Origin: Straminergon stramineum
Taxonomy: Eukaryota; Streptophyta; Bryopsida; Hypnales; Calliergonaceae
Length of the DNA: 64,000 nt
Direction of reading: 5' to 3'
NCBI GenBank assembly: GCA_963920665.1
Contig: OY987263.1
Coordinates: 46,659,218-46,723,217, forward strand
In this document: piece after piece, positions 1 to 64,000 of the stretch
Position numbering within the stretch: position 1 is the stretch's first letter
How the letters are laid out: every line of letters starts with the position of its first letter
Position numbers and translations under genes: made by a program
Notes under the pieces: model-generated
Told to the model about the DNA's origin: nothing
The model's input: only the letters and a program-made list of their open reading frames with translations
The model's database searches: none

Positions 1-397
1 AAAAATTCTCAAAAGCAAAAGAATTCATTTTCAATGTCATAATTAAGATCTTAAAAAAACAAACTCAAAGTATAATTAAAATATGGTACATAGTGGTTAA
101 GTTCGACATTCCTTATTGAATAATTAATTAAAGATGACAAATGTGATTCAATAGATTCTTGAAATAGAGAAACTTATTTTTTCCATAAATTTTTATTTAA
201 AATAATACCCTAAAAATCTTGGCACCTAGTTTCAAAATTATTTTTTGTCCATTCCGACCACTAGGCATGGTACATTGTATGGATATACTAATTTTTTTTA
301 AATTAGAAAACCCATATAATATGACTTGAACATAATTCCATGATGTGGATATACCATTTCTAACGTTGCATACAAAAAATTGGATGATATAATTTTT
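1..397. other. AT-rich spacer, no gene seen
   Basis: Low-complexity A/T-rich sequence with stops in all frames. I see no coding signal, structured RNA or recognisable repeat before the TTAA-flanked element that follows. Confidence 0.5.
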
Positions 398-1318
398 TTA
401 ACCCCTAAAGGTTTTTGACTATGTTTTCACCCAAACTGCCATTTCTAGTACAAGAACCAAATTTTAGAAAAAAAACATTTTTGGACACATGTACCTGTAG
501 GATCTTGTAGTAATCTAGTTTGAGAACATGTGGAAAAAATTTCATAAATTTCCACTATGTAGATTGCAAGATATTAGCGTTTGAATTGACAAAAATCCTT
601 TTTTTGTCCCTACAAAAAAACGGGCAGCTGCTCTTCACAAGGTCACATTTGTCTGAAAAAATGTCCCAAATGGATGTGTCTATTTTAATTCATTCTTTGA
701 GGCAAATTAGCTACATGTTTGAAAAAATTTGAATCGTTTGGAATTGTACAACATATAGGAAAAAAATAGTAAATAGAAAAAAGTAGATAATGGTTCAAAA
801 TACTAAATTGTTAAGAATTTTGTTATGGATTTGAAAAATGATAATCCCAATGGTTGTAGTCTTGTAATAAAAAATCTACATCCTATGATTTTATTTTTTT
901 CAAAAAATATTGAAAACTGAGTTAAATGAAGGACTTTAAAGTTTATTTTAGAGTAGAGAATCCATAACTACCCGCAAACTAAAACTCCTCATAACTTTCA
1001 CCTCATTGATCAAAATGGAATGATTCAAAGCTTTCCATATATATAGAAATCTAGAAAATCAGTTTTCAATTTTCAATTTTGAAAAAAGTGATTTTTTCTG
1101 ATCTGTTTGAGGTGCCCAAGTTGGGAAAGAAACTACATATCATACAATAACTTTTTAATCATGTAGCCAAAATTTATGAAAATTGTTGGGTCTTAAAGCT
1201 ACTCCTCAACCACATGTTGTGTGTAAATTTCAAAGAAAAAAATGGAAAATTTTGCTTGAATGAGCTACCCAAAATATCTATAATGCCAAAAAAACATGTT
1301 TGGAACTTTTGGGGTTAA
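398..1318. mobile_element. TTAA-flanked element, CCCC(T/A)AAAG termini (copy 1)
   Basis: A 921-bp AT-rich element bounded by TTAA at both ends. It begins CCCCTAAAGG and ends with the inverse, CTTTTGGGG. Its left 75 bases match the reverse complement of the right end of the copy at 27152-28104, so the two are family members in opposite orientation. TTAA duplications and CCC-starting termini are the hallmarks of piggyBac-type elements. No transposase is encoded, so it is probably non-autonomous. A short reading frame near 520-732 is shared with one other copy but is broken in the copy at 21590-22508, so I do not call it a gene. Confidence 0.65.
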
Positions 1319-2397
1319 ATAAATAAAAAAATTGTTTGACCATCCGAATAATAATTTTAGTCCTCAACATCTATCAAGGGTTAAATTAAAAATTAAAAAT
1401 TATATAGATATAAATCTATAGATATATACACATGAAGATAGTTTGAACTTAAGATTATTGAGCGAAGGTGTAATACAAGCAAGATCCTCACTTCAAAAAT
1501 CTAGTACTAGAACCTACAGCAAGAATTCAAAGCAAGATCCATTACTTTGAACTCCCATGTGTCTAAAGAATTTTCTTCACAACAACAATTTTTAGACATA
1601 TAGAGTCAACAACTTTTCACTACGTTGATTTGTCCTACTAGTGAGGGGGGAAATTAATGTCACTTAAAAATTAGTGTCACCAAAAGAAATTACGTTTTGA
1701 AAATGAATACAATACAATAATATTTCAATAATAATACCATCGGTTTGGTAAATTAGTGTGCCACATCCACTATTATGCAATATAACAACCACAAGACCTT
1801 CCATTGATGCTGAGTTTTCAAGCACTTGTAGAAATTCAACTACGTTGATATAATTACTGTATATCCTAAAAATCCAAATTTAGTGTCACCGCAAAGTTAG
1901 TGTCACTAGGCACAAACCCTTGGTGGAAATTAGTACAACACAGTGGTTTTTTTCTGCACTTTACCTTAATCAATGACTACTGATTTCTCCCCCCCAAATA
2001 AAAATAAAGTAAAATTAGCACAACACAGTAATATACTGTACCAACCTGCCCTAATTTACAAAGTCACACTAAGTTTACAGTATCTTAAATTAGTGCACCA
2101 AAGAAAATAGTGCATCATGACAGTTTCAATTTTAGAATAAAAAAAGTCATGTTTTTTCACCTAAATCATCCCCCAGTAATTGATGTAAGCCAAAAAAGAA
2201 AAGGAATTTGCAAACAAAACGACACAGAGAAGACGACAAAAGCCGCTAGGCATCTTCCAAAATTACTTTTTCGATGCACTAATTGTTGTAACGGTAGGGA
2301 TGTACTGTGGACCCTGGAGAAGAGATCAGAGCCGTCCACCTGTCCAGATTTGGGAGGTAATATAGAAAGTATATATTGTTGCTATAAACATAGTAAC
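1319..2397. other. AT-rich spacer with recurrent AAATTAGTG words
   Basis: No coding signal. Between about 1650 and 2110 the word AAATTAGTG, or close variants followed by TCAC, GCAC or ACAAC, recurs at least seven times at irregular spacing. This looks like decayed direct repeats or an old repeat element without clear ends. Confidence 0.4.
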
Positions 2398-2607
2398 TAC
2401 ACTGAATAGGGGTATTAAGGGGACCCCGGGGGACCCATACTAATTAATCGACATTCCACAATATATAAATATCTACCTTTATTGTACATCAGTAATTAGT
2501 TATTGAAGTGTCCGGAGATTTAACTTACATCATGTTTCAAACATCTACAGTTTTATACAATCAGTCCCTTTAATTTTTTGGTCCCCTTGATACCCCTATT
2601 CAGTGTA
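2398..2607. mobile_element. MITE, TACACTGAATAGGGGTA family (copy 1)
   Basis: A 210-bp element with terminal inverted repeats: TACACTGAATAGGGGTA on the left and TACCCCTATTCAGTGTA on the right. The interior, including the stretch CATACTAATTAATCGACATT, is nearly identical to copies at 42234-42425 and 51741-51933. It has no coding capacity. The TA at each outer end could be a target duplication or part of the inverted repeat. Confidence 0.75.
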
Positions 2608-3710
2608 GTGATGCTTTTTTTCTTTTGAAAAGCATACAGTAAGGCTGGCGAGGAAATTCGGGTACTGTAGAACAGGGCTTGTCAGTGAGACTAATTTGGG
2701 GTGCATACTGGAAATTACTGTAGTAACCTGCCCCCTTTGGAGGGAGGGGTATATTTGGGGGACCAAATTTTTCTTTGGGTTTGAAATTTTGATAGATATG
2801 CAAAAGGAAATGGGGACCATTCATATTGAAATGAAATAAACAAATTTGGCACTCTTAGAATTTATTTTTATTTTTTGGAAGTTGAAAGTAGTATATGAGT
2901 AGACTACAATTGAGCAAGAATAACTTGAGGCTATTGTCCTTACTAACTACAACAAAATTTGAGAGATTTGACTAGTAGAAGAAACAAGGTTTGCATATAC
3001 TTGGCTTTAACCCCTCTAAGCCAATTGTGTGTTGATAATTGTCATACCTAATAAAATATGGTATACAATAATTGTTCAAAACTGAATAAATCTAGTTTTC
3101 AAATCACATTCTAAGAGGAATCAAACTTTGTTATTGCTATGTCAAGGTGGTTTCAAGAAAAAATATTTCTTCTAGCTTCAAACCCTATTGTCTTGCAGTT
3201 TGTGAAGTCAAAGTTCTTGAAATTTTTCCTCCATGTTCCAAATGTTTTGTCTCTAAATTTTCACCATTTGGATTTCAAATAAAAATTTCCTCATTGCACA
3301 AGAAATCATCAAAAAATGACTAGTGTATTGCCAATTCACTCAACCTCCTTGCATTGGAGGGGGATTTAGAGTAAGTTAGACTCCTTATTTGCTTTTGAAA
3401 TTTTCATGAGTGAACCTAGCATCATATAATTATAAATGGTCAAAATCTGCATTTTTGTGTAGAGCTAAAATTTTATTCCAAGAGGGATCGAAGTTTGTTG
3501 ACCATGTTTTGCATGATTGGAAAAAGTTTTTTTTCTCACTTCAGACATCATAATCTTTCAATCCACCTAGTCAAATGGTATAAAAATTTTCCCACACATT
3601 GTCTTACTAGTTTAATATTCTTTTGTATAGTTGGAATTAAAATAATAATAATTTTGATAGTAAATAATGCTGTAGAAATAATTCCTTTAGATATTGTGGA
3701 AATTGTTGGT
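2608..3710. other. Spacer, nothing recognised
   Basis: AT-rich sequence with a slightly more GC-rich patch at 2640-2820. I see no conserved protein, RNA or repeat in it. Confidence 0.4.
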
Positions 3711-3845
3711 TTACAAAAATCCAAAAGCACTCAATGGAAGTCAAACTATTGTAGAAGATCTCCCCTTTCCACACAAAATTTTGAGAATGAGTAGTTGCAC
3801 TTTTGTCCCACATTGAAAGATATTTAGTCATCCATTGGATACTTA
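3711..3845 (+). repeat. Dispersed repeat, copy A
   Basis: About 135 bp shared with 53905-54068 (same strand) and 63812-63992 (opposite strand). Common words include GTCAAACTAT, TTGCACTTTTGTCC and CATTGGA in the same order and spacing. No termini or coding potential are apparent. Confidence 0.5.
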
Positions 3846-4813
3846 ATGTTTGTGTCAATATTTATAATTTAACCCTTCACCGCCCAGACCTCGTTTTCGT
3901 CAAGCACATGCTCCGTAGCGTTCTCTGAAGAATCAGAGCCCAGACTGCACTCTGGGTGGAATTTTGTGAATCCACCGTTGGGTTCTAGCCACAAGTTAGA
4001 GGTGATGCAAGATTCACAGGAAATTTTGAAATTGATTAGTCACATATGTAGATTATAGGAGTTGATGAAGATCAAACTGTTGAGGGGTGATGTCTTTTTT
4101 GGGTATTGCATAATGATTCCGGCCGATTGCAGGTAGAAGGAAACTTGTTTTGAAACAAGAGTCCGGGTGATTCATCAAGACCAAAAATGCAACTCGGTGG
4201 TGCAAAAATTGGTAGAAATGAATTGAAAACTCACAAGCGTGAAGAAATCAAAAGCAACGACCTGTCGATTAGTAACTAGGACAAACCGGGAGGTGGTCGT
4301 GGTTGCCATGGGGTATTGTCGGTACACAAATTATTGCAAGAATGAAGATTTCGGGGAGAAAAACAGAGTTCCAGAAAATAGGAGACGTGTGATACACAAC
4401 CAAAGTTCAAAAATTCCGTATCCCGTGGTAAGGGAGGAAATGTAATACACACAATTGTTTGCAATTCAAAGTATGTTGCAAGAGAAACGTCTACGACTCT
4501 ACACTCCAACAAAATGAAAATTCGTCGTGAGTGTTGGACACCCAAGCGTGCTTGCATGCATGAAAATCACCCTATTACGGACGCATAGAGGAATGCGAAT
4601 GCAGCTTGAAGGGAGCAAGGCGACTACATCAGTCAGTTTGAAGCTGGACTGTGTGGAGGTGAACCTGACCAAAAGTCAGAGTCAAAACGCGGCTGAAAAT
4701 GCAGGGTCCTCACTTGTGCACACCTGCCACTTCAATTCAAGGACCCGGGTTCTAGTATAGGGTTGGTCACCATCATCTACACTACATGCAACGATCAACA
4801 TGAAATCCATTAG
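3846..4813. other. GC-richer flank of the piggyBac gene
   Basis: Base composition rises abruptly after 3869, where TTAACCCTTCACCGCC occurs. TTAA followed by CCC would suit the outer end of a piggyBac element whose C-terminal coding part starts at 4814 on the minus strand. I could not find a matching inverted end beyond 25042, so this boundary is only a suggestion. No other gene is seen here. Confidence 0.35.
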
Positions 4814-5347
4814 TTAGTTATGGTGGTGACATTGTGAAAATTCGGAAGCACGCAATGCCCATTTCTTGGATGAGTGCACCTGTGCAAAGCAAGGGTCTTG
4901 GCACATGAAAACAAATCCACACGCAAGGCAATACCCAGCCTACTTCCGCTTGCAAGCACAACACCTTCGGCGGATGTGTACATGGGTTTGCACATAGTGC
5001 AACACTGAGGGATTCCGGTTCCAATTGCTGCTTGTCCTAGGGAGAGAGATCTTTGGCAGTATGAGACCAAAAGCAACATTATACATGAAATCCATATGTC
5101 GCACTCTCCTCTCTCTCCTAGCACGTCGGTCATGACGATAGCAAACCCATGCATTATGAAGGACGGAATCCACAAAGAACATGAGATACTTGTGCCACCA
5201 CTTGTTACTATGGAATTGTGTAGTGTAATTTGTCCGCATTTGATCAACAAGATCCACACCTCGCATGTTGCATTGGTATTCCACTTGTTGTGGCGTAGTC
5301 GGAATCTCTTCCCTTATTCCTTTCAACCATCGGCAAGCAACCAGAGG
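4814..5347 (-). pseudogene. piggyBac-type transposase, C-terminal part (split by the giant hAT)
   Basis: The minus strand reads a DDE_Tnp_1_7 C-terminal region. The family motif around the third catalytic Asp appears as MRGVDLVDQM, followed by KWWHKYLMFFVDSVLHNAW, the usual Lys-Trp-Trp and hydrophobic helix. After an in-frame TAG at 4940-4942, a Cys-rich finger continues (CxxC, CLAC, MCQDPC, then VH), ending at a TAA at 4814-4816. The upstream part of the same gene lies at 23324-25042. Codon phase matches across the insertion: this part resumes in the frame in which the other part stops. It is broken by the insertion and by the stop, so it is a pseudogene. Confidence 0.85.
5340..5347. repeat. 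Left target-site duplication of the giant hAT
   Basis: ACCAGAGG directly precedes the left terminal repeat. The right counterpart ACCATAGG at 23324-23331 matches at 7 of 8 positions. Eight-base duplications are typical of hAT insertions. It lies within the piggyBac coding sequence. Confidence 0.85.
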
Positions 5348-5357
5348 CAGGGTTGAC
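5348..5357 (+). repeat. Left terminal inverted repeat of the giant hAT
   Basis: CAGGGTTGAC, the exact reverse complement of the right end at 23314-23323. It begins CAGGG, as in Ac-like hAT elements. Confidence 0.9.
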
Positions 5358-5505
5358 GAAAGTGAGCGTCCCGGGCAAAATCGCATCCAAAAATCGGACG
5401 TTCGGACCCTGTGCACGCTGCGTCTCCAAAGGGTAAAAAACACCGTCCGCAAATTTACCCTGGGTAAATGCGGACGGACGGGCAAGCGGACGGCTAGTGG
5501 CTAGT
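5348..5505. promoter_or_regulatory. Left subterminal GGACGG/CCGTCC region
   Basis: GC-rich terminus with several CGGACGG, CCGTCCG and CGGACG words. It contains the palindrome TTTACCCTGGGTAAA (5454-5468) and the words GGCAAAATCG and GGGTAAAAA. The right terminus carries the same ingredients in mirror order. hAT transposases such as Ac bind short subterminal repeats (AAACGG for Ac), so these words are candidate transposase binding sites; that role is inferred. Confidence 0.6.
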
Positions 5506-5967
5506 TATTTAATACAAAGCTTCAACTCCTTCAAGTAAACTTTGATTCCTTGAATGCTTTTTACAATAACATATGGAGTTATGAACTATCCTTTGTAGTG
5601 TAATCAACCAAAGAAATTGTACACTATAATTGCAATTATGAATTATCAAAGGAAAGGATTAAAGAAAAAATTCAAAATTCTCTTCACCTTGAAAATTACC
5701 AAATCTATGATTCTATGACAATCATGAAGTCAAAATTGTTGCATTCTAAATGTATCTTGCAATATATCATGCTTCATACAAAGAAAGAGGAACACAATCA
5801 ATTTTGGGGGGACTTCTTCTTGGTTTTGCAATTCAAAAAAAAATAATCATATTTTCAACATCAATAAGCAAACTCCAACTGCAATGGAAGCTTCAAACAA
5901 TCAATTGCCATTACATGCTCAATGTATCATAAGCACCTAAACACCTAAGCCTACATTCCTTGAATCT
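5506..5967. other. Spacer between left terminus and transposase gene
   Basis: AT-rich, with no gene seen. It should contain the 3' untranslated region and polyadenylation signals of the minus-strand transposase gene, whose stop lies at 5968. Confidence 0.4.
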
Positions 5968-8900
5968 CTAAGGCTTGTAATCACTATCTCCTTTCACCTC
6001 AACCTCGCTACTCTCACATCTAGTTCTCCATCGGTCATCTTCATCGCTAGATGTCTCTTCCATGTCGTTTGATGAAGATTGTACAATTTTCACTCCTTTT
6101 TGTACTTGGGTAGATGTCAATGATCTCATTGATCTACCGGTCTTCTTCTCCATTGTGGCTCTTAATATAGCCTTACCAATGCCTTCCTTAAGGCTAGGGA
6201 TTGTTTTCATTTTCTTCTTTGATCCCACTTGATAGGTATCAAGTGGGGTTCTACCCATATTCGGTCTCTTCCTTGGAGAGGTAGCAAAGGGTTGCATCAT
6301 TCTTTTTTTACGAGCTTTAATGGAGTCTTCACCCTGTGATATCTCTGCTTTTGGCGCTCCTTGAATAATTAACTGCATTGCATTCAAAGATTGCGATGTG
6401 TGGCCTAATGATTTCAAGGAATGGCGTGGTGGATGGCCCCAATGTTGAATAAACATTGAAGCCAATGTCTCATCCTTATCATCATCATCGGTACATGATA
6501 AAATGGTTCGACTTGGATTGCCTCCAGAACTCATCTCTTTCGTAGGAGACAAATGTCTTTTTCCAAGCCGTGATTTCCTTGAACCATCCAATGTCGTGAC
6601 ATCGCTTTTAAATAGTGCACGTGGAGGAGTGCTACGTGGTGGTTCGGGAGAATCTTCCATGAGGTGCATTTTGCCAACACCATTGTTGACAAAAATTGGG
6701 TTGCCTGACTCCATCAAACATGCTTCAACATTGTCTTGTACTTTGTGTGGTTTGGCATTTCCAATATTTTCTTCAACACATTTCTTGCTTGCTGATACCA
6801 CTATTGACACAACAATTCCATTGGACACGTTCATTTCAACGTTCACCTCACATCCTCCTTTGTCTTCATGTTGGTCATTTTTTTCTACCGCCATTATCGG
6901 GGATGGAGCATCGGAAATGGGAATCACTTCATCCTTTTCAAGACTCCCATCATTCGCAACCGTTGTCCTATTGGTCGCCCTTATCTCTACATACGTATCC
7001 TCCACGTTTGATAGAAGATTTTTGCTACTCATGAATCCGGTTCCATCCACAAATCTAGCTATCGAAGGTACATCATCATCAAGCCTGCAATCATCCTCAT
7101 CTGATCGAAACTCATACATGTCTCCATTCGTGACTCCGAAGTCTTCATTGTTTTGATTAGGAGTCTCAAACATTTCTTTGTCAGAATTGTACATATCATA
7201 ATTCACAACATCTCTATCATCAGATACAGATTCATCATCCTCGTCTTCCGAGATAGGCCCTTCCGAATCTTCGGACTCCACATTGTCATGGTACCACTTC
7301 TTTTCATCCTTCTCGTTCGATGCGGCTATGACTTTGGAATTGGTGTATACATACAGCAAATCGGTTGCTTTCTGTGGCCTCAACTTGTTTCGGGATTTGT
7401 TGTGAACAAAAGAGTAGCTACTCCAATTTCGTTCACATGAAGATGATGACACCGGTTGGGCCAAAATCCTCTTTGCAATTGGAGCAATGAGCTTGCCACA
7501 TGCACCTTCAAAATCCCACCAAGCATGTGCCGACAATTTCTGCTCAGCCGGATCCAACAGGTCGTGGAACGGAGGATCTTGATGTCGAAATGCTACAAAT
7601 TCCTTCACTACGTCAGGATAAGTTCCTGGTTGACATATTTTCCTGATAATGCGCTTGCATGCATTTGTTGCATTTTGATCATCAGCTAGTTCTTTATTGT
7701 GAAGAAGGTAAGGATTCAAAAGAGTTCCTGCATAATGTAGATCGGTCTCTACCATTTCCCGTCGCTTACCAAACGCCTTTTCGATAGGAATGGCTAAGTC
7801 CAAGGACAAACCAAAGGGCTCTTGTCGTAAAGAGAAGACATGCTTCTCTAAATTCCTCATGATATGCAACACCTTGCCCATGCATGGTGTCTTTGCATCC
7901 AAATTACGTAGACCAAACACCACAGGAGCCATCAATTCTCGGAAATTAGTGGCACGGGCCCAAAAATGCTCATCTAAAATTGTCTTCTTCACCTCCTGAG
8001 ACTCCGTACGAGATTTTGTGTTCTTTGTGTCCCGTAACTTGAGCACATATTCTACCCATTGTGGATCCACCACACTTTGTTGCAATCTAGTCTTGACCTT
8101 CAACAAACGAGAAATCATGAAGAAATTGGAGGCAAATCTTGTTTTCACCGACATCAATAAGCTATTCTTCGTTTCGTGCGTTTGAAATATAGCTAGTAGC
8201 ATATGCCGCAATCGGAAGAACTTCACAACGGTTTGGGCCTTTTCCACTAGCTCCTTCAACCATTCTTACTTCCCCCAATCTTGAAGCAACAAATTCAAGG
8301 CGTGCACCACACAACCTTGAAAGAAAATGTGTGGATATTTACTCGACACCATATTCCATGCTGCCGGTTTTAGAGGAGCAATGTCTGTAGTCACTTGCAC
8401 AACATTTGTAGGGCCTACTTGTTCTATAAACTTTTCCAAGATAGAGGCCAAAAAAGGAGCATTCTTTTCGATTCCACTTGTATCCACTGATCCTAGAAAT
8501 TGTTCATCCGCAGAAGATACAAGCATGGCATTTATCAATGGTCGATTGGTAACCGAGCTCCATCCATCAATAGACAATGTTGCTCCAAACTTCCGAATGC
8601 TATCTTCGGTCCGACTATGAAGCTTTGTTTTGATGTCGGTCTTCGCTTAGTCAAGCAATTTATGGTGTAAATCATGATACGATGGTGGAGCGTAGGGCCC
8701 ACGATACTCGGCTGTTTTTTTCACTGCTTCTTTAAATGCCGGATTTCGAGCTACGGCAAATGGTATGTTTGCCGCATAGAAGAAATTGGCCCACACTACA
8801 TTCAAATTGTGTTTTGCTGCGGAATCAAAGCCATCGACTAGACTACTCTGTCTTTGAAGTCTACTACCTAATGCCCTTGGAGTATCACAATCACTGGATG

Positions 8901-9276
8901 TTTTTGTAGTTTGGTTAACTTCGGATCCTACACCAACAAATTCTTCCGGTGCTGCGCATGAGTCCTCTTGAGTAGAACGCGCCATATCCCTCTCATTTGA
9001 AAAATCCCTCCCGACCATATGCATGCTACCAACATCTACATTGTCAATGATTGGTCTCTACGGGAATGCCCCATTAGATCGAAGAAATAGGATTCGAACA
9101 TCTGGCATCAATTGCAAACAAAGACTCACTCTTCTATCACGAACACCTGATGGGCCTTCATATCCTAAATGGCTCAACATATGGCTTATCTTCTTCGCAA
9201 ACACCGAGTTGCAAGCCTTGTACTTTACCTTACCGGTTGATGCGGTACCATACCAACCAGACCAATCCTTGCTCAT
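5968..9276 (-). pseudogene. hAT transposase, 1,102 codons, three in-frame stops
   Basis: The first ATG is at 9276; the frame runs without introns or frameshifts to 5968, interrupted by TAG (9058-9060), TAA (8647-8649) and TAA (8266-8268). In order: a BED-like finger at residues ~16-45 (YKACNSVF...HMLSHL) with an incomplete Cys pair; a DUF659/RNase-H-like core with SIDGW (Asp 237) and VTTD (Asp 298); and a hAT dimerisation region at ~588-649 with SSSSCERNW (Glu 616). These three acidic residues are plausible catalytic DDE positions. A tail of about 450 residues follows, with acidic runs and Lys/Arg-rich patches, unlike the usual 600-800-residue hAT protein. Family sequence continues directly on both sides of each stop, so they are mutations rather than introns. 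Each could derive from CAG or CAA by one C-to-T change. It is presumably the former mover of the giant element. Confidence 0.9.
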
Positions 9277-9589
9277 AGTGGCAAGGCACAAATTTTAATT
9301 CCGTATATTGGAATTAAATTCAAAATGTGAAGACCAAATGAACAATGTCCAAATATAATAAAAAATGAGTCCATAAAGCCTTGAAAATCAAGGCCCTCTT
9401 GTCCACTGAACTATACATTACCAAGCAAGGGACACAAAAATTGCAGCTCCTAGCCCTTGGAAATCTTAGCGTTCAGTTTTCAAGAGTGCTCTCAAATGAC
9501 TTCTTTCCTACAGTTATAGTCTCCCAAATAGGCCTGACCGTTGCAGACCATTTTTGAATCTACAGAACATACTATCCACCGTCACCTGA
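9277..9589. other. Spacer upstream of the hAT transposase
   Basis: Probable 5' leader and proximal promoter of the minus-strand transposase gene. It contains no other coding sequence that I can recognise. Confidence 0.35.
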
Positions 9590-9840
9590 TTGCGCAGCGG
9601 CCGGCCGGTCCAGCGGTCGGGCGGTCGGTTTAGTTGGGCGAACGGCCGGTCCATCGGACGGGCGGTCAGGCCTACGGGGGTTGGGTGGACGGACAAGCGG
9701 ATGGAGTGACGCGAAGACACACGGACGGGTGGATGGATATTGCGGACAGGTGGACGGGAGATTGGGTGGACGGGAGGTCGGGCAGACAGGAGGTTGGGCG
9801 GACGGGTGGTTTAAGGCGGACGGGCGGGGTAGGTCGTGTT
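9590..9840. promoter_or_regulatory. Internal GGACGG island upstream of the transposase gene
   Basis: About 250 bp crowded with GGACGGG, CGGTCGG, CGGCCGG and similar CpG-containing words, in sharp contrast to AT-rich neighbours. It starts about 310 bp upstream of the transposase ATG. The same words occur at both ends of the element and before the other three genes, so a shared promoter or binding role is inferred. Confidence 0.55.
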
Positions 9841-10247
9841 CAATTGTTCAAATGTTCAATGCTTCAATAGATGTGGGACAAAATAGGGATTTATGGATGG
9901 AATGAGCCAATGAGGAGATTTTTGAAAATTATGGTTTTATCAAAGGGTCTTATAATTTAAAATTTCTAGATGAGCATGAAAAAACATACTTCACAAAAAG
10001 TTGTTCTTTATAAATCACCATAGCATGAACTTAAAAGAAAGCAAAACAAATGATTAATTCAAAGATATATATATTGATATTTCATATTTGGATATATAAA
10101 GAACTTCAAAACAAATCAAAATTCATCATGAGTACAATGAATTACTAGTAGTACTCAACCCTTATAACATTCAAGCCACACTCACCAGTATACTTCTATA
10201 CTATTAAACATTTAAACATAATAAAATAAGGAAAGTCTCTCTTATAC
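9841..10247. other. Spacer between island and RING gene 3' end
   Basis: AT-rich. It is likely to include the 3' untranslated region of the minus-strand gene that ends at 10248. Nothing else is seen. Confidence 0.35.
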
Positions 10248-13200
10248 TTAAGAACCACTATCCTCTCCTACATCGTGAGATGGCCCCTCCTTAGCCAAAA
10301 GTCTTGCACTCATTCGTCGAGTATTTGACGCAGGACTATAGACAACACCTCCTCCGGATCTAACCTCCATGTCCACCGCTGTAAATTGTCGTTTGGTTTC
10401 CGGAGAGTGGTCATTGTCATCGTCATCCTCTCTCTTCTGTTTTGAGCTTCGCTTTGGAGACAAATCTACTTCTTCAACCTTCAAGGCCCTCAACGTAGCA
10501 TCCACTCGATCTACGAACACATTGACTTGTTCGTCATCAGCTTCGATGGGTAACCCTATTGGTCGAAAATCAGCCAATAGAAACCCCCTCCATTCAGCTA
10601 TAATGTCACCTATCCTCTTGTCAAATGCCCCAGCTACCTCCACAAATGAATGCCCTGTAGTTGTTTCCCCATCTATTTCAACAAGAGCACGAGCTTTAGC
10701 AACTTCTTCCAACTTTGACAAGAAAAGGGCCCTACCAATCAAAGTGTGATTATAAGCCCCGTATTGCTCATTGAACTCTTGAGCATGCTCCACCTCTATC
10801 CAAGTTTTTTTGGGTCCTTTTCGCACTTCTTTGTCGGGAAACCGAAAAAACTTCTTGTGTTGCACACTCCAATGGCCCCCCATGTTGCGACAAAACAATT
10901 CACAAGCCTCGCCATCTTCAATACCCCGGGCCCGCAACTCCACCTCTCTGTTAACGGTCATCCACATGAAAGGATCCACTGGCTCTCCAGACTCCTCATA
11001 CAATCCATGTCAGCATTCAATTGAATCCCACGTGAGAGGTCGCCCCTAATGCGAGAAATTCTGGAACTGGTATGGCCCTTGATCAAGAGGAAGGGTCCAT
11101 CGGTTGTATTTATGGCCGGGGGGCATATCTTCCAAGATACCAAGCATTTCATAGAACCGAGGGCTCAGAGGAGAACGACACTCGGCACAAACCGAACGAA
11201 TGAATGATGTTTTCACGATGCATATCACGTGAAAAGTGTGGTGACATTGGCCCATGGTTAGGGCTCCTTCAGGGCCAAAAGGACCTTGGCAAAGGCTACA
11301 ATGACTCTTCAAGATTCCTGGGGCTGGATTGCAAGCATGCACTACTGTCTTCTCTTTCTCCTTGATGTGCGCTGAAAGTGTGTTGTAAGGGATCCACCCT
11401 TCCTCTACTTCCAAGGCCCAATCGATGTGTGCAACATTGTCCTTCTTTGCATGGTTCAACCGCTCAAACATATCATCCATGTCCCCCCAACATGTAATTT
11501 CCGTGGAACCCCTTGGATGTTCATTAAACACTTTCTTGAATCGAAGCAAAGAGGTCTCCACGGCATTGCATTCTTCATCCGACTTCATTGCCAATTTCAT
11601 AAGCCCTTTCATTGCTTGAGATACTACAGAGGGTTTGTCTTGGAGTTTCTGTACCCATGCCAACCATCGAGACTCTAATCCGCTCTTCGGCATGCATTCC
11701 TCCATGCCCATGATTCTTTGAAATCGGTCCAACTCCACCTCAACAAGGATTTTCTCTTGAATTGCTTCATCTAATTTCAACTGTAGCTCCTCCACCTCAC
11801 TGCCTTTCGTTTGTGTCGAAGCATCCTGCAATGTACGGGAAACATTAGGAATGATGGTCCATACTGCTTCTTCACATTTCTTGTCATTCCCAACCTCATC
11901 CAAATTCAAGATGATGGACGTCTCCACCGCTTTTGCCTTCTCAAAAGGAAGAGAGAGTTGATCACTCTCTTGACTTTCTTACACAAATGGAATGATCACG
12001 GAGTCCATGGTAGGCCTACCCCTCTTCAACTCTTGTACTTCGAGCTCCAATTCTTCGATGCGCTTTCTTTGAACCACCTTGTTACAACGTTCGTGCTCCA
12101 TGTTTTTCTGCGACAACTGCAGCTTCATTTCCAAGTCCTCACACTTCATCTTCAGCCGATGAATGTCTTCCTCTAAGGCCATCAAACTTTTTAAGTTCAT
12201 CACGCCACCTTCAAGAATTGGTGCCACTTTCTCAGTAAAATTGCAAAAAGCCAAGGCACCAGTCAACAATTCAGGTGCCATTTTGGAAAATTCCTCTGCC
12301 ACGTCCCTAACCCAAGGAGTAATTTCAGCTACCATTTGAGCTGAAGTTCTCAATTTGTATGCGGTTTGCGAAATAGTACCCCAGCCACCTTTTCCTACGG
12401 GCTGACTAGAATTGCCTGCCTCATTTTCGGGATTAGAATGAAGATGTTGTTCTGCTAGTACTCGCCAATGACTACAACATTCTAATAGCTTTTCCAATTG
12501 ATTGGTGGTGGGTATGGAACAAAGAATCTCCAATTGAGCCGAGCTTAAAGTTGCCAAATGTGGATGCCCTCCAGTCCTTGCACTTAATATTTGTCTTGGG
12601 CTCAACCTTCGACTTGGGCTTACGTTTTGATGCGGACTCAACATTCGAATTGGGCTCAATGTTTGGCTTCGCCTTGGTGTCATTGGCAGTTGAGAAATCG
12701 GAGTTGCATATTCCACCAAGCTCTCAAGAGCTTTACTATCTATGTAACCCTAAATTCTAGCATTGGTCCTTGCAAGTTGTTCCTCATTGACCTCTCCATC
12801 TGGCGAAAAAGGTGACCCACGTTCTTCTACCAATGTTTCCTTGTTTGCAGCCAAGTCTACACTGCCCAAGGTTGTTTCATTCGTTGTAGTTTCCTTGCTT
12901 GGAGCCATGCTTTGTTCACCCAATGTTATCACATTCGGTGTGGATATGAAGCATGTTGGAGGAGTTACAAAAACCTCTCCGCCGACACCCCCCGAGGAGA
13001 CATTGCTCACTTCCGTGCAAGGTTGTGCCACTTCTGCGGGCCTTAATTGTACTGCATCACCTAAAACCTTGGAGACCTTTGTTGTACGCGTTGTAGTATT
13101 TTTTAATACTTTTGGGGTCTTCATTGGTTCACTTGGTTCTGCCTGAGAATCGTACAAATCGGGGATGTCTTTTTGATTGGGTTGCAGTAAAAGTGGAGAA

Positions 13201-13640
13201 TCCACCTTGGATGGATAAGTGCTCCAATCTACCTTGCGGTTTAAAATGAGTTCTGCATACACCATGGACGCCACACTATAATTTATGCATCCCTTACTCC
13301 TTGGCTTGTTCCCAAATAGCGTCCGCCACACCTCCTCTGATCGATGCACAAAATGTTTATTGTTGCAATTACGTGGCTTACAACAAAAACCATGTGTATG
13401 CACCACGTGGCAATCCCGAGGCCACAACTTGTCAATGTAGTACATTTTAACATACTTCTTGCATGTTTTGAAGGTCCAATATTCCCCTTCCTCCTCCTCC
13501 CAACCGCTCTCCGCTTTGATGTTCGGGTCATCTAAAATCTTATAGTAAAGCCCATGAGGGGCCCCCTTCGCTTTAGTCCCTCTCTTTTTTTCACCTCCTG
13601 AAGTCCTCCCGTTGTTGGTAGGAACACCTTGATCCGCCAT
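10248..13640 (-). pseudogene. Large cargo gene: TCKKYVKM domain, coiled coil, RING-H2 (1,130 codons, four stops)
   Basis: One continuous frame from ATG 13640 to a stop at 10248, without frameshift, broken by TAG (12750-12752), TAA (11979-11981), TAG (11046-11048) and TGA (11010-11012). Residues ~45-140 form a Cys/His-rich domain (TCKKYVKM, WPRD, CxxxxHFVHR, NYS...AE...VDW) shared with the gene at 16900-17997. An SP-repeat segment follows at ~320-350 and a Glu/Lys-rich coiled coil at ~485-547. A complete RING-H2 pattern comes next (Cys 781, 784, 799, His 801, 804, Cys 807, 818, 821), then a basic/acidic C-terminus (SPKRSSKQKR, then an acidic run). RING-H2 proteins are usually ubiquitin ligases; the substrate is unknown. 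GTAAGA at the second stop resembles a splice donor, but the frame continues smoothly, so a mutated stop is the simpler reading. I know no family with this architecture. Confidence 0.75.
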
Positions 13641-13854
13641 GATATATGATTAGAATTTTTGAGCCCTTCGAAAAATAGTACCACTGCACATGAATACCGT
13701 GAGATGTGTGTAAATAAGTAACAGCGTAAATCAGCAATAGTAACAAAAGTTCAAGGACCCCCACTCTCCACCGTGTAGGAGCAACTAACACATAAAGCAG
13801 CAATAGCACATCCAACCTGGCACCGAAGGAGAGTAGAAGTAAGAGCAAATGAGG
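13641..13854. other. 5' leader region of the RING cargo gene
   Basis: Short stretch between the start codon at 13640 and the GC-rich island. It is a probable transcribed leader; no separate feature is seen. Confidence 0.35.
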
Positions 13855-14220
13855 AGGCCGTCCCCCCATATACCCGTCCGCCACCAAACCTAAAAAACGT
13901 CCGCCCCGAAGCGGACCCGGACCTGCCGTCCGCCACAGCGGACGCGGGGCAACCGCTGGGATTGGTGGACAGGCACCTGTCTGCCCGCTTCAGTGGCGGA
14001 CGGCCAATTGTCCGTCCACTCTGGACCGCGACCGGACCTCCCGTCCGCTAATCGGAACTACAGGTCGCTCCTGGAACATCCCGTCTGCTCAGGCCGTCCG
14101 CCATCGCCGACCGACCCTGCACTTGGCTGTCCGCTCAGGCCGTCCCCCGTTCCCGACTAATCACATCCAGCACTATTCACCTCGCTATGGAGCCCACCTG
14201 ACGTCAGTCCGCCGGCAGTC
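13855..14220. promoter_or_regulatory. Internal CCGTCC/GGACGG island upstream of the RING cargo gene
   Basis: About 365 bp of CpG-rich sequence with many CCGTCCG, GTCCGCC and CGGACGG words, beginning some 215 bp upstream of the ATG at 13640. AT-rich DNA resumes abruptly at about 14220. It is equivalent in position and composition to the islands before the other cargo genes. Confidence 0.55.
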
Positions 14221-16019
14221 CTAAAGCATTGAATTCTGAGAAGGATAGATTCATGTACAAAAAATACTCTTGAATGCTAGAAGTATCCAATGTAATATTA
14301 ATGTAAGAAAAGATAATTCCAAATATTCCTTCCCACATTTAAACATGCTCTCCAAAGTCCAAACCCTATACCCTAAATCCTAAACCCTAACCCTCCAAAA
14401 AAAATCAGAATTATACAACCCTCAATTGTACATATTGAATTTATAACATTGCACAAATTTTCAAAATTATTGATGCGATGTGTGAAATATGTTTTACCTA
14501 TGAGACTATGATTCCTTTGCAATTTGGAATGCAATCATGACAATATAATGCAGATGTAGATCTTTCTTACTTTGTCATGTACTCATGTGAGTACATTACT
14601 CATGTAGGTTTCAATTTTTCTTAAGATTGAGCACCTCAATTATCACTTTATTATGAGCCATTAAAGAAATGTGGAACATTCAATTATAACTTGGAGTGTG
14701 TCTTCAATTTTTGTTGTCAAATGTATTCATAGTTTAAAACACCAATATGAAATTATGAATAGACTAAAAGAAATTATATTATCTCGTTATTCTATTATAA
14801 CATTTATCGAATGTATGGGATGGTGCTAAAATGATTCAAGCATTTTAATGTAATGTGAAATGTTGCGGACAAGATTAAAGTAAGCATTTTTACAACAAAA
14901 TGAATTGAAAATTCATATCATATACACTTTGACACTTATACCTATGTATACTTGTGTGCATCCTAAATTGTAAACCGATCATAAATTGATCACAACCCCA
15001 AAATATTAGAGCTTAGGTAATGTACAATGTGATTGACCTTCAAATATGATGAGTTTTCAATTACAAGAAATTAGAAATGGTCATACTTCAATGATTACAA
15101 GTGTGTTTCATCTCAAAATTTTTTTGCAAATAATAATATAGAAAGGTTCATAATATCATATCTTTTAAATTATAAATTTACAATATTGATTGAATTGTTT
15201 ATGTTAATTTTGTAGTTATGTAGGCCTAGGATTTTCTAAAATCTGGAATCCCTAAAGCCTTCATGCTTTTTTGCCCATCAAATATCACTCAAAACTCCCA
15301 TTTCAAATGCAAAGAGACAAAAATTTTAAAAATTGATTTTTGGGCATATTTAACCATAAGAATTTATACTAGACTAGTATAAAAGTTAATTGAGTTATCT
15401 TGTCATCTTGAAAACTTTGAGTACATACATTGCACGTGGTATTTGCATTTAAAGTAAGCCCAAGAAATCTTTTCTTCCATCTTGCTCTACTAGATTGTTG
15501 GGCTTCTCATTTTCTTCACTTTAGATTTTTTACATTAATGAATTTCATTTTACAATATCTCGTGTTGAAAAATTTAACTCTTGAGTGAAGAATCTTGAAC
15601 CAAAAATTTAGAAATAAATCATTTAATTGAGATCACATATCACAAGAGTCTCGTATAAGAGTGTAGCTGTGTAGGGCCTTTGGGAGTTTAGGGATTCATT
15701 GTTTTCCTTGAAAGGCATGAAAAAGAATAATAAATATTATAAATTGAACCACGAAGGCTTTTGTTACGATCTTAACATCGAATTTCTTTTTCTATTAGTC
15801 AAAAAGTATTGTTGACATCACAAACTTGTACAAAAGCACCAATGTACAACAAAATTTCTTTACACTTATTTGAATTCTTGATTTACAAGTCAAATGATTT
15901 TTCAAACAAGAGACTTTGGGATGTCACTTTTGATAGTTGTATCAATTTAAAACCTCATGACATAACATATTAAAAATAATTTCTCTACTTTTCTTAATTC
16001 ACCATATAATACAAGCTCT
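14221..16019. other. Central AT-rich spacer of the giant hAT
   Basis: No gene is seen. A degenerate CCCTAAA-type telomere-like stretch lies at about 14361-14395. From about 15230 the sequence (CCCTAAAGCCTTCATG, then CACTCAAAACT, then CCATTTC) resembles the left end of the TTAA/CCCC element at 21590, suggesting an old relic of that family. The segment separates the two divergently transcribed halves of the element. Confidence 0.4.
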
Positions 16020-16580
16020 CCCGCTAAACCGTTCGTCCACCCATCTCCACATAGTTCAAAACACCTCTCCCGCCCATCCGCCCGTCTCCCAATTCAGAAA
16101 TTGAAAAACTCCTCCCTCTCTCCTTCCCTCCCAACTCACCCCTCCCATCCCACGCTTCTCTCCATCCGGCCGACCGCTCGTCTGCCCAACTAGCTGTCCG
16201 CCCATTTGCCCAAGTAAGGATTCCGAAATTGAAAAACACCTCCCTCCCGCGGTCCCACCACCTCTGCCCTCTGACCTTCCTCTCCGTCCGCCCATCCGGA
16301 GTCGCCGTTCACAGTCGCCGTCTGCATTTCCCGTCCGCGTCCGCGCTGCTCCGTCTGCTTCTTGTTGGTGACCGTGTGATCTAGCAGACCGCGATTTCGG
16401 ACCGCCCGATCTTCCCGTCCGCCTTCGTGCCATCCAATGCGGACGGCAGCGTTCGCATACCCTAAAGCGCTGACCGCATAAATGGTGGCGCAGACGGCTC
16501 ATTTCTTCACAATCGTTTCCCTTCCGGAGTGGGTGATCCAGTGCCTTCAGGAATCTGCGCGCCCCTTCCGGCTTGGTGCG
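16020..16580. promoter_or_regulatory. Internal CCGTCC island upstream of the intact cargo gene
   Basis: GC-rich tract with CGTCCGCC, GTCCGCCC and CCGTCCGC words, ending some 320 bp before the ATG at 16900. It is the counterpart on the other arm of the divergent pair of the island at 13855-14220. Confidence 0.55.
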
Positions 16581-16899
16581 TGAACGATTGTGTTCGTATT
16601 ACTTTTTTTTAATCGGATTGGTTTGAGTGATTAGGGGGCTGCCCCAACTTATAAGTCTTTAATTTTATGAACTTCATTTAGTGTTCTTAATTACTTGAAC
16701 AGTGTTTGAGTTGATTAGGTTGTCAGAAACTCAAGGTGTTCAAGTTTATGGTTGATTTGGTTGTCAGTAACAATAGGTGGAATTTGTTTTAATCCAAATT
16801 CTTACTTTTCATTTGGTACATTGGGCCAAAGCGGGCGGAAATTGGATTTAAACTTTGTAATCCTTTCGGTTCATTACTAATTGAGGTTTTGAGGTTATT
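16581..16899. other. Leader region of the intact cargo gene
   Basis: Spacer between the CpG island and the ATG at 16900; probably the transcribed 5' leader. No other reading frame or motif is supported. Confidence 0.35.
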
Positions 16900-17997
16900 A
16901 TGTCGCGCAGAAGTGGTAGTGGAAGTAAGAAGGGGAAATCACAAGAGATCAATTGGAGAGATTTGGAAGACATAACTTGCGTTGCGGAGAAGGGATGGGA
17001 AAAGGAGCCCAAGAAAATATGGGATTGCACAACATGCAAGAAGTACGTCAAAATGACGCACCTCTCCAAAATATGGCCACATGATCGCGTAGAGGTGCAA
17101 GTTTGTCGTTGGGAGGGACAAATGTCCACATGTAAGAGCGAACACTTTGTTCGCCGCTACGAGGAGATAACATCTGCATCAGGTTTACCAAGCTCCAAAC
17201 CAAACGTCATGAACTATTCGAACATGGCTATGATTTGGGCGGAGATAGTACTCCATAAAGAAGTAGATTGGCGCACGGTTGCAGGGCGCAATGTCAGGAA
17301 TTTGACTCGCGAGGAAGCCATAATTCCTACTAACTGGGTTGGACCAAGCAATTGCATGTCAGAGTGGTCCAATCAAGGCTATGGAGGACTTCCTTCGGTC
17401 GTCTTGAAGGATACTGAAGATGATTGGTCAAATGAAGATGAAGATGATGATGATCCAGCACCCGTGACATTTGGTGAGAGACATGAACATCGAGAAGATC
17501 GGGAAGACATTGAGTACCAACAACAAATACAAGAGGCCATGCGTCGAAGTGTGGAAGACCGGGGTCGGCAACATGATGGATCCTACTACCATGACTATAA
17601 TGCATGTGGATCACGAGATGGGACAAGTGGTTCAAATTATGGTAACGCCCCCCAAGTTGGCTCTCAAAGTATAGGAGGAAGCCATGGACCGACACACTAT
17701 GGTCAGTATGGTGGTTCTAGCCAAGGAGGCTCTCAATACTACTCTAGATCGACTACACATGGTTCATATGGGCATCAGGGAGGCCCTTTTTATGGCGGAT
17801 CAAGTGAAAGAGGGTCCTGGGAGAGTGCTCCAATTCCTCCTCCAACCTTTGGAGGTCCTTCTTATGGAAATGAATATGGACAAGGAGGTGCATCAAGTGG
17901 ATATGGTTACAACTATGGGGGTGGACCATATATTGGGGTACATCCTTCAGGCCCAAATGACAAGAAGGATTCGGATTCGGATTCGGATTCCGAGTAA
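16900..17997 (+). CDS. Cargo protein: TCKKYVKM domain plus Gly/Ser/Tyr-rich tail (365 aa)
   Basis: Intact, intronless frame from ATG 16900. Residues ~25-130 share a domain with the RING cargo gene at 10248-13640: TCKKYVKM (45-52), WPHD, two further Cys, HFVRR.EE and NYS..M..AE..L..EVDW. Conserved Cys and His suggest metal binding. An acidic run (EDEDDDD) sits near residue 185. The last 140 residues are Gly, Ser, Tyr and Gln rich with many SYG, GGS and YGG repeats, like prion-like tails of RNA-binding proteins. It ends in Asp-Ser repeats resembling casein kinase II sites. It is the only one of the four units in the giant hAT without stops. It is transcribed divergently from its paralogue. I do not recognise the family; a nucleic-acid or regulatory role is inference. 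Confidence 0.75.
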   Translation: MSRRSGSGSKKGKSQEINWRDLEDITCVAEKGWEKEPKKIWDCTTCKKYVKMTHLSKIWPHDRVEVQVCRWEGQMSTCKSEHFVRRYEEITSASGLPSSKPNVMNYSNMAMIWAEIVLHKEVDWRTVAGRNVRNLTREEAIIPTNWVGPSNCMSEWSNQGYGGLPSVVLKDTEDDWSNEDEDDDDPAPVTFGERHEHREDREDIEYQQQIQEAMRRSVEDRGRQHDGSYYHDYNACGSRDGTSGSNYGNAPQVGSQSIGGSHGPTHYGQYGGSSQGGSQYYSRSTTHGSYGHQGGPFYGGSSERGSWESAPIPPPTFGGPSYGNEYGQGGASSGYGYNYGGGPYIGVHPSGPNDKKDSDSDSDSE

Positions 17998-19074
17998 AGT
18001 AGTTAAATAGAGTATGGTATTCTAGTCATCTTATGTTTGTTTTACTATATGGTTCACTCATTGTAATGTATATAGACGGTAGAGTGCGGCAAATATAGCA
18101 CAATGCTCTTGATGAGTTGTAATCACGTTTTTGTGATTTTGATACAAATACATTGTATTTTTATATTTTAATAAAGTGATATTTATGTCACGTAATTTGT
18201 AGGATTTAATACCATTGATGTATGACTATGGGTTAATGGGTATTTGTGAAAATGGAAAATGTATTGAACCACTTTCTATAATTTTCTCATTTCAATCATT
18301 CACTGTGAATAAGTGAATTGCAAATGCAAAGGATGTTCCAAATATACAATAGAGGTTTGTAGAATAGTGAGAACCACCATTTTAGTTTCATTTGCTATTA
18401 GAAATTGAACCCTAAACCCTAGAAGTCCGAAGGCTTTTTTCCATCAAAGACAATTTAGTGATTTAGAATTGCCATTTCAATTACAAAGAACTAGAAAATG
18501 TAGGAACAATGTTTTTGGCATGTCGGATTGTACGATTTTGTACTATAGCAATTTATGAATGTGTAGAAGTAATTTCAAAAACTTAACCCACATAGATTGT
18601 AAGATATTTGGCTATTTGCATTCAAGGTGACTGAAACAAATGATTTTGCTATTTGCTTTACTAGATTTTTGGCTTCTAATTATTGAAACAATAAATATTT
18701 CCACTTGTGAGTACGATTTTATAATTTTGTATGTTGAAGACTTGAAGAATTTATATGAGAGCATGAGAATGTAGGAAGAAAAATTCCCCCAAAAGATGTT
18801 TAGTTTTTATTCATAAGAGAATTGATAAGTTGAGTATATTCAAGATAGATACTAGAACATTAATAATTTTAAGATAGAATTATGTAAACATGAGAATCTC
18901 AACAGTGAGAGTATTTCAAACAAGCAAACATCACCGGCTATTCCTCTATAATTTTTTTTCATTTCCATGATAGATGATTTACTTGATTCTTACTTCGGTT
19001 TGAAACTGAAATGTTGAATATGATACCTATGTTTGACTTAGAGATGTTCAAGAGAAATTAAAATCTCCGATCGT
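17998..19074. other. Spacer downstream of the intact cargo gene
   Basis: AT-rich. The first 200 bp should hold the 3' untranslated region; TTTTAATAAAG near 18165-18175 is a possible polyadenylation signal. Around 18400-18500 lies another diverged relic resembling a TTAA/CCCC element end, with ACCCTAAACCCTAG beside it. No gene is seen. Confidence 0.4.
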
Positions 19075-19465
19075 GCAATTCATCTCTTCCGTCTTCCTCG
19101 TTTCATCCGTCTGCCGTTGCCGGACAGGCTGCTGCATCCACGCCATCCACACCGTCCAATCGTGCGGACAGCCTGCCGTCCGTCCGATTGGAGGAGGTCG
19201 CGACGTTCGTGACAAGCCGGCCATCGGATTTGGCGGATGCCAATTATCCTGCTGATCAGATGGCCGGCTTGAGGTGAACGGATGACCGTCCGCACGGTTG
19301 GAAGGTTGGCTCAGGGCGAACGGAAGACCGTCCCCGGAATCGAACGGCCATCTCGAGGTGGTCGGAGTGCGGCCGAACAATCGGACGGCGGCGACGAGGC
19401 GGACGACCACGAGGAGGCGGACGGGGACGAGCCGTCCGCCCCGTATAAGAGGGGCGGACGGCCCG
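19075..19465. promoter_or_regulatory. Internal GGACGG island upstream of the kinase-like gene
   Basis: CpG-rich tract with CCGTCCGTCCG, GCGGACG and GGCGGACGG words, ending about 190 bp before the ATG at 19653. A TATAAGA at 19444-19450 within the last part is a candidate TATA box for the downstream gene. Confidence 0.55.
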
Positions 19466-19652
19466 TCCACAATCACTTTTGCCTTGCCCCTTGCGTTTTG
19501 CAAGTGTGGAGTGGAGAGCTTGGTAGTTCGTCCTCCATTGGTTCCTCTCCTCGGGAAGGTGGAAGTCTTATTTGGGGGCCCCACTATTGCCATTTTTTAT
19601 AGTGAACTTCGAAGTTTTAGTTACAAATTTCGGGTATTAAAAATTTATCACG

Positions 19653-21134
19653 ATGCCAAGATCGAAGAAGGCGGCAAAGGGAAAACAAGTGGTACAAGAG
19701 GTGGAAAGTAAGGAAATTCCATCCGATGCATGCAAAGCATTCATGACCGAATGAATTGCAAAATTCTATGAATTGGAAACCACTGTGTCTCTTGACACAA
19801 AATATGTAAGATATGGAGAGGAGTGTCCATCCAAATTCAAGGCAGACATGACGCAAAGAATGTTGGATGCCTTATACGTTCCGCAATGGCAACATGAGAT
19901 GGAGAGGAGGGGTTTCAACAAATGTTTGGAGAACAAGGTGCATGATGCATTGTGGAACACTGATGTGGTTCTCGGAAAATACGGGAAACAACATCGTGCA
20001 AATGATGAAGCCTTTGAGCAAGTCATTCTCAAAGCTCAATTGTTTATTGGGTGTTGCTCCCCATTTGCGAAGAGGCGTAATAGACGAGGGTCTTTGGGTT
20101 GGTGGACTAGCGATGAGGATCTTGCTCAATTGGATATGGGTAGACATCATCTTATAGCGCTTCCGGACACCGCATAGGTGATTCCCCAAGATGACTTAAT
20201 CATGAAGGGAGGATATGCAATGATTTGGAGGGTGAGAATTGAAGGATGTCTAGGGATAGCTCCATCTTGGGAGTTCGCAGCAAAGATATCCAACCACCAT
20301 GGTACGCAACCTCAGCTTGCAAAGTTGGAACATCAGAATGAATCAATGGCAGTGAGGATTCCACATTCAGGAGTCATACGATTTGTTGCAGTTCGTGCAA
20401 GAACAAATGAAGGGTATTCGTATTGGTGGAATGGCGGAACACTTCGGCAAATGTTGAACCTGGATAACGATTATCTAAACAACATATATGTTCGGTTATA
20501 GTATTCGAACCCAACAGAGTCCGATGTGACTAAAGCTTTTCATCTCGCTTGATTTCGGAAGAAGCGCACCGAGCTTGCTTGGGCATTGGTGCATATCATG
20601 AATGCGGTACATGTGTCTAGACATCTACACAATGATATTTCTCCAGACAACATCATGTTTCATTTTCCTGATGATGAATCACGTGTCTACATTGGAATTT
20701 GCGATTGGGGCATGACTACTGTAGCTACCGAACCAATGAAATCCTTGTATACGTTCACATCTACAAGTGAAATGAATGAAGCTTTAACAAGGAGGTGGTG
20801 GGTGGATCCAAGCATTGCATATTTGCATAGAAGAGATGCAAATGTAGAAATCATTCCACATTTATCACGTGCATCGGAGGAATATGCGATTGGTAAAATA
20901 GCTCAAAGGATCAATAAACAATGCATGTTAGAGAACTACAACAAATTGCAACGGGAAACAAATGCAATGGCCATGTTTAGCCACCACCAATTGGGAATTG
21001 TGTTTCACCAATACTTGGACCGGCTTTGTCAAAGAGGTGATGGTTATCGGGGTGGTTTGGCCCACATCATCAATCGGTTCACTAGCCAATTCAATTGGCC
21101 TATGCCGGATGGACACTTCCGACATTCGTATTAG
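19653..21134 (+). pseudogene. Protein-kinase-like cargo gene (493 codons, four in-frame stops)
   Basis: One continuous frame from ATG 19653 (MPRSKKAAKGK, a basic start) to 21134, interrupted by TGA (19752-19754), TAG (20175-20177), TAG (20499-20501) and TGA (20550-20552), with no frameshift. Kinase-fold landmarks appear in order: a glycine-loop-like KGGYAMIW (186-192), Lys 211 in FAAKIS, a hinge-like WWNGGTL, a catalytic loop HNDISPDN (Asp 328, Asn 333) and DWG replacing DFG (Asp 351). All core catalytic residues are therefore present, although the gene is broken. About 170 residues before the kinase region match nothing I know. Every stop could come from CGA or CAG by one C-to-T change. Kinase genes are not normal hAT cargo; it may be captured host sequence or a long-term component. 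Confidence 0.75.
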
Positions 21135-21589
21135 TAATATAGTGCAAGAGTGTACTATATAGAGTTTTATAAATATTTAATAAATGTAGAACTTTGGATT
21201 TATGCATGTAGATTGCTTAGTATATATGCACCCCTAAAGTATGTCAATATATGTGAAATTGGACATACATTTTGAATTTTTCCATGTATTTGAGTTGTTT
21301 TTGAATGAGTATCAATTTTTGACAAATCAAAAATATCTCTTATTTGAGTGCAAAGTGCAATATTTCTTCTTGAATGTAGATGGTTATTTAGTTGACAAGC
21401 TTGTATGACAAATTGCATGATGTATGATGTGTGGGTGCAAAAGTTTTTGAGCCCGTTCTATTTCATTTGGAATAAGTCTTGGAAGAAGACCATTTCATTT
21501 ATGATATGGAATTACTTGGACCTTCTTAGAATTTGTGTTCCAACAATTCCATTGATATTTGAATTATGATGACGACCCGTTAACCCCTA
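21135..21589. other. Spacer after the kinase-like gene
   Basis: AT-rich 3' flank of the kinase-like gene. No coding or repeat signal is recognised before the nested TTAA element. Confidence 0.35.
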
Positions 21590-22508
21590 AAGGACCAAGG
21601 CCATTTTTCTGTCAAAAAACACTCAAAACTGCCATTTCTGCTGCGTTCACCTATAAAATCCCCAAAAAATAGTTAAAAAAAAATCTAACCGTTGGATCTT
21701 GTACTTTATTTGTCTCAGAACATGTGGTAAAAATTTCATGAATTTTGACCGCACAGATTGAGAGATATAGCATTCAAAGTTGGAAAAAGAAGTTTTTTTG
21801 AACACTGGCCTGCAATTTCAGATGACTTTGACCACCTTTTGTTGAAATTTTTTGCACTATGGACTGTGAATTTAAAATTTTCTGTGTTGAAGAATTGAGT
21901 TGATGTTCTAGGAAAAAAAATTCTAAAGAAAAACTCTTGATTTTCATTCTCTAAAAAATTGTTAAGTAGAAGTAGGTCCAAAATTACATGAAAAACTAAA
22001 TCATTAATAGCTCTAAGATGGGATTGAAACTCAATAATCCCAATGGTGAGATTGTTTTAGCAAACAAATTTAACTTTGTCAAACAATTTTTTTTGAAAAA
22101 TTGTGAAAATTGCATTCAGAAATGAATCCTATAAGTTATTTTTTCAAGAAGATGCTCATATTGCCTGAAAAACAATATTGTTCATAACTTTCACATTACT
22201 AATCCAAATGGAATGAATCAAATCTTCACATGTAGACAAAAGTATAATCTATAAGAAAAAAGAAATTTTAAATTAGATTTCAATTTTTTGTGGATTTATT
22301 TTTCTACCCGTGACATGAAAATTATGTTTAAGATGGCATAACTTTTGCTCCCGGGCACCGATTGAAATAAAAATTATATTCCCACGAGCTTATCAGTTTT
22401 TCTATCTTATGAGAAAGTTTCAAAAAGTTTGACTAAAAATTGAAGTGATAGGAACCTGCCCGAAATCCATTTTGTCCCTCGAGGGAACAATGGTCCTTTA
22501 GGGGTTAA
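21590..22508. mobile_element. TTAA/CCCC element nested in the giant hAT (copy 2)
   Basis: A 919-bp element flanked by TTAA. Its ends are CCCCTAAAGGACCA and the inverse TGGTCCTTTAGGGG, the best-matched inverted repeat of the family in this window. It lies between the kinase-like gene and the right terminus of the giant hAT. It has no coding capacity. It must have inserted after, or moved along with, the giant element. Confidence 0.75.
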
Positions 22509-23059
22509 AGCAATTGTGGTTTTATTGTTTTAGTGTATATACTTATAATGAATCAACTATGAAGAGACATAATTAGTAAATTCATCACAAATGAGAGTGA
22601 TTCAATTTTACTGTTTTTTCAAAAAGGTTTAGGACTTTATGGCACTTGGATTTTTAGAAGCCTTTGGGTTTCCAATTTAGACCCTCAATTTTTTTTCATT
22701 GCATTGTTTTCATAAAATGAACAAAGGAAAATAGGAAATTAAGCTCTAAATGAATGGGTTACAAAATGTATGTGTGTCCAATATTTTCCTAAACCTGAAA
22801 CCATAATTAATTTGTTATTTTGAGTACCGGTTCTTTGGATATTTATTAAAAAAATCCTTTGAAATTCTATTGCAGCACTCAAAAAATGAATTACGAAAAT
22901 AAATGACTTTTCTCTTTACAAATTTGTAAAGTGCAATGTTCTTTTTGTTCATTGCTAAGGACTCTTAGAAATGAGCATGAATTGTACCAAATTTCAAAAA
23001 TAAAATCGCATTAGAAATTCTCCTAGAATAAAAAAATAAAGATAGAGACAAAATTCGGG
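22509..23059. other. Spacer before the right terminus
   Basis: AT-rich with no gene or repeat recognised. Composition switches sharply to GC-rich at about 23055. Confidence 0.4.
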
Positions 23060-23323
23060 GAGTCTTAAGCGGTCGGACGGGTTGGCGGACGGGCTCCAGA
23101 GACCGCGGACAGGGTTGCGGACGGGTCGACAAATTGGCAGACGGGCTGCAAAATCTGCGGACGGGGTCGCAGAAACCGCGGATGGGGTTGCGGTCGAGGT
23201 CGGGGACGGGCGGACGGGAAATTACCCCAGGGTAAAAACCCGATTTTGCGAATGTCACAGGACGTCCGGGGGGGTCGCAGACGCGGATGCTGGCAGCTGC
23301 GTCAGGACGCCCTGTCAACCCTG
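23060..23323. promoter_or_regulatory. Right subterminal GGACGG region
   Basis: GC-rich end with a run of GCGGACGGG-type words at roughly 10-25 bp spacing. Then come TTACCCCAGGGTAAAAA, CGATTTTGCG and GTCAACCCTG. Read from the end inwards, the order of TIR, CAAAATCG, TTACCC..GGGTAA and the CGTCCG array mirrors the left terminus. This supports it as the partner end and as a candidate transposase-binding region. Confidence 0.65.
23314..23323 (-). repeat. Right terminal inverted repeat of the giant hAT
   Basis: GTCAACCCTG, an exact inverse of the left CAGGGTTGAC. Confidence 0.9.
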
Positions 23324-23331
23324 ACCATAGG
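23324..23331. repeat. Right target-site duplication of the giant hAT
   Basis: ACCATAGG directly follows the right terminal repeat. It matches ACCAGAGG at 5340-5347 except for one base, and it encodes the same codon phase of the piggyBac gene. Confidence 0.85.
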
Positions 23332-25042
23332 CCCTGTAGGATAAATAGATGTGCTAAAAAATGCAACCATTTTGGAATCATACCAAACCAAGGCTGCCAT
23401 TTTCCTACTTGCATGCATGGTCCAAAATAGAGTAGACCTAGGGTGCTCCCCTTTCTTGAATCTCGTGAGAGCTGAAGGGAAGCCTATACGATATCCCTTT
23501 ACTGTTTCTGTAGCAAAGATACCCCGTCTTAGCAAACCATCAAACAAGAAAGGAGAGTAGAAGAAGTTGTCAACACAGACACTATGGCCTCGGTTTTGAA
23601 GGCCAACTGTCAACTGGTGCACAATTCGCTCGCCCAAGCCTGCTTCTGACTCTCCATCTCACTTCCCAAGGTAAGGAATTACGTTCCAAATGTAACCACA
23701 GTCTGGGCACACAGCAGCCCAAATCTTGAAACCATAGCACATGGGTTTTGCAAGCATGTACTAACGACAAGGTGAGCGGAAGCTACGGTAGGCAACCATA
23801 ATTTCATCACACGTCAACTACTTTCTCAGGGTTGTATACACTTTGTGACATTGTCATAAAATGCTCCAATAACCATCTCACCTTGAACAACTTATTATAT
23901 AGAGGGTCTTTCTTATCACAACATGCAGTGGTGTTATCAATGCAGTGAATGCAGCACAAAAGACTCTCAAAACGATTTCTCAAAAATACCAAGGGAATGA
24001 CCCCACAACGCCAAAAAATATCCTCCCACCAATAGTCCTAGATTGATGGAGAAGTCTTTAGGCCCATCAAAATTGTCACTCCGAAGAAGGCTCGAATTTC
24101 CAATCTCGTTGTTGGAGTCCATCCTGGGCCCCCATTCGACCATGTTGGTCTGCCTCTTTGTCTAGGGTCATTGAGGTTTGTGCATTGCTGATTGGTGTAG
24201 GAGTTGGTCTTCGAGACAATGCAATCAACACACATGTCGTCAAGCCACAGGTCAAAGAATGAGCAAGCACTGGGCTTATTTTGAGTGTGTCGTTTGTGTA
24301 GGTCCAGGAAATGGACTAGTGAAGCTAGATTGATCGCTGATCAACAATGGACGTGTCTGGTCCCATTGAGAGTCCCAATACAAATGCCGAATTCTCTCTA
24401 CAGTAGCGACTTGGACTGGGTCTATAATGTGTATTCACGGTATCTCTCCATGTCTAAAGGCTCATTCTCAATATATGGAATATCTTCGTCATCAAGCAAA
24501 AGCCAATCTGAATTATTTTCATCGGATGAGTTGTTACTTGTGAAGTCCGGTGCCCAACTCATGTCCCGAGAATCTATGGTCCACCCATTGCTCGCATCGA
24601 GAATATTGACGTTTGTTGGTCCTTGGAATGGTTGCGGAGGTGTGCTGAATTCGTCCCCACTTCTTGAAACTCTGATGGTATTGTGGAATTCATCTGCTCC
24701 TACCCCGACTTGGTTCTACAAATGTCCGATTGAGCCTTCCTGATCACTTGTAGGGCTCCTTCGGTCCTTTAATGAAGTCAGTGGCAATTGTACAGTTGCT
24801 CTGACCACTAGCTGTGGACGCCAATTTAGACACATATCTTTCGTTGTAGTTGGAGATGTTCGTGGCTCCTCCGTAGCCAGGTCAATGATTGATCCAGCAT
24901 ATTCCCCTGCAATTGCTACATTGTCGAATGCACTTTGTAGGTTGATGGCACGTAGGGCTGGAGAAGGCACCGAATGTGCTCCCTGAATTTCCGACTCCCT
25001 TGTCGTCCCCAGGGGTGATAACTGGTTCTGGTGGATATGCAT
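23324..25042 (-). pseudogene. piggyBac-type transposase, N-terminal and central part
   Basis: Minus strand, from an in-frame ATG at 25042. A ~200-residue poorly conserved region with acidic stretches (LLLDDEDIPY) is followed by the DDE_Tnp_1_7 entry motif (TPTTRLEIRAFFGVTILMG), FLRNRFESLL, a region around the first catalytic Asp (DEIMVAYRSF), KPMCYGFKIWAAVC, and the second catalytic Asp in VCVDNFFYS. It reaches FFSTSIYP just before the hAT insertion. Damage includes in-frame stops, among them TAG at 24716-24718 and 24038-24040, and a one-base frameshift at about 23807-23809. The C-terminal part is at 4814-5347. Allowing for the frameshift, the two parts give a whole number of codons, about 747. 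It is more decayed than the hAT inside it, so it is older. Confidence 0.85.
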
Positions 25043-26640
25043 TCTTTGCACACGCCCACTTGCTGCTCATCCACCTTGCCTTGGACATTGTTGGCGATGA
25101 CCACGCCCAAATGTCGGAGATTGCGAGGGTGAGCGGGAATAGTACTGCTCCCACACAACACATGCATTGTCGATGTCACTTGTGTGGTGAACCAAACCGC
25201 AAGCAAGGCAATTTCTTGGTGTTGACTACATCCGGGCTCTAGATCATAGGATAGGGCACGATGTTGGGGTGGACAAAATTTCAGGTGCTACCCACCCTCT
25301 AGGCTTCCATGGTAGCTTTGAATTACCTCGCTTGCTACGGCCTCATCCCCCTCTCGGCACATTACCTTCCCTTGTCTCAACTGCCACCAACCCGTTGCCC
25401 GAATACCCTAAATTCGAATCCTGCAAACCCAATTCAGATCCCCCCTCCAAAATCCCAATACTGAAATCTTTTGATCCCAAGCTCATTATTTTGTACCCCT
25501 TCCCTTGCTTCAATCACATTCCCCCCACCTCCCCTACGATGCCCACCCTACCTCCCTCGTCCTAGGCCACCTCCAATTGTAGTATTAGCTGTGCCTGGCA
25601 CGACGCTTTGGATTGCTTGCCTCTTCGGCTCCTTCATCTCGGGGATGGTGAGACTTCCTGCATCGAAGTTGTTCTTGGTCGCTCCCAAGGCTTGTTGAAT
25701 CTGTCTCCTTTGTTGCGGCGGTCTGGCGTCCAGATTTGCAGTAGCCTTTGCCCTCACTTGGCTCTTCATGATCTTTTAAATTCGGCCACTGTTGTGTCCG
25801 CAAAAACAAATTGAGCCATGCTAGAATCCCCCGATGATCGCCTTCGGGGTATTGTTGAGTCCACCCAAACAACCTTGCAATTTGGCGACGACACAAGTAA
25901 CGCCAATTGTGATTTGAAGGCTCGCTCCACTGGTAATGGTTCTGCTGCGACTGTGGCAATGACAACAAAAAATCCTCTTGCAAGCAATTCACAACTTTTT
26001 GAGCAATGGCCTTGCAAGCACCTCTCTTGAGCGCCCAGTGGAACAATTTGTCTTGCACTTCGAAGACCTTTTCTTTTGTAGCCTGTCCAGCCTACAAAGC
26101 AGTTGTTATTTTGAAGCATGAAATCAAACAGAAAAGAAACAACACCACATGAAGGGGGTCATGAGTGAAAGTAGTGCATCGACTAGCTTGCCTCTACTTG
26201 ATAGTCCTTCCAAGCTGCCTCTTCCTCTACGCAATTGCAAAAATGATGAACTTTGTTCCACTCACCACTCTTCCTCCTCATATTGCCTCCTCGTTGTACA
26301 GAAGCACCCTCGGATTCTCTCATAAATCTGTGTAGGGAAGGGTACACTACCATCAACAACGAACCACAACAATTCAACAATCGTTATTGCCACAACAGTA
26401 CCAAAATCAAGTAAACCACTCCCACTTGCTACGGCTCACTTGTGCGGAGCTGAAACCCTACAAATGCCAATGCTATCCCCACCTTCGTCCTTGGGATCTG
26501 ACGCCAATAGTCTCCAACCGGCTCTCCCCAGTCATATTTGTGACATTCATGGCAAACTGCCAAGTCCTACTTTTTACTCTCACCAATCAAACTTCAATTT
26601 CTCACACTGACACGTTGTGATCGGTTAGGCAAGGCTGCAA
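25043..26640. other. GC-richer tract with unresolved degenerate reading frames
   Basis: Directly upstream of the piggyBac gene. On the minus strand a frame at about 25585-26090 looks protein-like (KVFEVQDKLFHWALKRG, NHNWRYLCRRQIARLFGW, then a Lys/Glu-rich tail). Neighbouring frames take over downstream, which suggests frameshifts or introns. A TTTGTAG acceptor-like site lies at its start (~26092). I do not recognise a family. It may be the 5' region of the piggyBac element, or a captured or decayed host gene. Confidence 0.35.
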
Positions 26641-27151
26641 TCACCTTTGGAATTTTTCGTAGATTCGATTCCACATTGGTCCCACCGATCTCAATTCTTC
26701 ATGAGCCTTATTGGGACCTTTTCCAATTCTAAGTGGCTAGAATCTATCCTCTTGGGCAGTTTAGGATTAAGGACTAAAACCCATACTTAGTCTAATATGT
26801 CAAATCTTATTTTTACACTATAACGCCATGTTTCTACTAGTTGGTTATGTTGCTTCATGGTTACAAGTATGAATTATGTTCAGCTTCTAAATGTACATGA
26901 AGTTTCACTAAAAATGCCAGTACCTGCCACATGTTGAAAAATTGAAGCCTCCCTTATGAATAGTGAGACAATTTTAAATTCATATACCAAAGAATTAAAT
27001 TGAGATAATAATATGTTTGTATAAAATTATTCTCATTATTTTTTCGGTCTTCACAAATGTCCTTAGTATTTGATAATTGATATACAAGGGAAGCTAAGAG
27101 GGTTATTCTAAAAGTCATTTGTTGTAAGACTAAGAGTACTCAAATTTAAGT
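26641..27151. other. AT-rich spacer, nothing recognised
   Basis: Composition returns to AT-rich after the degenerate tract. No gene, RNA or repeat is seen. Confidence 0.4.
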
Positions 27152-28104
27152 TTAACCCCTAAAGGACCAAATGGTGTTTTTTGGCAACATAGCTATTTCG
27201 AGCAGCTCACTATAGATGGAATTTTTATTTTTTTCTTTGAAATTTTCACACAACATGTGCCCAAGGAGTAGCTTTAAGGCCCAACAATTTTCATAACTTC
27301 TAAATACATGGTTAAGAAGTTATTGTGTGATATGTTGTTTTCATTGCTCAATGGGCAGCCCGGGCAACAAAAATCACTTCTTTAAAAATCACTTTTTAAA
27401 AAAATAAAAATTTGAAATTTATTTTCCTGATTTTTATATACATGGAAAGATTTGAATCATTCCATTTTGATTTATGAGATGAAAGTTATGAAGAGTTTTA
27501 GTTGTGGGTAGTTTGTGGGTAGTAATGGAATCTCTACTCTAAAATAAACTTTGAAGACCTTTATTTCACTCAATTTTTAACATTTTTGGAAAAAAATAAA
27601 AACATGAGGTGTAGATTGTTTATTAAAACAATTTAACCATTGGGATTGGCATTTTTTAATTCCACAAATAAATCATTAACAATTTAGTAATTTGGATCAT
27701 TCTCTACTTCTTTCAACTTACTATTTTTTTCCTATACATTGTACAATTCCAAATGATCTAAAATTTTTCAAGCATGTAGCCAACATGACTTGAAGAATGA
27801 ATCCAAAGAGTTACAACCATTTTGGACATTTTTTCATCATGATCTGACCTTGTGGAGTGCATCTGCCCGGATTTTTGCAGGGCCCAAAAAAGGCTTTTTG
27901 TCACTTCAAATGTTGATATCTTGCAATCCAAACGGTGGAAATTTCTGAAATTTTTTCCATGTCTTCCCAAACCAGCTTACTACAAGATCCTACGGTTACA
28001 TTTGTACAAAAATGTATTTTTTTCTAAAATTTGGTACTTGTACTAGAGATGACAGTTTTGGAACGTTTTTGGTGAAAACATAGTCAAATACCTTTGGGGG
28101 TTAA
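27152..28104. mobile_element. TTAA/CCCC element (copy 3)
   Basis: A 953-bp element between TTAA sites: CCCCTAAAGGACCAAATGG on the left and CCTTTGGGGG on the right. It is in inverted orientation to the copy at 398-1318, with clear similarity over the ends and interior. No transposase is encoded. Confidence 0.7.
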
Positions 28105-28264
28105 AGTGAAATATTTTTACCTTCATAGGTTCATTATACCCATCAAAATTAAAATCTTCGATCAAACCACCTCATTTGATTTACATGATAAGATATATAG
28201 ATGTTAACAAAATTTGAAAACAAATTCACAAATTATTACATTTTTAGTTTTTTCTTTCGTTTTT

Positions 28265-29050
28265 TTAACCCCTATAATTCCATTATAATATTTTTTTTCC
28301 CAAAACTATCCGAGACTATTATCCCTATTGGAAAGAACAAAGACGTAAGATCTCCCATGAGACAAGTATAAGAATGTATAGAAGAAATTTTAGAAACTTT
28401 CAATTGATCCTCTAGATTACAAGATATGGTATTAGAGTTTAAAGTAAAAAAAACAAGATTATTTTTTGCCCCTATCCATATTACATTATAATACTTTGAA
28501 TCCTTATGAGTTGAAGTTTTGTATTTATAAAGTTATTTGGTAAGAAAATTGTATAATGGGGAATCAAGTTGAGAATCTAGAAAATCAAAAGTCAATAAAA
28601 GAATTATAGTACATAGATATAGGTTGAAGACAGAATGAAAAATATCAATCCCAATGGTGATATTGTTCTAGAAAGAAATTTGAACCTTGAGGTCTTTAAT
28701 TTTATTATATATATTCTTCATAACTTTCACATCAATAACACAAATATAATCAACCAATGCTTTTCATTTAGATAAGAATGTATATTATATAAAAAATAAT
28801 TCTTTTAATAATCATAAAAAAATGAAGTCTTTGTGTTTCATTTTGTAGCCTATTTCAACTACTTTTTACTTTGGATAGCATAGCTTTTTCTTTGGTGCAT
28901 TGATTGAAACAAAAATAGAATTTCCATAAAATCTAATATGTTTTGCTAGCTTCAAAAAAGTTTCAAAAACTCATGCCAAAATTTGAGATTGTAGGTACAT
29001 GCCCAAACTTGTTTGTCTCCCAAGGGGACAATAGTCCAATAGGGTTTTAA
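28265..29050. mobile_element. TTAA/CCCC element, diverged (copy 4)
   Basis: About 786 bp from TTAACCCCTATAATTCC to CCAATAGGGTTTTAA. The right half follows copy 2 (ATTGATTGAAACAAAAAT, AAAGTTTCAAAAA, TTTGTCTCCCAAGGGGACAA). It is more decayed than the other copies, and the right terminus has gained a T. Confidence 0.6.
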
Positions 29051-30546
29051 ATGAGTTACCTTTGATAATTCTAGAGAGAGGATACTAGTACTATGTAATT
29101 AAATCAATTGTACCCTTACAAAATGAAGTCTCTAATTCAACCAAACATTTAAAAAGAGACATGAAGAGTTGGAAGATGAAAGCAAGTACAAAATTTAGAT
29201 TTGGTCCTCAAAGTTGAACCAAGTAAGGTGGGTATCCCTAAAACCACTACTAATTGCTTTTGTGCCTAATTATTATTATTAGACTATTCAAATTTTGATA
29301 TTTTCTTATTGGCAAGTGAAAAGAGATTCCAATGTACCAAAGAATGTGACATTTGGATTATCTATCAAGGAATAAAGCTTGGACCTAAAAGTGTTTCTTC
29401 AACATAGTTACATAATTGATTTTGGAGATGTACACATAGTGAAGATGGTAGTTTAGGGTCAATGGTGCATATGGGGGTGCCACTATAAATTAGATAGACT
29501 TCACTTCTCATGAATTTCATTGTAGGAGAATTAGACATAGTTGTATGAAATCAAATTCTTGTACCTATGCAATTATGGACATTTGGAGGAATGCATTCAA
29601 ATGTAGGATGTTAAATTGTGCCCATGGAAGTAGGCTATTGATGTGTCCTAACACAACCCTGGGCCTAAACCAACACGTTTGGTCGAAGGCGAAGGTCATA
29701 GGACCACAACCCCATAGGACCTCAATTCTATAGGACCACAACCTTACAAGACTACAACCCCGACGGAAGTGAGGATGAAGATGACCACCTACATCCTTCC
29801 TAGGGTGGTGGTTCTAGGGTTTAGGGTGGTGGGTTAGGGTTAGGATTCTAAGGTCTTCTTTTAAACTATGAACTAATTCATATATGCCACATTGTTTGTT
29901 TTCCCTCCTACCACCCAAAATGTATATAAAGAGTTGTCTTTTCATATCAAAAGACAAACCATGAATGGTTTTTGAAGAAAAGTGAAGTAAATGTGACATC
30001 ATGCCATGTCAACATGGGCCCATTTGAAATGGATAATTTAACGTCTTGTGAAGAAAGAGAACATCCTAAGAATTTTTTCAAGTTTTACTAAAATATCATT
30101 TTTTGACACAATTCAAACAACTTTTTTTGAAGTTCAAAAAGGATATAAAATTCAGCCCATGTCCATATCCTAACCTTGTACTTTATGACAATTTAAATTG
30201 TGGTCCAATAAGGCAAATCTGGAGGGAAAATCCATATTCTAAACTTTTCAACAACAAATTGCAAACATACATACAGTTTTCAAGGAATGATTCCTGAAGT
30301 TTCCACAAAAGTGACGTTCCTATTTTTTAGTAGAGTTGGTCTTTTCTTTCTTTTTCCAGATTGAACAGAAAAAAATTGTATGCAGTTTTTCCTTTCAGTA
30401 CACATGAATTTTGAAACACCTTGCGCCCATAGTGCAAAAGAATGAATTACTGAGGGACAGGAATTTTAAGTGCTGATGTACATGCTACAATACCACCGCT
30501 GAAGTTGTAAACAAATATGAAGCAACAATACCTAATTATATTGCTA
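29051..30546. other. Spacer and 3' flank of AsnRS; telomere-like patch
   Basis: AT-rich with no gene seen. At 29812-29847 there is a degenerate TTTAGGG-type stretch (CTAGGGTTTAGGG, GGGTTAGGGTTAGG). The last 100 bp or so should be the 3' untranslated region of the minus-strand AsnRS gene. Confidence 0.4.
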
Positions 30547-33500
30547 CTAAAATTCAGCAGAGTTTGGAGTCCTGGGAAAGGGAATGACATCGCGAATATT
30601 CTCGATTCCAGTTGCAAACTGCACCAGTCTCTCAAAACCCAACCCAAACCCTGCATGTGGAACTGAAAGAACACCACAAGTCCAGAGGGTTCAGAAAAGG
30701 TGCAAAATCAATAAAGAAGGACAACCACGCAATCTGGGAAGTTATATCAACAAGGCTTCAGGCAAGGGTTTTAGGCAAGGGTTTTTAGGGTTTAGGGTTT
30801 AGGGTTTAAGTTCTCCAAGAACTTACCAGAACCGTAACGCCGCAGATCAAGGTACCACCAGTAGCTCTCCTTGTTGAGTCCAAGCTCCTCAATCCGTCTC
30901 TCTAACACTTCTAGTCGCTCCTCACGTTGACTCCCACCTATTAGCTCTCCCACCTGAACGCACAAGCATTTCAAATATTTCATATGTCAACAGATATATA
31001 CTCTTATTCAAATTGATCTGAGCCTACCACAGTCCTCCCTGCATAAGTATTACCTCCTTATATGTCAATACTACAGAAGCGTTACAAGAAATCCTACTCT
31101 CGTCTAAAATAGACTGCCAACGTTTCTAAATATATTACAACGTGTTAAGTGTTTAAGCATTGACAGCCTTCTTTATGTCACTCCTCCCCTCCATTCTTTT
31201 GTTATTCTTATGTTAAAGTGACAATCATGGGTTCATTCATCCCCTCGTAAGCTTGAACTAGCATTCATCACGTGTTCTATTCGCGTGAATCAATGATCGT
31301 TTACCTCATAAAGGAGACCTCGGTAAAATAAGTATTAACTTCACAAGTATTTATGCATTGACACTTTATAAGTATTAGCATTTACCTAATCCCAAGTGAT
31401 ACCACTGATAAGAGGGTGGACAGTAATGCTTATGAAGATCATTAACAAAAAAACGAGGTCTACACCGTGACAGTTGCAAGGCAGTCCTCAACTATCTAGG
31501 ATATTGACAGAAACAAAGGGGAGGACATCAAACCCTGGGAACAAGCAGATCCATGGCTGCCACAGTTTTTCCATCTTCATTTTGTCTCATGTAGAAGGCC
31601 TTTATGTCCTGCTCCATAAGAAATTGAACAATAAGGAAGTCACACTTTGGAGCATGGACATCACAAAAGATGTGTAAACTGGCGAATAACAGCAGGTCTA
31701 TCAAAAGCACATGTCATTACTCGATTGTTAGGCATGAATCAAGTACTTACAAAGTTCAAAATTTCAGTTGGTCTATGAAAACAATACCTTCGGGTAATCA
31801 GAAACTATGACAGGGTTTCCACTGAAGGCCACTTCTGTGAGATAACGCTCATGTTCACTCTGCAAGTCAGCTCCCCATTTCACCTGCGAAGTCCTCACGC
31901 ACATTGCTTCAGTTGCATGCACCATCACTGCGTAATTTTAGAAGGCTTTCAAAAATGTATTCCCCGGTATCATTTTGAAGAGGAGTTTCCCAGCACCGGT
32001 CATGAGGTCTAACAGCACCTCTATTCATGTGAACAGGTTCACGTGCGCATTTTCAAAGGAAAAGGCAGTTGGACGAACCGGAAATTCAAATTTATTCTTT
32101 GCTTTCTGAAGAAGTTCAACTGCTTCGGTGTAGGTCACGTGCACAAAGGGTTTCTCCACGACATTCTGAGAAGACAGCATCACCGGCAGATTAGCATGCT
32201 TTCTGATCGTTGGTTTGCCTGACATGTCAAGTAATCAGAATTCTACATAATATAATATTTAAACATCAATGGGTCAGTTGGAACATACAGTGAGACGGGT
32301 GATGATACCCTGTTCCACCCACTTGTCGAAAAACTCCATGTCTTCCTTGCAATTTTCCAAGACATATCTCACCTGAGACATCCAACCACCGAGATGTGGG
32401 TTTTCTAGTGCCGAAAAACTGGTAAAAATGCTCAAATGCGCACAAAGCGGAATAAAATCCATGGACTAAATTATGAAGGAATAGTGGATGAAAAATTCTC
32501 AACTCTCGAGGTCTAGAATTACTAATTTGAAAGGAAAGATGTCAGCATGTATATCCCACTACAAGAAAACATGTCAAAGATAAACATACAATGTCGATGA
32601 GCGTAGGCATGTTTGACATACAACATACTGGAGATAAGCGGTGGCACATGCCATATCATCTTTCAAATCAGCAAATGCAAGCTCTGGTTCAATCATCTGA
32701 TAGACCCACACAGAAAAATCAATACCTCCAATAGATACACAAGATGCCTATCAAAAGGTTGCAAACATTGTCTAGAAAGAGAATACTAAAAAAAACAGAA
32801 GAAGCTTGGTACAGGAAACAGTAATATAATAACAGAAGCACAATGATATAGTTGGCATACCCAAAACTCAGCCAAATGTCTGGTAGTGTTTGAGTTTTCA
32901 GCTCGGAAAGTAGGTCCAAATGTATAGACCTGCAACATGTCAAGAAAAAGCTAGGAATGTTCAGTGAAAGAACACGGACAAGACATTAGCTAATTTGGTT
33001 GACTACAGGTTGAGGTGGGCATACGTCGCATAAAGCCGTTGCATAAGTCTCCCCATTGAGCTGTCCAGATACGGTGAGAAAAGCAGGCTTCCCAAAAAAG
33101 TCCTGCAGATCATGCCCTTTCCAGTTTCAGGTCTGCAGAGATAGATAGATGCCCATAATCACATACGACCCGATAGTACTCAAGGCAATTAGAGCAGAAA
33201 TCTAACTTATACGGCATTCTTCATACAAAGCCCATAAAATCAGATTGTAGAGACAGAAGAGAGTTCACATACCTGGGACCAATCAATCAGACCTTCCTTG
33301 GTACTGGGAATGTTTGACAGGGGTGTCTTTGGGTCCTCGTGTGAACTTGGAATCTGTAGTTCGATTAGCAAGTGCACAAGTATAAAAAAAAAGACTTATT
33401 AAGTTCCTCAATCTAGTTATATTCATGATGGAATGTTTGGCATAAAATCTCAAAAATAATAGTCACACATCAACAAAGCAACTTGCAGATCTCATGAGGA

Positions 33501-35643
33501 CTTTCTACAAGGAATATTTTACCAGAGTGGTGACACAGAACTGCTCTCCAGCTCCTTCACAATCAGATGCTGTAATGATGGGGCTAGCCACCCATACAAA
33601 ACCGTGCTCCTTGAAAAACTGATGAGTAGCAAACGCAAGAGCTGTTCGAACTCTAGCCACCTGCCACAAAGTAATAAGAACCGTCAATCCACCATATTAA
33701 ATTCACAATCCCAAAATTATACGCTCGATGCAAATCAAGTAGCTATTGTTAAACCCATGATACAAGTAACCGCTAATGGACCAAAAGGCTCAACTTGGGC
33801 CTCATGGTTTTTTAGCTGTTTAAAGTATGGGACCTTCTTTTGTCGAGTTTTTTTTGGATCAACCCATGCGATGTTCTTCACTAATTTAGATGATATAAAT
33901 CTTGGTCCTATCCAGATTATATTTTCACAATATGATCAATCAAATTGGCCATTCTAAAACCATGAGTCATCGGTCCTTCAGGGCTAACCAAATTTAGGAG
34001 TTTGTTTGCGAGGTCAGTGAGAACGTACTGCACCAAAAGTGTTGGTCCTAGGACGCAAATGGGCGACAGTCCGCAGGTACTCTCGGCTCAGTTTCTTCTT
34101 CTGAATTGGAAACGAGGCAGGATCGGTGCCTCCTACCTACAAACCACAAACAATGTAAGATTCAAGATAATATATTTCCTACGGAAGTTAACACCCAGTG
34201 TGGCAATACAGAGGAATAAGATGTGCACTGCTGGACAAAAGCAAGACGGGGCCTTGAGCATACCAGTGTGAGCTTTGAGGCCTTAAGCTCCACTTTCTGC
34301 TTTGCGCCTTGACTCTCCACAAGAACTCCTTCAATAGCCACTGAAGCACCCGTATTGACCAGACCTGCCTCAATCTGCCATCGCCTGCCCAATTTAATCA
34401 ATTGGACATCTAATAGCAATTTCGATAGATGCCACTACCCTCTGTGACACACCATAACCTAGTAGGCCTTGCCATTATCTCTTCCAATATACATGGTTGG
34501 CAAGTTGGGTGTAAGCATGACTTGGCTAAATGTCTACAGCCACTGATCTTTGAATGCAAATCGGGTAATCCAATGTCTCTCCAAGACTGCTCTATAGCAG
34601 TCCACTTTAAATGGTTGCTGAACAAATCGTGATACATTGAGTGATAGAAATTTGATCTCCTACATATTGGTTAAGGTGCTTAAAGTGACGAAAAGAGAAT
34701 CCTCCGCTTAAGAGTTTAACACAAGAACAGACATGTACCTTATCATAGCCTTCAACATCCGACCCCACAACTGCCTGAATGTTTGACACTGCTGATCCAT
34801 CATTCACCTGCAGCAAAGGACGGCAAACAGGAAATTTCATGCGGGTGCAGAGAGGTCCATCAAGAATGCAGAAATGTTAGCGAGATGACAAGAATGTGCA
34901 CATAAAATTGCACACCATAGGAAGCATGAAAAATAGCTTTCACAGCCCCAGGAACTTCAGACTTCGAAAAATCATCTCCAATTCACTAAGCATCCAGATT
35001 CTATGATTCCAATGCCACTGTGATCCGCTCCAATTTGCATTTCATCGAAAAAATGAACTCAGATGCTAGGTTCAGCACATGTCTCCACAGGAGCTCATAC
35101 TCTTCTGAAACGGTTGCTTGTTGATGATTGCTGGATGCGCCTCCAACCTCGCAACCGCAAGAAAAATTTCGCAATTCAAAAACACGCCATGGCATTACAG
35201 AGCTCTGAAATTTTACCGACCTCGATGAAGGTGAAGGTCTTCTGCATGCGGCAAGTGCGCACCCATCCTCGCACAAGCATGGTCTGCCCCACTTGTCCTA
35301 AACCCCCATCTTCACCACTTTTGATATCCGCAATTCGAAGCCTCTTTTGAAACTGAGGAATGGACGAAGTCACAGGCTCCTTCACCTCCACTTCCACCGC
35401 CGCGTTAGTGTCCATCACCTTCGCCATCACGCTGAGCTCGCGCCGCACAATTCCGCCAAAGCTCGTCCTCGACAGAACTCCAATGTGTCGCCCATTGGAG
35501 ACGCGCGAGAAGAACAAGGAAGAAGCCATGGAGAGCTCAGGGCGACGACGAGCAGCGAAGCGCAAGCTGCGAGGCAGCGAGGACATGAGCAGACAGGGGC
35601 AGCGAGTGCACAGGTGCGCGGTCCCTGTTACCGCGACCGCCAT
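30547..35643 (-). CDS. Organellar asparaginyl-tRNA synthetase (15 exons, 578 aa)
   Basis: Class II AsnRS that charges tRNA-Asn. Exons on the minus strand, all GT-AG: 35643-35221, 34807-34739, 34374-34264, 34136-34029, 33660-33523, 33353-33273, 33102-33025, 32929-32861, 32696-32622, 32372-32289, 32165-32079, 31883-31788, 31608-31534, 30953-30827, 30662-30547; total 1,737 bp. All introns except the last are phase 0. The first ~75 residues are Arg/Ser-rich and non-acidic, suiting a chloroplast/mitochondrial transit peptide. An OB-fold anticodon domain follows ([20 protein letters not shown]). Motif 1 is at ~252-267 ([16 protein letters not shown]), motif 2 at ~343-359 ([16 protein letters not shown]) and motif 3 at ~545-553 (GFGLGFERL). 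Length is close to the plant organellar enzyme (about 567 aa in Arabidopsis). ATG 35643 is chosen as the first Met giving a transit-like start. Nothing is broken. Confidence 0.95.
30784..30808 (+). repeat. Interstitial TTTAGGG repeat in AsnRS intron 14
   Basis: Three tandem TTTAGGG units plus TTTA, in plant telomere register, inside the last AsnRS intron close to its 5' splice site. Confidence 0.7.
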
Positions 35644-36763
35644 AGCTGAAAGCTCCAAATGCGAACCACCACAAAAGAGCAAACACACACCAAGAGCAGA
35701 AATTGAAAAAAATTCTAGCAGAAATTGAAAGAAATTTGTAACTAACTTAAGTTTTGAACCCAAGAGTGCCTGAAGAGATTGGAAAAGAACACTTTACACT
35801 TCCATGCGAACTGAATCACATCTGATATCTGGATGAGACTTGGATGATAAAGTTCCGGATGCTTTTTATGGTGGAAGATTGAGGAGGCTCTTATTTATTT
35901 TAGGTTTGGTTCTACTGGAGCTTTCTTGTCGATTGGAGGTTGGGGTTTTTAGGCAGAAGGCTCGAAGCAGCCGGTTGAGCAGGAGGTGACTGGTTTTTTT
36001 GCTTATTTGTCACTCTATTAATTCCGGTTTCATTAGATTTCTTCGGCTTGGAGTCAGACTTCCTCTTCTGAGTGTACGTCGCGAGAGTACAGAGGGTTAA
36101 TATTCTTGCAATTCTTCATGTAGCTGCATCAGCATATGGAGAGTGATTCATTTGATGAGGATCGCTGTAATGTGTAAGTGTATGTGTATTTTGGAGCTTC
36201 CGAAGATGGTTGACGAGGTTTCAAGTGCGTGTCGGGAGTTCCGCATCCCGTTTTAATCGGACAATCAATTTGCTCGGGAAATGTTTTCTTTGAGAGCCCT
36301 ACTTTTGGCTGTCTGGAAACGAACCGGCTTAGAGTACCTCGAATTGTTGTGCAGAGGGCCAACCTTGAAACTCCTTTAGTTTCGAATGGAGAATCAAATA
36401 AATTAGGGTTTTGTCATATTGATGTGTTCATCGTTGGTAGTGGAGACCGTGGGTCGAAATTGTGCTGCTGCAACTGCGGCTTCTGGTTATCTTCCAGCGG
36501 TATGTCACGACCCCCAACCACAGGCCTTGGTTTTGCAATTGCAACCCGTCTCTGTTTGAGGGCAATTGTTGAGCAGAGACATGAAATTGGGGCGTACTTT
36601 TTCTAGGTGAAAGTCTGTTGTGTTTGAGCTGTGTCACTTGATGCTTAAACCCTAAACCCAGAATGGTCCGTTCTTCGTTGTTTTTACAGGTTCACTCCGA
36701 AGCATCTCGGATGCCGCGGAGCCTGATTCATATTAGGGTTCAAAAGGGGGAACTGACGTGGAA
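35644..36763. promoter_or_regulatory. Shared intergenic region between divergent AsnRS and F-box genes
   Basis: The start codons of the two genes lie 1,120 bp apart, facing outwards, so both promoters and leaders lie here. On the F-box side, CTAGGTGAAAG near 36605 (donor-like) and TTTTTACAGGTTCAC near 36690 (acceptor-like) suggest a short 5'-leader intron. This is inferred from splice-site appearance only. Confidence 0.5.
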
Positions 36764-38077
36764 ATGAGCTTCACGCGCGAGGAGGTCGTTCAACTTGGGA
36801 ATGCTAGCGTAGAAGGAGAGGGCATAAATCTGGACGTGGAGACTGCGTGTGCCTTGCGGGAGAATCTGGATTATCGGCAGGCAGAATCCTCTTCCAGTGA
36901 TGGTATGACTTCCACTAGTGGCAGAGGATCCCAAAGAATGGCAATGGAGGGGCCAAGCCTCTGTGACCGCTGGAGTGCGCATCATTCCCAATCGATGAAC
37001 CCTGACTTGTGGAGCACTTTGCCCAGGGAGCTTTTGCAGTGCATATTTGCACGCCTGCCATTGTCTCAGATTATCCGCCTTCGATGTGTTTCCAAGGAAT
37101 GGTTGCGCACTGTCACAGAAGCTGACTCCGGAGCCGAATTCCGGCGGTCCCATGCTGAAGCCAATCCCAAGATGTTTGGATTGATCTACCAAACGTTGGA
37201 TCAAGACGACAGGACGTTTGGACTCGCATTGTGCGATGTCAGGTCCAATGAATGGTACAAGTTTGCCATCGACACACCCTACACTGAGCACAGTTTCATA
37301 ACAATGTGTGCCAGTGACGGAGGATTGGTATGCATCATTTCCAGAGTGAAAAGCAATGCTCCATTGCTCATAATTGTGTGCAATCCATTAACAAGACAGT
37401 GGAAAGCGCTTCCATCATTGAGTCCGATCCAGCCTCTGATGGTCCAACTGGTGATGAACCGCGACACCAAAGAGTACCAAGTGGTGGTTGTGTATTGCGA
37501 AGGTTATGTGAAAGCAAAGGTTTACAACTCTGCGACTGGAGAATGGCTGACAAGCTCAAGCACTGTTTTCCTCGGGTACCAATATCATTGGGCAGTTGAT
37601 GATGCGGTACTTGAATTTTCTCGCTATTGTCCTTGCGTATATGACTCTGACGGATTTAAGGCCGTGGACGGCACTCTTGTTGAAGGTGCATCTGTGAAGG
37701 GCCATGCTCTTGTGGGAGGCCATCTGTTTGTGCTGCACCAAGACTTGGGTGATAATAGAGAGGTTGGGGTGCCCCAGAAACGATACTTCATTTCGGAGTA
37801 CGTAAGGTGCAAGCTCAATTGGGTTCGAGTGAAGGATCACAGCTTGACGGATCTGAAATACTGTTCGCACAGTGAGCATTTCGACGAGTTTGATCTCTTT
37901 GGATGCAAAGGTTTTCTTTTGGTATGCAACTGCTGTGAGTCTTGTAACCTTGCTGAGGTTTACGACTTGTCTACAGGGAAATGGCATGTGATTCGCGACA
38001 TGCCGGTTTTAATACCGGCTGGTCTCGTAGTTTGGGACGGGGGGATGTGTGAGCTTCAATGGGATGCTGTTCCATAA
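36764..38077 (+). CDS. F-box protein with kelch/FBA-like C-terminal region (437 aa)
   Basis: Single-exon frame from ATG 36764. An 80-residue acidic, Ser-rich N-terminus precedes an F-box at ~82-113 (LWSTLPRELLQCIFARLPL, then RLRCVSKEW). The remainder has the repeating aromatic and small-residue pattern of plant F-box-associated or kelch-like propellers (NPLTRQWKALPSL, YNSATGEWL, YDLSTGKWHVI). Plant F-box proteins of this type bind SKP1 in SCF ubiquitin ligases and use the C-terminal propeller to choose targets; the target here is unknown. It is head to head with the organellar AsnRS gene. The frame is clean. An in-frame GTG two codons upstream is not favoured as the start. Confidence 0.88.
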   Translation: MSFTREEVVQLGNASVEGEGINLDVETACALRENLDYRQAESSSSDGMTSTSGRGSQRMAMEGPSLCDRWSAHHSQSMNPDLWSTLPRELLQCIFARLPLSQIIRLRCVSKEWLRTVTEADSGAEFRRSHAEANPKMFGLIYQTLDQDDRTFGLALCDVRSNEWYKFAIDTPYTEHSFITMCASDGGLVCIISRVKSNAPLLIIVCNPLTRQWKALPSLSPIQPLMVQLVMNRDTKEYQVVVVYCEGYVKAKVYNSATGEWLTSSSTVFLGYQYHWAVDDAVLEFSRYCPCVYDSDGFKAVDGTLVEGASVKGHALVGGHLFVLHQDLGDNREVGVPQKRYFISEYVRCKLNWVRVKDHSLTDLKYCSHSEHFDEFDLFGCKGFLLVCNCCESCNLAEVYDLSTGKWHVIRDMPVLIPAGLVVWDGGMCELQWDAVP

Positions 38078-39444
38078 AATGGTTCACACTTTACCAAATG
38101 TGCAGAGCGGAGAAGCCTAGCTTTGAGGAGATCAGGTCTGGGTTCGGCTGAAGTAGAGGATACTGTTTGCGGCACTTCAACCCTGTGGCCATGCTGACAA
38201 AGCTCAAAATCCTTCACTCTGTATGCTTCATTTCCCCGCTATATAAATGATTTAAAAAGAAATTGACCTTGTATTTTCAGAGATGAAATCATATGTCTTG
38301 CAGAAGAATTCAGATTTTCTTACGGACTCTCCTTGTGCCATATGGCGAATGAGTGAACAGCAATTCGCAGAGGGTTTGGGATGCTGCAGAGTGCAGAGAA
38401 TATTGGCGCCGACATATTTCTGTGGAGATGCTGGAGATGCTCATGTTTGGCGGGGCAAGGAAAATTTGAGGGGTGGATCCACCCTTAAATCCTTAATTGG
38501 TCACTTTTTCATCTATTACCTGGAAATGTCAGGGTTTTAGTTGCTTTCAGTTTCTATGAAATGTCTTACTGACAGATGAATGAGATGGTTAATTATTCGT
38601 AACTTATTATCATAGAATCAAGCTTCACATTCACACTCAGTATTTCTCTATAAATTTAGATAAAAATGCAGCTTCCGATATTTTAAGTAGACAAAGGCAT
38701 ATATCTACTGTAGTTCACAAGTTTTGGCTAAATTTTGAATTTATTGTAATAATTTGAACCAATTGTTCAAGAAATTCATGTTAATTACAAAATATGCTAA
38801 GATATTTGATTTATTTACCTGAGTCGAATTGACAATGATCATCATCAATGTCAATGAAAATCGTTTGTGCCACTAAAATTAGTAAAAAACTAGTCTCGTA
38901 CATCTAAGATAGGGTTGGTACATTGGTGCCAAATAATTAACTAAGGTTAGAAAAGGTAGATTCAATGCTATGAAATTTCATTTAAAAAAATTTGACATTA
39001 AATTCAGTAAAATCAAAATATTTGGAATAAATCTCACATAGCTTTGAAAGCCACTTAAGACTTCTTGCCTTGTGAGACTAGAGATCAAAGGGGAGTTATA
39101 TGGTACTCATACAAGTTAGCAATTGTATTGCCATGTAAACTTGTTGGATGGAGAGAGATCAATTTGATACATATTGATTCCCTTCAAAGTTGATCAATTT
39201 CTACCAATGGGGTTGTTTAGTAACTTGGATGAAATATGAAATCCTCCTTCTTTGTTCATCTAAGTTGGCACATCAATTGGTAGGATCTTTTTGTTTTCTA
39301 GTGTGTTTTTTGCTCATTGGTCTCATATTACAATAGGCCTTTAGTTTATAAGTGTAGAAGTGAGCAAACAAGATCTTTATTCATGAGAGTAGGTGGAGGT
39401 AAAACATTTCATACGGGATATCTAAATTAGGATTAGTGAGATAT
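38078..39444. other. 3' flank of the F-box gene and AT-rich spacer
   Basis: The first 500 bp have a gene-like composition and may be 3' untranslated region. A short frame at 38283-38540 has no recognisable content. The rest is AT-rich with nothing seen. Confidence 0.4.
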
Positions 39445-40600
39445 ATTGCTTATAGTTAAATCAAAACTAGAAATTGTGTTTAAAGGAGGATTTTAAACCT
39501 CATTTAGGTAGCATAAAATTTTTTTTTTCGAAAACTTTGACCTAAGTTAATGTAGAGAATCAAGCTAAATTTCATCTTTAAAAAGGTTGTTGCAAGAAAC
39601 ATTTATTATTTGGGGCTCAAAAGAGCTTTAGTACTAGTGTATTGTGATATGTTGTGATAACAAATTTGAAAATGAAACAAAATATGGATAATTTATAAAG
39701 CATTAGAATAGAATGTCTCTAAAAATTCAAAACTAGAAAATTCATGTACAAAAAAAGTAAGATGAAAAATGTCAAGAAAATAGATACTGTAATGTTTGGT
39801 TTTTGAAAAATAGTAAATAAACTTCAACAATTCAAAATTCAAAAATAAAAATATTCCTTATTTGATGTTCTTTTTCAACCACTTTCATTTTTGAGAAAAA
39901 AAATTGTGTTCTCTACATATGCATAAAGGTAGAGCACTTTGAACACATATGGAAGGTGGATACTTCACTATTTTCAAAAAATCTCTTTTTACTCTTGCAT
40001 AATTTAGAAGGGGTCCTTCTATACCAGTTTATAGCTTCAAATTTTTTACTTTTGAGTCAGAAATTGTACTAATCCACCCACCTCCAAAAAATGGCCAAGG
40101 TAGACATTCAATCAGGGGCTATTTCAAAATAGTAAATTTTTTTTTAAATGCAAAAAAATTAAGAAAAGTCTACAACTTCTATATATACTTTCACTTCAAA
40201 TTTCATGCAAGACTAACATATGATACAAAAGTTATGAGCAAAAGAACGCTTATCTGAAGCGAAAGAGACAAAAAATAGGACAAGTGTTTCTTACAATCAT
40301 CCAAAAATATATTTGAGATTTTGAGTTTCTAATCAAAAGTTATAGACAAAGTTCATAGTGGGATTGGAAGGGACATTTTCATTGATGTTTTCAAATATCC
40401 TCTCTAAATTCTATCCATAACTATTTGGGGAGTCTCAAAATCACAAACAAGTTTTGGAATATGAAATTTATATTGTTTTACCAACTTTTCTTCAGTAAAA
40501 GCTTTCTGAAAAAAGTTTTTCAACTATGTGAAAATGAGGTTGGAATTTCTATTTTGAACACAATTCCTATGTTTTGATAATGAGCAGTCAAGCTCTCTTC
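39445..40600. mobile_element. Element with long (~130 bp) inverted termini
   Basis: The left end (AAATTGTGTT, then CCTCATTTAGGTAGCATAAAA, then GAAAACTTTGA) and the inverse of the right end (GGAATTGTGTTC, CCAACCTCATTTTCACATAG, GAAAAACTTT) match imperfectly over about 130 bp. The same terminal sequence forms the arms of the hairpin at 44483-44912. No coding capacity is seen. Exact ends are uncertain by some 10-20 bp. Confidence 0.5.
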
Positions 40601-42233
40601 TTCAAATTATCTCTTACCCTTTGAAAATTCGTGATACACAATGGATTTCATTGTAGAAACAACCTCTCTACATACTTGTCAATAAATGTCAATGAAATAA
40701 ATCCTTTCTTTTCGCTATCAAAAAATTGTCTTGATGGTAGATGGTCAAATAATATATTAGTTTTGGTAGTAGTAAATACCTGTCATTGCACTAGACTTTA
40801 AACTGTATTTTTGACTGTATTTGGAGACTTTTCTTACTAACAATGGATGGGAGTTCTTTTCAACAACTTGTTCATTTAATTCTTGATGACTTTGACAATC
40901 TTTCTTGATTATTTTTTTCAACTTTCTTTAAAATAATTATTCTTTGTCAATCCTAACCTACAACAATGACAATCTATAGTAATTGGTGCTAAATTTATAA
41001 TTATTGAAAATTGTTTGATTTAAAGTTTAGGAAAAAATTCAAAATGAAATGAACATTAGGTTTTGTAAATTATACTTTGTTAGTTAGAATCAATTGTAAA
41101 AGATCATTTTGTTAGCCTCACAAAAATCCTTCCTAAAATCTACTAATATTCTAATTGATTCAAAATAATTCTTATAAAAAAATGGACGAAGGTAGGTAAA
41201 ATTAGTGCAGTTGGATTAAAGTATGAGTAATTGTTTGTCAAAACAAATAAGTAAAATGTAAGAGGCAAAAGATTGCACATCTATAATTGACCCTCGACAA
41301 AATTATTTATATTTGTCCAACATTCTACCCTCTATATATTTTACTTATGCAAATAAGAATGCAATTGGATTGAAGATCCATTATGGACTAGATAATGCAA
41401 AAACAAAGCCTCATTATGAGAATTAATGTGCAAAGCCTCAAAAGAGGGACAATCTCATAAGGTAGCTTTATCTAATATCAACTCCTAGCCCAATACCATC
41501 CAAATATATGACCTTCATTGATTCTAGAGTGAGAATGTAAAACAACAATACATGTCTTAATGTGAAGTTAAGGCATGCATTCTAGAATCAATGAGGATCT
41601 TAGAATATCTGCACTATGGATTAACTACCATAGCTGAGACGCTATAGACCAAGCCTCAGAACCAAAACAATCTACATTGTCACTCGGGGTATGGTTTCCA
41701 AAGCATTAGATGTGCTACATTTTTCCGAATTACCTCAACTTGGAGTAGATGAAGAAGTTTTAGTTGGAGCCTACAGTTGACCAATTTTCATATTTTTTTC
41801 ATTATTTTTTGGATGAGATGCCAATTTTCATAATGATAGGGCAATAAATAAGGAAAAAGGAATTACTTTGCTTTATCTTGACTAAGCTTAGAGCTCCAAA
41901 TTTGGAAGTGAAGTGAATGCAAATCATTTACAATTATAATGAGCTACAAGAAATGGCGGAGAGACAAATATGCTTGCATCCTAGTCCACATTGAGAGGGG
42001 GAACTCACCAAGCTTTGGATTGTCGCTTTTACCATGGGGATTTGATCTCCTTATAGTGGCAATGTTCTTACATTTGGATGACATTAAAGTAGGGGTTGAT
42101 ATTGGATAAAACACCCTCACTAATAGCACTTTGCTTCTACATCACCTACTTTACAACCTCAATCAGTACTCATGATATTTTTTGAGTTCTACCATCTATT
42201 TTCCCTCAATTCCTACAGTGAACCATTTTTTCC
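40601..42233. other. AT-rich spacer, nothing recognised
   Basis: No gene or structured repeat. Around 41460-41600 a short near-inverted segment (ATTCTAGAGTGAGAATG / GCATTCTAGAATCAATGAGG) hints at a decayed element. Confidence 0.35.
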
Positions 42234-42425
42234 TACATTGAATAGGGGTATGAAGGGGATCCATACTAATTAATCGACATTCCACACTATATAAATATCT
42301 ACATGTGTTGTACATCAGTAGTTATTGAAGTGTGCGGATGATGTACATCATGTTTCAAACATCTACAAATTTCAAGAATCAATCCCTTTAATTTTTTTGG
42401 TCCCCTTATACCCCTATTCAGTGTA
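42234..42425. mobile_element. MITE, TACA(C/T)TGAATAGGGG family (copy 2)
   Basis: 192 bp. Termini are TACATTGAATAGGGGTAT and ATACCCCTATTCAGTGTA, and the interior is nearly the same as copies 1 and 3. It lacks about 15 bp of GC-rich sequence near the left end that copy 1 carries. Confidence 0.75.
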
Positions 42426-43072
42426 ATACTAAATTATGTTCTTTTTTTATTTTTTGACTCAAAAACAAAAATTTTACAGATTTTTTCATTAAGTTTTTTC
42501 CAATGGCAACCGATACCCCTGGACCCCCATTCTACCAGCTACCAATGAACAAACCGACGATTCTCCCCAAACATTGAAGTTGCCTTCAATGATGTCGAAT
42601 GGTTGGATCTTTTTTCAATGCAGGATCTAGGGAGAAGGCATCCCAATGGTAAAAGGCAACCCCACGTTATGGGAAAGAACATGCCTCCACTGCACTCCTC
42701 TTGCAACGAGAGGCTCCCATCTCCCCCCACCCCCACCCCCACCCCCACCCCAAATGCAGTGCAATGCAGTGGCATGGGCTCCATTGATGTTATGGTGGGC
42801 ACCCCTGTACTTCCCCTTTCCCAGTCCAGAATTCCAGATATCCAATGCAATGATCACCAAGCCATCGTGCAGCCTATAAGAGGAGAGGAACTTGGGGCCT
42901 TCATCACCAGACCTGCCTGCTGCTTTCTGACGGAGCTCTGTACAGTACTGTACTGACTGACTGACTACTTGTGAGTGGTGCCAGGAAATCTTGTCAGTGG
43001 CCAGTGGCGCAGCTGGAGGCGTGATGGGAGCAACCAACGCACAGGGATGGGAAAAGCTACAGTACAAACTTA
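42426..43072. other. Spacer with CCCCCA simple repeat
   Basis: Contains a CCCCCA tandem repeat at about 42723-42752 and an ACTG-type repeat near 42945-42965. No gene is seen; reading frames over the simple repeat are artefacts of its composition. Confidence 0.5.
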
Positions 43073-43939
43073 GAGCATCGCCACCCCCGCCCCGTAACTT
43101 CCATGGGGCCGGGACGGCCAAACGGGGGCCCGGTCTCTTTGGCTGGCCGCACTGGGGCACTGGCAGAGTCCGGGCTGCACTGTGCAGCTGGGCTCAGCAA
43201 AAATCGTCAATTTCTCCGCAGGGCAGCGTGGGCGGTGAAAACCAACCGGGCCCGGAGTTTCAAGATTGTCCGTGTTTTCTGAGGTTTCTCGTTGAGCAGT
43301 TGAAGAGCCTGTCTTGCAAACAAGGGGCGCATTACTGTAGCATCAACTGACGAGATAATTTTGGATCTTGATTTAGGAACTTAGAGCAGCGTCACCCGTC
43401 TTGCAAAATGGATGACTTGTCCAAGGCGGCTTGCAAAAGTGCCCCAACCATCTTGCAAAACGGATGAACTTGTTTGGAGGCTGGGCCAAAAGTCTTGGGT
43501 GGCTTGCAAAATGGGGGTGTTTTGCAAGCCAAAGAGTGGCTTGCAAACTGCATGAGACAAGAGTACCAACACTTTTCTCCATAGCACGGACCTCTAGCAC
43601 TATAGCCCATTGGATGGACCTTGTAAAGTGGTCCAAATTTGGGAACTTTTAACATGCTATGGGTGGGGGCAGTTTGGCTTGCAAATTGGATGGCCCAGCA
43701 TTTCGCAAGCCAAACCACCTTGCATTTTGCAAGACGAGTGGTGATGCTCTTAGGTGGTCCATGTTGATATTCATGGGAGATGTAAGTCATTGCGAAGTCA
43801 ACAAAAGGATCTCCAAATTTGGAACGCTCGAGCCAATCCAACAGTGGGGAACTCCCAAGCAGCAGAGCCCATGATTTTTCTGGAGCAAGCCATGTTGCCT
43901 ATGCCGTGGGGGATTGGCCACCCCACGGTGCCAATGCTC
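43073..43939. mobile_element. PIF/Harbinger-like element with GAGCA...TGCTC ends
   Basis: Begins GAGCATCGCCACCCCCGCC and ends with the inverse type GGGTGGGG-like CCACCCCACGGTGCCAATGCTC. TTA lies on both sides (43070-43072 and 43940-43942). Three-base TWA duplications are typical of PIF/Harbinger elements. A second, related element is nested at 43384-43749. The interior is GC-rich with no transposase. Confidence 0.5.
43384..43749. mobile_element. Nested PIF/Harbinger-like MITE with GTCTTGCAAAATG termini
   Basis: 366 bp flanked by TTA (43381-43383 and 43750-43752). Inverted ends are GAGCAGCGTCACCCGTCTTGC on the left and GCAAGACGAGTGGTGATGCTC on the right. The interior is built from repeated TTGCAAA(A/C) words. 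Non-coding. Confidence 0.7.
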
Positions 43940-44005
43940 TTAGAGCACCTCCACTGGGGCACGCCACATTGCTTCTTCAAATGATTTTGCGTGCCTGGAA
44001 GCTTA

Positions 44006-45264
44006 GAGCAGCCCCACAGCAGCACGCTGGACGGGCTCAACTCGCTCAGCGGGTGAGCCCGGGCTGTGGGAGACCCCCACGGCAGACTCGCCAAACAGGC
44101 AAAAGTGGCCGGCCGCGCCAAATTCTAGCGAGGGCACGGGCAACTGGTGCTCCTTGGGCGTGGCTCACTGCAACCTTCTGGACCGCATCCCCAAAGCCTT
44201 ATTCGCACACCAAGATATTATATACCCGAATTCAAGGAATCCACCAAGGTCAATGGGCAGAGATGATGATGTGGAGAACCACATGGAGCCAGAATACATT
44301 CCACATATAAATTACCATGTATATTTGCTCAAATTTTTTTGAGGGAAGTAATACTTGGGCATGGAAAGAAATCGCCTCACATGCTCTTCGTCGACTGTGT
44401 AGTCAGGGAGGTGTTTTTATAGTGAAATCCATGTCCATCATGAACCCTCAAAAAATATGGGATAATTTGAAGATGAAAGCTTCACCGCTCATTGTCCAAA
44501 ATTAAGAATTGTGTTTGAGGTAGAATTTCAGACCCTGTTTAAGCATAGTAGATTAACTTTTTCCAAGAAACTTTGAACTAAAAAAAGTTGTTAAATCAAG
44601 TTAAATTTCACCTACTAAAATCCGTTTGAGTTTTCAAGCCTCCAATCAAAAGTTATGGACAAAATTCAAGATAGTGGTTGGAAGGAATTTTTTTTTGACA
44701 TTTTCAAACATCTTCTTTGAATTTTGTCCATAACTTTTGATTGGAGGCTTGAAACCTTAAACGGATTTTTGGAGGTGAAATTTAGCTTGATTTAAAAACT
44801 TTTTTTAGTTCAAAAGTTTTTAGAAAAATGTATTTTACTATGCCTAAATGAGGTCTGAAATTCTACTTCCAACACAAATTCTACTTTTGACCTAACTATG
44901 AGCGGTTGAGCTCCTAGTAGATTTAATTTACATATCCCACATGCATTGTTCTACCTCCTACCACTCCATGTGTATATAGTGAACTTCTATTCATGAAGTC
45001 ATCCCATAGGAGAATTTGAAACGCTATGCCTAGTAGCCATTCTAAGCCTATAGCTGTACATAGTTCAAAATGAATTTTTGTTTTAATTTCTGCAATTTGA
45101 TTCCTCAAAAACGAAAGTACCTAGCGTTGTTTATCCCGGTTAGCAAGTCTGATTGGTGGGTGCGCAGTGGGGTACAGGGGGAGCAGACACGGGCTGGTCT
45201 TGAGAACCACTCGCCAAACCATCATCTGGAGTGTGGTCTTGGCGAGTGTGCCGTGGGGCTGCTC
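44006..45264. mobile_element. Nested GAGCAGCCCCAC element (1.26 kb)
   Basis: Left end GAGCAGCCCCACAGCAGCAC preceded by TTA; right end GTGCCGTGGGGCTGCTC followed by TCA, a probable mutated TTA. The interior contains the long hairpin at 44483-44912. No transposase is seen. Confidence 0.55.
44483..44912. repeat. Long inverted repeat (hairpin), ~190-bp arms
   Basis: The left arm (44483-44680) and the inverse of the right arm (about 44710-44912) share GTAGAATTTCAGACC, AACTAAAAAAAGTT, AAATTTCACCT and a long exact block containing CCTCCAATCAAAAGTTATGG. The loop is only about 30 bp. If transcribed it would give a long double-stranded RNA. Its arms match the termini of the element at 39445-40600. Confidence 0.75.
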
Positions 45265-45642
45265 TCAGAACTCTCCCACCAGTTGTAGCCTTTGCTGTTT
45301 TTTAAACCAGGCCCCTTGAAAAATCAGTCTAGACACTTTAACTTACAATGGCAGACCCATTTGACTTGTGCGACAGTACTAGCAAAAAGGAGAGGGTTCG
45401 TTGTTGTTTTCGAGGGAGGAGTGACCTGACAATAAGTTGCATTACTAAAATTGGACTCCCGCAAGCAAATTTTAATCCAAAATTGAGGCAGCCTGTCAGG
45501 ATATCATAACTCCAGCTTTAGGATTTGGAGCTTTGATGTGTATTGGTGGGGGCACAGTAAATAACTGGAGCCTGTAGTCAGACTGCCACACGCCAATAGA
45601 GCTTTGGCGTGCTCATTTTAGAGTGCACCGCCGGAGATGCTC

Positions 45643-48396
45643 TTGTAGGTTATTAGTATTCTTAGGGCCTGCCAAGCGAGGCGATTTATCATCAGGAGTG
45701 AGAGGCCCAGGACAATACTGTGCTTTCTGCAGGGAATCACGGGCTGGCTTTGCCTTTCCCTCTCCCTTTTCCTGGCTGGCGGGACATTCATGAATCTGAG
45801 CTGGCCTGCACTGTAGTTATATTATTACCTTACTGTAAGTTTAAGTTATTAATTAAGCGGAATGATAACACCTGAAATGAAAGCGCTGGTTGGCATCCCC
45901 AAATGTCGGATGAGTGGACAATGGAACTTCACGTAAAGATACGGCTCCTTATTGTCCTTAACTTTATCTCCGGGGTCCGGATTGCAAAAGGCTCGCTTTC
46001 GTGACTTTCGTCGTCCACTAACTTAGACAGCAGTACGGTCGGACCCAACATTTAGTAGACCTGATCATTTCCGTTGGTGGGCGGAAGCCGGAAGGTAAGG
46101 GAGATTGAGTGGACAGGAGAATTAGGGGACAGTGGGTTCATCTCATTTCGAGACACACATGAAAAATCAGACCTTAAAGTTTCAAGAAAAGGCCACTGAC
46201 GGACATGCTTGGTAGGGGGGAGACTGAGAGTTCAGTTTGGGTATGGGTTATTAATTAAGTTTAACCAAAGCGAAGCTAAGTTGAGCTCAGTTGGAAGGAG
46301 TGCAGGTTGAAAAAAGACTGGTTTGGACCAGTTTCCTCCAAAATAAAACCTCTGTAGCGGTCGTAAGTGACACTATTTGCGTACATGACACTCTTACGTC
46401 TTTAATAGGACATATTGGTTTACTTATCCCAGTGGCGTCGACCGATGGTCGATAGCGGTGTTTTCCGACCGACCGGAGGTCCGTCGCAGGAAGCAACTAT
46501 TGAGTGTGCAGGCTGCCGTCTCCCCCACCACAATCTGTGCGAGCGACCTCGGCTGGCCATAGCCGGCGGGCACCCACCCGATTGTAAGTTAGTTGATGAG
46601 CTGGAGTTTAGGTACTTGTGACGATCTCTGGGCTCACACTTGGCTGCAACTGGAATTTTTACATGGTATGTGCGCGTATACTGTACTCATATACAAGGAA
46701 CTCGAGTGATGCTTGTGGCGCGCAACTCTATTGTGGAGCGCTTGGGCTCTGAATTATGTAAAAGAACTAGGGTTATTCGGAGAACTGATGATTTGTAGAG
46801 AGTGGCCATATGGTGGAGATTCGTAGGGATGGAGTAGGGCAATTGGGGCATTCTTCTTGGGGTTCCCCGAGGATTATGATCTTGGACTTGAAACACAACT
46901 GGTGGCAAATCTTGGCAATCCGTGGGGCATCCGGGTTTGCCTGTACTGGTAAGATGTGTTGCATTGATTTTTTCGGAAGACAAACTCAGATCGGAAGGGG
47001 AAGTTGTTGTCCTGCTTGTCAATCGTCCTGGAATCGTGAGTCTAGTGTCTGAAGTTAATTTGCCGTTTGCCTTATTAGGGTTACGGACTACTTGTTGTCG
47101 AACCGGTGATCCTGGAATGGCATCGGAGATGTAAGCTGCAAATTACAGGGGCTCGAAAGATGAGTGTTTGGAAGGATCTGGAATTTGCAATGTTGTATAG
47201 CTGGCGTTAGTGGACGTGTCCTCGTATGTTAGAGAATTTCACCTGGTCTTTAGGTGAAAAGCATGGATTTCGGGATGGATCCCACTTACGTTTTTGATGT
47301 GCAACTGTCTGCTGCTGTTCTTTTTTCGGTGAGAATCTCAAGCTATGTTCCCTTCGAGAGCACTTAGTCGACAATGGCTTCTTGATGAGCCTTACTTCAC
47401 GCATGCTTGTACAGAATATGTGTGAGTAGTTTGGTTGTGATGGATTTGTGATTGTCGCGTCGTTCAACACTTGGTTAAGCAAGAGACGGAGAATCATTTC
47501 ATCAGTTGATATATCAGATAGGGACTGCCGTGAATGATATTTGTCAGAGGTGAGGCGCCACCGTCGGGTTATAGCCAGTGGACAGAGTTGACCACAGTGT
47601 TAATGACACCATTCGCAAAGATGACGACTGGGTCGTCTACGAGAGTCACCGACGTGAGCTCTTGAACAGTTTTGCAGTGTCTCTGCGCACCGAATGGATC
47701 GGAAAGCCTTTCGGAAGCAAGTTGTGGTTTCGACTTCTGACGCCCTGTTTAGGTCTAAGTGGAACTGGTTATGTCTATCTTCTAGGCTCCTCGCAGAAGC
47801 TTAGGAAACCCGCACTGCTGCTATGAACGCAGACTTTGTCCTTGATAGAAAAGTTATACGTATCGTGGAATCAGTTCTCGAGCGCAAGCTGCGGAGTGCG
47901 GCGTCGGGAGCTGGTACCACCAGTTGCGTAATCTTTTGGGCCGGGCTAGGTGCATACTTTCGGTTCTCAAGAGACGCGGTATGATAATTCGCAGATCGGT
48001 GTTTTCAGAAGTAGTCCCCCCTTACAATATTCAAGCCAGGCCTCTTTCTGGAGGAGCTTTCTGACCGTGTCAGGATCTTGCCGCTGCTACTGCAGATCCT
48101 TGTCCTTCATATTTACTCTTCACTTGTTCAGTTTCTCTCTCTCTCATCCATACCCACCCTTGCCCCAGTCAGCTTCGACGACATGACCCTTTGTTTCTGA
48201 ACCCTTGTCAGGTATATCTGTGTGCTGCGAGTGAGGGTTTCCTGGACTTCTTCAAATGGGCTGGTGGACGACGAACGCTGGACCTTTCGGCTTAACGGTT
48301 GCGCGATTGCACTGGTAGCTCACAAGGATTGATCGATTGTGTAGCGACGTGGCTTCCCTGGAGGAGGTCCCTCGCAGCACCACTGACACGGTCGCG
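45643..48396. other. Upstream region and probable 5' leader of the PYL gene
   Basis: Mixed composition, more GC-rich after about 45900. No protein is recognised. Pyrimidine-rich sequence at 48110-48170 (TTTCTCTCTCTCATCC) and a gene-like composition from about 47570 suggest a long transcribed leader, perhaps with an intron, but I cannot place its ends. Confidence 0.4.
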
Positions 48397-49050
48397 ATGC
48401 AGACCAAGGCCGGGCGCCACCCGCCCGGCTTCCAGGCGCTGCTGGAAGGACAGCAGGACCTCATCTGCCGGTTCCACAAGCACGAGCTCCAGCCCCACCA
48501 GTGCGGCTCCATCTTGCTGCAGCAGATCCAGGCCCCCGTCGAGACTGTTTGGTCCTTTACGCGGCGCTTTGAGGAGCCGCAGGTGTACAAGCGCCTCATC
48601 CAGGGGTGCGACCTCATAGAGGGCGATGGCGGCGTCGGCAGCGTCCGGGAGCTTCACATGGTGTCGTCCATCCCTGCGACTTCCAGCAAGGAGCGCCTGG
48701 AGATTCTCAACGAGGAGGAGCATATCATCTCATTTCGTGTTCTGGAAGGCAGCCACCGCTTGCAAAACTACTGGTCTGTGACTTCGCTGCACTCGCACGA
48801 GATCAATGGACAGATGGGCACCCTGCTGCTGGAGTCGTACATCGTGGATATACCGGACGGGAACACGCGCGAAGAGACGCACATGTTTGTGGATACAGTG
48901 GTGAGGTGCAACTTGAAAGTGTTGACCAAGTTGTCGGAGCACAAGTATTATCACGAGCGGAAGGAGAAGGAGAAGGAGAAGGAGGAGGAGAAACAGCTCT
49001 TGCCGCGTGTTACTCAAGAGTCGGTTTCTGAAGTGGCTATTGGGGGGTAA
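48397..49050 (+). CDS. PYL: PYR/PYL/RCAR-type abscisic acid receptor (217 aa)
   Basis: A START/Bet v 1-fold receptor that, when ABA-bound, inhibits clade A PP2C phosphatases; cytosol and nucleus. It is a single exon from ATG 48397 (MQTKAGRHPPG). The frame is open upstream to about 48337 but with no earlier ATG. Landmarks: an N-terminal helix (DLICRFHKHELQPHQCGS), AP..VWSFTRRFEEPQVYK with the ABA-carboxylate-binding Lys at 65, the gate loop SSIPA (90-94) instead of angiosperm SGLPA, the latch HRL (120-122) in SHRLQNYWSVTSLH, ESYIVDIPDGNTREET, and the C-terminal helix MFVDTVVRCNLKVL. After residue 186 comes an unusual Lys/Glu-rich tail (ERKEKEKEKEEEK). The SSIPA gate and general wording resemble seed-free plant PYLs as I recall. 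The frame is intact. Confidence 0.95.
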   Translation: MQTKAGRHPPGFQALLEGQQDLICRFHKHELQPHQCGSILLQQIQAPVETVWSFTRRFEEPQVYKRLIQGCDLIEGDGGVGSVRELHMVSSIPATSSKERLEILNEEEHIISFRVLEGSHRLQNYWSVTSLHSHEINGQMGTLLLESYIVDIPDGNTREETHMFVDTVVRCNLKVLTKLSEHKYYHERKEKEKEKEEEKQLLPRVTQESVSEVAIGG

Positions 49051-49773
49051 GGCAAAAAAAGTGTACAACTTGAACGATTTCTTAGCCACTTCTTGTTGGA
49101 GCTCTAGAGCCTGTGCTGGTCGAGGCAAGGATTTGGTTTGTAAGTTCTGCATTATGCTGATATAAGCATGGAAGGAAGAGGATGGAATGGTGTTTTTTTG
49201 TCAGTTGTGCATTATGTGATGTCCGCGTGGAAGCTAACGGATGAAATTGGGGTATTGTAAGTTTTTGCTCCATGTCGATATAAGCGTGGAAGCAAGAGGG
49301 TGTATTGATGCGCAAGATGGTGTTGGCAGCTCGGGTCTTCGCATCTGACAAGGGATAGATCCCAGATTCATCGAAAACCTTAGAATTTATCTACGGAGTG
49401 AAGTGGATGTTGTTGATAGATAAGAGTAGATAGAACTTACATGGATCTGGTGTATTGTAGCTTGATTGTGGATTGGGGTGGGCCAGTTTTTTTGAGTTGG
49501 TTACTCAAGATGCTGGACAGCTGTATAGTTATTCCTATTTATCTGGATTGGAAAAGAATATATACTTTGACAGCTTATTTTCATATCACGTGGTCCGGGT
49601 GATTTGCATAGACCACTTGAGTGTTACCGAGTGTTTGAACCTTTGAATGTCATCAGAGTGTGAGGAATCTGGTTGGTGATTTAAAGTTATGAAGATTTTA
49701 CTGGATATGAGTCCGTGCTGCAGAGTTTACGTGTGTTGATGTGGAGCAATACCTGTGTCCATTCACGCTGGTC
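49051..49773. other. 3' flank of the PYL gene
   Basis: Probable 3' untranslated region followed by spacer. Between 49130 and 49300 a unit near AAGCATGGAAG..GAGG / AAGCGTGGAAGCAAGAGG recurs, a small imperfect tandem repeat. No gene is seen. Confidence 0.4.
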
Positions 49774-50040
49774 TTAACCCCTAAACGTCACAGTGGACAT
49801 TTTCTGGATGCTAAGTAGCCAACTTTTCTGAAATTCAGGGTTCATCAAATGCTCTAATTTGAAAATCCCAACAGTAGATTCTTTCAAAACTTGCACAATA
49901 ACAGTGATCAGACAGTTGGCTCCCCAAATCAGCGGTGAAGTCTTCAATAAATGAGGAAACTTCAAACTATTCCGGGTTGTTCAAAAGGGTTATTCAAGTT
50001 CCCGATCATTGTTGTTCAGATTGTGACGTTCAGGGGTTAA
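49774..50040. mobile_element. Short TTAA-flanked MITE downstream of PYL
   Basis: 267 bp between TTAA sites. Left end CCCCTAAACGTCACAGT; inverse of the right end CCCCTGAACGTCACAAT. piggyBac-like duplication and CCC start, but with subterminal sequence different from the 0.9-kb TTAA family. Non-coding. Confidence 0.7.
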
Positions 50041-50426
50041 ACGGATGGAAGTTATTTTCCTTCTTATGAAGGTCCCTCCAGTGACTTGTAAATTGCATTC
50101 AGCTGGAGAGAATTCAACAACATTACTGTATCAACTTCTACGGTTCACTGTTTATAGATTTTAATTATCAGAGCATTGGAGAACGGATCATCTCCAAACA
50201 CGAGCGCATCGATATTATGGAAAATGTTCACTTTTTATCCTAGCTCCCTATATCATTCCAATGCAACCCAGACGATCAACCTCTGAAGCAAATGGATGGT
50301 GAAGACTCTGCCTCGAAACTTGCAGAGAATGTCCGTTGCTGATTTTCTTTAGAGGTTAGGCGTATAGGGTGCGTTGGGGATATGCCCTAATAAGCTCAGA
50401 CATGGTGGAGAGATTTGTGGACGATA
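50041..50426. other. Spacer, nothing recognised
   Basis: Mixed-composition sequence without a supported gene or repeat. Confidence 0.35.
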
Positions 50427-50514
50427 TTAACCCTTAATGTTGCAGATTTTCAATATACGTTGAAAAGTCAGTCCTAAGGGCTTGTTGCGACACTTAGAGG
50501 TTAAGAGTTTGCTT
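50427..50514. mobile_element. Very short TTAA-flanked inverted-repeat element
   Basis: 88 bp. TTAACCCTTAATGTTGCA on the left and the inverse TTAACCTCTAAGTGTCGCA on the right, imperfectly matched. It may be a miniature of the preceding TTAA MITE. Low confidence because of its size. Confidence 0.35.
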
Positions 50515-50540
50515 TTAGGTTACAGCCATTTGTTAAGTTA

Positions 50541-50886
50541 CAGTAGAACCTCTCTAAGTCAATACTCTCTAAGGCAATAAAACCTCTCTAACATAATATT
50601 TATGGCAGTCCCAGTTTGGGAAATGTAATACTATATTGTAGTATTGTATCTTTATATGTACTAATAGGAAAAGTGTTATAATTGCTATAGTATCTTGGTA
50701 TTTTTTTTGCCATGTTCCAAGAGTGACAAGTATTCTCTGACAATGTCATCAATGCACATCCAAGACTGCATCATTTATGTATAGACAACAAATTCTTGAA
50801 TGTGCAGACCCTCTCTAAATCAATAGCCTCTCTATTGTAATAGCGGCCAGCAGTCTAAGCCCTATTACTTTAGAGAGGTTCTATTG
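50541..50886. mobile_element. pogo/Emigrant-like MITE
   Basis: 346 bp starting CAGTAGAACCTCTCTAAGTC after a TA and ending TTTAGAGAGGTTCTATTG. CAGTA(G/A)AACCTCT termini with TA targets are typical of pogo-type Tc1/mariner MITEs (Emigrant/Lemi in Arabidopsis). Subterminal AACCTCTCTAA words recur. No transposase. Confidence 0.65.
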
Positions 50887-51740
50887 TCTAAGGTAAGCTA
50901 ATTAAATGTAGCCTCTGAACTGTTCTTGTGCTTATGTTGTCGTGGAAATGTTGGTAGGGATCTAGGACCCCATGCCAGAAATCTTACTGAACTTGATTGG
51001 TCAAAATGTACTTTGATTTTTATTTATGTAGTAAGAGCACTTTTGGAGTGTGCATGTGGTAGCTTTGGTATGACTTAAGGTAGGAGGGACAGAAAGTGCC
51101 CACTTAAGAGCATTCTAGCTTAGGATGTCTTCTATGTTGATCAAAGCATTTTCTAACAAATTTTCAGAGAAAGAAGAGAGGGAGACACATCCATCACAAT
51201 TTGATTTGTAATTTTTGGAGTTAAACTGAATTAGATATGATTTTCTAAAGATAACAATAATAGGGTGTTTTTTGAGTCCATAGGTACTGCCATGAAATGT
51301 CAAACACTTGTCCTTTAATGGTGCAAATGGAGTCCAAAAATGAAGGTGTGCTAACCTTAAATTGCAACAACATGGTGTATTTAATTGTCTGGGATGATAC
51401 AAAGTCTCCCACCACTCATAACTCCACATTATGTACACTGAAATTTTGTCAACTTCCTAATCTAATCAATCCCCAACCATTCTTGAAATTGTGTAATGAG
51501 AATCCCAAATTAGCACCAATACTTTGATGGGCCATTTTTCATTTGTATCTAGTGACAATTCATCGTACACTCTAGGAACAATTCTTGGAGCATGTGCAGA
51601 ATTTGCACCTCTTACCTTAGTGGTCTCATATTTGGGGGGCATAAATCCATCAAAGATTGTGACCATTTTAAGAAAAGTATGTGACCACACTAATAGAAAC
51701 AGGTTCTACATAGACTAGGCTTTAATTCTCACACTTAATC
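50887..51740. other. Spacer, no supported gene
   Basis: Short overlapping reading frames at 51110-51720 show no conserved motif. A possible decayed GAGCAC...GAGCATT element spans about 51033-51113. Confidence 0.35.
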
Positions 51741-51933
51741 TACATTGAATAGGGATATTTCGAGGGATCCATACTAATTAATCGACATTCCGCACTATAT
51801 AAATATCTACATTTATTGTACATTAGTAGTTATTGAAGTGTCCAGAGGTTGTACATCATGTTTCAAACATCTACAATTTTCTACAATCAATCCCTTTAAT
51901 TTTTTGGTCCCCTTAATATCCCTATTCAATGAA
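51741..51933. mobile_element. MITE, TACA(C/T)TGAATAGGG family (copy 3)
   Basis: 193 bp. TACATTGAATAGGGATAT on the left and ATATCCCTATTCAATGAA on the right; interior nearly identical to the copies at 2398 and 42234. The right terminus has drifted. Confidence 0.75.
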
Positions 51934-53904
51934 GATTGTCATTTAATGACAAATTAGACTAATTGTGAGTCTATGCACCTTAGTCTATGCAAACCACATT
52001 TCTTCTAGTGTCATTTTTGTTGAATTAGGGGATTGTAGATGTGAATTTACTATAGACTTAATCTATTGAAAAATTCCTATAGTTAAAAGTTCGTTCTCAG
52101 GAAGGTTTGGTGCCATGGTAATTTTACAAGGTAATAGATTTAATCTCTAACCCAGGGTTATGCACAATTGGAAGGAAAAGGGCAAATCTTCAATCCTACA
52201 CTTACAATAGATAAGACCAAATTTATTATAATTAATCCGAGAATAGGAAACTTATTCAATTGTGCTCCAAATCCATAGCTTTAGCTTTTCCTTCTAGCCA
52301 CCATCACATAGTATCTTCAATTGATTCTTTCACTTTCACAGTTTAGCTCCAACTTCCCTTTCATTGGGCTCTTGTCATTTTCTTCCATAACAAATTTCTT
52401 CTCAATTTTACACTTAGGCTTTAAATAATTCAATCAATTATAGTAGTCACATTTTCTTACTTCTTCTTTAAGACATTCATTATCCATTTTTTTCTATTAC
52501 TTCTATTCAGTTCTATTCACCCAATTTACAGATTCATGTTCAATGTATTTCTAATCAGACCATTTCTATAGATTAACTCTCAGTTCAAATCATAAAACTC
52601 TCAATAGTATCATACTCATACACAATTGATACAGCAATTAAGGCCAGATTCAGACATGCCTTCACAGCTAGACATGACAATAGAATTTCCTCACAAAATA
52701 AAATCCATTGACTCGACACTCAACATAATCACATAATCATATACTCACAATTGATACATTTAAATTAGCACACTCAAACATGCACATCACACCATAGCAA
52801 AAATCACAATTTCCATAACATGCCCACCAATCCACACACAAAATCACCACCCAATGGAACACAGCATATTCAAAAATTAACTCCACATTATATTTCCACA
52901 TAGAAAATATTACAATAGTTTCTCACTTTGGCACAACTCCACTCTATAATATCTATCAATCCAGCACAATTAAAACAAACACCAACACTATAGCAAATTA
53001 ACTCCACTCACTGCATTCACACACTCTCACAACTATAGATCAAACACACTCTGCCAGCCTCCACTACCGTAAGAGCTCTGGATACCTCTTCAGATTGAGA
53101 ATCACCCATCGATTGAAAATCAATTTCACCTGCTTCATCAGACAGTTCCCCAACCACCACTATAGTTCGCACCCCATTCATCCAACCTATACATCCATTG
53201 ATAAGATTCTATAGTAAAGTCTTTACTAACTGGTAATAACCAAATATTAACAATTTAAATGCCATAGCACTATAGAAAATCGGAAAATTATCAAAATTTA
53301 GGCTATTGTGCACCTCTTCTCTATAGATTCTATGACTACAGGGACCATTTATGGATGCATTTTCTATTGTTTTAGAAATGACTAAGTGGTACTTATGGAC
53401 TTTAGGGCAAATTGCTTCAAAATTGCTTATACTTTGTCAAAAAATAGAATCCCATTTCTTATTCCTTTACATAAGGTAGTTTGCTCTAAAAGTGACCCTT
53501 CTCTCCAATTAACCCTATAATTAGCTATGGGATGAATATGAGGTAGTCCTTGAATTGACCTCTTTAGCCATTGAGTGGATCAAGGATATAAAGTGTTATT
53601 TATTGCAATAACCAATCATTCTCCTTGGTTTCCCCATATTTCTTTACAAGTTTTAAGGGGACAAATTTTAGGAGACCTAAGGTGACAAATAGGTGCCTAC
53701 AACATAAATCTTTAAAAATTCATAAGTAATACAATAATGATTCAAAAAATATGAATTCACTTGTGCTACATGCCGCATCTATTTCTCTTTGTCTAAAAAA
53801 AACAAGCTAAAAATCTTCTTGCCTACATAAGCCCATGAAAATAGAGGACCAGTCCTTGAATCCTTAGAGGATGAACTAGTGACCAAGGAAATCATTTGTT
53901 TTGG
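51934..53904. other. Long AT-rich spacer, nothing recognised
   Basis: No open frame of note. 52680-53060 is C/A-rich (many CACA and CATAATCACA words), a simple compositional bias. No inverted termini were found. Confidence 0.4.
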
Positions 53905-54068
53905 AACCATATGACATCATCTACTTTAAAAAAATCCAAAAATTCTCATTGGAGGTCAAACTATCGTGCAAGATCTCTCCTTTTTGCATAAAATTTCTAA
54001 GATGAACAATTGCACTTTTGTCCTATATGAGAAGATTCTTCATCGTCCATTGGACTAAAAAAACGTCC
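53905..54068 (+). repeat. Dispersed repeat, copy B
   Basis: Matches copy A (3711-3845) and, inverted, copy C (63812-63992). It carries GACATCATCTACTTTAAAAA, GGTCAAACTAT, TTGCACTTTTGTCC and CCATTGGAC in order. Confidence 0.55.
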
Positions 54069-54310
54069 TCAACATTGTTTAAGGGTTAAATGATCGCTTT
54101 TAGAACAGACTACCTCATTGTCTCCCCATGTGCAAAATTTGCCACACTTCCTCAAGCTCAAGGCAGACCGATGAGAAATTCTGGCTTGTAAATATTCCGG
54201 ATTGATTATTCCAAAGTGCAATTGGATCTGCCTTGCAGGCCAGCACATTACAGAGAGACATGTGTCCAAGAAAAAGCGTTTGTAGTCCACATTGACTTCT
54301 CTAAAGTGTG

Positions 54311-54316
<6 letters not shown>

Positions 54317-54349
<33 letters not shown>
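54317..54349. repeat. TA dinucleotide microsatellite
   Basis: An uninterrupted run of about 16 TA units followed by TTTCG. A simple repeat, with no other role suggested by the context. Confidence 0.9.
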
Positions 54350-54351
<2 letters not shown>

Positions 54352-54494
54352 CGAGTCCAGGTCTCCAGGACACTTCGTATTTCAGGGTTTACAAGATGGG
54401 TGAATTCTCTGTAGGGAAGCTTACCCTAATTTGACATGAACGTGAATAATCCGTCTTTGATGTGGACGCTCTTCTCAATTTGGTATTCAATCTC

Positions 54495-54730
54495 TACACT
54501 GAATAGTGAAATTAGGTTGCCCCTCACTAATTTCTCGACATTTGACACTAAATAAATATTTATAGTTACTGTACGAGAATGAACTACTTTTGAATTTTAT
54601 ATTGTTGTATTTGGGACTCATGAACCTCCATGTGTACAAATGGAAATATTTTTAGAAGTTTTTGTTGACTTTGATGGCTTGTAAATTAACTTTCTTGGGG
54701 TAAGGCAACCTAATTTCACTATTTAGTGTA
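54495..54730. mobile_element. MITE with TACACTGAATAGTGAAATTAGG ends (related family)
   Basis: 236 bp. Left end TACACTGAATAGTGAAATTA, then GGTTGCC; right end GGCAACC, then TAATTTCACTATTTAGTGTA, an inverted repeat of about 27 bp. The first 11 bases match the 200-bp family at 2398, 42234 and 51741, but the interior differs, so it is a sister family sharing terminal sequence. Confidence 0.75.
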
Positions 54731-54884
54731 AATCAAAGAGACTTGCAAAAATGAACTCTTTCACATAGATTGTGTCACAATTTCATCATACTAGGGGTAG
54801 TTATAGTTCTTCCACTGTCTTGAATTTCCATGGAGAATGGGAGGTGCCAGTTCCAGATTCGCTCTCTGCATGCGTGTGGAAAGG

Positions 54885-54979
54885 GAATATTCTTCTTTGG
54901 AGAAGTTTTTTCCACACCCATTCTTCTCCTCCGGAAGTGAAGAATGGTCATGGAGAAACTTCTCCAAAGAATAATATTC
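54885..54979. repeat. Compact near-perfect hairpin, ~40-bp arms
   Basis: GAATATTCTTCTTTGGAGAA at the left pairs with TTCTCCAAAGAATAATATTC at the right. The next inner block CCATTCTTC pairs with GAAGAATGG, leaving a loop of about 12 bp around TCCTCCGGAAGT. Size and pairing resemble a plant microRNA precursor or a very small MITE. Confidence 0.6.
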
Positions 54980-55084
54980 TATTTTGGACTACACTATGGC
55001 TCCCCGTTGATTTTCCACATCTCATTCTCCACATCTCATCTTCTAAACAAATAAGGGGGGTCACACTTCCTTCACCTGCTAAGG

Positions 55085-55297
55085 TAAAAGCACCCAATGG
55101 CGTCCCTGTACCCAATTGCGTCAGATTCTATAGAGCATAATCATTTCAAGTTGTAAATGTAAGTAGTTAGTACATAGCTTATTTTTTTGACCTAAAATGA
55201 TAAGAGGCCTACAATCCAGCTACATTTATGTTCTAGAATGAATTCCTGACATAAAATCTGACGCAATTGGATACAAGGACATCATTGGATGCTCTTA
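55085..55297. mobile_element. MITE with (G/A)AGCA(C/T)CCAATG ends
   Basis: 213 bp. Left TAAAAGCACCCAATGGCGTC and inverse of the right TAAGAGCATCCAATGATGTC. Matching continues through CCAATTGCGTCAGATT on both arms, about 45 bp each. Ends and a TWA-like target suggest kinship with the GAGCA...TGCTC group at 43073-45642. Confidence 0.65.
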
Positions 55298-57660
55298 CTA
55301 TAATGCTTCCCATTGGTTCCTATTACTTCTCGAGCTCCACATAAATTTTTGATGGTGGAGGAACTGTGACTAAGGTAGGAATACCCATAACCATGAGTGT
55401 ACCCATAGTTGAGAGTAGAGTTCCCTCCAAGTGTTCCCTAATGTACCCTGAAACCGTCTTCAAAGTACCTTGAAACCATCTCCATACTTAATTGTGGCTA
55501 GTGGGCTTTGATTTTTCAGATTTTGGTTCTAGAATCAAGGAAGATTTAGTAGAGTGTGGCTATGGGTGCCCTAGGAAGTTCTACTTTTAAAATTCATAGA
55601 AATTAGATGCCTTATCCAAAATTTCTAATTTTTTTTGGAAAATTTATGATTTTCAATCGCTAATACTAAAAAATATTTTTTGTAGAAAAATTTGACCCCA
55701 ACTATGTTGAATTGCTTAAATTGACGGTTACGGATGTTCCTACCTTATCCCTATTGTAGACGCATGCATACTATTTGCATGGGAAACATGTGCATGATGA
55801 ATTACAAGAATGCTCATTGCATTCTAGGTTTTCATTGTGAATATTGGATAAAATAATTAGATGATGTTTCTTTGAGATGAAAACGTGATGGATTTCGTGA
55901 CATGAGTTGTGACATTGCATACTTAATAGAATAGATTCTGGTTTGGTGCTTGAAAATGCTCGACTAATTATATGAGCGGAAGGTTGGACAACAATAATCA
56001 CAGCTCTTTTAGTTCTAAGCACAGTTCCTAGCTAGTTTCAAACTATTAGAGTGGTCCCAATTTTTGTATGGTTTTTAAGGAAGTAAAAGAGGATTTCAAT
56101 ACATTAAAGAATGTTTTATTTCAATACTATACTAAGAAATTAGAAAATTTTAATTTTGGAGGTAGATGATCTAAGAGTAATTAATGCCTGAAAGTTTTAG
56201 TGGACTACATGTCAAGGTATTTGTGTTTTTGGATGAAGAATGAGTTCAAACTGAGTCTTGTAGGTTGTGTACAAAGAGGCTTGCTACTTTCATGTAGTAG
56301 TCAAATTATTGTGTTAGAATTTTAGCATTTGGATGGCCTTGATTTCTACAATGTTCAAAGAGTGGAGGTACATTTCACTTGAAGAAATGAATGTTTCTAG
56401 TTCAAAACTTTGGGCTTCGTTAATGACATTTGTGAAAAAAAGATGAAAATTTCAATAATCATTGGATTAAACAAAGTTATTTTCAAACCTATATCCAACA
56501 ATTTCTAATGAAAATTACTAATAGTCAATCTAAAATTAGTTTAAGAAGTAACAATAAATTTAGTTCTTTGTTTCAAATTTTGTTGGTAAGTATTGGATTG
56601 TGTCATGGTAAATCCAACTGTATGAACAATCATATTATAGACATTGTAGTTTTCAAATTTCTTTTGAAAGTCTACTCCATTAGAAAGGTCAATTGTTATG
56701 AGTTGATGACCAATAGTGTGGCCCATGCTCCATCAAATGTTGAAGTAACTTTTGTATTCACAAACAATGCAACCCTGACAATTAATTATTGTTGACCTCT
56801 ACAACAAACTCTACTAAAAATAGATAGATGATACAATCTTGAGCTACAATTGCACAAAAGCAACAACTTGACCTACCTTATAGTTCACTTGAGCACTAAG
56901 AGCATTTTACTTTGGTATGGCTTAGGTTAGTTTTTAAGGTTGGTAGCTTGCCAAACTTACACTCATCTAGAGAACCCGCAACTAACAAAGCCAGGGGATT
57001 AGGTCCATGATTGTGACCTTTGGTTTGGACTATCCAAACCCACAAAGTCAACCTCCATCATGTAGCAACTGGATGACCTCTTTATATGCATCGAGAAACA
57101 TAATTTGGGAATATGGTCTTGCTGCATGTGCATGTTCCTACTAGTTGGTATGAATTGCAAATCCGCTTTTCTAGATTGACAAAATTTGTCCTTTTGCTAT
57201 TGGGTTCCATTAAGTATTAGCTAAACATTACCCCCTCACAAAAAGGTCATTCATTTAGCACAAAAATCCACTTTTCATGGCTTGTCATTGCACATAGTAC
57301 TAAACACCATAAAATTTATAATACCAATGTTTAGCTTTGTAAAATCATAATTTCACCTGTTTGGCACGACTAATTGTCCATTGCTAAACATCATGGGAAG
57401 CATTTACCTTCAAACCTTCAGTGGTGTGAGGTCACCAACCCTCATGTTTGGTCTTGCCTTTTGGTCAATGACCTCACACCATGGAATGTCCTCAAGTAGA
57501 TGCACCCCACTATACAAAACAAAGTTGGCCTTGGTCTACCGGCTTGCAGTCACCCATCTTAGAGTAGGACAAAAAACCCTAATCCTTCTAGCATCTCCAT
57601 AGTAGCTTGCCATGCATTTTTCCTTGATTTGTCGACCTAGAGAGGAGTTCAGTTGCATTA
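55298..57660. other. AT-rich spacer, nothing supported
   Basis: Reading frames at 55771-56022 and 56508-56795 show no known motif. A 13-bp inverted repeat TGGTGTGAGGTCA / TGACCTCACACCA with a 34-bp loop lies at 57422-57481. Confidence 0.35.
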
Positions 57661-57780
57661 AGGACAGGCTTCCATGTGGAGTCCGGGTTGATAAAGACTC
57701 CAGAAGAACCAGACTCCCATTCCACCATTCAGCGATCGGTCAGCTTCACCAGCTCCCAACTCCAAATGGATGCCGGCCCT
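57661..57780. mobile_element. Small MITE, AGGACAGGCTTCCATGTGGAGT (copy 1)
   Basis: 120 bp. Left AGGACAGGCTTCCATGTGGA, right ACTCCAAATGGATGCCGGCCCT. Related to 59078-59217 in both ends and in the central CACC...TTCAC segment. Confidence 0.55.
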
Positions 57781-59077
57781 CCCACCCCACAATCGTCAGT
57801 CCGTGTTCAGTGCTGTAAGTAAGTAGTGGAACTTGAAGGACGAATATCAATTGCATTGGCAGGATAAGAATCCAATAACTTATAAAGGATACTTACTGTA
57901 TCATTGGAGTCACACGAACTGTGAATCACCTTCGACTCACGTCAGTGTTGTGGTCCCTGCTCCGCCATGACATGAGCAGACGGTGAAAGCAAAACGTGTA
58001 CTGGAACTTACTGTGCAGTGAATGAATTGTACAATGCCGGTCATGGTCCTGAAGCCAACTGAGTGGTGAAAGTAGGCTGGGATGTTTTATCATTTATTTT
58101 CGGCAAGCTCACACCATGTTTGCCACTGTTCCCAGTTGAGGGAACATAGTTCACCCCTAACTGCCCAGTCGACCATATATGGCCCATTTCTGTGTGGGCA
58201 GTTAAATTCCTGTGACCGGTCTAAAATTTTTTTCAGTCAGTTTTGAGGGTTAACTATGGAAAACTTTTATTTTTCAGTAAGAAAAGTACATATTCAATTA
58301 TTGAGAGGTCTTCAAAGGCATAGGTGTACTAAAAGTGTAGTGTAAAGCTTGCTAATTTTACTTCATTTCCCGGCTTTATGCAAAGCTTGGCAATTTCATT
58401 TGATTTGAAATCTAAGAAATTGTACTTATCCATTTGCTTCATGAAATGGTCCCAATGAAAAGTTTAAAGTCTTTTCATGATATTCGCCATCGAAAATTTC
58501 AACATGCAAGTGTTTATTTGAAGCTATTTGCAATTTCTACTTATAAACAAAAATTACATTTCAACAATTGCAAGGTGGATTGTGTAATGAGTTTGATGTC
58601 TTTCCATGTGAAATTAAGTTTTTTGGAAGTGCATTTTAGTGTGCTAACACTCTTGGAAGTTGGTTATGTTACCTCCAATCCCCAAAAACATATATATATG
58701 CAAATTTTTGAAACATTGTGGACAAAGACAACGTACTAAAAATAGAAAATGTATATTTCCCTTTCAAGAATCTCACAACTCCTAGGAGATTTTGCACTCA
58801 AAATTGGTGTGCATACTAATAAACAAGCTCTATTAACATCTATACGGTTAGATTTGGAAAAAATCACAATTTGCTTCATTGAGGATAACTACAAGTCAAT
58901 GCTCTTTTTTCATAGTCAAAACATACTTGAAAAGGCTTGGGCATTTAGGGATTAAGATAACGTATGGGAGTAACAAGTGTAATGGATTTGTAGGAAGACA
59001 AAGGATTGAAGATTTGTTGAAGGTTGCACTTTTAATATGATATGAGATTTTACCCTAGAACGACGATGCAAACACTT
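57781..59077. other. Spacer with a short palindrome
   Basis: No gene is seen. TAACTGCCCA at 58160 and TGGGCAGTTA at about 58195 form a 45-bp inverted repeat around CCATATATGG. Frames at 58434-58955 have no recognisable content. Confidence 0.35.
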
Positions 59078-59217
59078 AGGGACGGCTTCCATGTGGAGTG
59101 AGGGGCTGGTGAACCACCAATTGGAGGTGGAATGGGATTCTGTTTTTTTTGGAACTCTCATTTTACCATTGATTGGTAGGCTTCACGGGCCCCCAACTCC
59201 ATATGGAAGTCGGCCCT
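59078..59217. mobile_element. Small MITE, AGGGACGGCTTCCATGTGGAGT (copy 2)
   Basis: 140 bp. Left AGGGACGGCTTCCATGTGGA; the right end CCATATGGAAGTCGGCCCT has the inverse AGGGCCGACTTCCATATGG. Terminal inverted repeats of about 35 bp, better preserved than in copy 1. Non-coding. Confidence 0.65.
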
Positions 59218-62200
59218 ATGTGTGTAATGGAAGACTTCACTTGAGACTATAGGATGGGAAAAAAATGTCTTTTTAAGTTATTTATTTATTTATTTGGAGG
59301 GTACTTGAATACAATTTCAGTGACTAGTATTGCAAAGTCCTTCATTATGGTATTATTGACTTTTCTAAAGAAGAAGATATTTAAAAATAAATAAATCACC
59401 CTTGTTAGTAGTGTATTTTGACTATTTGTTGCTATTTTCTCTTGATGTTAATTTTAGCCATAAAAAATGATATTTTTGAATTTGAGTCCAATTAATGAAA
59501 TAAAGCTTATCAAGTGTAGTTTCTACTCCAATTGAAAATTTCATAAATTTCATAGTTAATAGTAATTTGAATTTGGGGGCTATAACCATGGTTTGTTGTT
59601 TTTCTAATTTTAGAGTGATATTATAACTATGGTTTATACTACAATGTTCCACACTATAATATGCATCTATGGTGAAAATTTTAGATTTTTCAAGTATATG
59701 TTGTATTTGATATGAATGTTCTTCATTTTATTTCTTAAGAAACATCACAATAATTTTCATTTTTTCCGAAAAATATTGAATGTACTTTACTTGTAGTGCA
59801 TATATGATTTCATCTTTGAAAACAAATCATTCATATCTAGTTGCACAATGGCAACAAAGAATGTCATGAATAAGGAGGCTTGAAATAAGAGTGGTCATGG
59901 GCCCATCCTTCTATGGTTAACCTTCAAAGGACATGGTCCTTCATGACCAAGGTAGGCATCAAAATGCTTGGATTACTGGACCAATAGGTGCATTCTTTAT
60001 TTTTACAATTAAGTCATCTACTAGCCACTTTTTGGCCTCATGAAACATCTTTTTAAGGGTTAAAGAAGATCCAAAAGTGTGGATAAAGATGGATTATTTT
60101 CTAGTTTTTTCCTATGAAGGAGTATGTATGTGGATTATTTGATTGCAATGTGATTAATAAATTTTATTTAATATGTGTTTCATAGATTATTTGGATAGTT
60201 TTAAGTATTTCTATGCAATGCTTGAATGGACGGAATGTGTATAATGTCTTTGGCATTGGTTGTTAACGAGTATGAGTGGATTGTTTTCTAGCCATAGCTT
60301 ATTATATTTTGTATCAAAATGTGATATTTGTGATTTTGTAGTTGATAGATTTAGAAGAATATTTATTACTATAGAATGTAAATTTCTATGAATTCTATGG
60401 TGTGGTTTTTAAATGGATTAATTGGAGGTGCACTTTTGTATGTTAGAATTCGTATACATAGTAGATCTAGGCAAGGTTTTGAATTTTTGATCCACAATTG
60501 CCATTATCTTGGTTAGGGCATATGCAAGGATAAAACCAAGGAGGTGCCATCATGTGTTCTTGGGGGGGGGGGGGGGGTCATCAAAGTTTCATGCATTTGT
60601 GTATGAAATTAGTAGTTTTCCTATTTTTTGTACTATTTTATTTTGTATTTGGATACAAAATGCTCTAATATGTGGTTTAGTATACCATAGAAGCACATGT
60701 ATCTATGTCTCTATTTGGTTTAGTTAGCTAAGTGGGCATACAATGCTTGAATATTCATTTGGCTAGAATAAATGTTTCTTGCTTGGCTCATATATGGGCC
60801 ATACTTGAATTTGAAAAGGTGTGTGACTTGAGCAACGAAAATGTTTTTCTTATCCTAAAATTTGTTGGATAATTTGTTGTCAATGTTTTTATTTTTTTGT
60901 CCATTTATTTATGCTAGGAAATTGAAATATGATTGTTGTATTTTCTTCATCTTCTTCCTCATCAAGGTAAACCTGCAGGGATCTAATGGGGCTTCTTAAT
61001 TGTGTACTTTTGTTGCAAGCCAATCATTCCAATGTAGATAATATGGTGCGGAGTGGACATGTTTATAGTTGGTACTAGGTGGTTTGTGTTCATTTTCAAA
61101 TGGATCCATGCCACTATTTCATTACTTTGTATATTTGAGTGTGCTATGATTTTGTCTATAGTGAAAACACTTGTATTTTTAATTTAACAATTCTAGTATT
61201 AATATTTAAATATGCATTTATCAAGGGTGATTAACCCTGAAAGGATGGAGGGTGTCAAAATTGCTACAAAGTTTGAATGGTCGGAAATTGACCACTTTCA
61301 CTTGTAAATTAAATGGTTTCAAATTTTTAGGATGTCTTTTTGTAAATGTTGACTATAAGATCTCAATGAGCATTTACAGTGGGAATTTGAAGAAATAAGG
61401 ACTTAAGCCTCAAGTATCTATTTTAGGAGATCATAATAGTCAAAGTATGGGAACAATTTTTTTGGATGTTGCTTGATAATAAGGGATAGTTTTCGTAGTT
61501 GAATTCATCAACTTTTAAATGAATATGATTGGAGTAGTTCGAAATTGTAAAAGCTTGTTGAGTTGGCATACTATGTGAATATTTTCAAATTCAACCTAGT
61601 ACTAGAAGAAAAACATGCCATTAATGTCTTATCCACAACAATTGAAATGATCTACAATGACTCATTTATAGTTGTTGTAAACAATTTATAGTTGTGGTGA
61701 CTAGCTATTTAGGACATGATTTCTCCTATTGTAGTACACACTTGTCATACAAGAAAAAAAATGTATTTAGAAGGGGTTCACTAAATTTTGGAACATACTT
61801 GGGTGGATTTGCAAGTTAGTGGTTAGAAATTTGGGCAAATCAAAATTATATTTCTTGTTTAGTGTGAAAATAGTTGCCCAAGTTTTGTTTGCGGAACTTC
61901 CTTTACTATAATTCTCTGAAAATTTATTGGATTCTTATGCAAAATGGCTTGCCTTGAAGGTACTCCTAAAGCACACCTCCAACCAAAAATTCAAGTGAAT
62001 GTGATATATATTGGATTCACAATTCGCTACCCTAAACAACTAAAGCTCCAACTATGTTCTTCTTTCCTTTAGGGTTTAATTTGTGATGGGTTTTTTCCAT
62101 ATGATTGATGATAAGGTAGGTGGACTTAGGGCTATTTTGTGAAAATTTGTGATTATTATTGAGTTTGGTCTTTCTTATTGAAGCTTTGTGGGAGTGTGTG

Positions 62201-63811
62201 TGACTCTTCCATTTCTATTGACATTCAACTTTCTCTATTGATAATCTCTTGGGGGACAAATATTGACCTTTTAATGCTTCAATCATTTTTTTGCTTGAAA
62301 TTTTTTAAAATATATTATTTACCTAAATTTCATTCAATTGTTCATAAAAAGGTCATCTTTTCATAAAGAATTCATAATTGTTTAAATTCTTTAGATGAAT
62401 AAGAATGTATTTTAGACAAATCTTGAATTAGAAGCACTGTTTTTATTGTCCTAAATATATGAATGTTGGGGTGCTTAGGAATTAGTATTTGAAAATGACA
62501 ACCTTAAATGTATAAATAATATCAATGCAAATTTTGAGGTCATGTGAGGAATGTATATTTGGAGAGTGTGTAATTAGAAAGAGTTGGATGAGTAGTAAAA
62601 AATAAACAAAATTAAATGAAAGCTTGATTAGATGGTAATGATAGATAAAATTTGGAAAGTAAAATAGTTTTATTTATTGATTCTGAGGTACTAGCTATTG
62701 TAACATTTTATAGCTATGTTTGCAAGTCTTTTAGTAAAGATGCATTGTAATTGACAATAATTATATTTGCCTATAATAGTTGACTTTCACAACACTTTTG
62801 GATTATACCAACACTTTGACACTTTGACACAAGATACAACAATACATTTGTAATGTCTGTACACTTATAAGCAACATTGTTTGCAAATTGCTCTATCAAA
62901 ATTCTTACCTATAATGGAAATCTTCTAAACATGTGAGTCGAGGGTCAATTTTTGATACACCTATAATCAACACTTCGAAAATTACCATACATCCCTAAAA
63001 TACATGCTAAAAAAATTTGTCATCTTCTTTGAATTTCCAACAAGGTCCATCAAATAATAATACGGTTCGATATTCAAAGGGATATACATAACATTCTTGA
63101 ACAAGGAGGTATAAGAGATTCTTCTACATTGTCATCAAACTTGGAATAATTCTACATATAGTGACCCAAGATTCATTGACATGCTTGATTTCATGATTTT
63201 TTGTAGTGAAAAGAACTTCAAATCATGGAAATCAAAGGGGACCTTGCCTTTGAATTTAAGAATGCCTAGAATTCAATATGAACTGAGATTCTTATTAGTT
63301 ATCCCTTTCAATGTAGTTAACTCAACATCTTTCATGCCTCTATTCTTCTATCAATTAGTAGTTGTAGCCATGGTATCAAAAGCTCCTTTCCTGAAAATAT
63401 CAAGGCATTGCCACTCCAATATGGCTCAACTTCTTATTTCCCACCCCTGTTCATCAAATGTGTTCTAAAGATAGTGAATTGACCAATCCCAAGTAAAGTG
63501 AAGAAATGAGGTGACTAATAATGAGCTTTGATTTAATTTGGTGTCAAGTAGAAACACCCAAAAGAGTCCATGTTTCCATTCATGTACAATTATAGAGTTC
63601 CCTTGAAGTGTTCATAGGCTTCCATTAAAGTGTCCCTCTACAATGTCATTAAATTGTCCCCTTACTATTGTTTTTTTTTTTTTTTCTTTTCAGATTTCAA
63701 TTTTAGGTCCACCTGTATGACAATTTTAGTGGTCGATGGAGTTGCACTTTGAAAATTCATAGAAATTACATGCTATATCCAAAAAATTTAATTTTTTTAA
63801 ACCCATAAACG
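59218..63811. other. AT-rich spacer to near the window end
   Basis: No supported gene. It includes a run of 16 G (60562-60577) and TTAACC(C/T)T(G/C)AAAGGA-like words at 59933 and 61232, which may be decayed ends of TTAA/CCCC elements; I could not pair them. A poly-T tract lies at about 63669-63684. Confidence 0.4.
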
Positions 63812-63992
63812 ACGTGATGGATGTTTTTTGTCCAATGAATGGCAAGGAACTCTCCTATGTAGGACAAAAGTGCAACTATTCACCCTCGGAATTAGGGGCA
63901 GAAAGAGTTTATCTTTTACAATAGTTTGACTTCCAATGAATATTTTTGGTTTTTTTTTAAGTAGATGATGTCACATGGTTCCAAAAGTGATG
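63812..63992 (-). repeat. Dispersed repeat, copy C
   Basis: Inverse of copy B: AGGACAAAAGTGCAA, ATAGTTTGACTTCCAATGA and AGTAGATGATGTCAC occur in reverse order. It reaches almost to the end of the window and may continue beyond it. Confidence 0.55.
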
Positions 63993-64000
63993 ATTTTCAC

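What the first reader, a model, noticed from the sequence alone, without database searches (positions are those of the whole stretch)
5348..23323. A 17,976-bp hAT transposon carrying four genes
Exact 10-bp inverted ends CAGGGTTGAC, 8-bp flanking duplications (7/8 identical) and insertion inside another transposase gene define the boundaries independently of gene content. hAT elements normally carry one transposase gene in about 3-5 kb. This one carries a transposase plus three other genes, arranged as two divergent pairs. I know of no described plant hAT of this size and content. The boundaries are seen in the sequence; the novelty is judged from memory.
Basis: partly seen in the sequence, partly recalled or inferred. 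Interest (0 to 1): 0.95.

Follow-up and report, generated by a model that had tools for sequence, protein, structure and literature searches.

The report
Four-gene giant hAT jumping gene
A plant genome, probably a moss, carries many copies of an unusually large 18,000-letter jumping gene that has four genes of its own instead of one, including a likely kinase and a likely protein-tagging gene, each with the same short DNA signal in front of it that also marks the ends of the element.

Summary
Window 5348-23323 is one copy of a high-copy ~18-kb hAT transposon in a 326-Mb genome, probably a moss (inferred). In 29 of 29 other fetched loci the homology starts at the left terminus. Of 7 copies with both ends in hand, 6 have 7/8 or 8/8 target duplications. 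End pairing gave 15 pairs, ten of 17.9-19.8 kb, all ten with the kinase inside. Nine of 11 copies hold the same four genes in the same order and strands.

By majority base the genes are single-exon ORFs: a DUF659/hAT transposase, a RING protein, a glycine-rich protein sharing an N-terminal domain with it, and a kinase-like protein. Homologues exist elsewhere, including Ceratodon purpureus; three outside contigs appear to link transposase with RING or kinase.

New here: CGGACGG occurs 29 times, only near the two ends and upstream of each gene; 0.62 expected. This suggests one element-encoded regulator of ends and promoters. That mechanism is inferred and accessory functions are unknown. The paper listings I saw show no multi-gene hAT of this kind.

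The parts
5348..23323 (.). complete hAT element, 17,976 bp
   Evidence: ends and flanks; 29 of 29 other fetched loci start at the same left terminus; complete copies of 17,862-20,265 bp
5340..5347 (+). left target-site duplicate ACCAGAGG
   Evidence: 7 of 8 identical to the right duplicate
23324..23331 (+). right target-site duplicate ACCATAGG
5348..5357 (+). left terminal inverted repeat CAGGGTTGAC
   Evidence: same 10 bases in 23 of 30 left ends, window included
23314..23323 (-). right terminal inverted repeat CAGGGTTGAC
5455..5467 (.). left subterminal palindrome TTACCCTGGGTAA, 108 bp from the end
   Evidence: at base 107-115 in 10 of 10 other copies; only two such sites in the whole window
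23222..23235 (.). right subterminal palindrome TTACCCCAGGGTAA
   Evidence: near the right end in 6 of 6 other copies whose right end was fetched
5443..5493 (.). CGGACGG cluster, left end (4 sites)
9655..9823 (.). CGGACGG cluster upstream of the transposase gene (4 sites)
13874..14100 (.). CGGACGG cluster upstream of the RING gene (5 sites)
16284..16446 (.). CGGACGG cluster upstream of the glycine-rich gene (4 sites)
19176..19461 (.). CGGACGG cluster upstream of the kinase gene (7 sites)
23074..23217 (.). CGGACGG cluster, right end (5 sites)
5968..9276 (-). hAT transposase gene, 1102 codons by majority base; stops in this copy
   Evidence: DUF659 E 2.8e-27 and Dimer_Tnp_hAT E 2.3e-9, both above cut-off
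10248..13640 (-). RING-finger protein gene, 1130 codons by majority base; stops in this copy
   Evidence: zf-RING_11 E 6.9e-5, below its curated cut-off; all eight RING ligands invariant in 11 homologues
16900..17997 (+). glycine-rich protein gene, 365 codons, open in this copy; N-terminal domain homologous to that of the RING protein
   Evidence: 39% identity over 116 aa, E 7e-26 for the single comparison
19653..21134 (+). protein-kinase-like gene, 493 codons by majority base; stops in this copy
   Evidence: Pkinase E 3.9e-6, below its curated cut-off; 21 of 22 homologues scanned match Pkinase at E <= 0.01; kinase fold of homologue P0001 by AlphaFold2 and Foldseek
4943..5339 (-). left part of the interrupted piggyBac-type transposase gene
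   Evidence: DDE_Tnp_1_7 E 7.5e-7
23332..23658 (-). right part of the interrupted piggyBac-type transposase gene
   Evidence: DDE_Tnp_1_7 E 1.4e-12; frame continuous over the joined flanks

Best explanation
An autonomous-type, high-copy, four-gene hAT transposon. Shown: one ~18-kb unit with fixed ends, 8-bp target duplications, its own hAT transposase and three further genes in constant order. Inferred: it moves by hAT cut-and-paste. The transposase (or another element protein with a zinc-finger-like domain) recognises the CGGACGG clusters at both ends and upstream of all four genes, so one regulator couples excision with transcription of the whole set. The kinase and the RING protein (a likely E3 ubiquitin ligase), with the glycine-rich protein that shares the RING protein's N-terminal domain, would tune the transposase or blunt host silencing. 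My odds are about 0.97 for the structural part, 0.45 for the shared-motif regulation and 0.35 for the roles of the accessory proteins. The figure below is for the element being a genuine four-gene hAT whose accessory genes are functional parts of it.
For: Ends and duplications. Left/right pairing: 15 of 40 left ends pair with one of 39 right places; 10 pairs are 17,872-19,752 bp and all 10 hold a kinase, as do 3 of the 5 longer ones. 21 of 43 scored transposases have a kinase in the element's arrangement 10.3-29.6 kb away; 500 random placements gave a mean of 0.2 and a maximum of 3, and 2 of 43 showed any other arrangement. The left end lies 610-642 bp from the transposase gene in 19 pairs. 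Four genes, same order and strands, in 9 of 11 copies. All four ORFs open by majority base. Homologues at E <= 0.001: 51 kinases (31-96% identical, 28 covering at least 96% of the query), 11 RING proteins (37-54%, 5 covering at least 98%), 32 transposases (35-64%, 9 covering at least 97%). Kinase K, D, N, D residues invariant in 22 aligned; eight RING ligands invariant in 11. Transposase and RING hits share a source and longest-contig length (17,649 ena; 8,444 jgi), as do transposase and kinase (27,639 ena). Variants shared by two or more copies have N/S 0.61-0.68 of the neutral expectation, singletons 0.78-1.19. CGGACGG: 29 in the element, 1 in the rest of the window, 0.62 expected; in ten other copies 228 of 228 sites fall in the same six regions and none lies in the fetched flanks of the six complete copies.
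Against: No transposition or expression was observed. None of the 11 copies read has all four genes present and free of stops. No protein was shown to bind CGGACGG. The ten copies are relatives, so their 228 sites are not independent; the six regions (3,864 of 17,976 bp, with a 60-bp margin) were drawn after seeing the window; sites were assigned by the nearest aligned base; and some copies have no exact site left in a cluster (cL006 upstream of transposase and RING, cL002 upstream of RING, cL005 left end). The contig-length coincidences are indirect, since the contigs could not be read, and 7 of 8 kinase contigs and 7 of 10 transposase contigs over 8 kb in those lists show no such coincidence. 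N/S of shared variants may be disturbed by recurrent C-to-T change (C-to-T or G-to-A is 62-83% of substitutions). Whole-genome placement of the RING and glycine-rich genes could not be run.
Confidence: 0.85

Rival explanations
1. Passenger capture: an ordinary ~4-kb hAT once took up neighbouring host genes, and the larger unit amplified with them as inert cargo.
For: Capture of gene pieces is known in plant DNA transposons (Pack-MULEs, Helitrons; passages of PMC6431247). All 11 copies read carry stop codons in at least one gene.
Against: All four ORFs are complete by majority base. Many homologues align over the full query (28 of 51 kinases, 5 of 11 RING proteins). Transposase with RING, and transposase with kinase, appear to sit on the same contigs in diverged relatives. 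All four genes have the same motif cluster upstream. 20 of 83 scored kinase copies have no internal stop.
Confidence: 0.08
2. VANC-like anti-silencing: the CGGACGG clusters are the target of an accessory protein (the RING or glycine-rich protein through their shared domain) that removes silencing from the element, rather than of the transposase. This is an alternative for the mechanism, not for the element.
For: VANC proteins of Arabidopsis VANDAL elements bind short motifs that form fast-changing tandem repeats in the noncoding parts of their own element (passages of PMC5735166). Here too the clusters are noncoding, and five of the six lie in the fastest-changing stretches: mean divergence 0.09-0.17 with low alignment coverage, against 0.02-0.07 elsewhere; the left-end stretch is 0.05.
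Against: The clusters also sit next to both ends, as transposase sites do. No sequence link to VANC was tested.
Confidence: 0.3
3. A transposon-virus fusion (Teratorn- or Maverick-like) using a hAT transposase.
For: Large size and several genes, a kinase and a RING protein among them.
Against: Four genes only; no polymerase, capsid or packaging family among the 14 element pieces scanned with Pfam; no relatives of the kinase or RING families in viral contigs by two scans.
Confidence: 0.03
4. Chance ends around a segmental duplication or a nest of unrelated elements.
For: One exact 10-mer pair is weak on its own.
Against: 29 of 29 fetched loci start at the terminus with unrelated flanks; 6 of 7 complete copies have 7/8 or 8/8 duplications.
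Confidence: 0.01

Closest known systems
hAT superfamily (Ac, Tam3, Tol2 type)
   Same: CAGGG-type short inverted ends, 8-bp target duplications, DUF659/Dimer_Tnp_hAT transposase
   Different: About 18 kb and four genes; Tol1 and Tol2 are 4.4 and 4.7 kb and encode the transposase (passage of PMC10175614). The transposase has a ~450-residue part after the dimerisation region, ending in a conserved SSGAEVKGDSDY-like tail.
VANDAL elements with VANC (Mutator superfamily)
   Same: A plant DNA transposon with accessory proteins and a short motif clustered in its own noncoding DNA
   Different: Different superfamily (recalled); accessory proteins here are a kinase, a RING protein and a glycine-rich protein; clusters also adjoin the ends
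ToxhAT, now ToxTA (fungal, 14 kb)
   Same: Large cargo-bearing class II element once called hAT
   Different: Re-classed as Tc1/Mariner with a TA duplication, single copy and probably non-autonomous (passages of PMC12506042)
Teratorn and Starships
   Same: Multi-gene transposons of eukaryotes
   Different: Much larger. Teratorn, 180 kb, contains a piggyBac-like transposon (abstract as listed; its herpesvirus part is recalled); Starships use a tyrosine recombinase (passages)

Membership tests
hAT superfamily | 8-bp target-site duplication | tested here: met
   8/8 in 3, 7/8 in 3 and 2/8 in 1 of 7 complete copies
hAT superfamily | short terminal inverted repeats, 5-27 bp | tested here: met
   10 bp exact in the window; CAGGGTTGAC in 23 of 30 left ends, variants in the rest; size range quoted in a passage of PMC12506042
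hAT superfamily | hAT transposase domains | tested here: met
   DUF659 and Dimer_Tnp_hAT above cut-off in the window and both matched in 18 of 18 homologues scanned
hAT superfamily | intact D-D-E catalytic residues | tested here: inconclusive
   Candidate motifs IDGW, DN and CER are present in the majority reading and conserved in the alignment; their assignment is recalled, not tested by structure
hAT superfamily | transposition | not testable with these tools
   Only indirect: a target gene whose frame is continuous without the insert
Mutator/VANDAL | 9-bp target duplication and MULE transposase (recalled) | tested here: not met
   8-bp duplications and hAT domains
Teratorn / Maverick | viral polymerase and capsid genes (recalled) | tested here: not met
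   None among the 14 element pieces scanned with Pfam; the majority ORF scan shows no further intergenic ATG-started ORF above 181 aa
Starship | DUF3435 tyrosine recombinase | tested here: not met
   No such Pfam hit in the 14 element pieces

The most novel reading that the evidence does not exclude
A lineage of multi-gene hAT transposons, maintained across mosses, that works as a self-contained regulon: one element-encoded protein reads the same CGGACGG clusters at both ends and upstream of all four genes, and a dedicated kinase and ubiquitin ligase act on the transposase or on host silencing. It would be a cut-and-paste transposon with its own post-translational control system.
Probability: 0.35. 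Interest if true: 0.92.

Novelty: new variant of a known kind. Interest (0 to 1): 0.82.

Why it matters
hAT elements are usually regarded as minimal: one transposase gene between two short ends. A conserved four-gene hAT, present in many copies in a genome that is probably a moss and with relatives of its kinase in the moss Ceratodon, would show that cut-and-paste transposons of this superfamily can evolve and keep a toolkit of accessory proteins, as VANDAL elements do with anti-silencing factors. The shared motif gives a direct, testable link between transposition and expression of the element's own genes. The kinase gives a handle on how such parasites interact with host signalling. Annotated moss proteomes may also count these genes as host genes: one Ceratodon kinase hit stands for 126 member sequences.

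Tried and rejected
Scans for relatives of the kinase and RING families in viral contigs, and of the kinase in prokaryote contigs, found none. AlphaFold2 of a RING homologue gave pLDDT 44.8 and was not used for fold searches. PDB sequence search with the transposase profile found nothing, and with the kinase profile only weak matches, best E 0.0024. A search for further genes in the spacers, by majority base, found intergenic ATG-started ORFs of at most 181 aa, the longest ones inside the CGGACGG-rich stretches. A C. purpureus kinase (P0034) as query found matches at 41-44%, nearly all at places of the same family, among 87 scored of 753, and so no intermediate family. Absolute dating was not attempted; copies lie 2.0-3.8% from the majority base. 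Waiting scripts did no analysis.

Considered and rejected: chance ends, nested unrelated elements and a viral origin (see rivals).

Rows dropped before counts: I used 39 of the 51 rows; the 12 left out are partial pieces, most of them second pieces of a place already listed. The trees used only kinases over 450 aa and transposases over 900 aa. Alignments A1, A2 and A3 used 22 of 51, 11 of 11 and 18 of 32 hits.
Full report
WHAT WAS CLAIMED. A 17,976-bp hAT element with exact 10-bp inverted ends, imperfect 8-bp duplications, an insertion inside another transposase gene, and four genes.

THE WINDOW. CAGGGTTGAC occurs exactly at 5348-5357 (+) and 23314-23323 (-) and nowhere else in the window; with up to one mismatch there are 5 matches and 3.26 are expected by chance, so the ends alone prove little. 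The flanks ACCAGAGG and ACCATAGG agree at 7 of 8 bases. On both sides lie pieces of a DDE_Tnp_1_7 transposase, and joining the flanks gives one continuous frame across the junction.

THE GENOME. The window lies in an unnamed 326-Mb assembly of 59 contigs. That it is a moss is my inference: of the kinase hits whose source names an organism, two are Ceratodon purpureus, a moss, and one is labelled a Bacilli metagenome bin. With the left 253 bp, 40 matches were scored from 313 candidates. Of the 30 fetched loci one is the window; in the other 29 of 29 the similarity starts at the terminus (BLAST start 1496-1502, terminus at 1501) and no flank similarity was reported. I fetched 20 kb from each of ten copies. 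They align to 24-99% of the window element. Both ends were reached in six of them plus the window: sizes 17,862, 17,915, 17,976, 18,180, 18,364, 19,753 and 20,265 bp. Duplications are 8/8 in three, 7/8 in three and 2/8 in one (cL010, which is followed by the start of an inverted second copy). In the other four the right end was not reached or is missing. Searching with the right 300 bp gave 51 rows from 40 scored of 253 candidates. Pairing 39 of those rows (12 partial pieces left out) with the 40 left places gave 15 pairs, ten of 17,872-19,752 bp; all ten contain the kinase on the expected strand, as do 3 of the 5 longer ones. The lists are truncated, so these are lower bounds.

THE FOUR GENES. 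Reading each gene by the majority base over the window and up to ten copies gives single open frames of 1102, 1130, 365 and 493 codons. tblastn with these finds all four, in the same order and strands, in 9 of 11 copies; cL005 has only transposase and RING, and cL016 only the transposase, in the fetched stretch. The kinase is only partly covered in cL002 (0.41) and cL008 (0.86). Gene 1, leftward: hAT transposase. Gene 2, leftward: RING protein; Pfam RING models match weakly, below their cut-offs, but all eight RING ligands are invariant in 11 homologues. Gene 3, rightward: glycine-rich protein whose N-terminal ~116 residues are homologous to those of the RING protein (39% identity, E 7e-26), so genes 2 and 3 share an ancestor there. 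Gene 4, rightward: protein-kinase-like. Pfam matches are below cut-off, but the model of homologue P0001 (pLDDT 80.9, pTM 0.58) matches protein kinases in the PDB with probability 1.00 (best E 3.0e-7, TM-score 0.51 by target length), and the lysine, two aspartates and asparagine expected at the active site are invariant in 22 aligned sequences (their roles are recalled). The N-terminal ~165 residues of the kinase are a helical region of unknown role.

LINKAGE ACROSS THE GENOME. 43 transposases were scored of 1148 candidates, two of them without internal stops. 21 of 43 have a kinase in the element's arrangement at 10.3-29.6 kb (window 10.4 kb); any other arrangement within 35 kb occurs for 2; random placement gives a mean of 0.2 and a maximum of 3 in 500 trials, with two contig lengths guessed. 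The 96 kinase places used come from two searches that scored only 83 of 780 and 87 of 753 candidates. 20 of the 83 have no internal stop.

RELATIVES ELSEWHERE. Protein searches gave 51 kinases (31-96% identical), 11 RING proteins (37-54%) and 32 transposases (35-64%) at E <= 0.001. The 96% kinase (P0005) covers 69% of the query and comes from a 1,380-base contig, so a very close relative is in a public data set. Two kinases are from Ceratodon purpureus, one standing for 126 member sequences. The contigs could not be opened, but source and longest-contig length coincide for a transposase and a RING protein (17,649 ena: P0063 and P0053; 8,444 jgi: P0069 and P0055) and for a transposase and a kinase (27,639 ena: P0071 and P0035). 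Of the contigs over 8 kb, 2 of 3 with RING, 1 of 8 with kinase and 3 of 10 with transposase show such a coincidence; the rest do not. I read the coincidences as conserved linkage in relatives whose transposases are 44-58% identical to this one. In trees the window family sits with P0001 (kinase, support 86/89) and P0064 (transposase, 82/74), so it is one branch of a broader clade.

SELECTION AND AGE. Variants found in two or more copies have N/S 0.61-0.68 of the neutral expectation, single-copy variants 0.78-1.19. This fits constraint on the active lineage and decay after insertion, but shared C-to-T changes can recur, so I treat it as weak support.

THE SHARED MOTIF. CGGACGG (or its complement) occurs 29 times in the element and once in the rest of the window; first-order random sequence gives 0.62 on average and at most 3 in 200 trials. 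All 29 lie in six clusters: near the left end, near the right end, and about 190-620 bp upstream of the start of each of the four genes. In the ten other copies 228 of 228 sites fall in the same six regions; none lies beyond an end of the six complete copies in the fetched stretches, and each of these six has at least one site in its last 400 bp. These copies are related and the regions were chosen from the window, so this shows persistence, not independence; three copies have lost all exact sites in one or two clusters. Five of the six clusters lie in the most variable stretches of the element. Both ends also carry a palindrome, TTACCCTGGGTAA or a close variant, at base 107-115 of ten of ten other copies on the left and near the right end of the six copies fetched that far; the window has only these two.

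HOW IT PROBABLY WORKS. Transposition by the encoded hAT transposase is inferred from family knowledge, ends and duplications. The co-location of one motif with both ends and every gene suggests one element-encoded DNA-binding protein that couples excision to transcription. A transposase zinc finger is the simplest candidate (its Cys/His pattern is recalled as BED-like; Pfam did not call one); the domain shared by the RING and glycine-rich proteins is the alternative. That alternative would resemble VANC anti-silencing, where a transposon protein binds motifs that form fast-changing tandem repeats in the noncoding DNA of its own element (passages of PMC5735166). The kinase and RING protein would act on the transposase or on host silencing; no result here chooses between these.

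KNOWN OR NEW. Membership in hAT is met on the three features I could test fully (duplication, ends, transposase domains); the catalytic residues are inconclusive and transposition is untestable here. What differs is size, gene number, accessory genes with relatives elsewhere, and the repeated motif. ToxhAT, a large element once called hAT, has been re-classed as Tc1/Mariner (passages of PMC12506042). The held text of a review of giant eukaryotic transposons contains 'hAT' 0 times (passages). The rows shown by searches name no multi-gene hAT; they cover open-licence papers only, some lists were longer than shown, and curated repeat libraries were not available.

WHAT CHANGED ON CHECKING. Identity ranges, coverage counts, the number of element pieces scanned, the dropped rows, the contig coincidences that fail, and the divergence of the left-end cluster were mended; one search was added.

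Noticed in passing
G000:C6:21261447-21280758 (L045, L046): Copy cL010 ends without a matching duplication and is followed by the start of a second copy in inverted orientation.
   Followed up: partly
transposase homologues in alignment A3, C-terminus: An acidic tail like SSGAEVKGDSDY is conserved in many members although the ~400 residues before it vary greatly; a possible docking or modification site.
   Followed up: no
window 4943-5339 and 23332-24340, minus strand: Remains of a piggyBac-type (DDE_Tnp_1_7) transposase gene that the hAT element entered; a further piece lies at 24041-24340.
   Followed up: partly
P0004: A 68% identical kinase is filed under a Bacilli metagenome bin; probably plant DNA mis-binned.
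   Followed up: no
P0005: A 96% identical kinase over 69% of the query on a 1,380-base contig: DNA of this species or a very near one in a public data set.
   Followed up: no
window 36737-38074: Open frame with F-box and Kelch matches, probably a host gene.
   Followed up: no
window 48319-49047: Open frame with Bet v 1 / polyketide-cyclase-like match, possibly a hormone-receptor-like gene.
   Followed up: no
window 30784-30808: Short run of the plant telomere-like unit TTTAGGG, 3.6 copies.
   Followed up: no
G000:C11:14209916-14211406 (+) and 14261231-14262721 (-): Two kinase copies with identical scores in opposite orientation 50 kb apart, perhaps an inverted duplication of the region.
   Followed up: no
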